Source of the DNA: an uncultured Erysipelotrichaceae bacterium
GTDB lineage: Bacteria > Bacillota_I > Bacilli_A > RFN20 > CAG-826
Direction: 5' to 3'
Assembly: GCA_902763555.1 (NCBI GenBank)
Contig: CACWSI010000003.1
Location: 64,181-103,515 of the forward strand
Length of the DNA: 39,335 nucleotides
Shown: positions 1 to 39,335 of the stretch, piece after piece
Layout of the letters: each line of letters starts with the position of its first letter
Numbering within the stretch: position 1 is the stretch's first letter
The notes under the pieces: generated by a model
What the model was told of the DNA's origin: nothing
Databases searched by the model: none
Seen by the model: the letters and a program-made list of their open reading frames with translations, nothing else
Translations under genes and position numbers: made by a program

Positions 1-2
1 AG

Positions 3-1823
3 ATTAAAAAGCCATCCTTGAAAGATGACTTCTATGCCTCCGTTAACTATGAAAACATTCTTTCTGGTGATGATGGTTCGTTTGGTAGATCTGATTATTT
101 TATTAATCAAGCCCTAAATGATATCTTCTATGGCGATGAAACCATCAATAACGATATTCTTTGGGCTTTTGGTAATTTAGCGACCGAAGGCGATGTTGTA
201 GGTGCCGCTAGCTATTTATCTTCATTCAATTTAGATAATTATTTAAGCAGCAAAGATGCATTTACATCAGCTGCGCCACTTTTCACAATCAATAAAAATG
301 GTGATAGTTATGAAATCGGTGTTGATGATGGCTACTTCAATGGCAACTACAATAGTTTATCTATGATTTGGCTTTATAGCACATATCAAGGTGGTGAAGT
401 CTTCGCTCAAGAATTATTCAAAGTCCTTGATATCTTAGATAACGCTTTTGGTGTTTCCACAAGCGAAGCTGAAAGAAATGCCGCTGGTGATATTGAATAT
501 GATTTCATTAGCGCTGCTTATTCCCACTACAATGGTGGTGCAACTGGTTATGAAACCAATGAAATTCCATGGGCTCCTCTTAAGAGCGCTTTATTAGATT
601 TAGGTGTCGCTGAAGATGCTACGATTTGGATTCCAAATCACTATGATTCTGTTTTCTACAATATCTATGAAAATTATGCTGTTAATAAACGTGTAGCATT
701 AGAAAACCTTATCAAAATAAGAATTGAATTTGCTTACCGTTTCCTCGCTGGCATTTACAATTACAAAAACCTCAACGTGAGCCTAACAACAATGTATAGA
801 TATTCTAATGGTCTCATGTTTGGTGATGAAGCTTATATCCATTACTATGATGGCGATCGTGCCTTAACAAAAATAGCGACTGCGGCGTTCCCAATTCTTT
901 ACGAACAATCATATCTTGCCACTCAAGGTAGTGAAGTAATTAAAGAGAAAGTCGCACAATTAATCACTGACATCTTAGGTGGCTTTGAAGAAATCTTCGC
1001 GGAAGAAACATGGCTTAGCTATTCCACAAGACAAAGAGCGATTAGAAAAATCCAAATGATGAAATTTGAATCATGCTATCCAGATTTCTATAAAAACTTC
1101 ATTGAAATCAAAGATGATGACTTAGACACTGTTACTGGCACTACCTTGTTAAATCGTTACCGTGCCGCTTATGTTGACACTATTTTCAGTGGTATTTCAT
1201 TGCCAAGTAATGAATGGAGTATGATGCCAACATACACAAATAACGCTTTCTATAGTCCAACAACTAACTCATTCGTTATCCTTAACGGTCTTGTTAGAGG
1301 ATTCTTATATAGCGAAGATACCGAAGTGTTATATGGCACATTAGGTACTGTTATCGGTCATGAAATTACACACGGCTTTGATAGCAGTGGCTCACAATTT
1401 GATGAATATGGTAGACAATCCAGCTGGTGGACTGAGACAGATTGGAACAAATTCCAAACCAAAGTGCAAAAGATGGTCAACTTCTATAACAACATCACTC
1501 TTTATGGTGACACTAAAGCTATTGGTGAAAAGAATAATACCGAAGCAACCGCTGATATGGGTGGTATGAGAGTCATGCTACACTTAGCTAAGAAGATTCC
1601 TAACTTCGACTATGACTTATTCTTCAAATCATATGCTTATGTTTGGTGCAATGCTCCATTTGGCATGGATTATGCTCAAACCCTTAGAGAAGATGAACAC
1701 CCATTCCATTATTTAAGAGCAAATGTCACCTTAGCTCAATTCGATGAATTCGTTAATTTCTACAACATCCAACCAGGCGATGGTATGTACATTCCAGAAA
1801 ACCAAAGAGTTAAAATTTGGTAA
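3..1823 (+). CDS. pepO: M13 family zinc metallopeptidase (neprilysin/PepO-like), 5' end outside window
   Basis: The reading frame is already open at the left edge, so the start and any signal peptide lie outside the window. A TTG at 18 could be called as a start, but it falls inside the conserved N-terminal M13 segment (KDDFYASVN), so the gene is better treated as 5'-partial. The zinc site HEITH is encoded at 1359-1373. The third zinc ligand region EATAD lies at 1542-1556, matching the ExxxD pattern of the family. The C-terminus ends in the typical NIQPGDGMYIPENQRVKIW-like block, ending in Trp as in most M13 enzymes. About 607 residues are visible, close to a complete catalytic domain. Family members cleave oligopeptides on the N-terminal side of hydrophobic residues, in the cytoplasm (PepO) or at the surface. 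Since secreted proteins follow, surface location is possible but not shown. A terminator follows the stop codon. Confidence 0.93.
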   Translation: MKKPSLKDDFYASVNYENILSGDDGSFGRSDYFINQALNDIFYGDETINNDILWAFGNLATEGDVVGAASYLSSFNLDNYLSSKDAFTSAAPLFTINKNGDSYEIGVDDGYFNGNYNSLSMIWLYSTYQGGEVFAQELFKVLDILDNAFGVSTSEAERNAAGDIEYDFISAAYSHYNGGATGYETNEIPWAPLKSALLDLGVAEDATIWIPNHYDSVFYNIYENYAVNKRVALENLIKIRIEFAYRFLAGIYNYKNLNVSLTTMYRYSNGLMFGDEAYIHYYDGDRALTKIATAAFPILYEQSYLATQGSEVIKEKVAQLITDILGGFEEIFAEETWLSYSTRQRAIRKIQMMKFESCYPDFYKNFIEIKDDDLDTVTGTTLLNRYRAAYVDTIFSGISLPSNEWSMMPTYTNNAFYSPTTNSFVILNGLVRGFLYSEDTEVLYGTLGTVIGHEITHGFDSSGSQFDEYGRQSSWWTETDWNKFQTKVQKMVNFYNNITLYGDTKAIGEKNNTEATADMGGMRVMLHLAKKIPNFDYDLFFKSYAYVWCNAPFGMDYAQTLREDEHPFHYLRANVTLAQFDEFVNFYNIQPGDGMYIPENQRVKIW

Positions 1824-1845
1824 TTATAAATTATTATAATAAGAT

Positions 1846-1872
1846 AAGAGCGCTCACATGGGCGTTCTTTCT
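1846..1872 (+). terminator. Rho-independent terminator after the M13 peptidase gene
   Basis: AAGAGCGCTC and GGGCGTTCTT form a 10-bp stem with two G-U pairs around the loop ACAT, followed by a short T-containing run. It starts 22 bases after the peptidase stop codon. Confidence 0.7.
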
Positions 1873-1882
1873 ATAAAGATTT

Positions 1883-2401
1883 ATGTTAAAAAGAAAAGAA
1901 ATATTAACCACAAAAAACCTCATCTTAAAATCAATTGAAGATAGTGATAGAAACGATGTCTTTTCTGTGTTTGAAAACACCCTTGTTGGTAAGACATATA
2001 TGCTACCTGTTTTCGTCGATGATGCCGCTAGAGAAAAGTTCTTTATTAGGCTCAAAGAAAACACCCAAAAAAGTGAGAGATTCTGCTATGGGATTTATTT
2101 GAATAAATCATTTATTGGTTTACTCAACGATGTCAATGTGGAAAACGATGAGATAGAAGTGGGGTATTGTTTGCATCCGAATTACTGGAATAAAGGATAC
2201 GCTACTGAGGCATTGGAAATCGCAATAAAAGAACTGTTTAGAATAGGCTATAAAACAGTGGTGGCAGCGCACTTTATTGAGAATCCCGCCAGTGGCCGAG
2301 TGATGCAAAAATGTAGTATGAAAAAAATCGAAAAAACCGAGGTAATTGAGTACCAAGGGTCTAAACATCCGTGCATTTACTACGCTATAACCAACAAATA
2401 A
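1883..2401 (+). CDS. GNAT family N-acetyltransferase (RimJ/RimL-like)
   Basis: This 172-residue protein has the Acetyltransf_3-type layout. An N-terminal strand-helix segment (TKNLILKSIEDSDRNDVFSVF) is followed by the acetyl-CoA binding motif A, EVGYCLHPNYWNKGYATEAL, with the Q/RxxGxG/A equivalent NKGYAT. The C-terminal part (ENPASGRVMQKCSMKKIE) matches the Asn-x-x-S-x-x-V-x-x-K helix of RimJ/RimL relatives. Such enzymes transfer acetyl from acetyl-CoA to an amine, for example a ribosomal protein N-terminus, an antibiotic or a small molecule. The acceptor cannot be told from sequence. The start is the first ATG after the terminator. No convincing ribosome binding site precedes it, only a weak TATAAA box five bases upstream. 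It appears to be a single-gene unit ended by a hairpin. Confidence 0.88.
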   Translation: MLKRKEILTTKNLILKSIEDSDRNDVFSVFENTLVGKTYMLPVFVDDAAREKFFIRLKENTQKSERFCYGIYLNKSFIGLLNDVNVENDEIEVGYCLHPNYWNKGYATEALEIAIKELFRIGYKTVVAAHFIENPASGRVMQKCSMKKIEKTEVIEYQGSKHPCIYYAITNK

Positions 2402-2432
2402 TTTACTAATTTATTTTTTTGTAAACTATATG

Positions 2433-2464
2433 AAAAATTGCCCTTTTTCGGGGGCATTTTTATT
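2433..2464 (+). terminator. Rho-independent terminator after the GNAT gene
   Basis: A GC-rich GCCC/GGGC stem flanked by an A-run on the left and a T-run on the right, with one bulged T. It reads in both directions but has only a rightward gene before it. Confidence 0.7.
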
Positions 2465-2545
2465 TTTTACTGCAATTTTGGGCAAAAAATATCAATCTGA
2501 TTTCCCAAAAGCGCTCTTACATAATGCGCATATATACAAACACTC

Positions 2546-2574
2546 TTTACATATGAAATTTATAAATGTAAAAT
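2546..2574 (+). promoter_or_regulatory. Sigma-A type promoter for the 2603 lipoprotein
   Basis: TTTACA at 2546-2551 and TAAAAT at 2569-2574 are separated by exactly 17 bases. A GGAGG ribosome binding site at 2592-2596 stands six bases before the ATG at 2603. The same -35 hexamer and spacer occur in front of the subtilase gene at 5897. Confidence 0.75.
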
Positions 2575-2602
2575 ATTACCAATTTTTTAATGGAGGCATT
2601 TT

Positions 2603-5197
2603 ATGAAAGTTAAGAAATTACTTACATTGTTACTTGCCACCTCTATGTTAGTTGCTTGTGGTACACAAACCCAAAGCAGCAGTGATAAGAGCAGTAGTTC
2701 AGAACCTGCTCCAAGCACAACAAGTAGCGATGTTCCTAGCACATCTAGTAGTAGTCCTGACACTAGTAGTCCAAGTACTTCTTCCAGTGCAGCTCCAAGC
2801 ACTTCCAGTACTGCTCCAGTACCAAGTTCTTCCAGCTCTGATCCAAGTACTTCTTCCAGCGCTCCAGTCGTGGTTACATTAGTTTCCATCTCTGTTACCG
2901 CTCCTACTAAGTTAGCCTACACAACTGCTGACACCGCCTTAGATTTAACTGGCATGGTCGTCACAGCAAACTACAGTGATGCAACACAAAGAGTCATCAC
3001 TGAAGGTTACACAGTCAGCACAGTTGACTTCTCAACTGCTGGTGACAAAACAGTTACTGTTACATTTGAAGGTAAAACAGACTCCTTCACAATTACAGTC
3101 GCTCAAGCAAAACCAACCGCTTGGGATGCTGCATTAACAGCTAAGTTCCAAGCTAATCTCTATGGTTACGTTCCACCTTTCTTCTATTCCCCAGATTTTG
3201 GTCTCGGCACATTAAACTGGCGTGAAGATACTGAAGATAAAGCCCTTTGGGCTCTCGGTGGTACTCTCGCCGCTCAAAAAGAAGGTGAAGACAGTCTATT
3301 AAAACCAATTGGTGATTTATTCATCGCTGATGGCTTCGTTGCTTCAGTTGCTCCAAACTTTGAAGAAGGAGATTTCTACTATGTTATGGAGAAAGCTGTC
3401 ACATTCGAAGGCAAACAACGTTTTGTCGAAGCTAGAGTTGCCACAATCAATTCAGATGGAAACTTTGTTAACGGCGGTCAATTCTACATCGAAATCGGTG
3501 ATTCCTACTTCTACGATTGGGCAGCATCTGGATTCGAAGCCGCTATTAAAGGTTATATGAACTTCTCTGAAGATATTCCAGACTTACCTGAAGGCTTTAG
3601 ATTCTACAAACGCTATTTAAGCCAATTCGAAGAACAAGCTGAAAGCGGTTTTGTTGGATTCCAAGCAAAGGGCGCAGTTGCTCTTGTTAACGAATACTTA
3701 GACGCTTTAGAAAATGCTGGTTGGGTATTCAAGAGATCCACTAGAGAAGATGTAATGTATGATATCTTCTCACCAGAACTTAAGATTAGACTTGGTTTCG
3801 ATTACGATCAAACAAGTCAAGTTATGACACTTTTGTTCGATGTCCCACCAACAGTCCCAGAATATGTCAACTATGTTGCTAACTTATACAACATCCCAGG
3901 TAAAGGCTATGTCTTTAATTACAGTGCTGATAGCGATAGCTATTTCTACACATTCAGTGAAACATTAGCCGATGGTCAAACATTAGGTGATTTACTTGAC
4001 AGATACAACGCTGTCTTAAAAGCCGATACAGAAGGTGCCTTCGCACAAAAAGGCGAAAGAAAGACAACAGCATCTGGCATTGTTTATGAATCATTTGTCA
4101 GTGAAGTTAAAGCTATTGAAGTCACTCTCTATGCTTTCGATGATGAAGATGGTACAGGTGTCCAAATCACTGTTGAAAAATACAGCTCTGTTCCAGAACA
4201 ATTCATCCCAGCTATTACCTTATTAGGTTGGTCCTTGGACCAAGTGACTACTGTTGCTGCTACACCAACAGCTGGTGCATATTCTTATGCTCACTCCAAC
4301 AGTGCTGCTACAGTTCCATATGCTGATGCTTTAAAGGTCTTCACAGATATCTTAGATGCCGATACAACATTAGGCTTCAAAGTTATCGTTCCATTAAACG
4401 ATACAACAATGAGTAGTGGTGAAGCTGCCAAACACATTGAATACGCTAATGAAACTGTTAGAATTCAATTCCTTGCTTGGACAACAACATCAGCCACAAT
4501 CGTTCAAGCGGTCTTCTATGATTACGAAGCTGCTCCAGAATCAGAATGGGTTGATGGTGTTAATGCTGTTCTCGGCGAATATGCTGCTGAATGGGATGAT
4601 GAATCACAATCTTTCTACTATGGTTATCTTCGTGACTTGCAAAAAGGTGAAACACTTGCTAGCTTCATTGAAAATTTATCTGAAAACTTGTTAGCTGTTG
4701 AAGCTCTTGAATTAGAACTCTTGGTTTCTGACACAACAAGTGATCCAGATGAAGCAAAGATTATTCTCTACTGTGAAGAGGGCTCAGTTGAACTTCTTTA
4801 TTCAAATTACTATCACGAAACAAGAGCAGCCTTAATTATCACAATTAGACTTTATAACAAGGCTAATGGCAAAATTGTTAACGCAATTGGCTCAGTTATG
4901 GGCGTTGGCTTAGAACTAGTGCAAGAAGGCGTTTATGGTGGCGCAGGTAGACTTGGCTTTAAAACCCCGCCTGCATTGACGGCTCAAACAGGCCCTATTC
5001 TTGTGAAAAACTATGTTGCTGCTGACTTGATCAAGTGTACAGCTTTAGGCTTCTCTTACAAGAGTGGCACAATGGAAAACGGTAACTTTATCGGTACTTT
5101 AACAAATAGCAGGGGATATACCGTCCAAATCATATTATTAGGCGATGCTAGTGGAAAATATTCTGGCTATTATCAAGTCCAAGTTTTACTTCCATAA
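2603..5197 (+). CDS. Large surface lipoprotein with Ser/Thr stalk, Ig-like domain and tandem about 113-residue repeats
   Basis: The 864-residue protein begins with a lipoprotein signal peptide (lipobox LVAC, lipidated Cys19). Residues about 24-87 are a Ser/Thr/Pro-rich linker that should hold the rest away from the membrane. Residues about 88-166 look like a Big_3-type bacterial Ig-like domain, with the LTGMVVTANYSD and TAGDKTVTVTFEGK signatures. The remaining about 700 residues match no family I recognise. They contain degenerate repeats spaced about 113 residues: similar blocks (PE-x-V/F, then SxSxFYY-like, then L-x-x-G-x-TL) start near residues 418, 530 and 644, with weaker copies before and after. 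The start is set by GGAGG at 2592-2596. No enzymatic motif is visible, so a binding or adhesion role is plausible but not shown. It is a single-gene unit with its own promoter and terminator. Confidence 0.85.
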   Translation: MKVKKLLTLLLATSMLVACGTQTQSSSDKSSSSEPAPSTTSSDVPSTSSSSPDTSSPSTSSSAAPSTSSTAPVPSSSSSDPSTSSSAPVVVTLVSISVTAPTKLAYTTADTALDLTGMVVTANYSDATQRVITEGYTVSTVDFSTAGDKTVTVTFEGKTDSFTITVAQAKPTAWDAALTAKFQANLYGYVPPFFYSPDFGLGTLNWREDTEDKALWALGGTLAAQKEGEDSLLKPIGDLFIADGFVASVAPNFEEGDFYYVMEKAVTFEGKQRFVEARVATINSDGNFVNGGQFYIEIGDSYFYDWAASGFEAAIKGYMNFSEDIPDLPEGFRFYKRYLSQFEEQAESGFVGFQAKGAVALVNEYLDALENAGWVFKRSTREDVMYDIFSPELKIRLGFDYDQTSQVMTLLFDVPPTVPEYVNYVANLYNIPGKGYVFNYSADSDSYFYTFSETLADGQTLGDLLDRYNAVLKADTEGAFAQKGERKTTASGIVYESFVSEVKAIEVTLYAFDDEDGTGVQITVEKYSSVPEQFIPAITLLGWSLDQVTTVAATPTAGAYSYAHSNSAATVPYADALKVFTDILDADTTLGFKVIVPLNDTTMSSGEAAKHIEYANETVRIQFLAWTTTSATIVQAVFYDYEAAPESEWVDGVNAVLGEYAAEWDDESQSFYYGYLRDLQKGETLASFIENLSENLLAVEALELELLVSDTTSDPDEAKIILYCEEGSVELLYSNYYHETRAALIITIRLYNKANGKIVNAIGSVMGVGLELVQEGVYGGAGRLGFKTPPALTAQTGPILVKNYVAADLIKCTALGFSYKSGTMENGNFIGTLTNSRGYTVQIILLGDASGKYSGYYQVQVLLP
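2672..2868 (+). repeat. Low-complexity Ser/Thr/Pro linker-encoding repeat
   Basis: Degenerate short repeats built from AGT/AGC/TCC/ACT codons (units such as CCAAGTACTTCTTCCAGC) encode a Ser/Thr/Pro/Ala stalk just after the lipidated cysteine. Repeats of this kind can change length between strains. Confidence 0.75.
3855..4880 (+). repeat. Tandem protein-level repeats inside the 2603 lipoprotein, period about 113 residues
   Basis: Blocks starting near residues 418, 530 and 644 share an aromatic/Val pattern (PEYV, PEQF, SEWV), then an Ala/Ser/Tyr-rich strand, a Leu-x-x-Gly-x-Thr-Leu turn and a helix with LxxxL. The repeat is visible in protein but not as near-identical DNA, so it is old. Boundaries are approximate. 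Confidence 0.5.
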
Positions 5198-5227
5198 GTT
5201 AAAGTTTAATTGTTAAACAAAATCATT

Positions 5228-5263
5228 GGTGGTGTCTCATAAGAGATACCACCTTTTTCTTTT
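5228..5263 (+). terminator. Rho-independent terminator after the 2603 lipoprotein gene
   Basis: GGTGGTGTCTC and GAGATACCACC pair over 11 positions (one G-U) around the loop ATAA, followed by a T-rich run at 5254-5263. A strong terminator. Confidence 0.88.
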
Positions 5264-5352
5264 TCCGTGTATAATAGGAATGATGTTTTAAAATTCGCTT
5301 AAAAACTTCACGTGTATAAAATATAAAAAAATTAGATTATATAAAGAAAAAT

Positions 5353-5766
5353 ATGAATAAAGTATTCTCACAAATTAAAAAATATTGGCTTACAAATCTG
5401 ATCACATTTTTGGTCTCATTAGCGGTTGGTGCAGGTATCTTTTGTATCGTATTTTTTACTCGTGCAAGAAGCATGATTGATGCGATTGATGGCGCCACTC
5501 TAGGTGGGTTAATTGTCTTGCTATTTGGTCTACTCATGATGGTCGCTCATTTCGGTGCTTTTGACTTTATTGTTTTTGGTTTTAAACAGCTAATTGCACT
5601 CATGTTTGCTAAGGATCCAAAAAAGCACGGTCAGTTCACAGATTATCGTGACCAGATGACAGAAAAAAGAGACGCGTCATCTTACAATTTTATCGCTACT
5701 ATTCTCGCGGGATTATTGCTTTCAATAGCGATAATTGTTCTCGAAATTATCTATCATTTAGGCTAA
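5353..5766 (+). CDS. Small polytopic membrane protein, possibly DUF3899-like
   Basis: This 137-residue protein has two N-terminal membrane helices (about residues 15-37 and 47-66), an amphipathic Phe-rich segment (GAFDFIVFGFKQLIALMF), a charged cytoplasmic loop (about 80-110) and a C-terminal helix (about 112-134). The short FDxxxxGFKxL segment followed by a charged loop resembles DUF3899 proteins of Firmicutes and Mollicutes, recalled from memory and not confirmed. The function of that family is unknown. The start ATG has no GGAGG. A TATATA box lies nine bases upstream, suggesting a short or absent leader. The gene sits alone between a terminator and the subtilase promoter. Confidence 0.72.
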   Translation: MNKVFSQIKKYWLTNLITFLVSLAVGAGIFCIVFFTRARSMIDAIDGATLGGLIVLLFGLLMMVAHFGAFDFIVFGFKQLIALMFAKDPKKHGQFTDYRDQMTEKRDASSYNFIATILAGLLLSIAIIVLEIIYHLG

Positions 5767-5825
5767 AAAATAGTTACAAAATTAGTATATTCTATACTAT
5801 TTTCGCCTCTTTCTTTACGTTTGAC

Positions 5826-5854
5826 TTTACATGTCTAGCGCGCTCGTGTATTAT
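5826..5854 (+). promoter_or_regulatory. Sigma-A type promoter for the subtilase-binding protein operon
   Basis: TTTACA at 5826-5831 and TATTAT at 5849-5854 are 17 bases apart. An AAAGGAGG ribosome binding site at 5883-5890 precedes the ATG at 5897 by six bases. A TTGACT at 5821-5826 was considered as the -35 but would need a 22-base spacer. Confidence 0.75.
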
Positions 5855-5896
5855 TACAATTATAATTTTTGTAATTATGCAAAAAGGAGGTAGACT

Positions 5897-8800
5897 ATGA
5901 AAAAACTTGGATTCATTCTAGGCGCCACATGTGCAGCAGTCATTGCTGTCGGTGGTTTAACAGCGTCTCGTCTTGCTAAACAGCCAGAAAGAGATGCGAG
6001 AATTATTGTTGAAGTGAATCGCAATGTGAAGTCTCTCAGTAAGCAAGGCATTAGAAATTCCCAAGATGCTGTCCTTAACAACATCATGGAATATGCCACA
6101 ACAAACGTCAGACGCACAAAATGCTACAATGAGTTGAATAACGCCTTTGTTCTTGAAGTGAATAGTAACGATATCGAACGTATTCGTGAAGTTCCAGGTG
6201 TTGCCAGTGTTACTCTTGATGAAATGCACTGGAAACGCACTTACAATAACGATGGCTTTATTGCTCTCGATGCAGAAGGTCGAGGAAGTGAAGGTTCTGT
6301 TGAAGAAAACATTTCCGCAGCCACAATGCACAAACCAGATGACACCTTCGATGGTGAAGGTACTCTCGTTGCCATTCTCGACAACGAATTCCACCTTAGA
6401 GGAAAAACCGACACCACAGAAGAATGGCATCACGAAGTTTACAATGCTTTGGATAGTAATGTTGGTGTCAGATACACTTATAGAACAATCAAAAACATTG
6501 TTGGTTTGAACGCTGCACCTGTTGATGCATACGTACCTGGAGAAGGATATGAAGGTTCTAGATACTTAAATAGTAAGGTTCCATTCTACTTCGACTACGG
6601 TGGTGAAAGTTTATCCTATGGTAAACCAGGTGAGCCAAAATATGATGTCCACAGTGACCTCTCATATCACGGCTCCCACGTTTCTTCCATTACCGCCGCT
6701 AATGCTCCTACTTATAAGGGCATTGCGCCAAAAGCTCAATTAGCATTAATGAAAGTCTTCACAGACTACAATGCTAAAGATGGCATTGGTGAAACAATTG
6801 GCTTAACCAACTCTACAGGTGCTTACGATACAGTTATCTTATCCGCACTTGAAGACTGCATTAAGTTAAAAGTTGATGGCATCAACATGTCATTAGGTAG
6901 TGACTTAGATGACTTCGATGGTGATTCTATCACATTAAGAACATTAAAAGACCTTGCCAATGCAGGTATCTTATCCGCCATTTCCGCTGGTAATAGTGGT
7001 AAGTCCTCATTCAGTTCCACAGGTGCTTACGCCAACTGGACAACAAGCATGGTGGAAACAGGCATTATGTCAAGTTACGCAAATAACGCTAACACAATGA
7101 CCATTGCTTCTGGCCATCCAACCAGAATCTTCTATGAAAACGCTTTCACAGTTCCAGATGAAAAAGAAGGACAAAAGAATATCGCTTTCGAAGATCAAAT
7201 CGTTAATAGACCAGGCATGGAAGAAGATTATAGAGATGAATTCCGTGTCAGCGACTTATTCGCAAATACTCAATCTCTTGAATATCAATATGTTCCAGGT
7301 TTCGGTACGTTCGCCGATTATGGTACATTAGATTGCCAAGGCAAAATTGTCGTCGTCAATCGTGGTAGTACATCATTCGCTGATAAATACGCCACAGCCG
7401 TTGGCCAAGGTGCTAAAGCCTTAGTTATTATCAATAACGACCCAACTGCTTCCGACTTCAATTTCCGTTGTAGTTTCGGTGATGGCTTCAACCCAACAAT
7501 GCCATGTGCTCTCGTCTTATTCAAAGATAAAGAATACTTTGTCAACCATCCAAATGGTCAATTCGGTATCATTCACAAACAAGTTAGTGATAACCCAAAT
7601 GCTTACACAACAAGCTCATTCTCCACTGATGGTGCCACATTTGACTTAGATCTCAAACCAGAAATCACTGCTCCTGGTGACAATATCAAAGGTGCTGTCC
7701 CAGAACATGCAATGACAAGCTTAACACAAGATGAAATTCACTCAGCTGAATACTGGCACAGATGTTACCAATACTTAAGTGGCACATCCATGTCCGCTCC
7801 TAACTATGCTGGTGCTCAATCTGTCGTTCTTTCTAAGGTTGCTGGTCCAATCTATCACAATGCTAAATTAGCTGGTAGAACAACCACACAAGCTGAAAAA
7901 GATCAAGTTGCTGAATTTAGAAGAACAGTTGATATGAGATTAATGTCCACAGCTGATCCAATGACAGATGGTGAAGGTAATGAAAACCCAGAAACCAATG
8001 TCAGAAGCCTTATCTCACCAAGAATTCAAGGCGCTGGTATGGCCGATTTAGCGGGTGCATTAAGCACAGATGTCTATCTTGAAGGTTTAGATTTAAAAGG
8101 CAACAAGATTGGCAAAGCCAAAGTTGCTTTAAGAAATAATCCAGACATCGCTAAAGGTGATATCAAATTATCATTCTTAGCTCATAACGAAAGCACAGAA
8201 ACAAGAAATTATGACGTGACATTAACCGTCATGAGACCAGCTCTTGCTCAACCAAACAACATCGTCACAAAAGACTATAACTTCAAAGGTGAAATTGATG
8301 ATATTAAGAACCTTTCTGGTATGGCCTACTTTGATACTGATGTTAGAAGAATGGAAATTGCTTCTGGTTCTATCGCTTATAAAGATGCCGTTAAGGCTTC
8401 TAAAGATATTGAATACTATGCTACAGAAGAAGCTTGGAAAGCTGACCAAGCTGATATCGCAGCAGGTAAACAACCAACTAGAAAGACAGTTATCAAACAA
8501 GGTTACTACTACAATGCCGCTAATGAAGGTGTTGATTGGCAACCTCTTCCAAGCTTTACAGCGCAATCCACTAGGGATGTTGTTATCGCTGAAGTTAAAG
8601 GTCAAACAGTGAGTGTTGCTCCAGGTGAAAGCACAGTCATAATTAATCCTTATTCCTTAACTGCTGATGCTAAGAAGAAAATCTTAGATAACTACGAATA
8701 TGGTTGTATGATCGAAGGTTTCGTTACTTTAAAGAGTAAAGATAACAAAGCCGACCTCTCCATCCCATATTTAGGCTTCTATTCAGGTGCTGATAAGAAT

Positions 8801-10045
8801 GCTGATGCAACTTATGACAATGCTCCTGTTACAGAACCATTCAGCTTTGAAAAAGATATTACTAAAGTCTATCCATCAGACTTAGTTAATGACATTACTA
8901 AATCCTTAATTGGTAAAGATAACGTTAACTTCGAATCTATGATCGTTGCTGGCTATGCTGAAAAACCAGAAAAGATCAACAAAGATTCCATACTCACAAA
9001 CGATCAATCATTCGACCGTTTAGCAGACTTCTACAAAGTCGGTACAAGACCAAACGATGGTGAATATACCGCTACCCCAAGTAACGATATCTATCTTGGT
9101 AATGCTAAAAAATCCAACATCATGATTATTCAACAATTCATGTTGAGATCCGTGAAGGAAAACTATTTCACCATTACAAGAAAAGACAATAACCAACAAG
9201 TCTATGCTTCTGCTTTAGCAGATAGCTTATTCGGTGATACCGCTGGCAAGTGGGCCTTATATAAATCCCACGTTGATGCTGGTTACTTATCCGCCGGTTA
9301 TGTCGCTCATAGAGCCTTTGCCGTTGTCCCATTATTCAATGAAGTAACAGGCGAAGCGTTCGCAAGTGGTGAATACGAACTCAAGTTCAATTACCAATTA
9401 GCCGGTACAGGCAATTGGGTCAGCAAATCTTACACCATCCACATTGATGGTGAGGCTCCAGTTGTTGAAACAATCACTGAATACAAAGACGCTAATGGTG
9501 TCAATCAAGTGAGAGCTTACTTCAAAGAAGAAAAGATGTCCCACGCCTTCATCGGTAACTACATCGTCGATGTCAACTTCGATGCTGACAAGAACATGTA
9601 TTACGCTGAAGCTACAAAAGAATTCGTTGATAACGCTATCAATGAAATGAGTGGTGATGGCGACAAACGTTTATTCATCGGTGGCGTTGACTACGCTAGA
9701 GGTACTTCTGGCTGTGTCGTTCACTTCAATAACTACGATAACTTCTTATTAGGTTATCAAATGATCCAAGGTGCTGATCTTGATACCTTCATTGACTTCA
9801 GAGTTGATGCAGATAACAAAGTCACATTCGTGGACCTTCGTACAGGCGAAAACGTTCAAATCGATTCTAGATACGTAATTTCTAACTTCGATGCAGTTAT
9901 TGATTACAATCCAGACGAACAACCAGTTGAACCAGCCAAGAAAGGCTGCAACGGTGCAATTGCCTCATTATCACTCATTATTGGCGCTCCTGCCTTATTG
10001 GGTGCCTCATTACTATTCTTTAAAAAGAAAAAAGGAGGTAAATAG
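5897..10045 (+). CDS. Cell-surface subtilisin-like serine protease (S8, C5a peptidase/lactocepin type)
   Basis: The 1,382-residue protein has a signal peptide (residues about 1-25), an I9-like propeptide (about 35-110) and an S8 domain. Catalytic residues are Asp162 (AILDNEF), His258 (YHGSHVSS), the oxyanion Asn366 (SAGNSG) and Ser631 (SGTSMSAP). A protease-associated (PA) insert lies between Asn366 and Ser631, around residues 430-570, as in lactocepins and streptococcal C5a peptidase. Fn3-like domains follow from about residue 730. The C-terminus has GCNG (Cys1351), a hydrophobic helix and KKKK, a cysteine-containing membrane anchor and not LPXTG. It should degrade proteins outside the cell. 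The next gene encodes a peptide-binding lipoprotein whose ribosome binding site is formed by the last codons of this gene, indicating co-expression. The residue after the catalytic Asp is Asn, not the common Ser/Thr. Confidence 0.95.
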   Translation: MKKLGFILGATCAAVIAVGGLTASRLAKQPERDARIIVEVNRNVKSLSKQGIRNSQDAVLNNIMEYATTNVRRTKCYNELNNAFVLEVNSNDIERIREVPGVASVTLDEMHWKRTYNNDGFIALDAEGRGSEGSVEENISAATMHKPDDTFDGEGTLVAILDNEFHLRGKTDTTEEWHHEVYNALDSNVGVRYTYRTIKNIVGLNAAPVDAYVPGEGYEGSRYLNSKVPFYFDYGGESLSYGKPGEPKYDVHSDLSYHGSHVSSITAANAPTYKGIAPKAQLALMKVFTDYNAKDGIGETIGLTNSTGAYDTVILSALEDCIKLKVDGINMSLGSDLDDFDGDSITLRTLKDLANAGILSAISAGNSGKSSFSSTGAYANWTTSMVETGIMSSYANNANTMTIASGHPTRIFYENAFTVPDEKEGQKNIAFEDQIVNRPGMEEDYRDEFRVSDLFANTQSLEYQYVPGFGTFADYGTLDCQGKIVVVNRGSTSFADKYATAVGQGAKALVIINNDPTASDFNFRCSFGDGFNPTMPCALVLFKDKEYFVNHPNGQFGIIHKQVSDNPNAYTTSSFSTDGATFDLDLKPEITAPGDNIKGAVPEHAMTSLTQDEIHSAEYWHRCYQYLSGTSMSAPNYAGAQSVVLSKVAGPIYHNAKLAGRTTTQAEKDQVAEFRRTVDMRLMSTADPMTDGEGNENPETNVRSLISPRIQGAGMADLAGALSTDVYLEGLDLKGNKIGKAKVALRNNPDIAKGDIKLSFLAHNESTETRNYDVTLTVMRPALAQPNNIVTKDYNFKGEIDDIKNLSGMAYFDTDVRRMEIASGSIAYKDAVKASKDIEYYATEEAWKADQADIAAGKQPTRKTVIKQGYYYNAANEGVDWQPLPSFTAQSTRDVVIAEVKGQTVSVAPGESTVIINPYSLTADAKKKILDNYEYGCMIEGFVTLKSKDNKADLSIPYLGFYSGADKNADATYDNAPVTEPFSFEKDITKVYPSDLVNDITKSLIGKDNVNFESMIVAGYAEKPEKINKDSILTNDQSFDRLADFYKVGTRPNDGEYTATPSNDIYLGNAKKSNIMIIQQFMLRSVKENYFTITRKDNNQQVYASALADSLFGDTAGKWALYKSHVDAGYLSAGYVAHRAFAVVPLFNEVTGEAFASGEYELKFNYQLAGTGNWVSKSYTIHIDGEAPVVETITEYKDANGVNQVRAYFKEEKMSHAFIGNYIVDVNFDADKNMYYAEATKEFVDNAINEMSGDGDKRLFIGGVDYARGTSGCVVHFNNYDNFLLGYQMIQGADLDTFIDFRVDADNKVTFVDLRTGENVQIDSRYVISNFDAVIDYNPDEQPVEPAKKGCNGAIASLSLIIGAPALLGASLLFFKKKKGGK

Positions 10046-10049
10046 TAAG

Positions 10050-13037
10050 ATGAAAAAATTTACATTAGGACTTTTAGCAGTTAGCTTCCTTTCATTAGGC
10101 GCTGTCGTTGCTTGTGATGATGGCCACGGCTCTAGCGCTATTGCTTGGGACTTCACAATTTCCTTAAGTAATGGCTCAAACGTCATGAACAAAGGTGAAG
10201 AAGCTCACATCAACATCGATGAAATCGGCGGCAACCCAGAAGATGTTAGAGAATTCACTTATACTTGTTTAGATTCTAAAGTTGCTTCTGTTAACGCAAA
10301 CGGTACAGTTACTGCCTTAGAAAAAGGTAAAACAGTTATTGCTGTTAAAGAAGGTAAATCAGAATTAACTAGATCCTTAGAATTAACAGTTATCGATGCT
10401 TCTCCAGCAGATGGTGGCTTCAACTATGCTTCCGCTTCTGGTAAAACCGCTATTGAAAAGAGGACCGAAATCCTCGGTGCTCTTGAAAAGAACGCGATGG
10501 ATAATCACTTAACAGGTATCACCTTATTCGAAAATGGTGGCTATGTTAAATACAAATCACGTGTTAACTTACCAACAACTAACTACATTACTGGTTATGG
10601 TTTCGGCTTATTAAGTGAAGGTTCCTTAAAAGAACCAATGGCCGAAGAAACAGAATCAGCTTATAAGAATTATTTACACACTGCCTCTTCCTCTGACCCA
10701 CACATGGTTAACGCTAGAGACAATGATGGTAGCCAAGTCTCCGACTTAGAAGGCTACATTACCTCTTCATATTGGGGTACCAAAATGAACGATACCAAAG
10801 ACGGCTATGTCTGGTATCCAGTTCTCGCTAAAGACACAGTTAAATTCAATGGTGTCGATCGTGCAAACGATAGACCAATCCCAGTTTATAATGGCACTGA
10901 AGTCAAACCAGACGAAGATCCAAACCCATTAGGTCTCTATAGTACATGGAGAATCTATGTTAAAACTGGTGCAGATGGTCTTAAATACCGCTACAGCGGC
11001 ACACCATGGGATGGTGTTGATTACGATCATAGACCAGTCGCTATCGAAGACTACGAATTTGCATTCCGTAACCTTCTTACTGGTTCTCATGGTTTATCCC
11101 GTGGTTCCCAAATCGCTTCTGACCAAACATATGGTATCGTCGGCGCTCAAAGATACTATAACAACACAAATGTTAAAGATATGTCCGATGAAAAGGCCTT
11201 AAATGTTTGGAATAACATGAAGAGCAAAGGTGAATTAGGCCTTGTTACTGGTCACGATGAAACAAACGGTGATTTTATTCAATTAACATTATTAAATCCT
11301 ATTGATAGATTTACCGCGATGTACACATTATCTTCTAGCTTATATTCTCCAATCCCAGAAGACTTCATCCGTGCTCTTGGTTATAAAGCTGGTACACCTG
11401 AAGATAAAATTGGTTTCATTAGAGATGGTTCTAAGAGATATGGCACATTCAATGATAACAGTAGTGTTCCTGCCGCCCACCAAAACAAGATTTGTGACTC
11501 AGTTCTCTCTGTTGGTCCATACATGCTTGAAAGATGGGACAAAGACATTGGTATCTTCTACAAGAAGAATACTGAATGGAATGAACCAGGTAGATATAAC
11601 ATCGAAGGTATCAAGATTCTCATTATCAGAGCTGCTCAACAATCCCCAACAGCCATCTATGACCGTTTCAAACAAGTCGGTGACTTAGATAGCTGTGGTA
11701 TTCCATCTCAATACATTGATGTTGAAGTTGGTCAACCAGACGTTTTCCAAACAAAAGGTAATTCCACCTTCAAACTCAACGTTAACTCTTGTACACAAGA
11801 AATGTGGGATACATTAAATAAGAAATTATGGAAACACACAGATTCTGATAGATACATCTGCAAACCTTGGATGAGTAACGACAACTTCTTAAATGGTTTA
11901 TTCTACTCCATTGATAGAAAAGCATTCGCTGCAAAACAAGGTTCACAACCATCTATCAACTATTTCTCTGATTCATACTTAAGTGACCCAGAAAATGGTG
12001 TTTCTTATAACGATACAGAAGCCCATAAGAACGCTATCGCGGCATATCAAACATATGATACCGATGGCAATCCAACTTATGGTTATTCCAAAGATAGAGC
12101 CGTTTCTTGCTTCAAAGCTGCGGTTAGAGAATTAGTCGCACAAGGCAAACTCAAATACGGTTCTGTTGAAAAACCAAACAAAATCTCCATCAACATTTGG
12201 TGGATGTATCAAAGTGATATCAAACAATACGGCGAAGATATCGAAAAATACTTCACAGATGCCTTCAATGATCCAGATGTTTCTGGCGGCACAATCAAGC
12301 TTGAACTCGATCAACAAGCCGTTACAGTTTGGGACAAAGTTTATACCGATCACTTACAAGTTGGTAAGTTCGACTTAGGCTTTGGTGCTATTTCCGGTAA
12401 TACCTATAACCCACTTAACTTCTTAGAAGTTTTAAAGAGTGATAACTCTTCTAGCTTCACTCTTAACTGGGGTACAGATACATCCGTTATCTCCAAGACA
12501 AAACCATTAATCTATGATGACAAAATGTGGTCATTCGATGCTTTATGGTCAGTCGCAGATCACGGCGGCATCGTCAAGAATGGTTCTGTTGCTAAGACAG
12601 TTGAAATCAGCTACGTTGATTCCTTAAGAAATGACTTCTATAACGGTTTAGACTTCTCCGTGTGCACTAAGTTTATTGATGCTGAAGCGGCAACAATTGA
12701 CCTCACACGTGTCCAAATCTACGTTGTCGGTTTCGGTGGCGTCGATGTTGAATTCACAAAGAGCGTTAACGAAAAAGGCGAATTGGTCGCGAATATCCAC
12801 TTATCTCCAGAATTAGCGGCTCAAATCAATGCTGATATGAGACATGCTAACCACATGGACGACATGGATAAATATCCAACATTATGGAACGAAACACCAT
12901 TCACCTATGCTAACTACAATAAGTATTGGAATATTGATGTGTTCTATAGTTTAGCCATCACTTCCGAAGGCCAACAAGGCACACCAACCGAAGCTTATGT
13001 TACTGCTGCGAAGAACGCTGACGACTGGAAAGATTAA
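10050..13037 (+). CDS. oppA: Oligopeptide-binding lipoprotein (SBP family 5, OppA-like) with N-terminal Ig-like domain
   Basis: The start chosen is the ATG at 10050 because it gives a lipoprotein signal (lipobox VVAC, Cys22) and follows the GGAGG at 10034-10038, which lies within the end of the protease gene. The frame is open further upstream, to 9891, but that part only overlaps the protease. The 995-residue product is almost twice the usual 530-600 residues of OppA. Residues about 30-115 form a Big_2-like domain (DSKVASVNANGTVTALEKGKT). The SBP_bac_5 fold follows, with the family signature region VAIEDYEFAFRNLLTG at about 330-345 and late conserved blocks around 850-990. It should capture peptides at the cell surface and deliver them to the OppBCDF complex encoded from 14557. 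It is co-transcribed with the surface protease and not with the permease. Confidence 0.92.
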   Translation: MKKFTLGLLAVSFLSLGAVVACDDGHGSSAIAWDFTISLSNGSNVMNKGEEAHINIDEIGGNPEDVREFTYTCLDSKVASVNANGTVTALEKGKTVIAVKEGKSELTRSLELTVIDASPADGGFNYASASGKTAIEKRTEILGALEKNAMDNHLTGITLFENGGYVKYKSRVNLPTTNYITGYGFGLLSEGSLKEPMAEETESAYKNYLHTASSSDPHMVNARDNDGSQVSDLEGYITSSYWGTKMNDTKDGYVWYPVLAKDTVKFNGVDRANDRPIPVYNGTEVKPDEDPNPLGLYSTWRIYVKTGADGLKYRYSGTPWDGVDYDHRPVAIEDYEFAFRNLLTGSHGLSRGSQIASDQTYGIVGAQRYYNNTNVKDMSDEKALNVWNNMKSKGELGLVTGHDETNGDFIQLTLLNPIDRFTAMYTLSSSLYSPIPEDFIRALGYKAGTPEDKIGFIRDGSKRYGTFNDNSSVPAAHQNKICDSVLSVGPYMLERWDKDIGIFYKKNTEWNEPGRYNIEGIKILIIRAAQQSPTAIYDRFKQVGDLDSCGIPSQYIDVEVGQPDVFQTKGNSTFKLNVNSCTQEMWDTLNKKLWKHTDSDRYICKPWMSNDNFLNGLFYSIDRKAFAAKQGSQPSINYFSDSYLSDPENGVSYNDTEAHKNAIAAYQTYDTDGNPTYGYSKDRAVSCFKAAVRELVAQGKLKYGSVEKPNKISINIWWMYQSDIKQYGEDIEKYFTDAFNDPDVSGGTIKLELDQQAVTVWDKVYTDHLQVGKFDLGFGAISGNTYNPLNFLEVLKSDNSSSFTLNWGTDTSVISKTKPLIYDDKMWSFDALWSVADHGGIVKNGSVAKTVEISYVDSLRNDFYNGLDFSVCTKFIDAEAATIDLTRVQIYVVGFGGVDVEFTKSVNEKGELVANIHLSPELAAQINADMRHANHMDDMDKYPTLWNETPFTYANYNKYWNIDVFYSLAITSEGQQGTPTEAYVTAAKNADDWKD

Positions 13038-13053
13038 TAAGGAGGGTTAAACC

Positions 13054-14376
13054 ATGAAAAACAAAAAAGTTTTATTCCTCACTTCATTATTAGCCGTTGC
13101 TACTTTGGCTGGATGTGGTGCAAAAACCTCATCCCAGCCTAAAAATGACGGCGTTCCAACATCAATGATTATTCCAGAAACTTCTAAAATTGAAGCGGTT
13201 GAAAACAATAAAGTTACCTATCCAAGCGAACTTCTCGTAAATCACAGAATCGCTGCAATGATGGTCAACGAAACACTTCAATTAGAAGCAACAGAACAAT
13301 TCGGATATGATGCTAAAAACGTCAAATTTGAAGTAAAGGATGCAACAATTGCCACTGTTGACGAAAACGGTCTCGTTACCGGTCTAAAAGCTGGCGAAAC
13401 AGAAATCGTTGTTACTGACAAGAATAATCCTGAATTCAAAAGAACAGTGCCTGTGTCCGTTTATGACCCAGTTGATTCCTCTGATGTTAAAGGCATCACA
13501 GATCCTTTAAAGAGCTATGAAGCCGAACATCCAGTGACTGAAGTTGTCCAACGTAAGAGAATTACTAGAACTTTCTCTAAACGTCCATATGTTGCTCCTG
13601 AAGAACCTGAAGAAGGTGCAGAAGGTACGGAAGAAGGGGCTGAAACAACCGTTTCAGAGAATACAGAACCATATGTTCAATTCTCTCGTGACTATTCTGA
13701 CGAAATGATGGTGTTCAGTGTTGATGATGCCTATTTAAGAATTTTGGAAACAGACTCTGAAATCAGAACTACCGATGGTGGTGTTGATTTCACAAACTAT
13801 GACTGGATCTTCCATACAAATAGATACTTCGACACACTCGTTTATCACCAAACAGGTGACGTTAAGACATTCTATTCTGCTCCAACCCAAGATTTCATGG
13901 ATGGCGAAAGAAAAGTGCCTTTATATGAAATCTTAGATAACTTATTCACCGTTGGTCATACTTTCTTTGAAAATCAATTAGACAATGCTGGCTTCAAAGA
14001 TATCATCGATATCGCTGAAAATGATTATGGCAACGTTGAAGATAAGAAAGTTGGTTCAATCGGTGATGGTTCATTATTCGTTCATGGCGTTCTCACCTTC
14101 AAAGATAGCCTTGCTGATAACGATGATGAAAAGAACTATGGTATTCCAGTTGGTACACCAACTCCAACAACCCAAGATTCAACTTGGATTATTAGAAACA
14201 ATAGAGTTGAAGGCATCTACTTCTACCTCGTCCAGAATTACGTTATCGACGATTATGAATATCAAATGATTATGGATATCGATATTCAGATTGATCCAAT
14301 CAGTGCTGATAGACATGAAATTTACGTTCCTATCAGAGATGAATATCAACAAGTTGATAGATTGTTCGATATCTAA
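13054..14376 (+). CDS. Lipoprotein with Big_2-like Ig domain, unknown C-terminal domain
   Basis: The 440-residue protein starts with a lipoprotein signal peptide (lipobox LAGC, Cys21) and is preceded by GGAGG at 13041-13045. Residues about 60-137 form a Big_2-like domain, with the diagnostic IATVDENGLVTGLKAGETEI pattern, the same type as in the preceding binding protein. A Glu/Gly-rich linker (about 188-205) leads into a 230-residue C-terminal part that I do not recognise, rich in Asp, Tyr and Phe and with no visible catalytic motif. It is the third gene of the protease/peptide-binding operon, 16 bases after the binding protein, and is followed by a terminator. An accessory role in surface peptide capture or in anchoring the protease is inference from context only. 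Confidence 0.87.
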   Translation: MKNKKVLFLTSLLAVATLAGCGAKTSSQPKNDGVPTSMIIPETSKIEAVENNKVTYPSELLVNHRIAAMMVNETLQLEATEQFGYDAKNVKFEVKDATIATVDENGLVTGLKAGETEIVVTDKNNPEFKRTVPVSVYDPVDSSDVKGITDPLKSYEAEHPVTEVVQRKRITRTFSKRPYVAPEEPEEGAEGTEEGAETTVSENTEPYVQFSRDYSDEMMVFSVDDAYLRILETDSEIRTTDGGVDFTNYDWIFHTNRYFDTLVYHQTGDVKTFYSAPTQDFMDGERKVPLYEILDNLFTVGHTFFENQLDNAGFKDIIDIAENDYGNVEDKKVGSIGDGSLFVHGVLTFKDSLADNDDEKNYGIPVGTPTPTTQDSTWIIRNNRVEGIYFYLVQNYVIDDYEYQMIMDIDIQIDPISADRHEIYVPIRDEYQQVDRLFDI

Positions 14377-14394
14377 TAACTAACAAAAAACTAC

Positions 14395-14430
14395 AAAAGG
14401 ACTGCTTAATGCGGTCCTTTTATTTTATTT
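14395..14430 (+). terminator. Rho-independent terminator ending the protease/binding protein operon
   Basis: AAAAGGACTGC and GCGGTCCTTTT pair over 11 positions (one G-U) around the loop TTAAT, followed by T-rich sequence. It separates the binding-protein unit from the permease/ATPase unit. Confidence 0.9.
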
Positions 14431-14436
14431 TTTATC

Positions 14437-14465
14437 TTGATATTATCTTGTCTTTTTTGTAGGAT
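14437..14465 (+). promoter_or_regulatory. Promoter of the oppBCDF operon
   Basis: TTGATA at 14437-14442 and TAGGAT at 14460-14465 have a 17-base spacer, predicting a transcript start near 14472. The promoter begins directly after the upstream terminator. Confidence 0.65.
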
Positions 14466-14471
14466 ATGTGT

Positions 14472-14540
14472 AATACCATTTGCCATTCTTGAAGAATGGC
14501 TGGTTTTGTGGTATATTTAGGAGCCACTTAATTTAAGTGG
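14472..14540 (+). promoter_or_regulatory. Structured 5' leader of the oppBCDF mRNA
   Basis: Two structures precede the ribosome binding site. First, an inner perfect 8-bp hairpin (GCCATTCT/AGAATGGC, 14482-14500) sits inside an outer ATACCA/TGGTAT stem (14473-14478 with 14509-14514). Second, a perfect inverted repeat CCACTTAA-T-TTAAGTGG (14524-14540) directly abuts the AGAAAGGAG ribosome binding site at 14541-14549. The second could be an operator for a dimeric repressor or a hairpin controlling ribosome access. No known riboswitch class was recognised and there is no T-run typical of an attenuator. Confidence 0.55.
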
Positions 14541-14556
14541 AGAAAGGAGAAAACTA

Positions 14557-15612
14557 ATGTTAAGGTATTCATTAAAAAGACTCTTACTTGCATTTGTAAC
14601 CGCCTTTATTATTCTTACACTTACTTTTATCTTGGTTAAGGCTCTTCCTGTAACACTCAAGATTTCAACCAGTGCTGGCGAAAGAATGGGTTTCTATGAT
14701 TCTCAAGTCGCTCTTGGTTATTTTAGTGTCATCGTTAAACCCGAAACCGAACATTATCAACCAACGATGAAGATTATTGAAAGCTTCGTTGTCGATAAAA
14801 AAGAGTATTTCTACTATCCAAGACCAATTCTTGAACAATATTTTTCATGGCTCGGTAACATTTTCACTAAATGGGATTGGGGCACATCCACATCCTTAGA
14901 ATTAAATGCTTCCGCGATTAGACTTATTGGTAGACGTTTGCCAGTGTCAATGTCCATCAATATTATCGTTGTTTTGGTCTCTGTTCCATTAGGTATCCTT
15001 CTCGGTATCTATGCTGGTTTAAAGAAAAACACATGGATTGACCATACCATCTCCACATTAATCATGATCTTCGTTTCCATTCCTGGATTCGTCGTCATTA
15101 CCTTCTTAATTTTCTTCTTCTCTTATCAAACAGGTTGGCTCCCACCTTCATGGCCGAGCTCTACCGCTCCATTAGGCACAAGAATCTTAGGCTATATCAT
15201 TCCTGTCCTAGCTCTATCTTTCGGCTCTATCTGTGGCTATGGTAGAGGTGTTAGAGCGGAACTTTGTGAAGTTATGTCTAGTGAATATTTATTACTTGCC
15301 AGAACAAAAGGCTTAACAAAGAACCAAGCAATCATCCGTCATGCTTTAAGAAATGCCTTCGTACCAATTCTTCCAAGTATTCTTGCTGAATTCATTGGTA
15401 TTTTAGGTGGTTCCATCGTTTTGGAAAGATTATATGGTATTCCAGGCGTTGGTAACATTTACTTTGAAGCGTTAAATAATACACCAAGAGACTATAACGT
15501 CTTAATGGTTGACATGGCTATCTTTACCATTATTGGTTTATTAGCCGGCATCCTTTTTGACTTATCATATGGATTCATTGATCCAAGAATTAGAATGGGG
15601 GCGAAGAAATAG
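14557..15612 (+). CDS. oppB: Oligopeptide ABC transporter permease OppB
   Basis: This 351-residue inner-membrane protein has an N-terminal helix (about residues 8-28), an extracytoplasmic segment, and a BPD_transp_1 core of five more helices. The cytoplasmic EAA-like loop (EYLLLARTKGLTKNQAIIRHALRNAF, about residues 245-270) contacts the ATPase subunits, and the C-terminus has the family's DLSYGFIDPRIR ending. The ribosome binding site AGAAAGGAG at 14541-14549 fixes the start. With OppC it forms the channel for peptides delivered by the binding protein at 10050. It is the first gene of the four-gene operon and its length is only slightly above the usual 310-340. Confidence 0.96.
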   Translation: MLRYSLKRLLLAFVTAFIILTLTFILVKALPVTLKISTSAGERMGFYDSQVALGYFSVIVKPETEHYQPTMKIIESFVVDKKEYFYYPRPILEQYFSWLGNIFTKWDWGTSTSLELNASAIRLIGRRLPVSMSINIIVVLVSVPLGILLGIYAGLKKNTWIDHTISTLIMIFVSIPGFVVITFLIFFFSYQTGWLPPSWPSSTAPLGTRILGYIIPVLALSFGSICGYGRGVRAELCEVMSSEYLLLARTKGLTKNQAIIRHALRNAFVPILPSILAEFIGILGGSIVLERLYGIPGVGNIYFEALNNTPRDYNVLMVDMAIFTIIGLLAGILFDLSYGFIDPRIRMGAKK

Positions 15613-15614
15613 TT

Positions 15615-17762
15615 ATGTTAGAAGATAAAGATTTCGAATTCGTTGAAGAAGCCCCTGTTACTAATGAAGAAGTTCCAGCGGAAGAAGAGATTACCGCTGA
15701 TGACTTCACTTTAACGGAAGTTGATTCCACAATTCACGAACAAAAGTTCCAAACAAAACCAACAACATTTACTAAAGACGCCTTCAGAAGATTCAAAAAG
15801 AACAAATCATCTGTGGCCGCGACTTATATTTTGGGTACTTTAGTGCTTTTATCAATTGTTGTTCCACTTATTGATAGAAACGATATTCAAAATTCTCACC
15901 CAGAAGAAATTTTCCTTTCACCAAAATTATTTAATGCTGGTACAGGCTTTTGGGATGGTACTGAAAGATATTCAAACATCGCTGTTGATATTTCTGAAAT
16001 GCCAAACGCCACCACAGAAGAAGAAAAACAAGAACACTGGTGGCCAAGTCCAGACGTCTATACTCAACGTTCTGCGATTTCCAAAAAGAAATTCACTGAT
16101 TTGACATATGTTAACAGCCTTTCTAACTTAGGTACATTCGGTAAAGAAGGCTATGTGCAATTTGGCTTTGATAGAAATGAACTCAAAGGCAATGACTTCG
16201 TTGAATTCTCTTCGCAAGAAATTCCAGAATTAGAATTAACTGCAGATAGCTTATATCTCAGTGCCTTCGATACATATGACGCTGAAAAAATCCAAGCTAA
16301 AGAAGGCAAAGAAGATTTTGGTCTTCCAACCAATTATGTCCTTGGTGATGTCGCCTTATTCTTCTCTTATTATGAAGGCGATACAAAACAAGAAGTGCAA
16401 TTAGTGGACTACGCTAAAGTACACAATATTGGTAGTGCGGTTGCCTCTTATAAAAAAGACAAAGTTGATATCGCTAATATCATTACTACACAAACTGGTA
16501 AAACAACATTTGAAAAAGCACGTTTTGCCGTCAAAATGGCGACAGCCGGTGAAGACACTCTTGTTTGTAACTTAATCGGCGCTCTTGCTTTTGAAAGTAA
16601 CTTTGCGGAAGAAGAAACAAACGCCATTTTTGCGGATATGTCTTTCACTGATGCCACTAAAGCATTAACCAAAACAGCAGGTGATAAATTTGCCTATTGG
16701 AGTAGCACTGGCCTTAAAGCTATCTATCTCTCTAAAGCCTATTTCTGCTCATTTGTTTATGATACATATGAAGCTAAATACGGTATTGCCGTTGATAAAA
16801 GCTTCTCCATTAAGGACCTTTTAAGATATCAAAAGAATGGTTGGATGTCATTCAAGACTCCTCTTGGTGATTCCACAATTCAAGACCTTGACTCATTAGG
16901 CTTCTATCTCGATGTTAATAACTTTACATGCCAGATTTTAGATGCTGAAAAATGTCCTATCACCAAACCATTAACTATTGATGACTTTGTTTATCCAGAG
17001 CCAAACGATAGTGGTATTGCGGTCGGTGAAATCGTTTGTAAAGCAGAAGTTTGCCGTTATAAGAAATATGGTTATTCATCGATGCCAAGATTCCTCTTGG
17101 GCACAGATGAATCTGGTAGAGATATGCTTAAGTATGTTTTCGATGGTTTAAGAACATCCTTAATCGTCGCGACATTAACATTCCTCATCTGTTTCACATT
17201 TGGTGTTATTTGGGGTTCCATCTCTGGTTATTTCGGTGGCAACGTCGACTTAATCATGGAAAGAATTACCGATATCTTAGGCCGTATCCCATTCATGGTC
17301 TTAATGACATTGCTCATCCTCCACTGGGGTTCATCCTTACCAATGTTTGTTATGGCATTATGTATGACCGGTTGGATTGGTACTGCTTCCTTAACTAGAA
17401 CGCAGTTCTATAGATTTAGAGGTCGAGAATATGTTCTTGCCTCACGTACATTAGGCGCAAGTGATGCTAGATTAATCGCTAAGCACATCTTCCCTAATGG
17501 CTTAGGTACAATCATCACTGCTGAAGTTTTGATTATTCCAGGCGTTATCTTTAGTGAAGCCAACATCGCCTACTTAGGCTTAGGCTTACAAAACGTTTCA
17601 TCATTAGGTGTTATCTTATCCGATAACCAAAAGTGGTTGAGTGTTCACCCATACTTATTATTATTCCCATCCATTATCATCGCGTTATTAATGATTTCGT
17701 TTAACTTATTTGGTAATGGCTTGAGAGACGCTGTTAACCCAAGTTTGAAAGGAGAAGACTAA
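15615..17762 (+). CDS. oppC: Oligopeptide ABC transporter permease OppC with a large extracytoplasmic insertion
   Basis: The 715-residue protein is more than twice the usual about 300 residues. An acidic N-terminal tail (1-45) precedes the OppC_N segment (TFTKDAFRRFKKNKSS) and TM1 (about 66-87). The conserved periplasmic motif GTDESGRD is at residues 496-503, followed by the normal BPD_transp_1 core with EAA loop (REYVLASRTLGASDARLIAKHIFPNG). About 400 residues lie between TM1 and GTDESGRD, where typical OppC proteins have about 40-60. By topology this block is outside the membrane, so it could dock the long binding protein or replace part of its function. It shows no recognised domain. Two bases separate its ATG from the oppB stop codon. 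Confidence 0.95.
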   Translation: MLEDKDFEFVEEAPVTNEEVPAEEEITADDFTLTEVDSTIHEQKFQTKPTTFTKDAFRRFKKNKSSVAATYILGTLVLLSIVVPLIDRNDIQNSHPEEIFLSPKLFNAGTGFWDGTERYSNIAVDISEMPNATTEEEKQEHWWPSPDVYTQRSAISKKKFTDLTYVNSLSNLGTFGKEGYVQFGFDRNELKGNDFVEFSSQEIPELELTADSLYLSAFDTYDAEKIQAKEGKEDFGLPTNYVLGDVALFFSYYEGDTKQEVQLVDYAKVHNIGSAVASYKKDKVDIANIITTQTGKTTFEKARFAVKMATAGEDTLVCNLIGALAFESNFAEEETNAIFADMSFTDATKALTKTAGDKFAYWSSTGLKAIYLSKAYFCSFVYDTYEAKYGIAVDKSFSIKDLLRYQKNGWMSFKTPLGDSTIQDLDSLGFYLDVNNFTCQILDAEKCPITKPLTIDDFVYPEPNDSGIAVGEIVCKAEVCRYKKYGYSSMPRFLLGTDESGRDMLKYVFDGLRTSLIVATLTFLICFTFGVIWGSISGYFGGNVDLIMERITDILGRIPFMVLMTLLILHWGSSLPMFVMALCMTGWIGTASLTRTQFYRFRGREYVLASRTLGASDARLIAKHIFPNGLGTIITAEVLIIPGVIFSEANIAYLGLGLQNVSSLGVILSDNQKWLSVHPYLLLFPSIIIALLMISFNLFGNGLRDAVNPSLKGED

Positions 17763-17763
17763 T

Positions 17764-19557
17764 ATGGAAAATAAACAAATTGTATTATCCGTTAAAGACT
17801 TACGTGTCAACTTCTCCACAGACCATGGTTATGTCCAAGCGGTTAGAGGTGTTTCATTCGATTTATATAAAGGTGAAACATTATGTATCGTTGGTGAATC
17901 TGGTTCAGGTAAATCTGTTACCAGTAAAACCATCATGGGTATCTTAGCCGCAAACGGTCGTATCGTTGACGGTTCCATCATGTATGAAGGTGAAGATTTA
18001 ACCAAGGTTTCTGAAGATGAATTCCATCGTATCAGAGGCCATAAGATTGGTATGATCTTCCAAGACCCATTATCATCTTTAAACCCAATCATGCGCATCG
18101 GTAAACAAATTACCGAAGCCATGTTATTAAATGGTAATCACTTAAAGAAGATGAAAGAAGAACTCGTTGCCGAAGAATTCGTCGCTTATAAGAACGCAAT
18201 TACCGCTTATAAGAGCGAACTCAATAAAGGTAAAGAAACTGTCAAATTCTTAAAGAGTGAAAAGAAAAAAGAAATTGAAAGAATCAAAACCATTGTTAAA
18301 AACGAAACCGATGGTGCAGTTTATGCTTTGAAATTAGACTATGGTCTAGAAAAAGTTCACATTAAGCATAACTATGATGAATTACTCGCTAAAGAAAACG
18401 AAAAATTAGCCGCTTTCAAAAACGGTCAACAAATCGAAAATAGCGAAGAAACCGTCGAAGATGTTAATAATAAGATTGCTTCCTTAAAAGAACAAAAGTC
18501 AGCAGAATTAAAAGCCGCTGATGAAAAGTATGCCGCTAAGAAAGCAGAAATTCTTAAAGAAGCAGAAGAAAAGAAAGCTGCTAATAAAGAAGAATTAGCG
18601 AAAGTTAAAGCGGACTTCGACAAGAAAATTGCCGAAGCTCAAGCTCATAAGAACGCTAATAGTAAAGAATTAACAGCGAAATATAAACCAATCATCGCCG
18701 AAGCTAAAGCTAAATATTTAGCGAAGAATAAAGAAGCTACTGCTAAAGTTGCGGAAGTTAAAAAACAATACCGCGCTGAATACGAACAAGACCTTAGAGA
18801 TGGCGTTGATAAAAAGGCCGCTAAGGATAAGTACATCGCCAAGATTAAAATTACCAAAGCCGAAGCTAAACGTAGAGCTCTTAAGGTTATGGAAGAAGTC
18901 GGTATCCCATTCCCAGAAAGAAGATTCAGACAATATCCATTTGAATTCTCTGGTGGTATGAGACAACGTATCGTTATCGCAATTGCGTTAACCGCTAACC
19001 CAGATATCTTAATCTGTGACGAACCAACTACAGCCTTAGACGTGACCATTCAAGCGCAAATCCTTGAATTAATTAACCGTTTAAAAGCGGAAAGAAACAT
19101 CTCTGTTATCTTCATTACTCACGACTTAGGTGTTGTCGCCAATATGGCGGACCGTGTCGCAGTTATGTACGCTGGTAAAATCGTTGAATATGGTAAAGAA
19201 GAAGAAATCTTCTATGATCCAAAGCATCCATATACATGGGCGTTATTAGCCTCTATCCCTGATGTTGATAGTAAGGAGAGATTGGAAGCCATTCCTGGCA
19301 CTCCACCAAACCTTGTCTTCCCACCTAAGGGTGATGCCTTCGCCTTACGTAGTAAATATGCGATGAAGATTGACTTCAAGAAAGAACCTCCATATTTCAA
19401 GGTTAGTGATACTCACTATGCCGCTACTTGGCTATTAGACCCAAGAGCGCCAAAAGTGGAAATGCCTGCTATTGTTAAGACTCGTATTGAGGCCTCATTA
19501 GCAGCGCATAAAGCTAGAGAAGCTAAAAAAGCAAAAGCTAAGAAGGAGGACAAATAA
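17764..19557 (+). CDS. oppD: Oligopeptide ABC transporter ATPase OppD with a coiled-coil insertion
   Basis: ABC ATPase with Walker A GESGSGKS (residues 44-51), Q-loop Gln100, signature SGGMRQR from Ser396, Walker B ILICDE (Asp419, Glu420) and switch His453, plus the C-terminal oligo_HPY peptide-transporter domain (HPYTWALLASIPD onward). The 597 residues exceed the usual about 330. The excess is mainly a block of about 240 residues (about 126-363), rich in Lys, Glu and Ala, between Q-loop and signature, that is, in the helical subdomain. It looks like long charged helices or a coiled coil. A basic Ala/Lys tail ends the protein. All catalytic motifs are intact, so the pump should be active. It hydrolyses ATP on the cytoplasmic face with OppF. 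The gene starts one base after the oppC stop. Confidence 0.96.
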   Translation: MENKQIVLSVKDLRVNFSTDHGYVQAVRGVSFDLYKGETLCIVGESGSGKSVTSKTIMGILAANGRIVDGSIMYEGEDLTKVSEDEFHRIRGHKIGMIFQDPLSSLNPIMRIGKQITEAMLLNGNHLKKMKEELVAEEFVAYKNAITAYKSELNKGKETVKFLKSEKKKEIERIKTIVKNETDGAVYALKLDYGLEKVHIKHNYDELLAKENEKLAAFKNGQQIENSEETVEDVNNKIASLKEQKSAELKAADEKYAAKKAEILKEAEEKKAANKEELAKVKADFDKKIAEAQAHKNANSKELTAKYKPIIAEAKAKYLAKNKEATAKVAEVKKQYRAEYEQDLRDGVDKKAAKDKYIAKIKITKAEAKRRALKVMEEVGIPFPERRFRQYPFEFSGGMRQRIVIAIALTANPDILICDEPTTALDVTIQAQILELINRLKAERNISVIFITHDLGVVANMADRVAVMYAGKIVEYGKEEEIFYDPKHPYTWALLASIPDVDSKERLEAIPGTPPNLVFPPKGDAFALRSKYAMKIDFKKEPPYFKVSDTHYAATWLLDPRAPKVEMPAIVKTRIEASLAAHKAREAKKAKAKKEDK

Positions 19558-19559
19558 CT

Positions 19560-20789
19560 ATGGCAAATAGAAAAGTTACTTATCTTCCCGAATTAGTGGA
19601 TAACAATATTGAATTATCAGTCAGACACTTAAAGCAGTTCTTTAAGTTCGGACATGGTAAAAATGCTTTCGTTACCAAAGCCGTTCATGATATCAGCTTT
19701 GATATCAAAAAAGGTGAATGCTTCGGTGTCGTTGGTGAATCTGGCTGTGGTAAAACCACAACTGGTAGAACTTTAATCAGATTATATAAAGCTACTTCCG
19801 GTTCTGTTTATTTCAAAGGTTACCGTATTGTTGCGGGTAATAGATGGAATGAAAAAGAAATCAAATGGAAGAGAATTAAAACAAATCGCAAGATTAGAGA
19901 CTTAAAGAACGAAATGAATGAAAAGATTCGCGTTCTTTCTGACGAACAAGGTAACAAAGAATTTGTTGAAAGTGAAAGTGCTAAGATTAGAGATCAATAT
20001 AACGCTCAAATCGAAAAATTAAAAACCGATTTAGCGGCCCTAATCAAGGAACAAAAAGAAAAGATTGCTCAACATAACTACGACAACAAACATGTTGATA
20101 AGAAGTTAATGAGCAAGATGCAAATGATCTTCCAAGATCCTGTTGACTCTCTTGACCCACGTATGACCGTTGAAGACATCATTCAAGAAGGTTTACACAT
20201 CCAAGGTCAATATAACGCGTTTGAAAACTCACAAAAGGTGAGAGAAGCCTTAATCAAGGTTGGCTTATTACCAGAATACGCTTCTCGTTACCCACACGAA
20301 TTCTCTGGCGGTCAACGTCAACGTATTGGTATCGCAAGAGCGTTAATTATGAATCCAGACTTCTTAATCTGTGATGAACCAATTTCCGCCCTTGACGTCT
20401 CTATTAGAGCCCAAATCATTAATTTATTAAATAACTTAAAAGATGAAATGGGTTTAACCATTATGTTTATTGCTCACGACTTATCCGTTGTTAAGTACTT
20501 CTGCGATAGAATCGCGGTTATGTACTTCGGTAATATCGTTGAATTAGCAAGTAGTGATGAATTATTCAAAAATCCATTACACCCATATACCAGAGCGTTA
20601 CTCTCTGCGATTCCAAAGCCAGACCCATTAAGTGAAAAGGAAAGAAAGAGATACATCTATGTTCCTGCTAATGAGCATGATTATTCTAAAGAAGCTCCAA
20701 GCCTCGTAGAAATCACTCCTGGACACTTCGTTATGGCTAATACCGAAGAACTTGAGAAATATCGTAAAGTTCTAAACGAAAATAAATAA
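19560..20789 (+). CDS. oppF: Oligopeptide ABC transporter ATPase OppF with a charged helical insertion
   Basis: ABC ATPase with Walker A GESGCGKT (residues 59-66), Q-loop Gln192, signature SGGQRQR from Ser249, Walker B FLICDE (Asp272, Glu273) and the HDLSVVKYFCDRIAVMY switch region, followed by a short oligo_HPY tail. The 127 residues from the Walker Lys65 to the Q-loop, against about 50 in ordinary OppF, reflect a charged helical insert at about residues 90-180 (EKEIKWKRIKTNRKIRD and onward). That position differs from the OppD insert. The ribosome binding site AAGGAGG (19543-19549) lies within the end of oppD. It pairs with OppD to power peptide import and is the last gene of the operon, followed by a terminator. 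Confidence 0.96.
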   Translation: MANRKVTYLPELVDNNIELSVRHLKQFFKFGHGKNAFVTKAVHDISFDIKKGECFGVVGESGCGKTTTGRTLIRLYKATSGSVYFKGYRIVAGNRWNEKEIKWKRIKTNRKIRDLKNEMNEKIRVLSDEQGNKEFVESESAKIRDQYNAQIEKLKTDLAALIKEQKEKIAQHNYDNKHVDKKLMSKMQMIFQDPVDSLDPRMTVEDIIQEGLHIQGQYNAFENSQKVREALIKVGLLPEYASRYPHEFSGGQRQRIGIARALIMNPDFLICDEPISALDVSIRAQIINLLNNLKDEMGLTIMFIAHDLSVVKYFCDRIAVMYFGNIVELASSDELFKNPLHPYTRALLSAIPKPDPLSEKERKRYIYVPANEHDYSKEAPSLVEITPGHFVMANTEELEKYRKVLNENK

Positions 20790-20795
20790 AAAAAT

Positions 20796-20827
20796 AAAGG
20801 CTGATTTGTTGTCTGCCTTTTTTCTTT
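20796..20827 (+). terminator. Terminator after oppF
   Basis: AAAGGC (20796-20801) pairs with GCCTTT (20815-20820) around a 13-base loop and is followed by TTTCTTTC. The stem is short, so it may be leaky. It overlaps the proposed promoter of the next gene. Confidence 0.55.
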
Positions 20828-20837
20828 CAGTCATAAT
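20809..20837 (+). promoter_or_regulatory. Candidate leaderless promoter of the esterase gene
   Basis: TTGTCT at 20809-20814 and CATAAT at 20832-20837 have a 17-base spacer. Only six bases separate the -10 box from the ATG at 20844, so transcription should start at or next to the start codon. There is no ribosome binding site. Confidence 0.5.
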
Positions 20838-20843
20838 GAATCT

Positions 20844-22667
20844 ATGAAAAAGAAGAATCATTTATTATTCTGGATATTATTCCCCATCGGCTGGACATTA
20901 ATTACCGCCTTATTAGTGTTCTATTTTGACCTCGCCAATGGTCCATTAGTGTTTTTCATCTTAGAACTAGTTCTATTAGTGGCGTTTTTCATTGTTAGAA
21001 CGCTCTTTAGGAACCGGAAGTTCTTATTTAGATTATTTACATGGCTTGGCTTTTTAAGTCTTACAGTGGCCTTTATTTCATTTAGCCAACCAACAGTTAC
21101 TAAGAAAAGCGCAGCTTATTATTCTAATCCTACAGTTATAGCGGAGCCTTTAAACCTTAACGAAGGTAAAGTTCAAGGCATTTATAACAAGGACAAAACA
21201 GTGGAAATTTACGCTGGTATACCATACGCCAAAGCGGAAAGATGGAAATTCCCTAAAGCCTATACTTGGGAAGGGATTAGAGATGGCAGATATTTTGGCC
21301 CAAGAAGTATGCAACCAGATAATAGTCCTGTTATCGGTTCACTTGTTGATATCTATTCTGAAAAAGGCTGGCATCCAAATTATCAAATGCAACCACTTCA
21401 AGAGAAAAGCGAAGATAGCTTATATCTTAATATTTGGAAACCAAACACTGATGAAACCAATTTACCAATCTTAGTTTATATTCATGGTGGTTCTTTAACT
21501 ACAGGGGCTAGTTCATATGAAAGTTATAATGGTGAATCAATCGCTAAAACTGGTGTCATCATGATTACTATTCAATACCGTCTTAATGTTTTTGGCTATT
21601 TTGCCCATCCTGACTTAAAAGCGGAAGCTTTAGAAGAAGAAGGGCACGCAACCACAGGTAACTATGGCTTATTAGATCAAATATTCGCTCTTAAATGGAT
21701 TAATGAAAATGCCTCTAACTTCGGTGGTAATAAAGATAACATCACAATCGCTGGTGAAAGCGCTGGTAGTTCCAGTGTTTCTGCGATATGTGCTTCCCCA
21801 TTAGCAAAGAATCTATTCAAAAGAGCAATAGGGGAATCATCTTCTTTAGTCATTAAACGTCCTCCTCATACATATCGCACAACGGATGATGCTTATAAAA
21901 TCAGTAACAACATCTTAAAAGAATTTAATTGTTCTTCTATTGAAGAATTAAGAAAAGTTCCTGCTAGTAGATTAGTTAACACTAAATATAAGAACCAAGA
22001 GATGATTCTCGATGGTTATGCTTTAACTAAAAATCCATATCAAGTTTATCTTGATGGTGAAAATAACGAAGAAGCTTTATTAAATGGCTATAATGTTAAA
22101 GAAGCCGATGCCTTTGTGGTGCCTACTTTCTTATTCTCGCCAACAAATAAGAACAACGCTAAGGAGCGTTTAATTAATTATTTTGATCAAGAATTTGGTG
22201 AAAAGATCTATAACCTTTATAAAGACAAAATTGAAGAGAACGCTTTTGAAGCCTTTAATGAAATTATTTCTGTTTATTGGTTTATTCAACCACATCATTC
22301 TTGGTCTAATGCCGCACTCAATAGGGGAATAGATGTTTATAGATATCAATTCACTAAAGAAAATGGCTTCCATGGTACATATCATTCAGGTGAAATGCCT
22401 TATTGCTATGGCAATTTAAAAAGACAAAATAAATCATTCGCTTATGATGAAAGCGATTATCAATTAGAAAAGACGATGGTTAGTTATTGGTCTAACTTCG
22501 CTAAAACTGGCAATCCGAATGGTGAAGGTTTACCAACTTGGGATAAATATGTTTCTAATGGTAACGTTATGGAACTTGGTAGTCACGTTGGACCATTAGA
22601 AGATAAATATTTAGCATTATATGATTTACTTGATGGCTTTATCGATAAGAAAATAGCCAGTATGTAA
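20844..22667 (+). CDS. Membrane-anchored type B carboxylesterase
   Basis: The 607-residue protein has an N-terminal membrane region of two to three helices (about residues 8-85), followed by an alpha/beta-hydrolase of the COesterase family. Family marks are the early GIPYAKAERWKFP block, the EDSLYLNIW motif, the oxyanion HGGS loop, the nucleophile Ser306 in AGESAGSS, and His514 in YHSGEMPYCYG, a typical catalytic-His context. The catalytic acid was not assigned. The enzyme should hydrolyse carboxylic esters, with the active domain probably outside the membrane given the helices before it. The substrate is unknown. Multi-helix membrane anchors are unusual in this family. The stop codon directly abuts the stop codon of the convergent gene at 22668, with no terminator between them. 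Confidence 0.93.
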   Translation: MKKKNHLLFWILFPIGWTLITALLVFYFDLANGPLVFFILELVLLVAFFIVRTLFRNRKFLFRLFTWLGFLSLTVAFISFSQPTVTKKSAAYYSNPTVIAEPLNLNEGKVQGIYNKDKTVEIYAGIPYAKAERWKFPKAYTWEGIRDGRYFGPRSMQPDNSPVIGSLVDIYSEKGWHPNYQMQPLQEKSEDSLYLNIWKPNTDETNLPILVYIHGGSLTTGASSYESYNGESIAKTGVIMITIQYRLNVFGYFAHPDLKAEALEEEGHATTGNYGLLDQIFALKWINENASNFGGNKDNITIAGESAGSSSVSAICASPLAKNLFKRAIGESSSLVIKRPPHTYRTTDDAYKISNNILKEFNCSSIEELRKVPASRLVNTKYKNQEMILDGYALTKNPYQVYLDGENNEEALLNGYNVKEADAFVVPTFLFSPTNKNNAKERLINYFDQEFGEKIYNLYKDKIEENAFEAFNEIISVYWFIQPHHSWSNAALNRGIDVYRYQFTKENGFHGTYHSGEMPYCYGNLKRQNKSFAYDESDYQLEKTMVSYWSNFAKTGNPNGEGLPTWDKYVSNGNVMELGSHVGPLEDKYLALYDLLDGFIDKKIASM

Positions 22668-24710
22668 TTATTCTTCTATCGCAGTATCGGGTTTCATTAA
22701 TTTCTTACGATAAATATAACCAAATACGCCACCAGAGGCTAATAAGAACGCACCGATATAAAATAATGGAATGGTGATTTGATATGCCTTACATGGTTTA
22801 AATGATAGGGCAATATCATAAGTACCTTGTTTTAAGGTAAAGGCAATTAAACCATCAACGTTTTGGACTTTACTGATGGTTTTACCATCTTGCTTAACTT
22901 CGTAAGTATCATAGTAGAACTGTGGGAACTGCACTAAAGCGGTTTCACTAGTAATATTGACATGGAATTTATTGTTAGGAGTATTGTATTCATAAATATC
23001 AACTTCACCTGCACCTTCTAAGACAGCTGGTTTGATATAACTTTCTAAATCATAGATGAAATCTCTTTGAGATAATACGCGACTTCTGACAGTGCTATAT
23101 AAAGAATTGGTGTATGTCACAGTATATCCGTCTTCATAGAATACTTGTGGCATCATTTCATTTTGCGCACCAGAATACTTAATACCTTTAGCGAATTGTT
23201 CACCATCTTGCGTGATAATCGCGGTTGGATTATGTTCAAATATCACTCTCTTTTCAAGAGTGCCCATTGTCATAGTTATTAAGCCGCAGGCAATCACAGA
23301 AGTAATAGTGAGGGCAATCTTATTTGTTTTAAGATGTGAGAAGATAAGAGACACTAACATTGCAATAAGGAATGAAAGCATGCTATACATTCTCCAAGGA
23401 AATTGACCATTATACATAATTGGAGGCACTAGTTTCCATGCCCATGGGACAAAAATAAGCGCGAGGGTAATGATTGAGGCCACAATTAAGAAATATAAAT
23501 CGACACTCTTATATAAAGGAACATATTGTTCAGTAGAATCAGGTAACTTATTAACTAAGAATGAAATAAAGAAATAAAGAATTAAGGAAATAAGGATGGC
23601 TAAATAGATTTCCACTCTGACTTGGAAAATAAGCGGGAAGGCAAACGCAGCGATACAAGCGGCAGGATGCTTATAGTATTTACTATATTTTAAATTAGTT
23701 AGTAATTTATCTATCAAGATGGCCACAACCATTGATATCACATAAACAATAGTGCTGAATATCAAAGTCGAAATAGTGTCTTTAGCCCAAACTGGATTAC
23801 CTTGATTGCTGTTAATATAGATGTAGTTGATAAAACCACTGAATTGGAACGATCTACTTGTGTCATTTGAAATAAATTCGTAGGTAGTCCATTGTCTTTC
23901 CGCATCTGAAATATTATAGATACCTGAAGATTCATAGTGGTGGCTATTTAAGACATAGAATAAAACACAGAAGATAATAATGATAATCGCTGAACCTAAT
24001 GAAATAAGAGCACGTTTATCACGTATCTTAGCTATCACGCCTTTGATATTAAATAAGACATATAAAACACCAAAGATTACGGTAATTAAAGCGGTAAATG
24101 GGTGAGATAAGACAATAAGAATCGCGCCACTAGCGAAAGCGACATATGGTTCAACACGGTATTCTTTATCATGAATAAAACTATATACACCGTAGAAAAC
24201 CATTGGAATAAGTGACATAGCAATGCTTTCAGCATAAGCACATCTCGCTAAAGCGCAGAATATACGATAAGGAAGTAATAAGAAGATGATGGAACAAATA
24301 ACCGCAATAGCGGGACGACCATTTGACATCTTAAGGGCTAATTTATACATGTAAATGCCACCTAAAATAGCGCTCGCAAATATCATGAATTTTAAGCCAT
24401 CACTAGGAGTGGCGCCCATCCATCTAAATAAATATGTAAAAATAGCCGCACCATAATGAGTAACTGGGCCATAATATGCATAATTATAAATAGCAAAGCC
24501 ACCGATGAATAAGTGATTCGTGGAATAACCAAAATAACCATGGTCAAAGCCATAGATTAAATCGTTAACCATGCCTAAATGGAAACCAATATCATCCCCA
24601 CCAGCAACGCCGTTACAAAGATAAACAAAGCACGAAAGAATAGATGCAATAACAATAACTGCATATGGGAAGTACTTTTTAAAGATATTAACGAACTTGT
24701 CTTTCTTCAT
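22668..24710 (-). CDS. Polytopic membrane protein of the PTPS-related/YfhO-like type
   Basis: About 680 residues with roughly 12-13 membrane helices, one cytoplasmic N-terminal segment, and a soluble extracytoplasmic domain near the C-terminus before the last helix. The N-terminal half has GGDDIGFHLGMVNDL, TPSDGLKFM and a LLPYRIFCALARCAYAESIAMSLIPM block. These resemble the 6-pyruvoyl-tetrahydropterin-synthase-related membrane family and GT-C glycosyltransferases, where an acidic pair follows the first helix. That suggests transfer of a sugar from a polyprenyl carrier, but no acceptor can be named. The ATG at 24710 is preferred over a GTG at 24728, because a TAAGAT -10 box (24724-24719) overlaps the longer version. 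Eight bases separate that box from the ATG and no ribosome binding site is present. Confidence 0.82.
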   Translation of the reverse strand: MKKDKFVNIFKKYFPYAVIVIASILSCFVYLCNGVAGGDDIGFHLGMVNDLIYGFDHGYFGYSTNHLFIGGFAIYNYAYYGPVTHYGAAIFTYLFRWMGATPSDGLKFMIFASAILGGIYMYKLALKMSNGRPAIAVICSIIFLLLPYRIFCALARCAYAESIAMSLIPMVFYGVYSFIHDKEYRVEPYVAFASGAILIVLSHPFTALITVIFGVLYVLFNIKGVIAKIRDKRALISLGSAIIIIIFCVLFYVLNSHHYESSGIYNISDAERQWTTYEFISNDTSRSFQFSGFINYIYINSNQGNPVWAKDTISTLIFSTIVYVISMVVAILIDKLLTNLKYSKYYKHPAACIAAFAFPLIFQVRVEIYLAILISLILYFFISFLVNKLPDSTEQYVPLYKSVDLYFLIVASIITLALIFVPWAWKLVPPIMYNGQFPWRMYSMLSFLIAMLVSLIFSHLKTNKIALTITSVIACGLITMTMGTLEKRVIFEHNPTAIITQDGEQFAKGIKYSGAQNEMMPQVFYEDGYTVTYTNSLYSTVRSRVLSQRDFIYDLESYIKPAVLEGAGEVDIYEYNTPNNKFHVNITSETALVQFPQFYYDTYEVKQDGKTISKVQNVDGLIAFTLKQGTYDIALSFKPCKAYQITIPLFYIGAFLLASGGVFGYIYRKKLMKPDTAIEE

Positions 24711-24869
24711 GCTTACATATCTTATCACTTGCTTTATTTTTATAAAAGCACCAGATAACCTCTGCTAATAAGACGATTAAATATCAATAATCTGTTACAA
24801 AAGTATCACCATGTTACCAACTTCTTTATTTTTGCTTTTGAGATATGCTATCCTTCTAACCAGATAAAT
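24711..24869. promoter_or_regulatory. Divergent intergenic region with two short-leader promoters
   Basis: Leftward: TAAGAT at 24724-24719, eight bases before the ATG at 24710. Rightward: an extended -10 TGCTATCCT (TATCCT at 24849-24854), 15 bases before the ATG at 24870. The rightward GATATGCTAT string also occurs before the gene at 36760. No clear -35 boxes or ribosome binding sites were found on either side. Confidence 0.4.
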
Positions 24870-25733
24870 ATGAAAAGAGTCATTGGCTTATCTGCTTTAT
24901 TAATCATCTATGCAACTGCATTTGTCGCTGGTATTTTCTTATTTATACTCTTTGAAAGATTAGGCGTAAATGAATATATCGCCATTCTTTTAGCGGATGT
25001 TATCGCCACAGTCATAGTGTGGGCCAGTGGTGTGATTTTAAGAACCGCTTCCGCTTATGACCCATATTGGTCACTTCAAACTTTAGCGATCTATCTTTGC
25101 TTATTATTTAAATATCAAAACTGGCATGTAGGCACTATTCTCTTATTAGTGGTCATATCCTTATATTCATTAAGATTAACAATGAACTTTATCTTAGGCT
25201 TCCATTCCTTAAAGTATGTTGACTGGCGTTATAAGATGCTCAAAGAGAAAACTGGTAAATTCTACCAAGTAGTTAATCTATTAGGCATTTGTATGTTCCC
25301 AACTCTTGTGGTCTACACTGCTACTTTACCAGTTATTGCCTATGCTTCAATCACTACATTCTCCATGTTAGATGTCATTGGTTTATCAATTATCGTCTTA
25401 GGTGTCTTACTTGAATTAGTTGCCGATATCCAAATGAAGAAATTTGTGAAAACTAGAACAGACCATTCTCAAGTCTTAGACAAAGGCTTATGGAGATATT
25501 CAAGACATCCTAACTATTTAGGGGAAATTGCCATTTGGTTCGGTGTGGCTCTTACATTAATTATTTCCCATTTCAATTATTGGTATTTCATCGCTGGAGC
25601 GGTAGTTAACTTATTAATGTTCTTATTCATTTCTATCCCAATGGAAGAAAGACATTTCAAAGGTTATAAACCAGATTACGAACAATATAAAAAAGATACA
25701 CATATGTTACTAATTCTTCCAAAGAAGAAATAA
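24870..25733 (+). CDS. DUF1295 membrane protein (steroid 5-alpha-reductase/isoprenylcysteine methyltransferase fold)
   Basis: The 287-residue protein has about seven membrane helices. The segment DPYWSLQTLAIYL near residue 65 is the typical first DUF1295 block. The C-terminal part has DKGLWRYSRHPNYLGEIAIWFG (about residues 202-225), the conserved RHPNYxGE motif of the family, and ends with PMEERHFKGYKPDYEQYKKDT. In the wider superfamily this C-terminal region binds NADPH or S-adenosylmethionine. The exact activity of bacterial DUF1295 proteins is not settled, so reductase and methyltransferase are both possible. It is a single gene facing a convergent sugar symporter, with a shared bidirectional terminator in between. 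No ribosome binding site precedes the start. Confidence 0.9.
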   Translation: MKRVIGLSALLIIYATAFVAGIFLFILFERLGVNEYIAILLADVIATVIVWASGVILRTASAYDPYWSLQTLAIYLCLLFKYQNWHVGTILLLVVISLYSLRLTMNFILGFHSLKYVDWRYKMLKEKTGKFYQVVNLLGICMFPTLVVYTATLPVIAYASITTFSMLDVIGLSIIVLGVLLELVADIQMKKFVKTRTDHSQVLDKGLWRYSRHPNYLGEIAIWFGVALTLIISHFNYWYFIAGAVVNLLMFLFISIPMEERHFKGYKPDYEQYKKDTHMLLILPKKK

Positions 25734-25758
25734 AAAAGAGTGGTTCGACCACTCTTTT
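25734..25758. terminator. Bidirectional Rho-independent terminator
   Basis: AAAAGAGTGGT and ACCACTCTTTT form a perfect 11-bp stem with loop TCG. The A-run on the left and T-run on the right let it work for both convergent genes (ends at 25733 and 25775). Confidence 0.93.
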
Positions 25759-25774
25759 AAAATGTAAGAATTGA

Positions 25775-27874
25775 TTACTCAGCAACTGGTTGTCTGCCGA
25801 CTCTTTGTCTGATGACATTGAGTTCTTCTAAGGCAGCAGCATCCTTTTCATCTTGTTTTGCTTTACGAGCTTTGGCTTTTTCTTCCATAGCGATCTTTTG
25901 ATCAGCACTCATGGCATCAAGCTTGGCTTGTTTCTTAGCTTCAGCAGCAGCATTCTTATCAGCAGCCTTTTGATCAGCTTCAGCCTTCTTAGCGAGGAAC
26001 TTAGCGTTTTCTTCTTCGAAGTTAAGGCCCTTCTTTTCACAGTCAGTTCTTAATTGAGAAACTCTAGCTTCTTCGACTAAACGAGCATTTTCTTCTTCTT
26101 CTTGTTTGGCTCTGACATCTGGTTCAACCCATTGACCACCAGCTGCTAAGACTTCAGCCTTTTGATCAGCAACGATAGCCTTATTGTCAGCGTTGGTGAA
26201 TTTTTCAACATTCATGAATAAGAACATTAAAGCAATAATGAGGTAGCAAATACCTTCAACGCCGTAAGCGAGGAATGTATGTAAGACTCTTAAAGCTTCT
26301 TTGTTTGCAGGATCAACAATGTTATTTAAGCCGATGATGATACCGTTACAAATACCACTCATAGCGACCATGATAGAACCATAGACTGCCATGGTGAAGC
26401 CGTCTGTACGAATACCATGAACTGCTTCTTGGTGATCTAAAACGTTAGCCATTAAAGCGATAGAGATGTACATAGCAGGAGCTGTACCGAGGGCTTTAAC
26501 ACAGAAGGAAGCGATAGAGACTGCATTGACAGCGCCTTCATTTGTTGGGAAGGCGAGACATGAGAATGCAGCGGAAGCACCTAAAGCAGCGAGAACGCCA
26601 CCAGCACTAATGGCTTTTGATTTTGTTAATTTCGCGGCTAATGGCCAGACAATAACCATACCTAATGCTGTTGGAACAGCACCGATAGTGTTAATGAATG
26701 AGGACATTGAGACACCATTTGTATACGCTTGTGAATAGAAGGACATATCGTTGTTCTTCATCATGCCACCAAATTGATATAAGAACCAGAAGGCCATGAT
26801 CATCCACCAATATTTGTCTTTCATACAAATACGGATTTGTTGACCCATTGTAACTTTCTTTGGTTGGCCTTTTTCTTCACCGTTTGCTAAAGCGGCTTCA
26901 GCGTTCTTAATATTTTCTTCAGTGATACGTTCACGTGTGAAGAAGTATTCAAGTAAGCAACCAATGATTAAGGCAACGATCATGACGATCATTAAGATAA
27001 CCCATTTTTGGTTAGCTTCTGCACGTGTGATTGTTTGAGCATATTCACCTGGGAGTAAACCTTTAACTTGGTTGAAGTCGTTTGTGAAAACGGAAGTAAC
27101 GCTGTTTGGTTGACCTGGAAGTAATGTTTTTGTTCCAGCTTCAACAGCTTTCATATCTGCTTCACTTAATAAGTTATGAGCATATGCATAGGAGTTATCG
27201 TATGTGTAGACAGGTAATAAACCTAACCAGTCAACGATAAGACCACCGAACATACCAGAGACACCAGCAGCACCTAATTGTGCGGCCATGATAGCGGTAC
27301 CTAATAAGCCACGTTTGCCACCATCACGAGTGGATAAGTTAACTAATGCACTGTGTGATGTGTAATACATTGGCCATGCAAATGCATAGAATAAGTTGTA
27401 ACCAACTGCAGCGAAGATAGATGCTAAGACGCCACCTTCCATGGAAACTTGACCAGAAATCAAGCCTTGTAAAATGGTTTCTTCTTTAGCAGCGGTTGGA
27501 ACAGGAATAATGAATAATAAGACTAATGCCACTGCGATAATTGGCATACCAATTAAGATAAGTGGTCTTGCTTTACCCGCAAGAGATGGTTTTCTTTCCA
27601 TCAATCTACCGACGAGCAAGTTACCGACGATAATAATGATAGAAGAAGCTAAAGGAATAACTGTTTCAAGCCATGGAGCCCAAGAGCCCATACCGATAAC
27701 GTTATGCCAGTATTGGACAAGCCAGATGTTAACGACGCCGTTACAGAACAAAGCTAAAATAGGTCCTAATAAGTAACCTAATCCTGCTTCTGGAAATAAC
27801 GAGACAGTCTGGCTTTTGATTTTTGAACGCATCAAACGCGATTCAAAAAAGCTTTTCTTTGTTTTTTCAGCCAT
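25775..27874 (-). CDS. GPH-type (MFS_2) sugar:cation symporter with long charged C-terminal tail
   Basis: The 699-residue protein has the 12-helix layout of the glycoside-pentoside-hexuronide family. Its first helices carry FPEAGLGYLLGPILALFCNG, loop 2-3 has GRLMERKPSLAGKARPLIL, and the mid-protein motif GGKRGLLGTAIMAAQ is also typical. Such carriers import sugars or glycosides with Na+ or H+. The substrate is not readable. Residues about 555-699 form a cytoplasmic tail rich in Ala, Lys and Glu that looks helical or coiled-coil. It has no EIIA-type phosphorylation domain such as that of LacS. A clear AGGAGG lies six bases before the ATG, and the promoter is at 27943-27915 (TTGAAT, 17 bases, TATGAT). 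It is a single-gene unit. Confidence 0.9.
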   Translation of the reverse strand: MAEKTKKSFFESRLMRSKIKSQTVSLFPEAGLGYLLGPILALFCNGVVNIWLVQYWHNVIGMGSWAPWLETVIPLASSIIIIVGNLLVGRLMERKPSLAGKARPLILIGMPIIAVALVLLFIIPVPTAAKEETILQGLISGQVSMEGGVLASIFAAVGYNLFYAFAWPMYYTSHSALVNLSTRDGGKRGLLGTAIMAAQLGAAGVSGMFGGLIVDWLGLLPVYTYDNSYAYAHNLLSEADMKAVEAGTKTLLPGQPNSVTSVFTNDFNQVKGLLPGEYAQTITRAEANQKWVILMIVMIVALIIGCLLEYFFTRERITEENIKNAEAALANGEEKGQPKKVTMGQQIRICMKDKYWWMIMAFWFLYQFGGMMKNNDMSFYSQAYTNGVSMSSFINTIGAVPTALGMVIVWPLAAKLTKSKAISAGGVLAALGASAAFSCLAFPTNEGAVNAVSIASFCVKALGTAPAMYISIALMANVLDHQEAVHGIRTDGFTMAVYGSIMVAMSGICNGIIIGLNNIVDPANKEALRVLHTFLAYGVEGICYLIIALMFLFMNVEKFTNADNKAIVADQKAEVLAAGGQWVEPDVRAKQEEEENARLVEEARVSQLRTDCEKKGLNFEEENAKFLAKKAEADQKAADKNAAAEAKKQAKLDAMSADQKIAMEEKAKARKAKQDEKDAAALEELNVIRQRVGRQPVAE

Positions 27875-27914
27875 AATGACCTCCTAATGATATGTATCGT
27901 TCAAATACTCTTTA

Positions 27915-27943
27915 ATCATAAATGATTGATACCTATTATTCAA
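27915..27943 (-). promoter_or_regulatory. Sigma-A type promoter of the GPH symporter gene
   Basis: On the minus strand, TTGAAT (27943-27938) and TATGAT (27920-27915) are 17 bases apart, giving a leader of about 34 bases that contains the AGGAGG site. Confidence 0.7.
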
Positions 27944-28038
27944 AGAGTTTTTAAGCCACTTTTTTGTTTCTTTTTGATTTAATCACAACAATTTAATGAA
28001 AATAACAGCAAAATATTATATATTTTTTGTGTATCTTT

Positions 28039-30513
28039 ATGCGTAACGACGAATTTAATAAGATAGAAATAACAAACGAAAAGCAAACAAGCGGCTTCGA
28101 ATTCGGAAAAACTCAGAAGTTAGAAGCTACTTTTCAAAAAGATAATAAATTACCTGAGGGTGAACTTAACGAGAAATATATTGGAAAGACTATTCGTAAA
28201 CATACGGAAGCCAATATTCAGTATGAAAATAAAGCAATGGCGCCTACACATGGTTCTACAACAGTAACAAGCGCTACAACCGCAAGTAATGTTGCTGCTA
28301 CAACCGCCACAGTAGTAACAGCAGCCTCAGTCGTAGCGGTAACCGCTGTTGCAGTGGGTACTGGTATTTCAGTTGCGCTCCATAGCTACGATTATCAATT
28401 TAATTCTTTTGAGATTGGTCTCGATTACTTAGCCTGTGATCTTTTAATTATGGATAATAATAGACCTGATGGCGAGCCATATGAGCGATATTTTTATAAA
28501 AAAGAAAATGAACAACAACCAGAAGCACCAGTTGAGACACCAGAAGTAGAAGAATACAAGGCCTCTGAAAAAGAGGAAGAGAAACCATTTGTTCTTCGTG
28601 TTTACAACGATACCTACGAATGCACATTTGATGCTAAGTTAGGTGTTTGCGAATGGTATTTTGAAGATCTCAAACCAGACCAAAAATATCATATCTCTTT
28701 AAGTGAGAAACGTTTTGGTGGTGAAACTATCTTTGACAAACAGTTCACAACATTAAAAGAAGAGACACGGGTATCAGAATTCAGGGGTATTGAATGGGAT
28801 AAGAAATGTAACTTCCTAACCATGATGATGACTGTCAAACTTGATTATCAAGATGACTATGATCGTTTCTCTGATTTCAAATTTAATCTTAAGTCTGAAG
28901 CTGTTACTGCAGATGGACCAAATGAGATTTCTTACGATTTAGTGAAAACCACTGAAGAACAACAAATTAAATTAGATGACAACCAATTCTTCAATCTAGT
29001 GGAAACTTATGAATACACATTCACCTACATGGATGAAGGTGTTGAAGTGACCGCTGAAAGTGGCACAGTCCATTTTGAAGATAACAGTGGTGCTAAATCT
29101 GAATGGAATAATTTTATCTTTGATAAAACCGCAAATTTCATCAATAGAACATTTGAAGTACAACTAGATTTCGTTGACGACTTCAATGTCTATGATAATT
29201 TCATTCTATCTTTCTATATGACCTATGAAGAAGAAGGCAAACAGGTTATTGATGAAAGAAGCGAGGATATTCCGCTTCAAAAAACCACTGAAGTCCAGAC
29301 AGTAGACCTTGATGGTATTGAAGTGATGCTGTCTGATGACTATTACTATAAACTCACATGTAATTACTATAGCGAATTAACAGTGTTGGATGAGGGCTTT
29401 GTCACATTCACTGATAACAGTGGCGCTGTCACTGAATTCCGTGAATTAAAGTTTGATAAAAAAGTTAATTTTGATACTAGAACATTTGAAGTGCAATTAG
29501 ATTACACTAATGACTTAGGTTACTTATATGGTTTCCAATTCACTTTAACTGACTTAGAGACAAGTAATGAAAGAACATATTATCTACAAGAAACAACAGA
29601 TGTTCAAACCATCACAGTGGATGAAATTGAACAAGGTACAGAAGATAATCCAGTTTATTTAATAGATGTTGTTGAACATAGAATGTCTTATTCCTTTAAA
29701 TATATGAATCAAGATGTGGAACATGTTGTCGTGGAAGGTGAAGAATTCAAATTTGAGAACTCATTAGTTAGTACATTCCAAGGTATTGAATCACCATATG
29801 ACTTTGGTCATGACGAAAACTATGATGATTATCTTTTACCAATAAAACTCATCTATGATGATGCTGCACACGTGTATTCCGTTTTTGAAATCAAACTTCT
29901 CAAAAATAATGAATTATATGGACGTTTGATGATGGAAGGTGAAAGAGGATTTGATAAATGGCAATACGCCACCTTCACTGGTATGGAAGGCCATCAAATA
30001 GAAGATATCATCGGTTCAAATATCACTATGTCTGTTGTTGCTATGTTAAAAGATGGCACTGAAGAAGAAGCCTATTCTAAGGAAGTAACATTCACTTTAG
30101 AAGAGACTAAAGAATTATATGATTTAAATTTTGACGATGGTACTGAACCAGGCAGCATTGCCTATGGTAACTATCAAATCGGCTTTACTCCAATTTATTC
30201 GGGTAAGAGATATTTATTCCATTGTACTTTGAATGTGGAATGTCAGTCCGGCAGAGTCTATGAAATCCCATTCGACTTTGACGAAATGAATCAAATAACC
30301 TATGCCTATTTAGGCACTTGTGACAATTTCAGCGAAGATAACTTTGAAGAAGACTTTAATAGTCCAGTAAAGTTATCAATTACATATTTCACATACCATT
30401 ACGAAATGGTCGATCTTGGTAATGGTAGTGGTCCAATGGAAGAACGCGTGTCTGATAATAACGAGAAGACCGCTGTTATTCATGAAAGTTATCAATTTAC
30501 ATTGCAAGCATAA
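28039..30513 (+). CDS. Single-pass membrane protein with tandem about 110-residue beta-rich repeats
   Basis: The ATG at 28039 is preferred to an in-frame TTG at 28027, giving 824 residues. There is no signal peptide. A charged, probably cytoplasmic N-terminus (1-73) is followed by a Thr/Ala/Val-rich stretch with one membrane helix (about 85-112). A Glu/Pro linker and an Fn3-like domain (about 180-240) come next. Four repeat units start at residues 246, 354, 465 and 578, each with an aromatic start (EFRGIEWDKK, EWNNFIFDKT, EFRELKFDKK) and a V-x-L-D/Y block. A divergent fifth starts near 690. No enzyme motif is visible. I do not recognise the family. A stalk-like surface protein is likely. No ribosome binding site is seen. 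The mscS gene follows after 27 bases. Confidence 0.82.
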   Translation: MRNDEFNKIEITNEKQTSGFEFGKTQKLEATFQKDNKLPEGELNEKYIGKTIRKHTEANIQYENKAMAPTHGSTTVTSATTASNVAATTATVVTAASVVAVTAVAVGTGISVALHSYDYQFNSFEIGLDYLACDLLIMDNNRPDGEPYERYFYKKENEQQPEAPVETPEVEEYKASEKEEEKPFVLRVYNDTYECTFDAKLGVCEWYFEDLKPDQKYHISLSEKRFGGETIFDKQFTTLKEETRVSEFRGIEWDKKCNFLTMMMTVKLDYQDDYDRFSDFKFNLKSEAVTADGPNEISYDLVKTTEEQQIKLDDNQFFNLVETYEYTFTYMDEGVEVTAESGTVHFEDNSGAKSEWNNFIFDKTANFINRTFEVQLDFVDDFNVYDNFILSFYMTYEEEGKQVIDERSEDIPLQKTTEVQTVDLDGIEVMLSDDYYYKLTCNYYSELTVLDEGFVTFTDNSGAVTEFRELKFDKKVNFDTRTFEVQLDYTNDLGYLYGFQFTLTDLETSNERTYYLQETTDVQTITVDEIEQGTEDNPVYLIDVVEHRMSYSFKYMNQDVEHVVVEGEEFKFENSLVSTFQGIESPYDFGHDENYDDYLLPIKLIYDDAAHVYSVFEIKLLKNNELYGRLMMEGERGFDKWQYATFTGMEGHQIEDIIGSNITMSVVAMLKDGTEEEAYSKEVTFTLEETKELYDLNFDDGTEPGSIAYGNYQIGFTPIYSGKRYLFHCTLNVECQSGRVYEIPFDFDEMNQITYAYLGTCDNFSEDNFEEDFNSPVKLSITYFTYHYEMVDLGNGSGPMEERVSDNNEKTAVIHESYQFTLQA
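28774..30500 (+). repeat. Four to five tandem protein repeats of about 108-113 residues
   Basis: Units begin at 28774, 29098, 29431 and 29770, with a weak fifth near 30108. Conserved points are an aromatic-rich opening (S/T-E-F/W), the FDKxxNF segment, a LDY/LDF strand with Asp pairs, and a closing Phe-x-Asp/Glu-Asn-Ser-Gly-Ala. DNA identity is low between units, so the duplication is not recent. Confidence 0.7.
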
Positions 30514-30540
30514 TCAACTGTTTTCTAGGAGGTAATTGTT

Positions 30541-31629
30541 ATGAAAAAAGAAACAAGAAACAGAATTATCAAGTGGTCGCTATATGCACTTCTAGTGATA
30601 GCGACAATCCTCATCTTTGTCTTCAGTAACTATATTTTTGGCGCTGGCAAAGAAATAGTACAAAAGGAAGTGGGTGGCAAAACAGTTGTCGAAACAATTT
30701 GGACAATTCAAGAGCCAATGTTCTACAATTCCAATACGGGTAGTGCTTTTGCGGATTATTTCTTAGAACACTTTATTCCTAACACATTAAGAACAATTCA
30801 AATTGCAGGTATCGCTATTACATTTGCGATTGCCTTACATTATTTAGCAAAGATTGTCTTTAGAAGTAAGAAAGGTAAAACAATTTCCCGTTTATTAGTG
30901 TCATTCGTTAAATGGGCGATTGCTCTTACCGCTGTATTCTTAGTATTAGATGCTTGGGGTGTTCCTGCTACTGCAACATTAACTGGTGCTGGTGTACTTG
31001 CTCTTATCATAGGTCTTGGTTCCCAATCCTTAGTGGCTGATATCTTAGCCGGTATCTTCATCGTCTTTGAAGGTGAATTCCAAGTTGGCGATATCGTCAT
31101 CGTTGATGGTTGGAGAGGTGAAGTTAAAGAAATCGGTATGAGAACAACCAAGTTATTAGATGCTGGTGGTAATGTTAAAATCGTTAACAATAGTGAAATC
31201 AAAACAATCATTAACCAAACTCAAGAGCTCTCTTTAGCAAAGGCTAATGTCTCCGTTTCCTATAATGTTAGAATTGAAAAAGTTGAAGCGGTTATCGCTG
31301 ATAATATCGCTAAGATTAAAGAAAAGATTCCTGCGATTGAAGAAGGCCCATTCTATAAGGGTGTCACTGAATTAGGCGAATCTGGTGTGCAATTACTTTT
31401 CGTTGCGAAATGTAAAGAAGATGATATTTACCAAGTTCAAAGAGATTTAAACCGTGAAATTAAAATCATGTTTGATGATAACAACATTGAAATCCCATTC
31501 AATCAACTCGTTGTGCATATGGGCGAAAATGCTGATCCACAAATTATCACTAAACAAGACATCAGAAAAGCTGATAGATTTAACGAAGAACAAAAAGAGT
31601 TATCTCAAAATATCTCCGTTGAAAAATAA
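30541..31629 (+). CDS. mscS: MscS-family mechanosensitive channel
   Basis: This 362-residue protein has two outer helices (about residues 12-32 and 82-102), a helix at about 120-140 and the pore-lining TM3 (TLTGAGVLALIIGLGSQSLV, about 142-162) with the Gly/Ala packing typical of MscS. The beta domain (FQVGDIVIVDGWRGEVKEIGMRTTKL) and the C-terminal mixed domain follow. The layout resembles the YkuT/YhdY subgroup of Firmicutes. The channel should open under membrane tension and release solutes in hypo-osmotic shock. AGGAGG precedes the start by about seven bases. It sits 27 bases after the repeat-rich membrane protein, so the two are probably co-transcribed. The extracytoplasmic loop between TM1 and TM2 is about 50 residues. 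Confidence 0.94.
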   Translation: MKKETRNRIIKWSLYALLVIATILIFVFSNYIFGAGKEIVQKEVGGKTVVETIWTIQEPMFYNSNTGSAFADYFLEHFIPNTLRTIQIAGIAITFAIALHYLAKIVFRSKKGKTISRLLVSFVKWAIALTAVFLVLDAWGVPATATLTGAGVLALIIGLGSQSLVADILAGIFIVFEGEFQVGDIVIVDGWRGEVKEIGMRTTKLLDAGGNVKIVNNSEIKTIINQTQELSLAKANVSVSYNVRIEKVEAVIADNIAKIKEKIPAIEEGPFYKGVTELGESGVQLLFVAKCKEDDIYQVQRDLNREIKIMFDDNNIEIPFNQLVVHMGENADPQIITKQDIRKADRFNEEQKELSQNISVEK

Positions 31630-31651
31630 TTACCTCTTAACTTATAAATAT

Positions 31652-31677
31652 AGCCCACCATAGATGGGCTTTTCTTT
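31652..31677. terminator. Terminator after mscS
   Basis: AGCCCA and TGGGCT pair around a 7-base loop, followed by TTTCTTTT. The next gene ends on the opposite strand at 31677, so it may also serve that operon. Confidence 0.7.
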
Positions 31678-31985
31678 TAGAATTTAAAGACGAATATTAA
31701 TAATATCATTAAGGTGATATGGACCGCCAAACCAAACCAGTTAACCGCAGTGAAGTACCAGTGCTCACCTTTTGTCTTATGACGGAAGATTAACATTGCT
31801 GGATAACCACCGAAGGCACCGCCTAAGAATGATAATAGTAATAGTGTTTTCTCTTTAGTTCTCCATTTGCCAGATTTGGCTTTCTTTTTATCCACGCCAT
31901 AGGCGATAAATGTAATAAGAGAAAGAAGAACTAAATAAGCAGCATACGCTATAATTACAATTTGTTTTGTGGTCATAAGTTTCAC
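31677..31985 (-). CDS. DUF1294 small membrane protein
   Basis: About 102 residues with three membrane helices and the diagnostic DUF1294 core: YGVDKKKAKSGKWRTKEKTLLLLSFLGGAFGGYPAMLIFRHKTK. The family is common and of unknown function. A GTG at 31985 overlaps the tarJ stop codon in GTGA, indicating translational coupling. An ATG three codons in (31976) is the alternative start. It is the last gene of the licD-tarI-tarJ operon, so a link to surface polymer assembly is possible, but the family occurs in many contexts. Confidence 0.9.
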   Translation of the reverse strand: MKLMTTKQIVIIAYAAYLVLLSLITFIAYGVDKKKAKSGKWRTKEKTLLLLSFLGGAFGGYPAMLIFRHKTKGEHWYFTAVNWFGLAVHITLMILLIFVFKF

Positions 31986-33022
31986 CAGTGCATTAAGTTT
32001 TTACCGATTTCTTTCTTGTTATTAATATCGGCTTCAAAACATCTATAAATATCACCAACATTATTAATCTTATTTTCTGATAAGACCATAATGGATAAAG
32101 CTTCTTGTACTTTCTTATCGTTTAACGCTTCAGCGACGTGTTCGAAGTCTTGCTTTGTACTTCTTGTAACGCCTTTAAGCGATAAGCCTTTTTCTAGCAC
32201 TAATCTGGTATTAATAGGAGACTTCTCTTCATTAACACCCATTAATATTAAATCAGCGCCTGGGATTGATAAATCAATCATGTTGTTAATCGCATCCGCG
32301 GAGAACTTGCCGCCCACTGCTTCGATAAGAGTGTCAAACTTTTCACCTTTATATTGTTCGAACTTCGCAGTTTTCGCATTCTTAAAAGATTCTAATTTAT
32401 GGTCATCAATACCAAAGACTGTTAAATCTAAATCAGGATGATCATATCTAAGCATGATATAAACGATATAGGCCATAATGCCATCACCAAATAACGCTAA
32501 TTTTTCGACTTCATTAAAATCAATTCTACGTAATGCCGCAGTCGCAACACTTAATAATTCAGAGAAAACCGCAATACTTGGAGCAATGGATTCATCATAC
32601 TTAACAAGTAAATCCGGGCTACATGTGTAGTAGTTTCTTAAAAAACCATCCGCTGTGGAACTTCTAAAAACCGCTTTAGGATAATAGTTATCACCTAAGT
32701 CTTTTCTATGACATCTACGGTTGGAATTATCACTATAGAATTTATCATCGAATGAGTTAGGCACTAAGATGACTTTGTCGCCTTTCTTATATGTACCAGT
32801 TGGATCTTTAACAACTTCACCAACCGCTTCATGGATTGGGGCTAATGGATATTTATGGTTTAAAACGTTGATATCACGGTTACCTAAAAAGTAACGGATA
32901 TCCGCTTTACAGATGGCCATCGTATCAACTTTGACTAAGACCTTATTGTCCATATCTTCCACAGTGTCGATGAACTTTTCAATGACACCAGGAGAGGTAA
33001 CTTTATAAATATTGTTAAACAT
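31982..33022 (-). CDS. tarJ: Ribulose-5-phosphate reductase TarJ (NADPH-dependent, alcohol dehydrogenase fold)
   Basis: The 346-residue medium-chain dehydrogenase resembles TarJ. It shares the N-terminal segment (AICKADIRYFLGNR), the YPLAPIHEAVGEVV zinc-site region (the GHE-like His-Glu pair), KGDKVILVPN, and an atypical cofactor segment (LALFGDGIMAYIVYIML) in place of a classic GxGxxG. TarJ reduces D-ribulose 5-phosphate to D-ribitol 5-phosphate, the substrate of TarI, which lies directly upstream. The tarI stop and tarJ start share one base (TAATG), strong evidence of coupled translation. The pair supplies CDP-ribitol for surface polymers such as wall teichoic acid. It uses TGA as stop. Identification rests on motifs plus pairing with TarI. 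Confidence 0.88.
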   Translation of the reverse strand: MFNNIYKVTSPGVIEKFIDTVEDMDNKVLVKVDTMAICKADIRYFLGNRDINVLNHKYPLAPIHEAVGEVVKDPTGTYKKGDKVILVPNSFDDKFYSDNSNRRCHRKDLGDNYYPKAVFRSSTADGFLRNYYTCSPDLLVKYDESIAPSIAVFSELLSVATAALRRIDFNEVEKLALFGDGIMAYIVYIMLRYDHPDLDLTVFGIDDHKLESFKNAKTAKFEQYKGEKFDTLIEAVGGKFSADAINNMIDLSIPGADLILMGVNEEKSPINTRLVLEKGLSLKGVTRSTKQDFEHVAEALNDKKVQEALSIMVLSENKINNVGDIYRCFEADINNKKEIGKNLMHW

Positions 33023-33738
33023 TAAAGGACAACCTCAGTCTTTCCAATCTTTAATAAGGCTTTAAGCATCATCAAATCATCAAAAGTGGTGATTTTAAAG
33101 TTTTGCGCGCTACCTTCCACTAAGTGGACGTCAATACCAAATGATAACACTAACTTCGCATCATCAGTGACATTAGGAATATCTTCTTTTAAAGCCTTTT
33201 CATGGGCATCTTTAATAATCTTGAATTTGAATGTTTGAGGAGTTTGTCCTTGATATAATTCGTTTCTATTTGGAATATCAGAAATAATTTCATTATCTTT
33301 ACTTCTAATAATCGTATCGCTTGCCTTGATGACAGTATCAACCGCACCAAACTTCTTACAAACAGCAATATTATCGTTGATAATATTTTGACTAATTAAT
33401 GGTCTGGCGGCATCGTGGATGACGATAATATCATCTGGAGAAGACACTAATTCTTCAACGGCTTTTAAACCGTTATAAACAGAGATTTGTCTAGAGTTAC
33501 CACCCGCTACAACGCTTCTAACTTTACTTAAGTCATATTGCTTGCACCAAACTTTAACTTGGTCGATATATTGTTCGTTAGTAACAATCACAATCTTATC
33601 GACATCATCATTGATTTCAAAAGCTTCAATGGTGTGAATCATTAATGGCTTTCCATAAATTGGAAGGAATTGTTTTGGTTTATCAGCATTACCCATGCGA
33701 GTACCGCTTCCTGCGGCAAGAATAAGAGCAATATTCAT
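33022..33738 (-). CDS. tarI: Ribitol-5-phosphate cytidylyltransferase TarI (IspD family)
   Basis: The 238-residue protein has the IspD/TarI nucleotidyltransferase fold. It has the CTP-binding LAAGSGTRMG loop (residues 7-16) with KPKQFLPIYGKP, the VVAGGNSRQISVYNGL block, HDAARPLI and QGQTPQTFKF. It joins CTP and D-ribitol 5-phosphate to form CDP-ribitol. An IspD role in isoprenoid synthesis is the alternative, but the one-base overlap with tarJ and the adjacent licD favour TarI. The ribosome binding site AAGGAG precedes the ATG by about eight bases, in the 21-base gap after licD. Confidence 0.92.
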   Translation of the reverse strand: MNIALILAAGSGTRMGNADKPKQFLPIYGKPLMIHTIEAFEINDDVDKIVIVTNEQYIDQVKVWCKQYDLSKVRSVVAGGNSRQISVYNGLKAVEELVSSPDDIIVIHDAARPLISQNIINDNIAVCKKFGAVDTVIKASDTIIRSKDNEIISDIPNRNELYQGQTPQTFKFKIIKDAHEKALKEDIPNVTDDAKLVLSFGIDVHLVEGSAQNFKITTFDDLMMLKALLKIGKTEVVL

Positions 33739-33759
33739 ATTGGATAACTCCTTTACTAT

Positions 33760-34608
33760 CTATATTTTATGTTCTTTTAAGTAATCTTCATATCCCTGTT
33801 CTAAAGAAAGTCCAGAGTTGTAGTGGTGACCAACTTGTTTATCCGCTGGTGGGAACTTCATGTAATCACCGTAAAGGTTTCTTAAATATGTGTCATAGTC
33901 TTTAGGGACATAGGCTTCGATATCTTCAAATGGAACTTTGATGAATTCTCTAAAGATATTGGAGTCCATCGCCTCTCTTTTCATATTAAAACCAAAGAAG
34001 TTACCCGCCATAACGGAGTCTTCTAATGGGATTTTTCTTACTAACTTTTCAACGTGTTTATTACGCCAATGGGCAATATCGAAGACATAGAAAAGACCAG
34101 CAACGATATTAAGAACAATATCCTTGAAGAATGTTCTAGCGTGAACTTTTCTTCTAAGTGCTGGTAAATAACTTAAATATACTTGCCACCAGATGTGGTT
34201 GATTTTCTTTTTAAATGTTTCTCTTGGTTTGATTTCTTTTGAAAAGCCATCGATTGGGAAGATATCAATCCAAACACCATGATTAATACGATGTTGTTTA
34301 TATGTGTTTTCAATAAAGGTAGTGGATGAATCTCTTAACTTACCATAGTTATAGATATAGCAAGGATCAGTTTTGAATGTTTGAATAAAATATGGTGTAC
34401 CTTCAAACTCTGATTGAAGTTCAACGAACTTATCATAGTCTTTTCTTGGCATACCAACATCGATATCATCATCCCAAGGGATAAAGCCTTTGTGCCTAAT
34501 AGCACCAAGAGTGGAACCGCCCACTAAGAAATATTGCAGATTGTGCTTTTCACAAACTTTTATGAAGTATTTCAAAATGTTTAATTGTTTTTCTTGTAAA
34601 GCATTCAT
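33760..34608 (-). CDS. licD: LicD-family phosphotransferase
   Basis: This 282-residue protein shows the LicD signature: FLVGGSTLGAIRHKGFIPWDDDIDVG, with Trp45 and the metal-binding acidic cluster Asp46-Asp48/Asp50, then an aromatic-rich middle part and a C-terminal YLRNLYGDYMKFPP motif typical of LicD. Family members move phosphocholine or polyol phosphate from a CDP donor onto glycans. The human relatives fukutin and FKRP transfer ribitol phosphate from CDP-ribitol. Here the gene leads an operon that makes CDP-ribitol, so a ribitol-phosphate transferase is a good inference. No choline-uptake or choline-kinase genes (licA, licB, licC) are seen in the window. There is no ribosome binding site. 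A TATTCT -10 box lies 12 bases before the start. Confidence 0.92.
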   Translation of the reverse strand: MNALQEKQLNILKYFIKVCEKHNLQYFLVGGSTLGAIRHKGFIPWDDDIDVGMPRKDYDKFVELQSEFEGTPYFIQTFKTDPCYIYNYGKLRDSSTTFIENTYKQHRINHGVWIDIFPIDGFSKEIKPRETFKKKINHIWWQVYLSYLPALRRKVHARTFFKDIVLNIVAGLFYVFDIAHWRNKHVEKLVRKIPLEDSVMAGNFFGFNMKREAMDSNIFREFIKVPFEDIEAYVPKDYDTYLRNLYGDYMKFPPADKQVGHHYNSGLSLEQGYEDYLKEHKI

Positions 34609-34620
34609 AGCGATATAGAA

Positions 34621-34649
34621 AGAATAAACTTTAATTGCCTTTTTTGCAA
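34621..34649 (-). promoter_or_regulatory. Candidate promoter of the licD-tarIJ operon
   Basis: On the minus strand, TTGCAA (34649-34644) and TATTCT (34626-34621) have a 17-base spacer. The predicted leader before the licD ATG at 34608 is only about six bases. Confidence 0.5.
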
Positions 34650-34663
34650 CGCAAAGAGAACTA

Positions 34664-35278
34664 TTACTTCATCAAATAAGGCAACTTATTGACCTTTTTG
34701 AGATCAATTTCGTACTCTTCTTTTCCCTCTCTTGTAATAGAAACAATATGTTTATCATAGATAAATGACTTACATTGGTAGTCTTTACCTTTATATGTTT
34801 TTAATCCATTAAGTGGTAAGCCTGGTATTTCTCTAACTTTACCAACACTTAAACCCATACATTTAATCAAACTTTCTTTAGCACACCACAAATAGTAGAA
34901 GTCACTGTGCTCTTTAATCATCTTAGCTTCCGCTTCATTAAAGATTCTCACTAGTGAAGACATGTCTTTATTCTTAATTTCTTCAATGTCCACACCGATT
35001 TCCGCAGTGGAAACAACCATCAAAACATATTTACCAGAATGAGAAATATTAAAATATGGTCCATTAGCGAAATATGGTTTGCCGTTTTCATTTTTAAGTA
35101 ACTCTTCCCTAGATAATTGATTCTTCAAATACGAAGAAAGTAGTGACCTAATTTGATCAATTTCATTCGCATATCTCAAAGCTTTTTCTTTTTGACCAAC
35201 GGAAACATTTTCTAAAAGAAAACGGAAATGTTTCTTCCCTAAATCAGTATCAGCGACATATAGTTTGACTGTTTGCAT
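34664..35278 (-). CDS. Sfp-type 4'-phosphopantetheinyl transferase
   Basis: The 204-residue protein carries the ordered motifs of Sfp-like enzymes: GKPYF (residues 66-70), NISHSG (77-82), GVDIEEI with metal ligands Asp97 and Glu99, and YYLWCAKESLIK with Trp131, Lys134 and Glu135. It moves phosphopantetheine from coenzyme A to a conserved serine of a carrier protein. No polyketide, peptide synthetase or acyl carrier gene is in the window, so the partner is unknown. It might serve fatty-acid ACP. The length is slightly below the usual 220-240. A TATAAT box ends six bases before the ATG, with no ribosome binding site, so the mRNA should be leaderless. It is divergent from malQ. Confidence 0.93.
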   Translation of the reverse strand: MQTVKLYVADTDLGKKHFRFLLENVSVGQKEKALRYANEIDQIRSLLSSYLKNQLSREELLKNENGKPYFANGPYFNISHSGKYVLMVVSTAEIGVDIEEIKNKDMSSLVRIFNEAEAKMIKEHSDFYYLWCAKESLIKCMGLSVGKVREIPGLPLNGLKTYKGKDYQCKSFIYDKHIVSITREGKEEYEIDLKKVNKLPYLMK

Positions 35279-35284
35279 ACCTTT

Positions 35285-35312
35285 ATTATATAGCCCAAAA
35301 GTTTGTAAGCAA
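35285..35312 (-). promoter_or_regulatory. Leaderless promoter of the phosphopantetheinyl transferase gene
   Basis: On the minus strand, TTGCTT (35312-35307), a 16-base spacer and a perfect TATAAT (35290-35285). Six bases remain before the ATG at 35278, so transcription should begin on the start codon. Confidence 0.7.
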
Positions 35313-35318
35313 GCAGTT

Positions 35319-35347
35319 ACCCCTTTTTTCTTTTCTTAGAAAAGGGT
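35319..35347. other. Hairpin-forming A/T-rich inverted repeat between divergent promoters
   Basis: CCCTTTT (35321-35327) can pair with AAAAGGG (35340-35346). The right arm abuts a TAGACT -10 candidate (35347-35352), seven bases before the malQ ATG at 35360. It could be an operator or only a chance A/T-rich palindrome. Confidence 0.35.
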
Positions 35348-35359
35348 AGACTAATTTCT

Positions 35360-36678
35360 ATGAAAAAAAGAAATGTTGGTGTCTTACTTCCAGTATTCTC
35401 ATTACCAGGCAACCATGGAATAGGTGACTTTTCTCACTATGCCTTTGAATTTATTGATTGGTTAAAGAATCATAAATATCATTACTGGCAAATCTTACCA
35501 CTTAATCCAATTGGTCCCGCTAATTCACCATACATCACAGTATGCTCAGAAGCCTTTGATATTCGTTACATTTCTTTGGATAAATTAGTGGAACAAGGCT
35601 TACTTGATAATGTCCCTAAACATCATGCAGAAGCGGGTAGAGTTAACTATCAAGATGTTTTAACGTTTAAAGAAAAATACTTAAGACGTGCATATAAAAA
35701 CTCTAAGATTTCACTCAAAAAGTTTGTTAAAGAAAACCCATGGGTGAACGAGTACGCTAAATATTTAGTTCTTAAGAACATCAATGATAATAAGGTATGG
35801 AATCAATGGATTATTAAGAAGATTCCAAGCTTTGCGGAAGATGAAATCAACTTCCACATTTGGTGCCAGTTCATTGCCTTAAATCAATGGAATGACATTA
35901 AGAAATACGCGAATAAGAATGGTGTAAAGATTATCGCTGATTGCCCATTCTATGTTGGCCTCGATAGTGTGGATTGTTATTTAAATAAAGATGAGTTCAT
36001 GATGGATGAACACTATAACCCAACAGTTGTTTCTGGCTGCCCTCCTGATGCCTTCTCTGATGACGGTCAATTATGGGGAACACCAATCTATAACTTTGAA
36101 AAGATGAAAGAGAATAACTATAAGTTCTTAATTAATCGTATTGCTTGTTTAGCCAGTCGAGCGGACATTCTCCGTTTAGATCATTTCCGCGCTTTTGACA
36201 CATATTGTGTCATCCCAGCGGGAGATGAAAACGCTAGACGTGGGGAATGGAAGATTGGCCCTCGTAATGATTTCTTTGATAATTTATTTAATCAATATCC
36301 TAATATTAAGATTATCGCGGAAGACCTTGGTCTCCTCTTCGATAGTGTTCATGAATTAAGAAACTTGAAGAAAATAAAAATATCATCCTTTATCCAGGTA
36401 CTCATGATAACCAAACATTATATGGCTGGCTTAAATCCTTAGATAAAGAGCATAAAGATATATTAAGAAAAGAATATAAGGGCACTAAAGACCTATATGG
36501 TTCCTTGTTTAAAGATATATGGAATATGACAAGTCTTATCACAATTTTCCCTGTCCAAGACTTAATAAAATTAGATGATAAAGCAAGAATCAATCACCCT
36601 GGAACAGTGGGTCCACATAACTGGACATTCAAGTTTAAAAACATGAACTTCTTAGAAACTGTCAAATACGATAATTAG
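35360..36678 (+). pseudogene. malQ: 4-alpha-glucanotransferase (amylomaltase), frame broken by a deletion
   Basis: Residues 1-334 read as a normal GH77 enzyme: GNHGIGDFSHYAFEF, LPLNPIGPANSPY, DCPFYVGLDSVDC, nucleophile Asp274 (RLDHFRAF) and acid/base Glu321 (AEDLGLL). After ELRN, near 36363, the first frame gives about 25 unrelated residues and stops at 36442. A second frame continues the family sequence from KLEENKNIILYPGTHDN (near 36361) to a stop at 36676-36678, including the third catalytic Asp (THDN, 36406-36408). About 35-50 family residues between ELRN and KLEE are missing, so the break is a deletion of 3n+1 bases, not a one-base slip. The first product lacks the third acidic residue and should be inactive. 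A metagenome assembly error is the alternative. Working enzymes move glucan segments in maltodextrin metabolism. Confidence 0.85.
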
Positions 36679-36695
36679 TTTGACAGTTTTTTTGT
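36656..36695 (+). terminator. Rho-independent terminator overlapping the malQ 3' end
   Basis: AAACTGTCAAA (36656-36666) and TTTGACAGTTT (36679-36689) form a perfect 11-bp stem, followed by T-rich sequence. The left arm lies in the last codons of the shifted malQ frame, supporting 36678 as the original gene end. Confidence 0.85.
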
Positions 36696-36741
36696 TTTGT
36701 ATCTTTTGGCCCTGCGATTAATTTTTATCTAACTTTTGATA

Positions 36742-36750
36742 TGCTATAAT
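36742..36750 (+). promoter_or_regulatory. Extended -10 promoter of the phosphoesterase lipoprotein gene
   Basis: TGCTATAAT is an extended -10 element with a perfect TATAAT at 36745-36750. Nine bases follow before the ATG at 36760, and no ribosome binding site is present. Confidence 0.65.
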
Positions 36751-36759
36751 TTGAGCACT

Positions 36760-37728
36760 ATGAAAAACAAACTAACTGCATTGGCGTTTATTTCTTTGTT
36801 GGCTTTAACTGCCTGCGGAACAAAGAAATATCAGCCTCAAGATTACATCCTTAGTATGAATTACAAGGATGATTTCCGCATTTTACAGCTAACAGACATC
36901 CATCTTTCTGATAAGGATGATCAACAAACACAGTTCAAGTTTATGGATTTGCTCTATAAGGACGCTAACAATCCTGATCTTGTCGTGGTCACTGGTGACT
37001 TATTCACCTTCGCAAGTAAAGGTACTGCGAAAAGCTTATTAAACTATCTCGATGGTAAAGGTATTCCATGGACCGTTTGTTTTGGTAACCATGATGAACA
37101 ATGCTACTTCTCAGTAGACTGGTTAACCGAGACTCTTACCAAATTTGGTTCGAATTGTTTATTCAAAGATTTGCAAGATGACGCAGTCAATGGTAACTGC
37201 AACTTCGCCATTAACTTAATGAAAGATAACAAAGTCCATGACCAATTATTCATTATGGATAGTAACCGTTATAACTTCGACTTTAGCCAATTAGGTTATG
37301 ACTGCTTCAAACAAGATCAAATTGATTGGTATGAAAGTGTTGTTAACTATACCAAGGAACAAAATGGTGGTGCAGTCGTTAATTCCTTAATGTTCTATCA
37401 CATTCCATTACCAGAAGTTAATGCTGCTTGGGAAGAAGGTACAAAGATTTATGGCGAAAAAAGAGAAGCCTCTTGCCCACCAGATCATGATTATGGCTTC
37501 TTCAATAAAATTAAAGAATTAGGCTCCACAAAAGCGATGTTCTTTGGTCATGACCATATCAACAACTTCGAAGCTGATTATCAAGGTGTGAAGTTCTGCT
37601 ATGGCATTAAATCTACTGACCGTATTTATCACGATGATGATATGATGGGTTGCCAAACAATCACCATTCATGATGACCATTCATTAACAATTGATAGATA
37701 CTATCATACATATGCGGAGGTGAAGTAA
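36760..37728 (+). CDS. Calcineurin-like metallophosphoesterase lipoprotein
   Basis: The start is the ATG at 36760, giving a lipoprotein signal with lipobox LTAC (Cys19). An in-frame TTG at 36736 would put the TATAAT promoter inside the gene. The 322-residue protein has all metallophosphoesterase motifs: Asp46-x-His48 (LTDIH), Gly-Asp80 (VTGDLF), Gly-Asn110-His111-Asp112 (FGNHDE), the later His in FYHIP, and GHDH at 263-266. It should bind two metal ions and hydrolyse phosphomonoesters or diesters at the outer face of the membrane. The gene shares an operon with the membrane protein at 37730, whose ribosome binding site lies within its last codons. The substrate is unknown. Confidence 0.93.
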   Translation: MKNKLTALAFISLLALTACGTKKYQPQDYILSMNYKDDFRILQLTDIHLSDKDDQQTQFKFMDLLYKDANNPDLVVVTGDLFTFASKGTAKSLLNYLDGKGIPWTVCFGNHDEQCYFSVDWLTETLTKFGSNCLFKDLQDDAVNGNCNFAINLMKDNKVHDQLFIMDSNRYNFDFSQLGYDCFKQDQIDWYESVVNYTKEQNGGAVVNSLMFYHIPLPEVNAAWEEGTKIYGEKREASCPPDHDYGFFNKIKELGSTKAMFFGHDHINNFEADYQGVKFCYGIKSTDRIYHDDDMMGCQTITIHDDHSLTIDRYYHTYAEVK

Positions 37729-37729
37729 T

Positions 37730-38611
37730 ATGAGTAAGAAATTCTCTTTGATTGCTTTAGCAATTATTGCCGTCCTCGGCTCCTTAATGGCTTTTGCCGC
37801 TTCCAACTTATTCTTTACTGACGTTCCATATTTTGGTCCACACATTATGGACACTGCGATATTCAGCAGTTTCACCGCTTTATTCTTTGGTGCATACTTT
37901 GTGATGGGTGTGATGTATATTGTCCGTTCTTATTTAAAACCAAACATTCGTAAAAGAATGAGCAAGACATACTTAAAAACCACTATGGTTTTAGCGGGTT
38001 TAGGTTTAATCTTTGCGATTCTCTCTGGTGTGATTACTTATAAAGGTAATTTATTAGCCCCATATCCATTCCCAGGATTTTTAATCCTCATGTTAGTGGG
38101 TCACGCTCTTGTTTTGGGTGGTGCAATCTTCGCCTACTTAAAACCTGTTAAGGCTTTACCAGAAGATACAGAACAATTCAAAGTTGGCGCTAAACACGTC
38201 TTTTTCACCATGGGTTGGTTCTTATTCACCGCTTTAGCGTTCAACCGTTTTGGTGCATTCTTAACCATGCCACTTTACGTGGAACTTAGAAACTTCCACC
38301 TTACATTCTTATTCTATTTATTCTTATTAGTGCCAATGGCCATCTTAGTCAAAAAGGTCTTTGATGTCTATGAACTCAAATTAAATAGATTTGTCTATGT
38401 GATCGTGGTGTTCGCTATTAACTTAGTGTTATTCATCGCCGTCGCGATTATTGGTATGAACGATACAACGTTCGTTTCATCCTTATCACCTGCTATGCCA
38501 CTTGAAAGATTAGCCGCTAAGCCAGTGGAAATCATCATCCACTTCGCTTCTCAATTCGGCATCTTACTTGCTTGGTTAATTAGAGAAATCAAAGCGAAAA
38601 AAGCTAACTAA
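37730..38611 (+). CDS. Polytopic membrane protein of unknown function
   Basis: The 293-residue protein has about eight membrane helices (roughly residues 7-27, 43-65, 84-105, 117-138, 158-178, 190-210, 220-243, 265-287) joined by short basic loops. I do not recognise the family and see no catalytic or transport motif. A GGAGG at 37716-37720, inside the end of the phosphoesterase gene, precedes the ATG by nine bases, and only one base separates the two genes, so they are co-translated. A joint role in envelope or nucleotide/phosphate metabolism is plausible from context only. Its 3' end overlaps the convergent bioY gene by eight bases. Confidence 0.85.
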   Translation: MSKKFSLIALAIIAVLGSLMAFAASNLFFTDVPYFGPHIMDTAIFSSFTALFFGAYFVMGVMYIVRSYLKPNIRKRMSKTYLKTTMVLAGLGLIFAILSGVITYKGNLLAPYPFPGFLILMLVGHALVLGGAIFAYLKPVKALPEDTEQFKVGAKHVFFTMGWFLFTALAFNRFGAFLTMPLYVELRNFHLTFLFYLFLLVPMAILVKKVFDVYELKLNRFVYVIVVFAINLVLFIAVAIIGMNDTTFVSSLSPAMPLERLAAKPVEIIIHFASQFGILLAWLIREIKAKKAN

Positions 38612-39125
38612 TTCGTTTGTTTAAAATAGAAACAACTAAAACCGCAATTACGATTTTAGCAATATCAAAAGGTACATAAGGCACTACTGCAATAAGTAGT
38701 GCTTTTTGTATATCAAAATGTAAATATAACGCTAAGAATAAAGCGCCAATAAAATAACAAATAATTAAGGAAACTACACACGCGATAGACATTCTTAAGA
38801 ATTGGTTCTTAATTGGTAATTTATTTAAGAAATATAAGATTGGAGTAATAACCACGAATGAGATTACAAAGCCAAATGTTGGAGTGACACCAGCATTAAA
38901 ACCAGCGTAGACGGGGATGAATAAACCGATTAATAAATATAATCCAGTAATGATAATGCCATCGTAAAAAGTCGAAATAGTTAAACCAATGATAAAGACC
39001 ATCAATAACTGTAATGAGACTTTAATATTATCCCCTAATGGGATGGAGAACATGCCAATCACACAGAGCATGGCGAGCATGATGGCGTTTTTTGTAATGC
39101 GCTTAATAGTGTTCGTGTTTTTCAT
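38604..39125 (-). CDS. bioY: Biotin transporter substrate-binding component BioY
   Basis: This 173-residue protein has about six membrane helices. It carries BioY family features: IGMFSIPLGDNIKVSLQLLMVFIIGL near the N-terminus (typical P-x-P/T-x-Q core), YDGIIITGLYLLIGLFIPVYAGFNAG, and TPTFGFVISFV, the counterpart of the GPTGGYL segment. BioY binds biotin and works alone or with an energy-coupling factor module (EcfA, EcfA', EcfT), which is not in this window. An intact TATAAT lies ten bases upstream of the ATG and no ribosome binding site is seen. Biotin import would fit a host-associated bacterium lacking its own biotin synthesis (inference). Confidence 0.9.
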   Translation of the reverse strand: MKNTNTIKRITKNAIMLAMLCVIGMFSIPLGDNIKVSLQLLMVFIIGLTISTFYDGIIITGLYLLIGLFIPVYAGFNAGVTPTFGFVISFVVITPILYFLNKLPIKNQFLRMSIACVVSLIICYFIGALFLALYLHFDIQKALLIAVVPYVPFDIAKIVIAVLVVSILNKRIS

Positions 39126-39135
39126 AACCCGAACT

Positions 39136-39141
39136 ATTATA
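39136..39141 (-). promoter_or_regulatory. -10 box of the bioY promoter
   Basis: Perfect TATAAT on the minus strand (39141-39136). The ATG follows after ten bases, predicting a leader of only a few bases. The -35 is weak (TTCACC about 16 bases upstream). Confidence 0.55.
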
Positions 39142-39193
39142 GAACAAATTTAAAATTGGTGAAGATTTTATATTCAGTTTTTTGATGTTTTGT

Positions 39194-39199
39194 TATAAT
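39194..39199 (+). promoter_or_regulatory. -10 box before the last gene
   Basis: Perfect TATAAT at 39194-39199, eleven bases before the ATG at 39211. A weak AAGGG (39200-39204) might act as a ribosome binding site. No good -35 was found. Confidence 0.45.
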
Positions 39200-39210
39200 A
39201 AGGGTTAGGT

Positions 39211-39335
39211 ATGGCAGTTCGTTATCTAATCCTTAAGCACGTTTCGCTAGGATATGGAATTTTACTTAAAAGAGAACCAAACGACATCGGGCGTGTCTTT
39301 TTTGCTGACGATAGAAATGTGAAAAACATTGTTTT
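39211..39335 (+). CDS. Start of an unidentified gene, 3' end outside window
   Basis: An open frame from ATG 39211 runs off the right edge without a stop (41 full codons), beginning MAVRYLILKHVSLGYGILL and containing GRVFFADDRNVKNIV. It stands just downstream of a TATAAT box and is not explained by any gene on the other strand, so it is probably a real gene. The piece is too short to assign a family. Confidence 0.5.
   Translation, partial: MAVRYLILKHVSLGYGILLKREPNDIGRVFFADDRNVKNIV

What the first reader, a model, noticed from the sequence alone, without database searches (positions are those of the whole stretch)
5897..14376. Surface subtilase and peptide-binding lipoprotein in one transcription unit
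The protease, the OppA-like protein and a Big_2 lipoprotein are 4 and 16 bases apart, with the second ribosome binding site inside the protease gene. The permease and ATPase genes have a separate promoter. This looks like a cut-and-capture module at the surface whose expression is set apart from the transporter core.
Basis: partly seen in the sequence, partly recalled or inferred. Interest (0 to 1): 0.55.

Follow-up and report, generated by a model that had tools for sequence, protein, structure and literature searches.

The report
Surface protease joined to peptide importer
In a group of small-genome gut bacteria, the gene for a large surface protein-cutting enzyme sits in one conserved unit with the gene for the protein that catches peptides for import, together with a little-known membrane protein that accompanies this importer in many other bacteria of the class.

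Summary
A 1382-aa subtilase (5897-10045), an OppA-type lipoprotein (10050-13037) and a Big_2 lipoprotein (13054-14376) lie 4 and 16 bases apart. The oppA ribosome site is inside the protease gene. A terminator (14395-14421) and a separate promoter precede oppBCDF.

Gene order is conserved: protease and OppA are direct neighbours in 18 of 35 genomes with a strong OppA match (8 genera, own genome included); 6 more have protease-DUF3899-OppA. Of 31 S8 hits of this type, 21 share a contig with oppB, all within 20 kb; of 49 other S8 hits, 1.

Sequence and predicted fold support the roles: nearest solved relatives are C5a peptidase and cell-envelope proteinases, and peptide-bound OppA. Peptide hand-over is untested.

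Corrections: a terminator before oppB also occurs without the protease (9 of 11 loci), so split expression is no mark of the module. The Big_2 gene is its most variable member. DUF3899 as an Opp accessory is the newest point.

The parts
18..1823 (+). C-terminal part of a 963-aa lipoprotein with an M13 (neprilysin/PepO-type) peptidase domain; the gene begins left of the window
   Evidence: Pfam M13 E 1.4e-38; full ORF in L180:613-3504; M13-motif ORFs also in loci L036, L038, L041-L045, L077
2603..5197 (+). 864-aa lipoprotein with Big_3 domain, upstream neighbour; relation to the module unsure
   Evidence: similar gene upstream of DUF3899 in L036, L038, L039
5228..5253 (+). terminator-like hairpin closing the upstream lipoprotein gene
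5353..5766 (+). DUF3899 small membrane protein (137 aa; three hydrophobic stretches by eye), candidate Opp accessory
   Evidence: PF13038 E 5.6e-10; linkage to Opp; alignment A2
5826..5854 (+). promoter-like TTTACA-17-TATTAT before the protease unit; TTTACA with TATTAT or TATAAT in five of six relatives printed, weaker -10 in L039
5884..5891 (+). ribosome binding site of the protease gene (AAGGAGGT)
5897..10045 (+). subtilase (I9 propeptide, S8 with PA insert, weak Fn3_5, C-terminal GC motif + hydrophobic span + lysines)
10032..10039 (+). ribosome binding site of oppA inside the protease gene
10050..13037 (+). OppA-type solute-binding lipoprotein, 995 aa, with N-terminal Big_2 domain and extra C-terminal region
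13054..14376 (+). LP3: Big_2 lipoprotein with a beta-rich domain of unknown role
14395..14421 (+). intrinsic terminator after the three-gene unit
14483..14499 (+). 17-bp palindrome CCATTCTTGAAGAATGG over the -35 of the oppB promoter (possible operator)
   Evidence: identical in 10 of 10 genus loci held with this OppB type; absent in the two genus loci with another OppB type (L073, L075)
14489..14517 (+). oppB promoter-like site with TG before the -10
14524..14540 (+). hairpin just before the oppB ribosome site; pairing kept while letters change
   Evidence: not found by RNAalifold
14557..15612 (+). OppB permease
15615..17762 (+). OppC permease with an insert of about 380 aa between its N-terminal span and the permease domain
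17764..19557 (+). OppD ATPase with a long insert; nearest curated family is OppD of the minimal mycoplasma
19560..20789 (+). OppF ATPase

Best explanation
The locus is a nutritional protein-breakdown and peptide-import island of a small-genome gut bacterium of class Bacilli. Shown: a large secreted subtilase of the cell-envelope type, with its catalytic residues intact and a C-terminal membrane anchor, is encoded just ahead of a lipid-anchored binder with the oligopeptide-binding fold, in an order kept over several genera; the importer core follows behind a terminator and its own promoter. Inferred: the protease cuts proteins near the membrane, OppA (probably made in excess over the permease) catches the peptides, and OppBCDF, with DUF3899 as an accessory membrane subunit or an assembly or regulation factor, imports them for use as amino acids. 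Overlapping ribosome site and stop/start spacing suggest coupled translation that keeps protease and binder in step. The Big_2 lipoprotein is an optional surface partner.
For: Gene order: of 35 genomes (of 95 searched, own included) with an OppA match below E 1e-20, 18 have S8 directly before OppA, 6 have S8-DUF3899-OppA (G089 across a contig break), 11 have no S8 there. Opp-linked S8 form one clade apart from five 2400-aa S8; of 31 such hits 21 share a contig with a strong OppB, all within 20 kb; of 49 other S8 hits 2 share such a contig and 1 is within 20 kb. D162, H258, N366 and S631 (catalytic by the S8 motifs, recalled) invariant in 23 of 23. Nearest solved: C5a peptidase 2e-64, cell envelope proteinase A 7e-58. 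OppA model, pLDDT 88.5, matches peptide-bound OppA 5kzt, DppE, AliB and AmiA at Z about 20; Cys22 of the lipobox invariant in 28 of 28. OppB/C nearest Opp3B/Opp3C, OppD/F nearest the minimal-cell Opp. A second surface peptidase (M13) upstream. Terminator before oppB; oppA ribosome site in the protease gene.
Against: No experiment; protease substrate and OppA ligand unknown. Proteins of the same fold that bind metals, opines, sialic acid and agrocinopines stand lower in the same lists. 11 of 35 genomes have this OppA without a neighbouring S8, so the protease is not needed for transport. In 4 of 5 S8-DUF3899-OppA loci a terminator-like hairpin follows S8, and in 10 of 16 DUF3899-S8 loci one precedes S8, so DUF3899 and S8 are often not co-transcribed. 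G056 has DUF3899 and S8 facing oppFD. OppB, C, D and F score below the NCBIfam equivalog cut-offs. The relatives are unnamed; the four named ones are uncultured assemblies.
Confidence: 0.58

Rival explanations
1. The subtilase is a processing or defence enzyme (cuts surface lipoproteins, peptide toxins or host proteins such as complement, as C5a peptidase does) and shares the operon only for co-regulation at the envelope.
For: Its nearest solved relatives are C5a peptidases and chemokine proteases, which act on host signals; the neighbouring lipoproteins could be its clients.
Against: Linkage to an oligopeptide importer kept through rearrangements; a second surface peptidase in the same island; cell envelope proteinases are among the same solved relatives.
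Confidence: 0.25
2. The genes share one control for nitrogen shortage without any hand-over of products between protease and OppA (not exclusive with the best explanation).
For: The oppB promoter has its own conserved palindrome; the terminator before oppB exists without S8 too, and hairpins separate S8 from DUF3899-OppA in 4 of 5 loci of that order.
Against: Ribosome-site overlap and 3-4-base spacing tie protease and OppA closely in the main lineage; this cannot separate co-regulation from hand-over, so the rival stays open.
Confidence: 0.35
3. DUF3899 is a bystander, kept next to Opp by chance of ancestry.
For: All genomes are related; one ancestral placement could persist.
Against: It sits after oppF, before oppA, or divergent from oppB or oppA in different families, yet was linked in 50 of 50 inspected loci over 16 family codes, and has no match in 38 of 41 genomes that lack this Opp type.
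Confidence: 0.2

Closest known systems
Proteolytic system of lactic acid bacteria (PrtP/CEP + Opp + PepO)
   Same: A subtilase of the cell-envelope type, an Opp importer and an M13 peptidase; in Lactococcus an intact pepO generally goes with a complete oppACBFD operon (PMC6365430, passages).
   Different: In L. lactis SK11 prtP/prtM lie on one plasmid and oppABCDF2-pepO2-pepF2 on another (PMC2827410, passages); here protease and OppA are direct neighbours, the M13 enzyme is a lipoprotein, and there is no LPXTG anchor.
Streptococcal C5a peptidase (ScpA/ScpB)
   Same: Best solved-structure sequence match; S8 with PA insert. From memory: scpB is followed by lmb, a binding-protein lipoprotein gene.
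   Different: lmb is a metal binder (recalled); here the neighbour has the oligopeptide-binder fold; the anchor differs.
Opp of mollicutes / minimal cell (MMSYN1_0165-0168)
   Same: OppD and OppF match these families best.
   Different: Scores are below the equivalog cut-offs; I saw no report of a subtilase next to opp there in the listings and passages looked at.
MYXO-CTERM sorting tag
   Same: Tripartite C-terminus: invariant Cys in a GC motif, hydrophobic span, basic end (PMC11980579, passages).
   Different: Different class, lysines in place of arginines, no NCBIfam hit for the protease.

Membership tests
Cell-envelope proteinase / C5a peptidase type subtilase (S8) | S8 domain with complete D-H-S triad and oxyanion Asn | tested here: met
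   Pfam S8 4.5e-27; D162, H258, N366, S631 invariant in 23 of 23
Cell-envelope proteinase / C5a peptidase type subtilase (S8) | PA domain inserted in the catalytic domain | tested here: met
   PA at 467-540 inside S8 153-674
Cell-envelope proteinase / C5a peptidase type subtilase (S8) | Fn3_5 domain after the catalytic domain | tested here: inconclusive
   25.4 bits, cut-off 27.6
Cell-envelope proteinase / C5a peptidase type subtilase (S8) | LPXTG sortase anchor | tested here: not met
   C-terminus is KKGCNG + hydrophobic span + lysines; cell-envelope proteinases without such an anchor domain exist (PMC8037685, passages), so it is likened to the type, not filed as a sortase substrate
Oligopeptide-binding protein OppA (SBP_bac_5) | SBP_bac_5 domain and lipobox Cys | tested here: met
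   1.1e-11; Cys22 invariant in 28 of 28
Oligopeptide-binding protein OppA (SBP_bac_5) | Fold of peptide-bound OppA | tested here: met
   predicted model; Z 20.6 to 5kzt, 445 aligned, rmsd 6.8
Oligopeptide-binding protein OppA (SBP_bac_5) | Binds oligopeptides | not testable with these tools
   needs protein
Opp ABC importer | Two permeases and two ATPases of Opp type in one operon | tested here: met
   below equivalog cut-offs
Opp ABC importer | Oligopeptide uptake | not testable with these tools
   needs a living strain
MYXO-CTERM / myxosortase | NCBIfam model match | tested here: not met
   no family up to E 0.1 for the whole protease
MYXO-CTERM / myxosortase | Invariant Cys, hydrophobic span, basic tail | tested here: inconclusive
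   15 of 15 aligned tails keep the Cys, but these were chosen for having the tail; 10 of 26 S8 relatives listed lack a Cys tail
LolA-like lipoprotein fold for LP3 | Half-barrel fold match | tested here: inconclusive
   C-terminal domain best Z about 8, porins and an ependymin-like protein alike, at background level

The most novel reading that the evidence does not exclude
DUF3899 is an unrecognised sixth component of an Opp oligopeptide importer spread across class Bacilli, and in this lineage the importer also carries its own membrane-tethered protease, so that cutting, catching and import happen in one assembly whose protease and binder are made by coupled translation.
Probability: 0.35. 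Interest if true: 0.68.

Novelty: new variant of a known kind. Interest (0 to 1): 0.5.

Why it matters
Proteolysis plus peptide import is classic in dairy bacteria, but there the protease and importer genes seen in the papers are apart. A conserved protease-binder unit in uncultured gut Bacilli would be a compact form of the same idea and a possible marker for protein-feeding small-genome bacteria. The DUF3899 link gives a testable role to a family for which no paper was found in the searched library (terms DUF3899, and PF13038).

Tried and rejected
DUF3899 against solved structures: nothing (best E 0.3). LP3: the Big_2 part is clear (Z 12.9), the rest is at background level, so no role is claimed. 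NCBIfam gave no family for protease, OppA or DUF3899. Rfam: 0 matches in the window. Hairpin before oppB: RNAalifold found no consensus structure. A count on a stem that I named gave 72% paired cells, 15 cells changed on both sides and a covariation score of 0.284, each reached by 0 of 500 shuffles; the best slid control reached 50% and 0.217; two of the five measures (pairs with a change on both sides, further pair types) were at shuffle level. The alignment is only partly in register. Palindromes before the protease gene: 4 of 22 rows under p 0.05, not pursued. CPBP proteases (candidate tail processors): 20 of 21 genomes, with or without the tail, so none is singled out. Paper searches: seen as listings; passages seen of PMC7301438, PMC12306168, PMC11980579, PMC6365430, PMC8037685, PMC2827410. 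In what I saw nothing describes a subtilase-OppA unit or DUF3899; the library lacks most subscription journals and all preprints.

Rows left out: A1 used 18 of 20 LP3-like sequences (two Big_2-only hits dropped); A2 38 of 48 DUF3899; A3 28 of 34 OppA (the split OppA of L036 among those dropped); A4 23 of 27 S8. The OppB tree left out the distant OppB types except two outgroup rows; its label-change count printed nothing and is not used, and L080's label is a guess because its upstream is not held. In one search the Opp-linked S8 were set by similarity to the window protein and tree place, and strong OppB means E below 1e-60. The 20 class-wide loci were picked by me to span families, not at random. 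Odds: the best explanation went from 0.62 to 0.58 after I recounted the hairpins between S8 and DUF3899.
Full report
Where it lies. The window is part of a 1.145-Mb, 82-contig genome, 85% complete. The four named relatives found are uncultured assemblies titled Bacilli, Bacillales or Erysipelotrichaceae; one title names a water deer omasum. Published work on gut lineages RFN20 and RF39 models oligopeptide import followed by PepF, and RF39 is described as highly reduced with many auxotrophies (PMC7301438, PMC12306168; passages). Whether this genome belongs there was not tested.

The observation. The OppA start is 10050, not the ORF start 9891. The protease gene ends ...AAAAAAGGAGGTAAATAG and oppA starts 4 bases on. 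In the other S8-OppA loci a like site lies in the last protease codons or just past the stop, and in L048 and L051 stop and start overlap. Hairpins with a T run: none in the protease/OppA and OppA/LP3 gaps scanned (overlapping genes were not scanned); one in 11 of 12 scanned gaps where LP3 is next to OppB (L049 lacks it); loci with further genes in that slot (L045-L048, L050) were not scanned there. Where OppA is next to OppB without LP3, 11 of 17 have such a hairpin; of these 17, the 11 loci without a neighbouring S8 have it in 9 (L054 and L056 lack it). So a stop between binder and permease is common to this importer. Against one common unit elsewhere: between S8 and DUF3899 a hairpin is present in L058, L063, L064 and L067 and absent in L066, and between DUF3899 and S8 it is present in 10 of 16 loci, the window not among them (all).

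Conservation. OppA matches below E 1e-20 occur in 35 of 95 genomes, own included. In 18 of these, of 8 genus codes, the S8 gene is directly upstream of OppA; in 5 (G040, G080, G082, G086, G091) DUF3899 lies between, and G089 shows S8-DUF3899 at one contig end and OppA at the start of another; in 11 no S8 lies there, one of them (G062) cut by a contig edge. LP3 follows OppA in 17 of the 18, at 19-79% identity in the alignment; in G036 an ORF without BLAST similarity to LP3 takes the slot. The named record L035 shows the full order too. Five of 16 genus genomes lack this OppA or keep only a weak hit (G003, G007, G009, G010, G012); G003, G009, G010 and G012 still have the S8, in G009, G010 and G012 on a contig with DUF3899.

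Not chance. Among PF00082 hits in 95 genomes, 31 belong to the Opp-linked type: 21 share a contig with a strong OppB and all 21 are within 20 kb; the other 10 sit on contigs without one. Of 49 other S8 hits, 2 share such a contig and 1 is within 20 kb. The Opp-linked S8 are one clade (100/100) against five 2400-aa S8 proteins. The order S8-DUF3899 is found on one main branch of that tree and also in G040, which falls on the other. In the OppB tree S8-less loci stand between S8 loci, so either one old link with losses or more than one joining is possible.

The proteins. Protease: I9, S8, PA, weak Fn3_5, invariant catalytic residues, nearest solved C5a peptidase and cell envelope proteinases. 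The GC tail is present in 16 of 26 relatives listed; the others end in plain hydrophobic spans or, in L092, without a clear one. OppA: SBP_bac_5 with a Big_2 domain and a further C-terminal region; model pLDDT 88.5; matches to peptide-bound OppA, DppE, AliB and AmiA at Z about 20 over residues 190-840. LP3: Big_2 plus a beta-rich domain without a clear match. OppC has a large insert.

DUF3899. The gene directly upstream of the protease codes a 137-aa membrane protein. In 95 genomes DUF3899 and a strong OppB occur together in 51, OppB alone in 3, DUF3899 alone in 3 (Fisher p 2e-19, which ignores relatedness). Of these six, G089 does show DUF3899 by a profile built here, and G053 and G093 are weak hits. 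Of 59 DUF3899 hits, 44 share a contig with strong OppB: 42 within 12 kb, 44 within 25 kb. Class-wide, 155 of 395 genomes have a match, 141 over the cut-off. I looked at 50 of these loci. Of the 30 best-scoring, 28 have an Opp-like gene within about 1.5 kb and 2 (L105, L109) have the S8 gene instead; the 20 others, picked over families, all show Opp-like genes within about 6 kb. Opp-like means a BLAST hit to the window's OppA-F at E 1e-3, so single ATPase hits are weak evidence, but the 20 longer loci show several Opp genes each. The common order is oppB-C-D-F-DUF3899, often overlapping; others place it before oppA or divergent from oppB or oppA. In L093 and L134 my own profile missed it though PF13038 hits there. 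Conserved are a GxFD stretch and a Y...K..KR stretch. That it is a subunit, not an assembly or stress factor, is inference.

Second peptidase. The ORF at 18-1823 is the end of a 963-aa lipoprotein with an M13 domain. M13-motif ORFs lie in the same loci upstream of DUF3899 in L036, L038, L041-L045 and L077. This recalls opp-pepO of Lactococcus (PMC6365430, passages).

Control elements. Upstream of oppB, CCATTCTTGAAGAATGG is identical in 10 of 10 genus loci held with this OppB type; L039 of another genus keeps the arms with a changed centre; L073 and L075, genus members with another OppB type, and the remaining printed loci lack it there. A scan of whole loci with up to 2 mismatches also hit L043, L050 (a second site) and L078 at places not examined. 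The palindrome overlaps the -35. Below the -10 lies a short hairpin whose letters change while pairs stay, though RNAalifold does not find it and two of five measures are at shuffle level. Upstream of the protease TTTACA with TATTAT or TATAAT is kept in five of six relatives printed, L039 having a weaker -10.

What is known and what is new. Protease plus Opp as a feeding route is known from lactic acid bacteria, where in SK11 the genes are on different plasmids (PMC2827410, passages). The joined unit is a new variant of that kind. The DUF3899 link is, as far as the searched library shows, undescribed. Hence interest 0.5.

Noticed in passing
9944-10042; also L178:5094-8486, L178:1516-4818, L179:1103-4498: C-terminal tail KKGCxG + hydrophobic span + lysines, MYXO-CTERM-like, on the protease and on three GH3 glycosidases of the same genome. 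Of 40 genomes searched, 15 of 16 genus members have 1-7 matches at E 0.01 or better, plus G019.
   Followed up: partly
14483-14499: Perfect 17-bp palindrome over the -35 of oppB, identical in 10 of 10 genus loci held with this OppB type: possible operator of an unknown regulator.
   Followed up: partly
14524-14540: Covarying hairpin before the oppB ribosome site (not seen by RNAalifold). Of 25 gene starts of the window checked, arms of 7 or more pairs occur only here and in an A/T-rich stretch before 28042.
   Followed up: partly
L036 (G008) OppA: The closest relative's OppA is split by an internal TAA stop: real decay or assembly error.
   Followed up: no
15615-17762 and 17764-19557: OppC and OppD carry long inserts (about 380 aa in OppC; a lysine/glutamate-rich stretch in OppD); OppC is larger still (840-870 aa) in the other Opp type of L073, L075, L089.
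   Followed up: no
L043, L045, L046, L047, L048, L050: Further genes, several of them lipoprotein-like, lie after LP3 and before OppB (in L043 before the contig end), so that slot varies.
   Followed up: no
20844-22667: Carboxylesterase-family gene 54 bases after oppF on the same strand.
   Followed up: no
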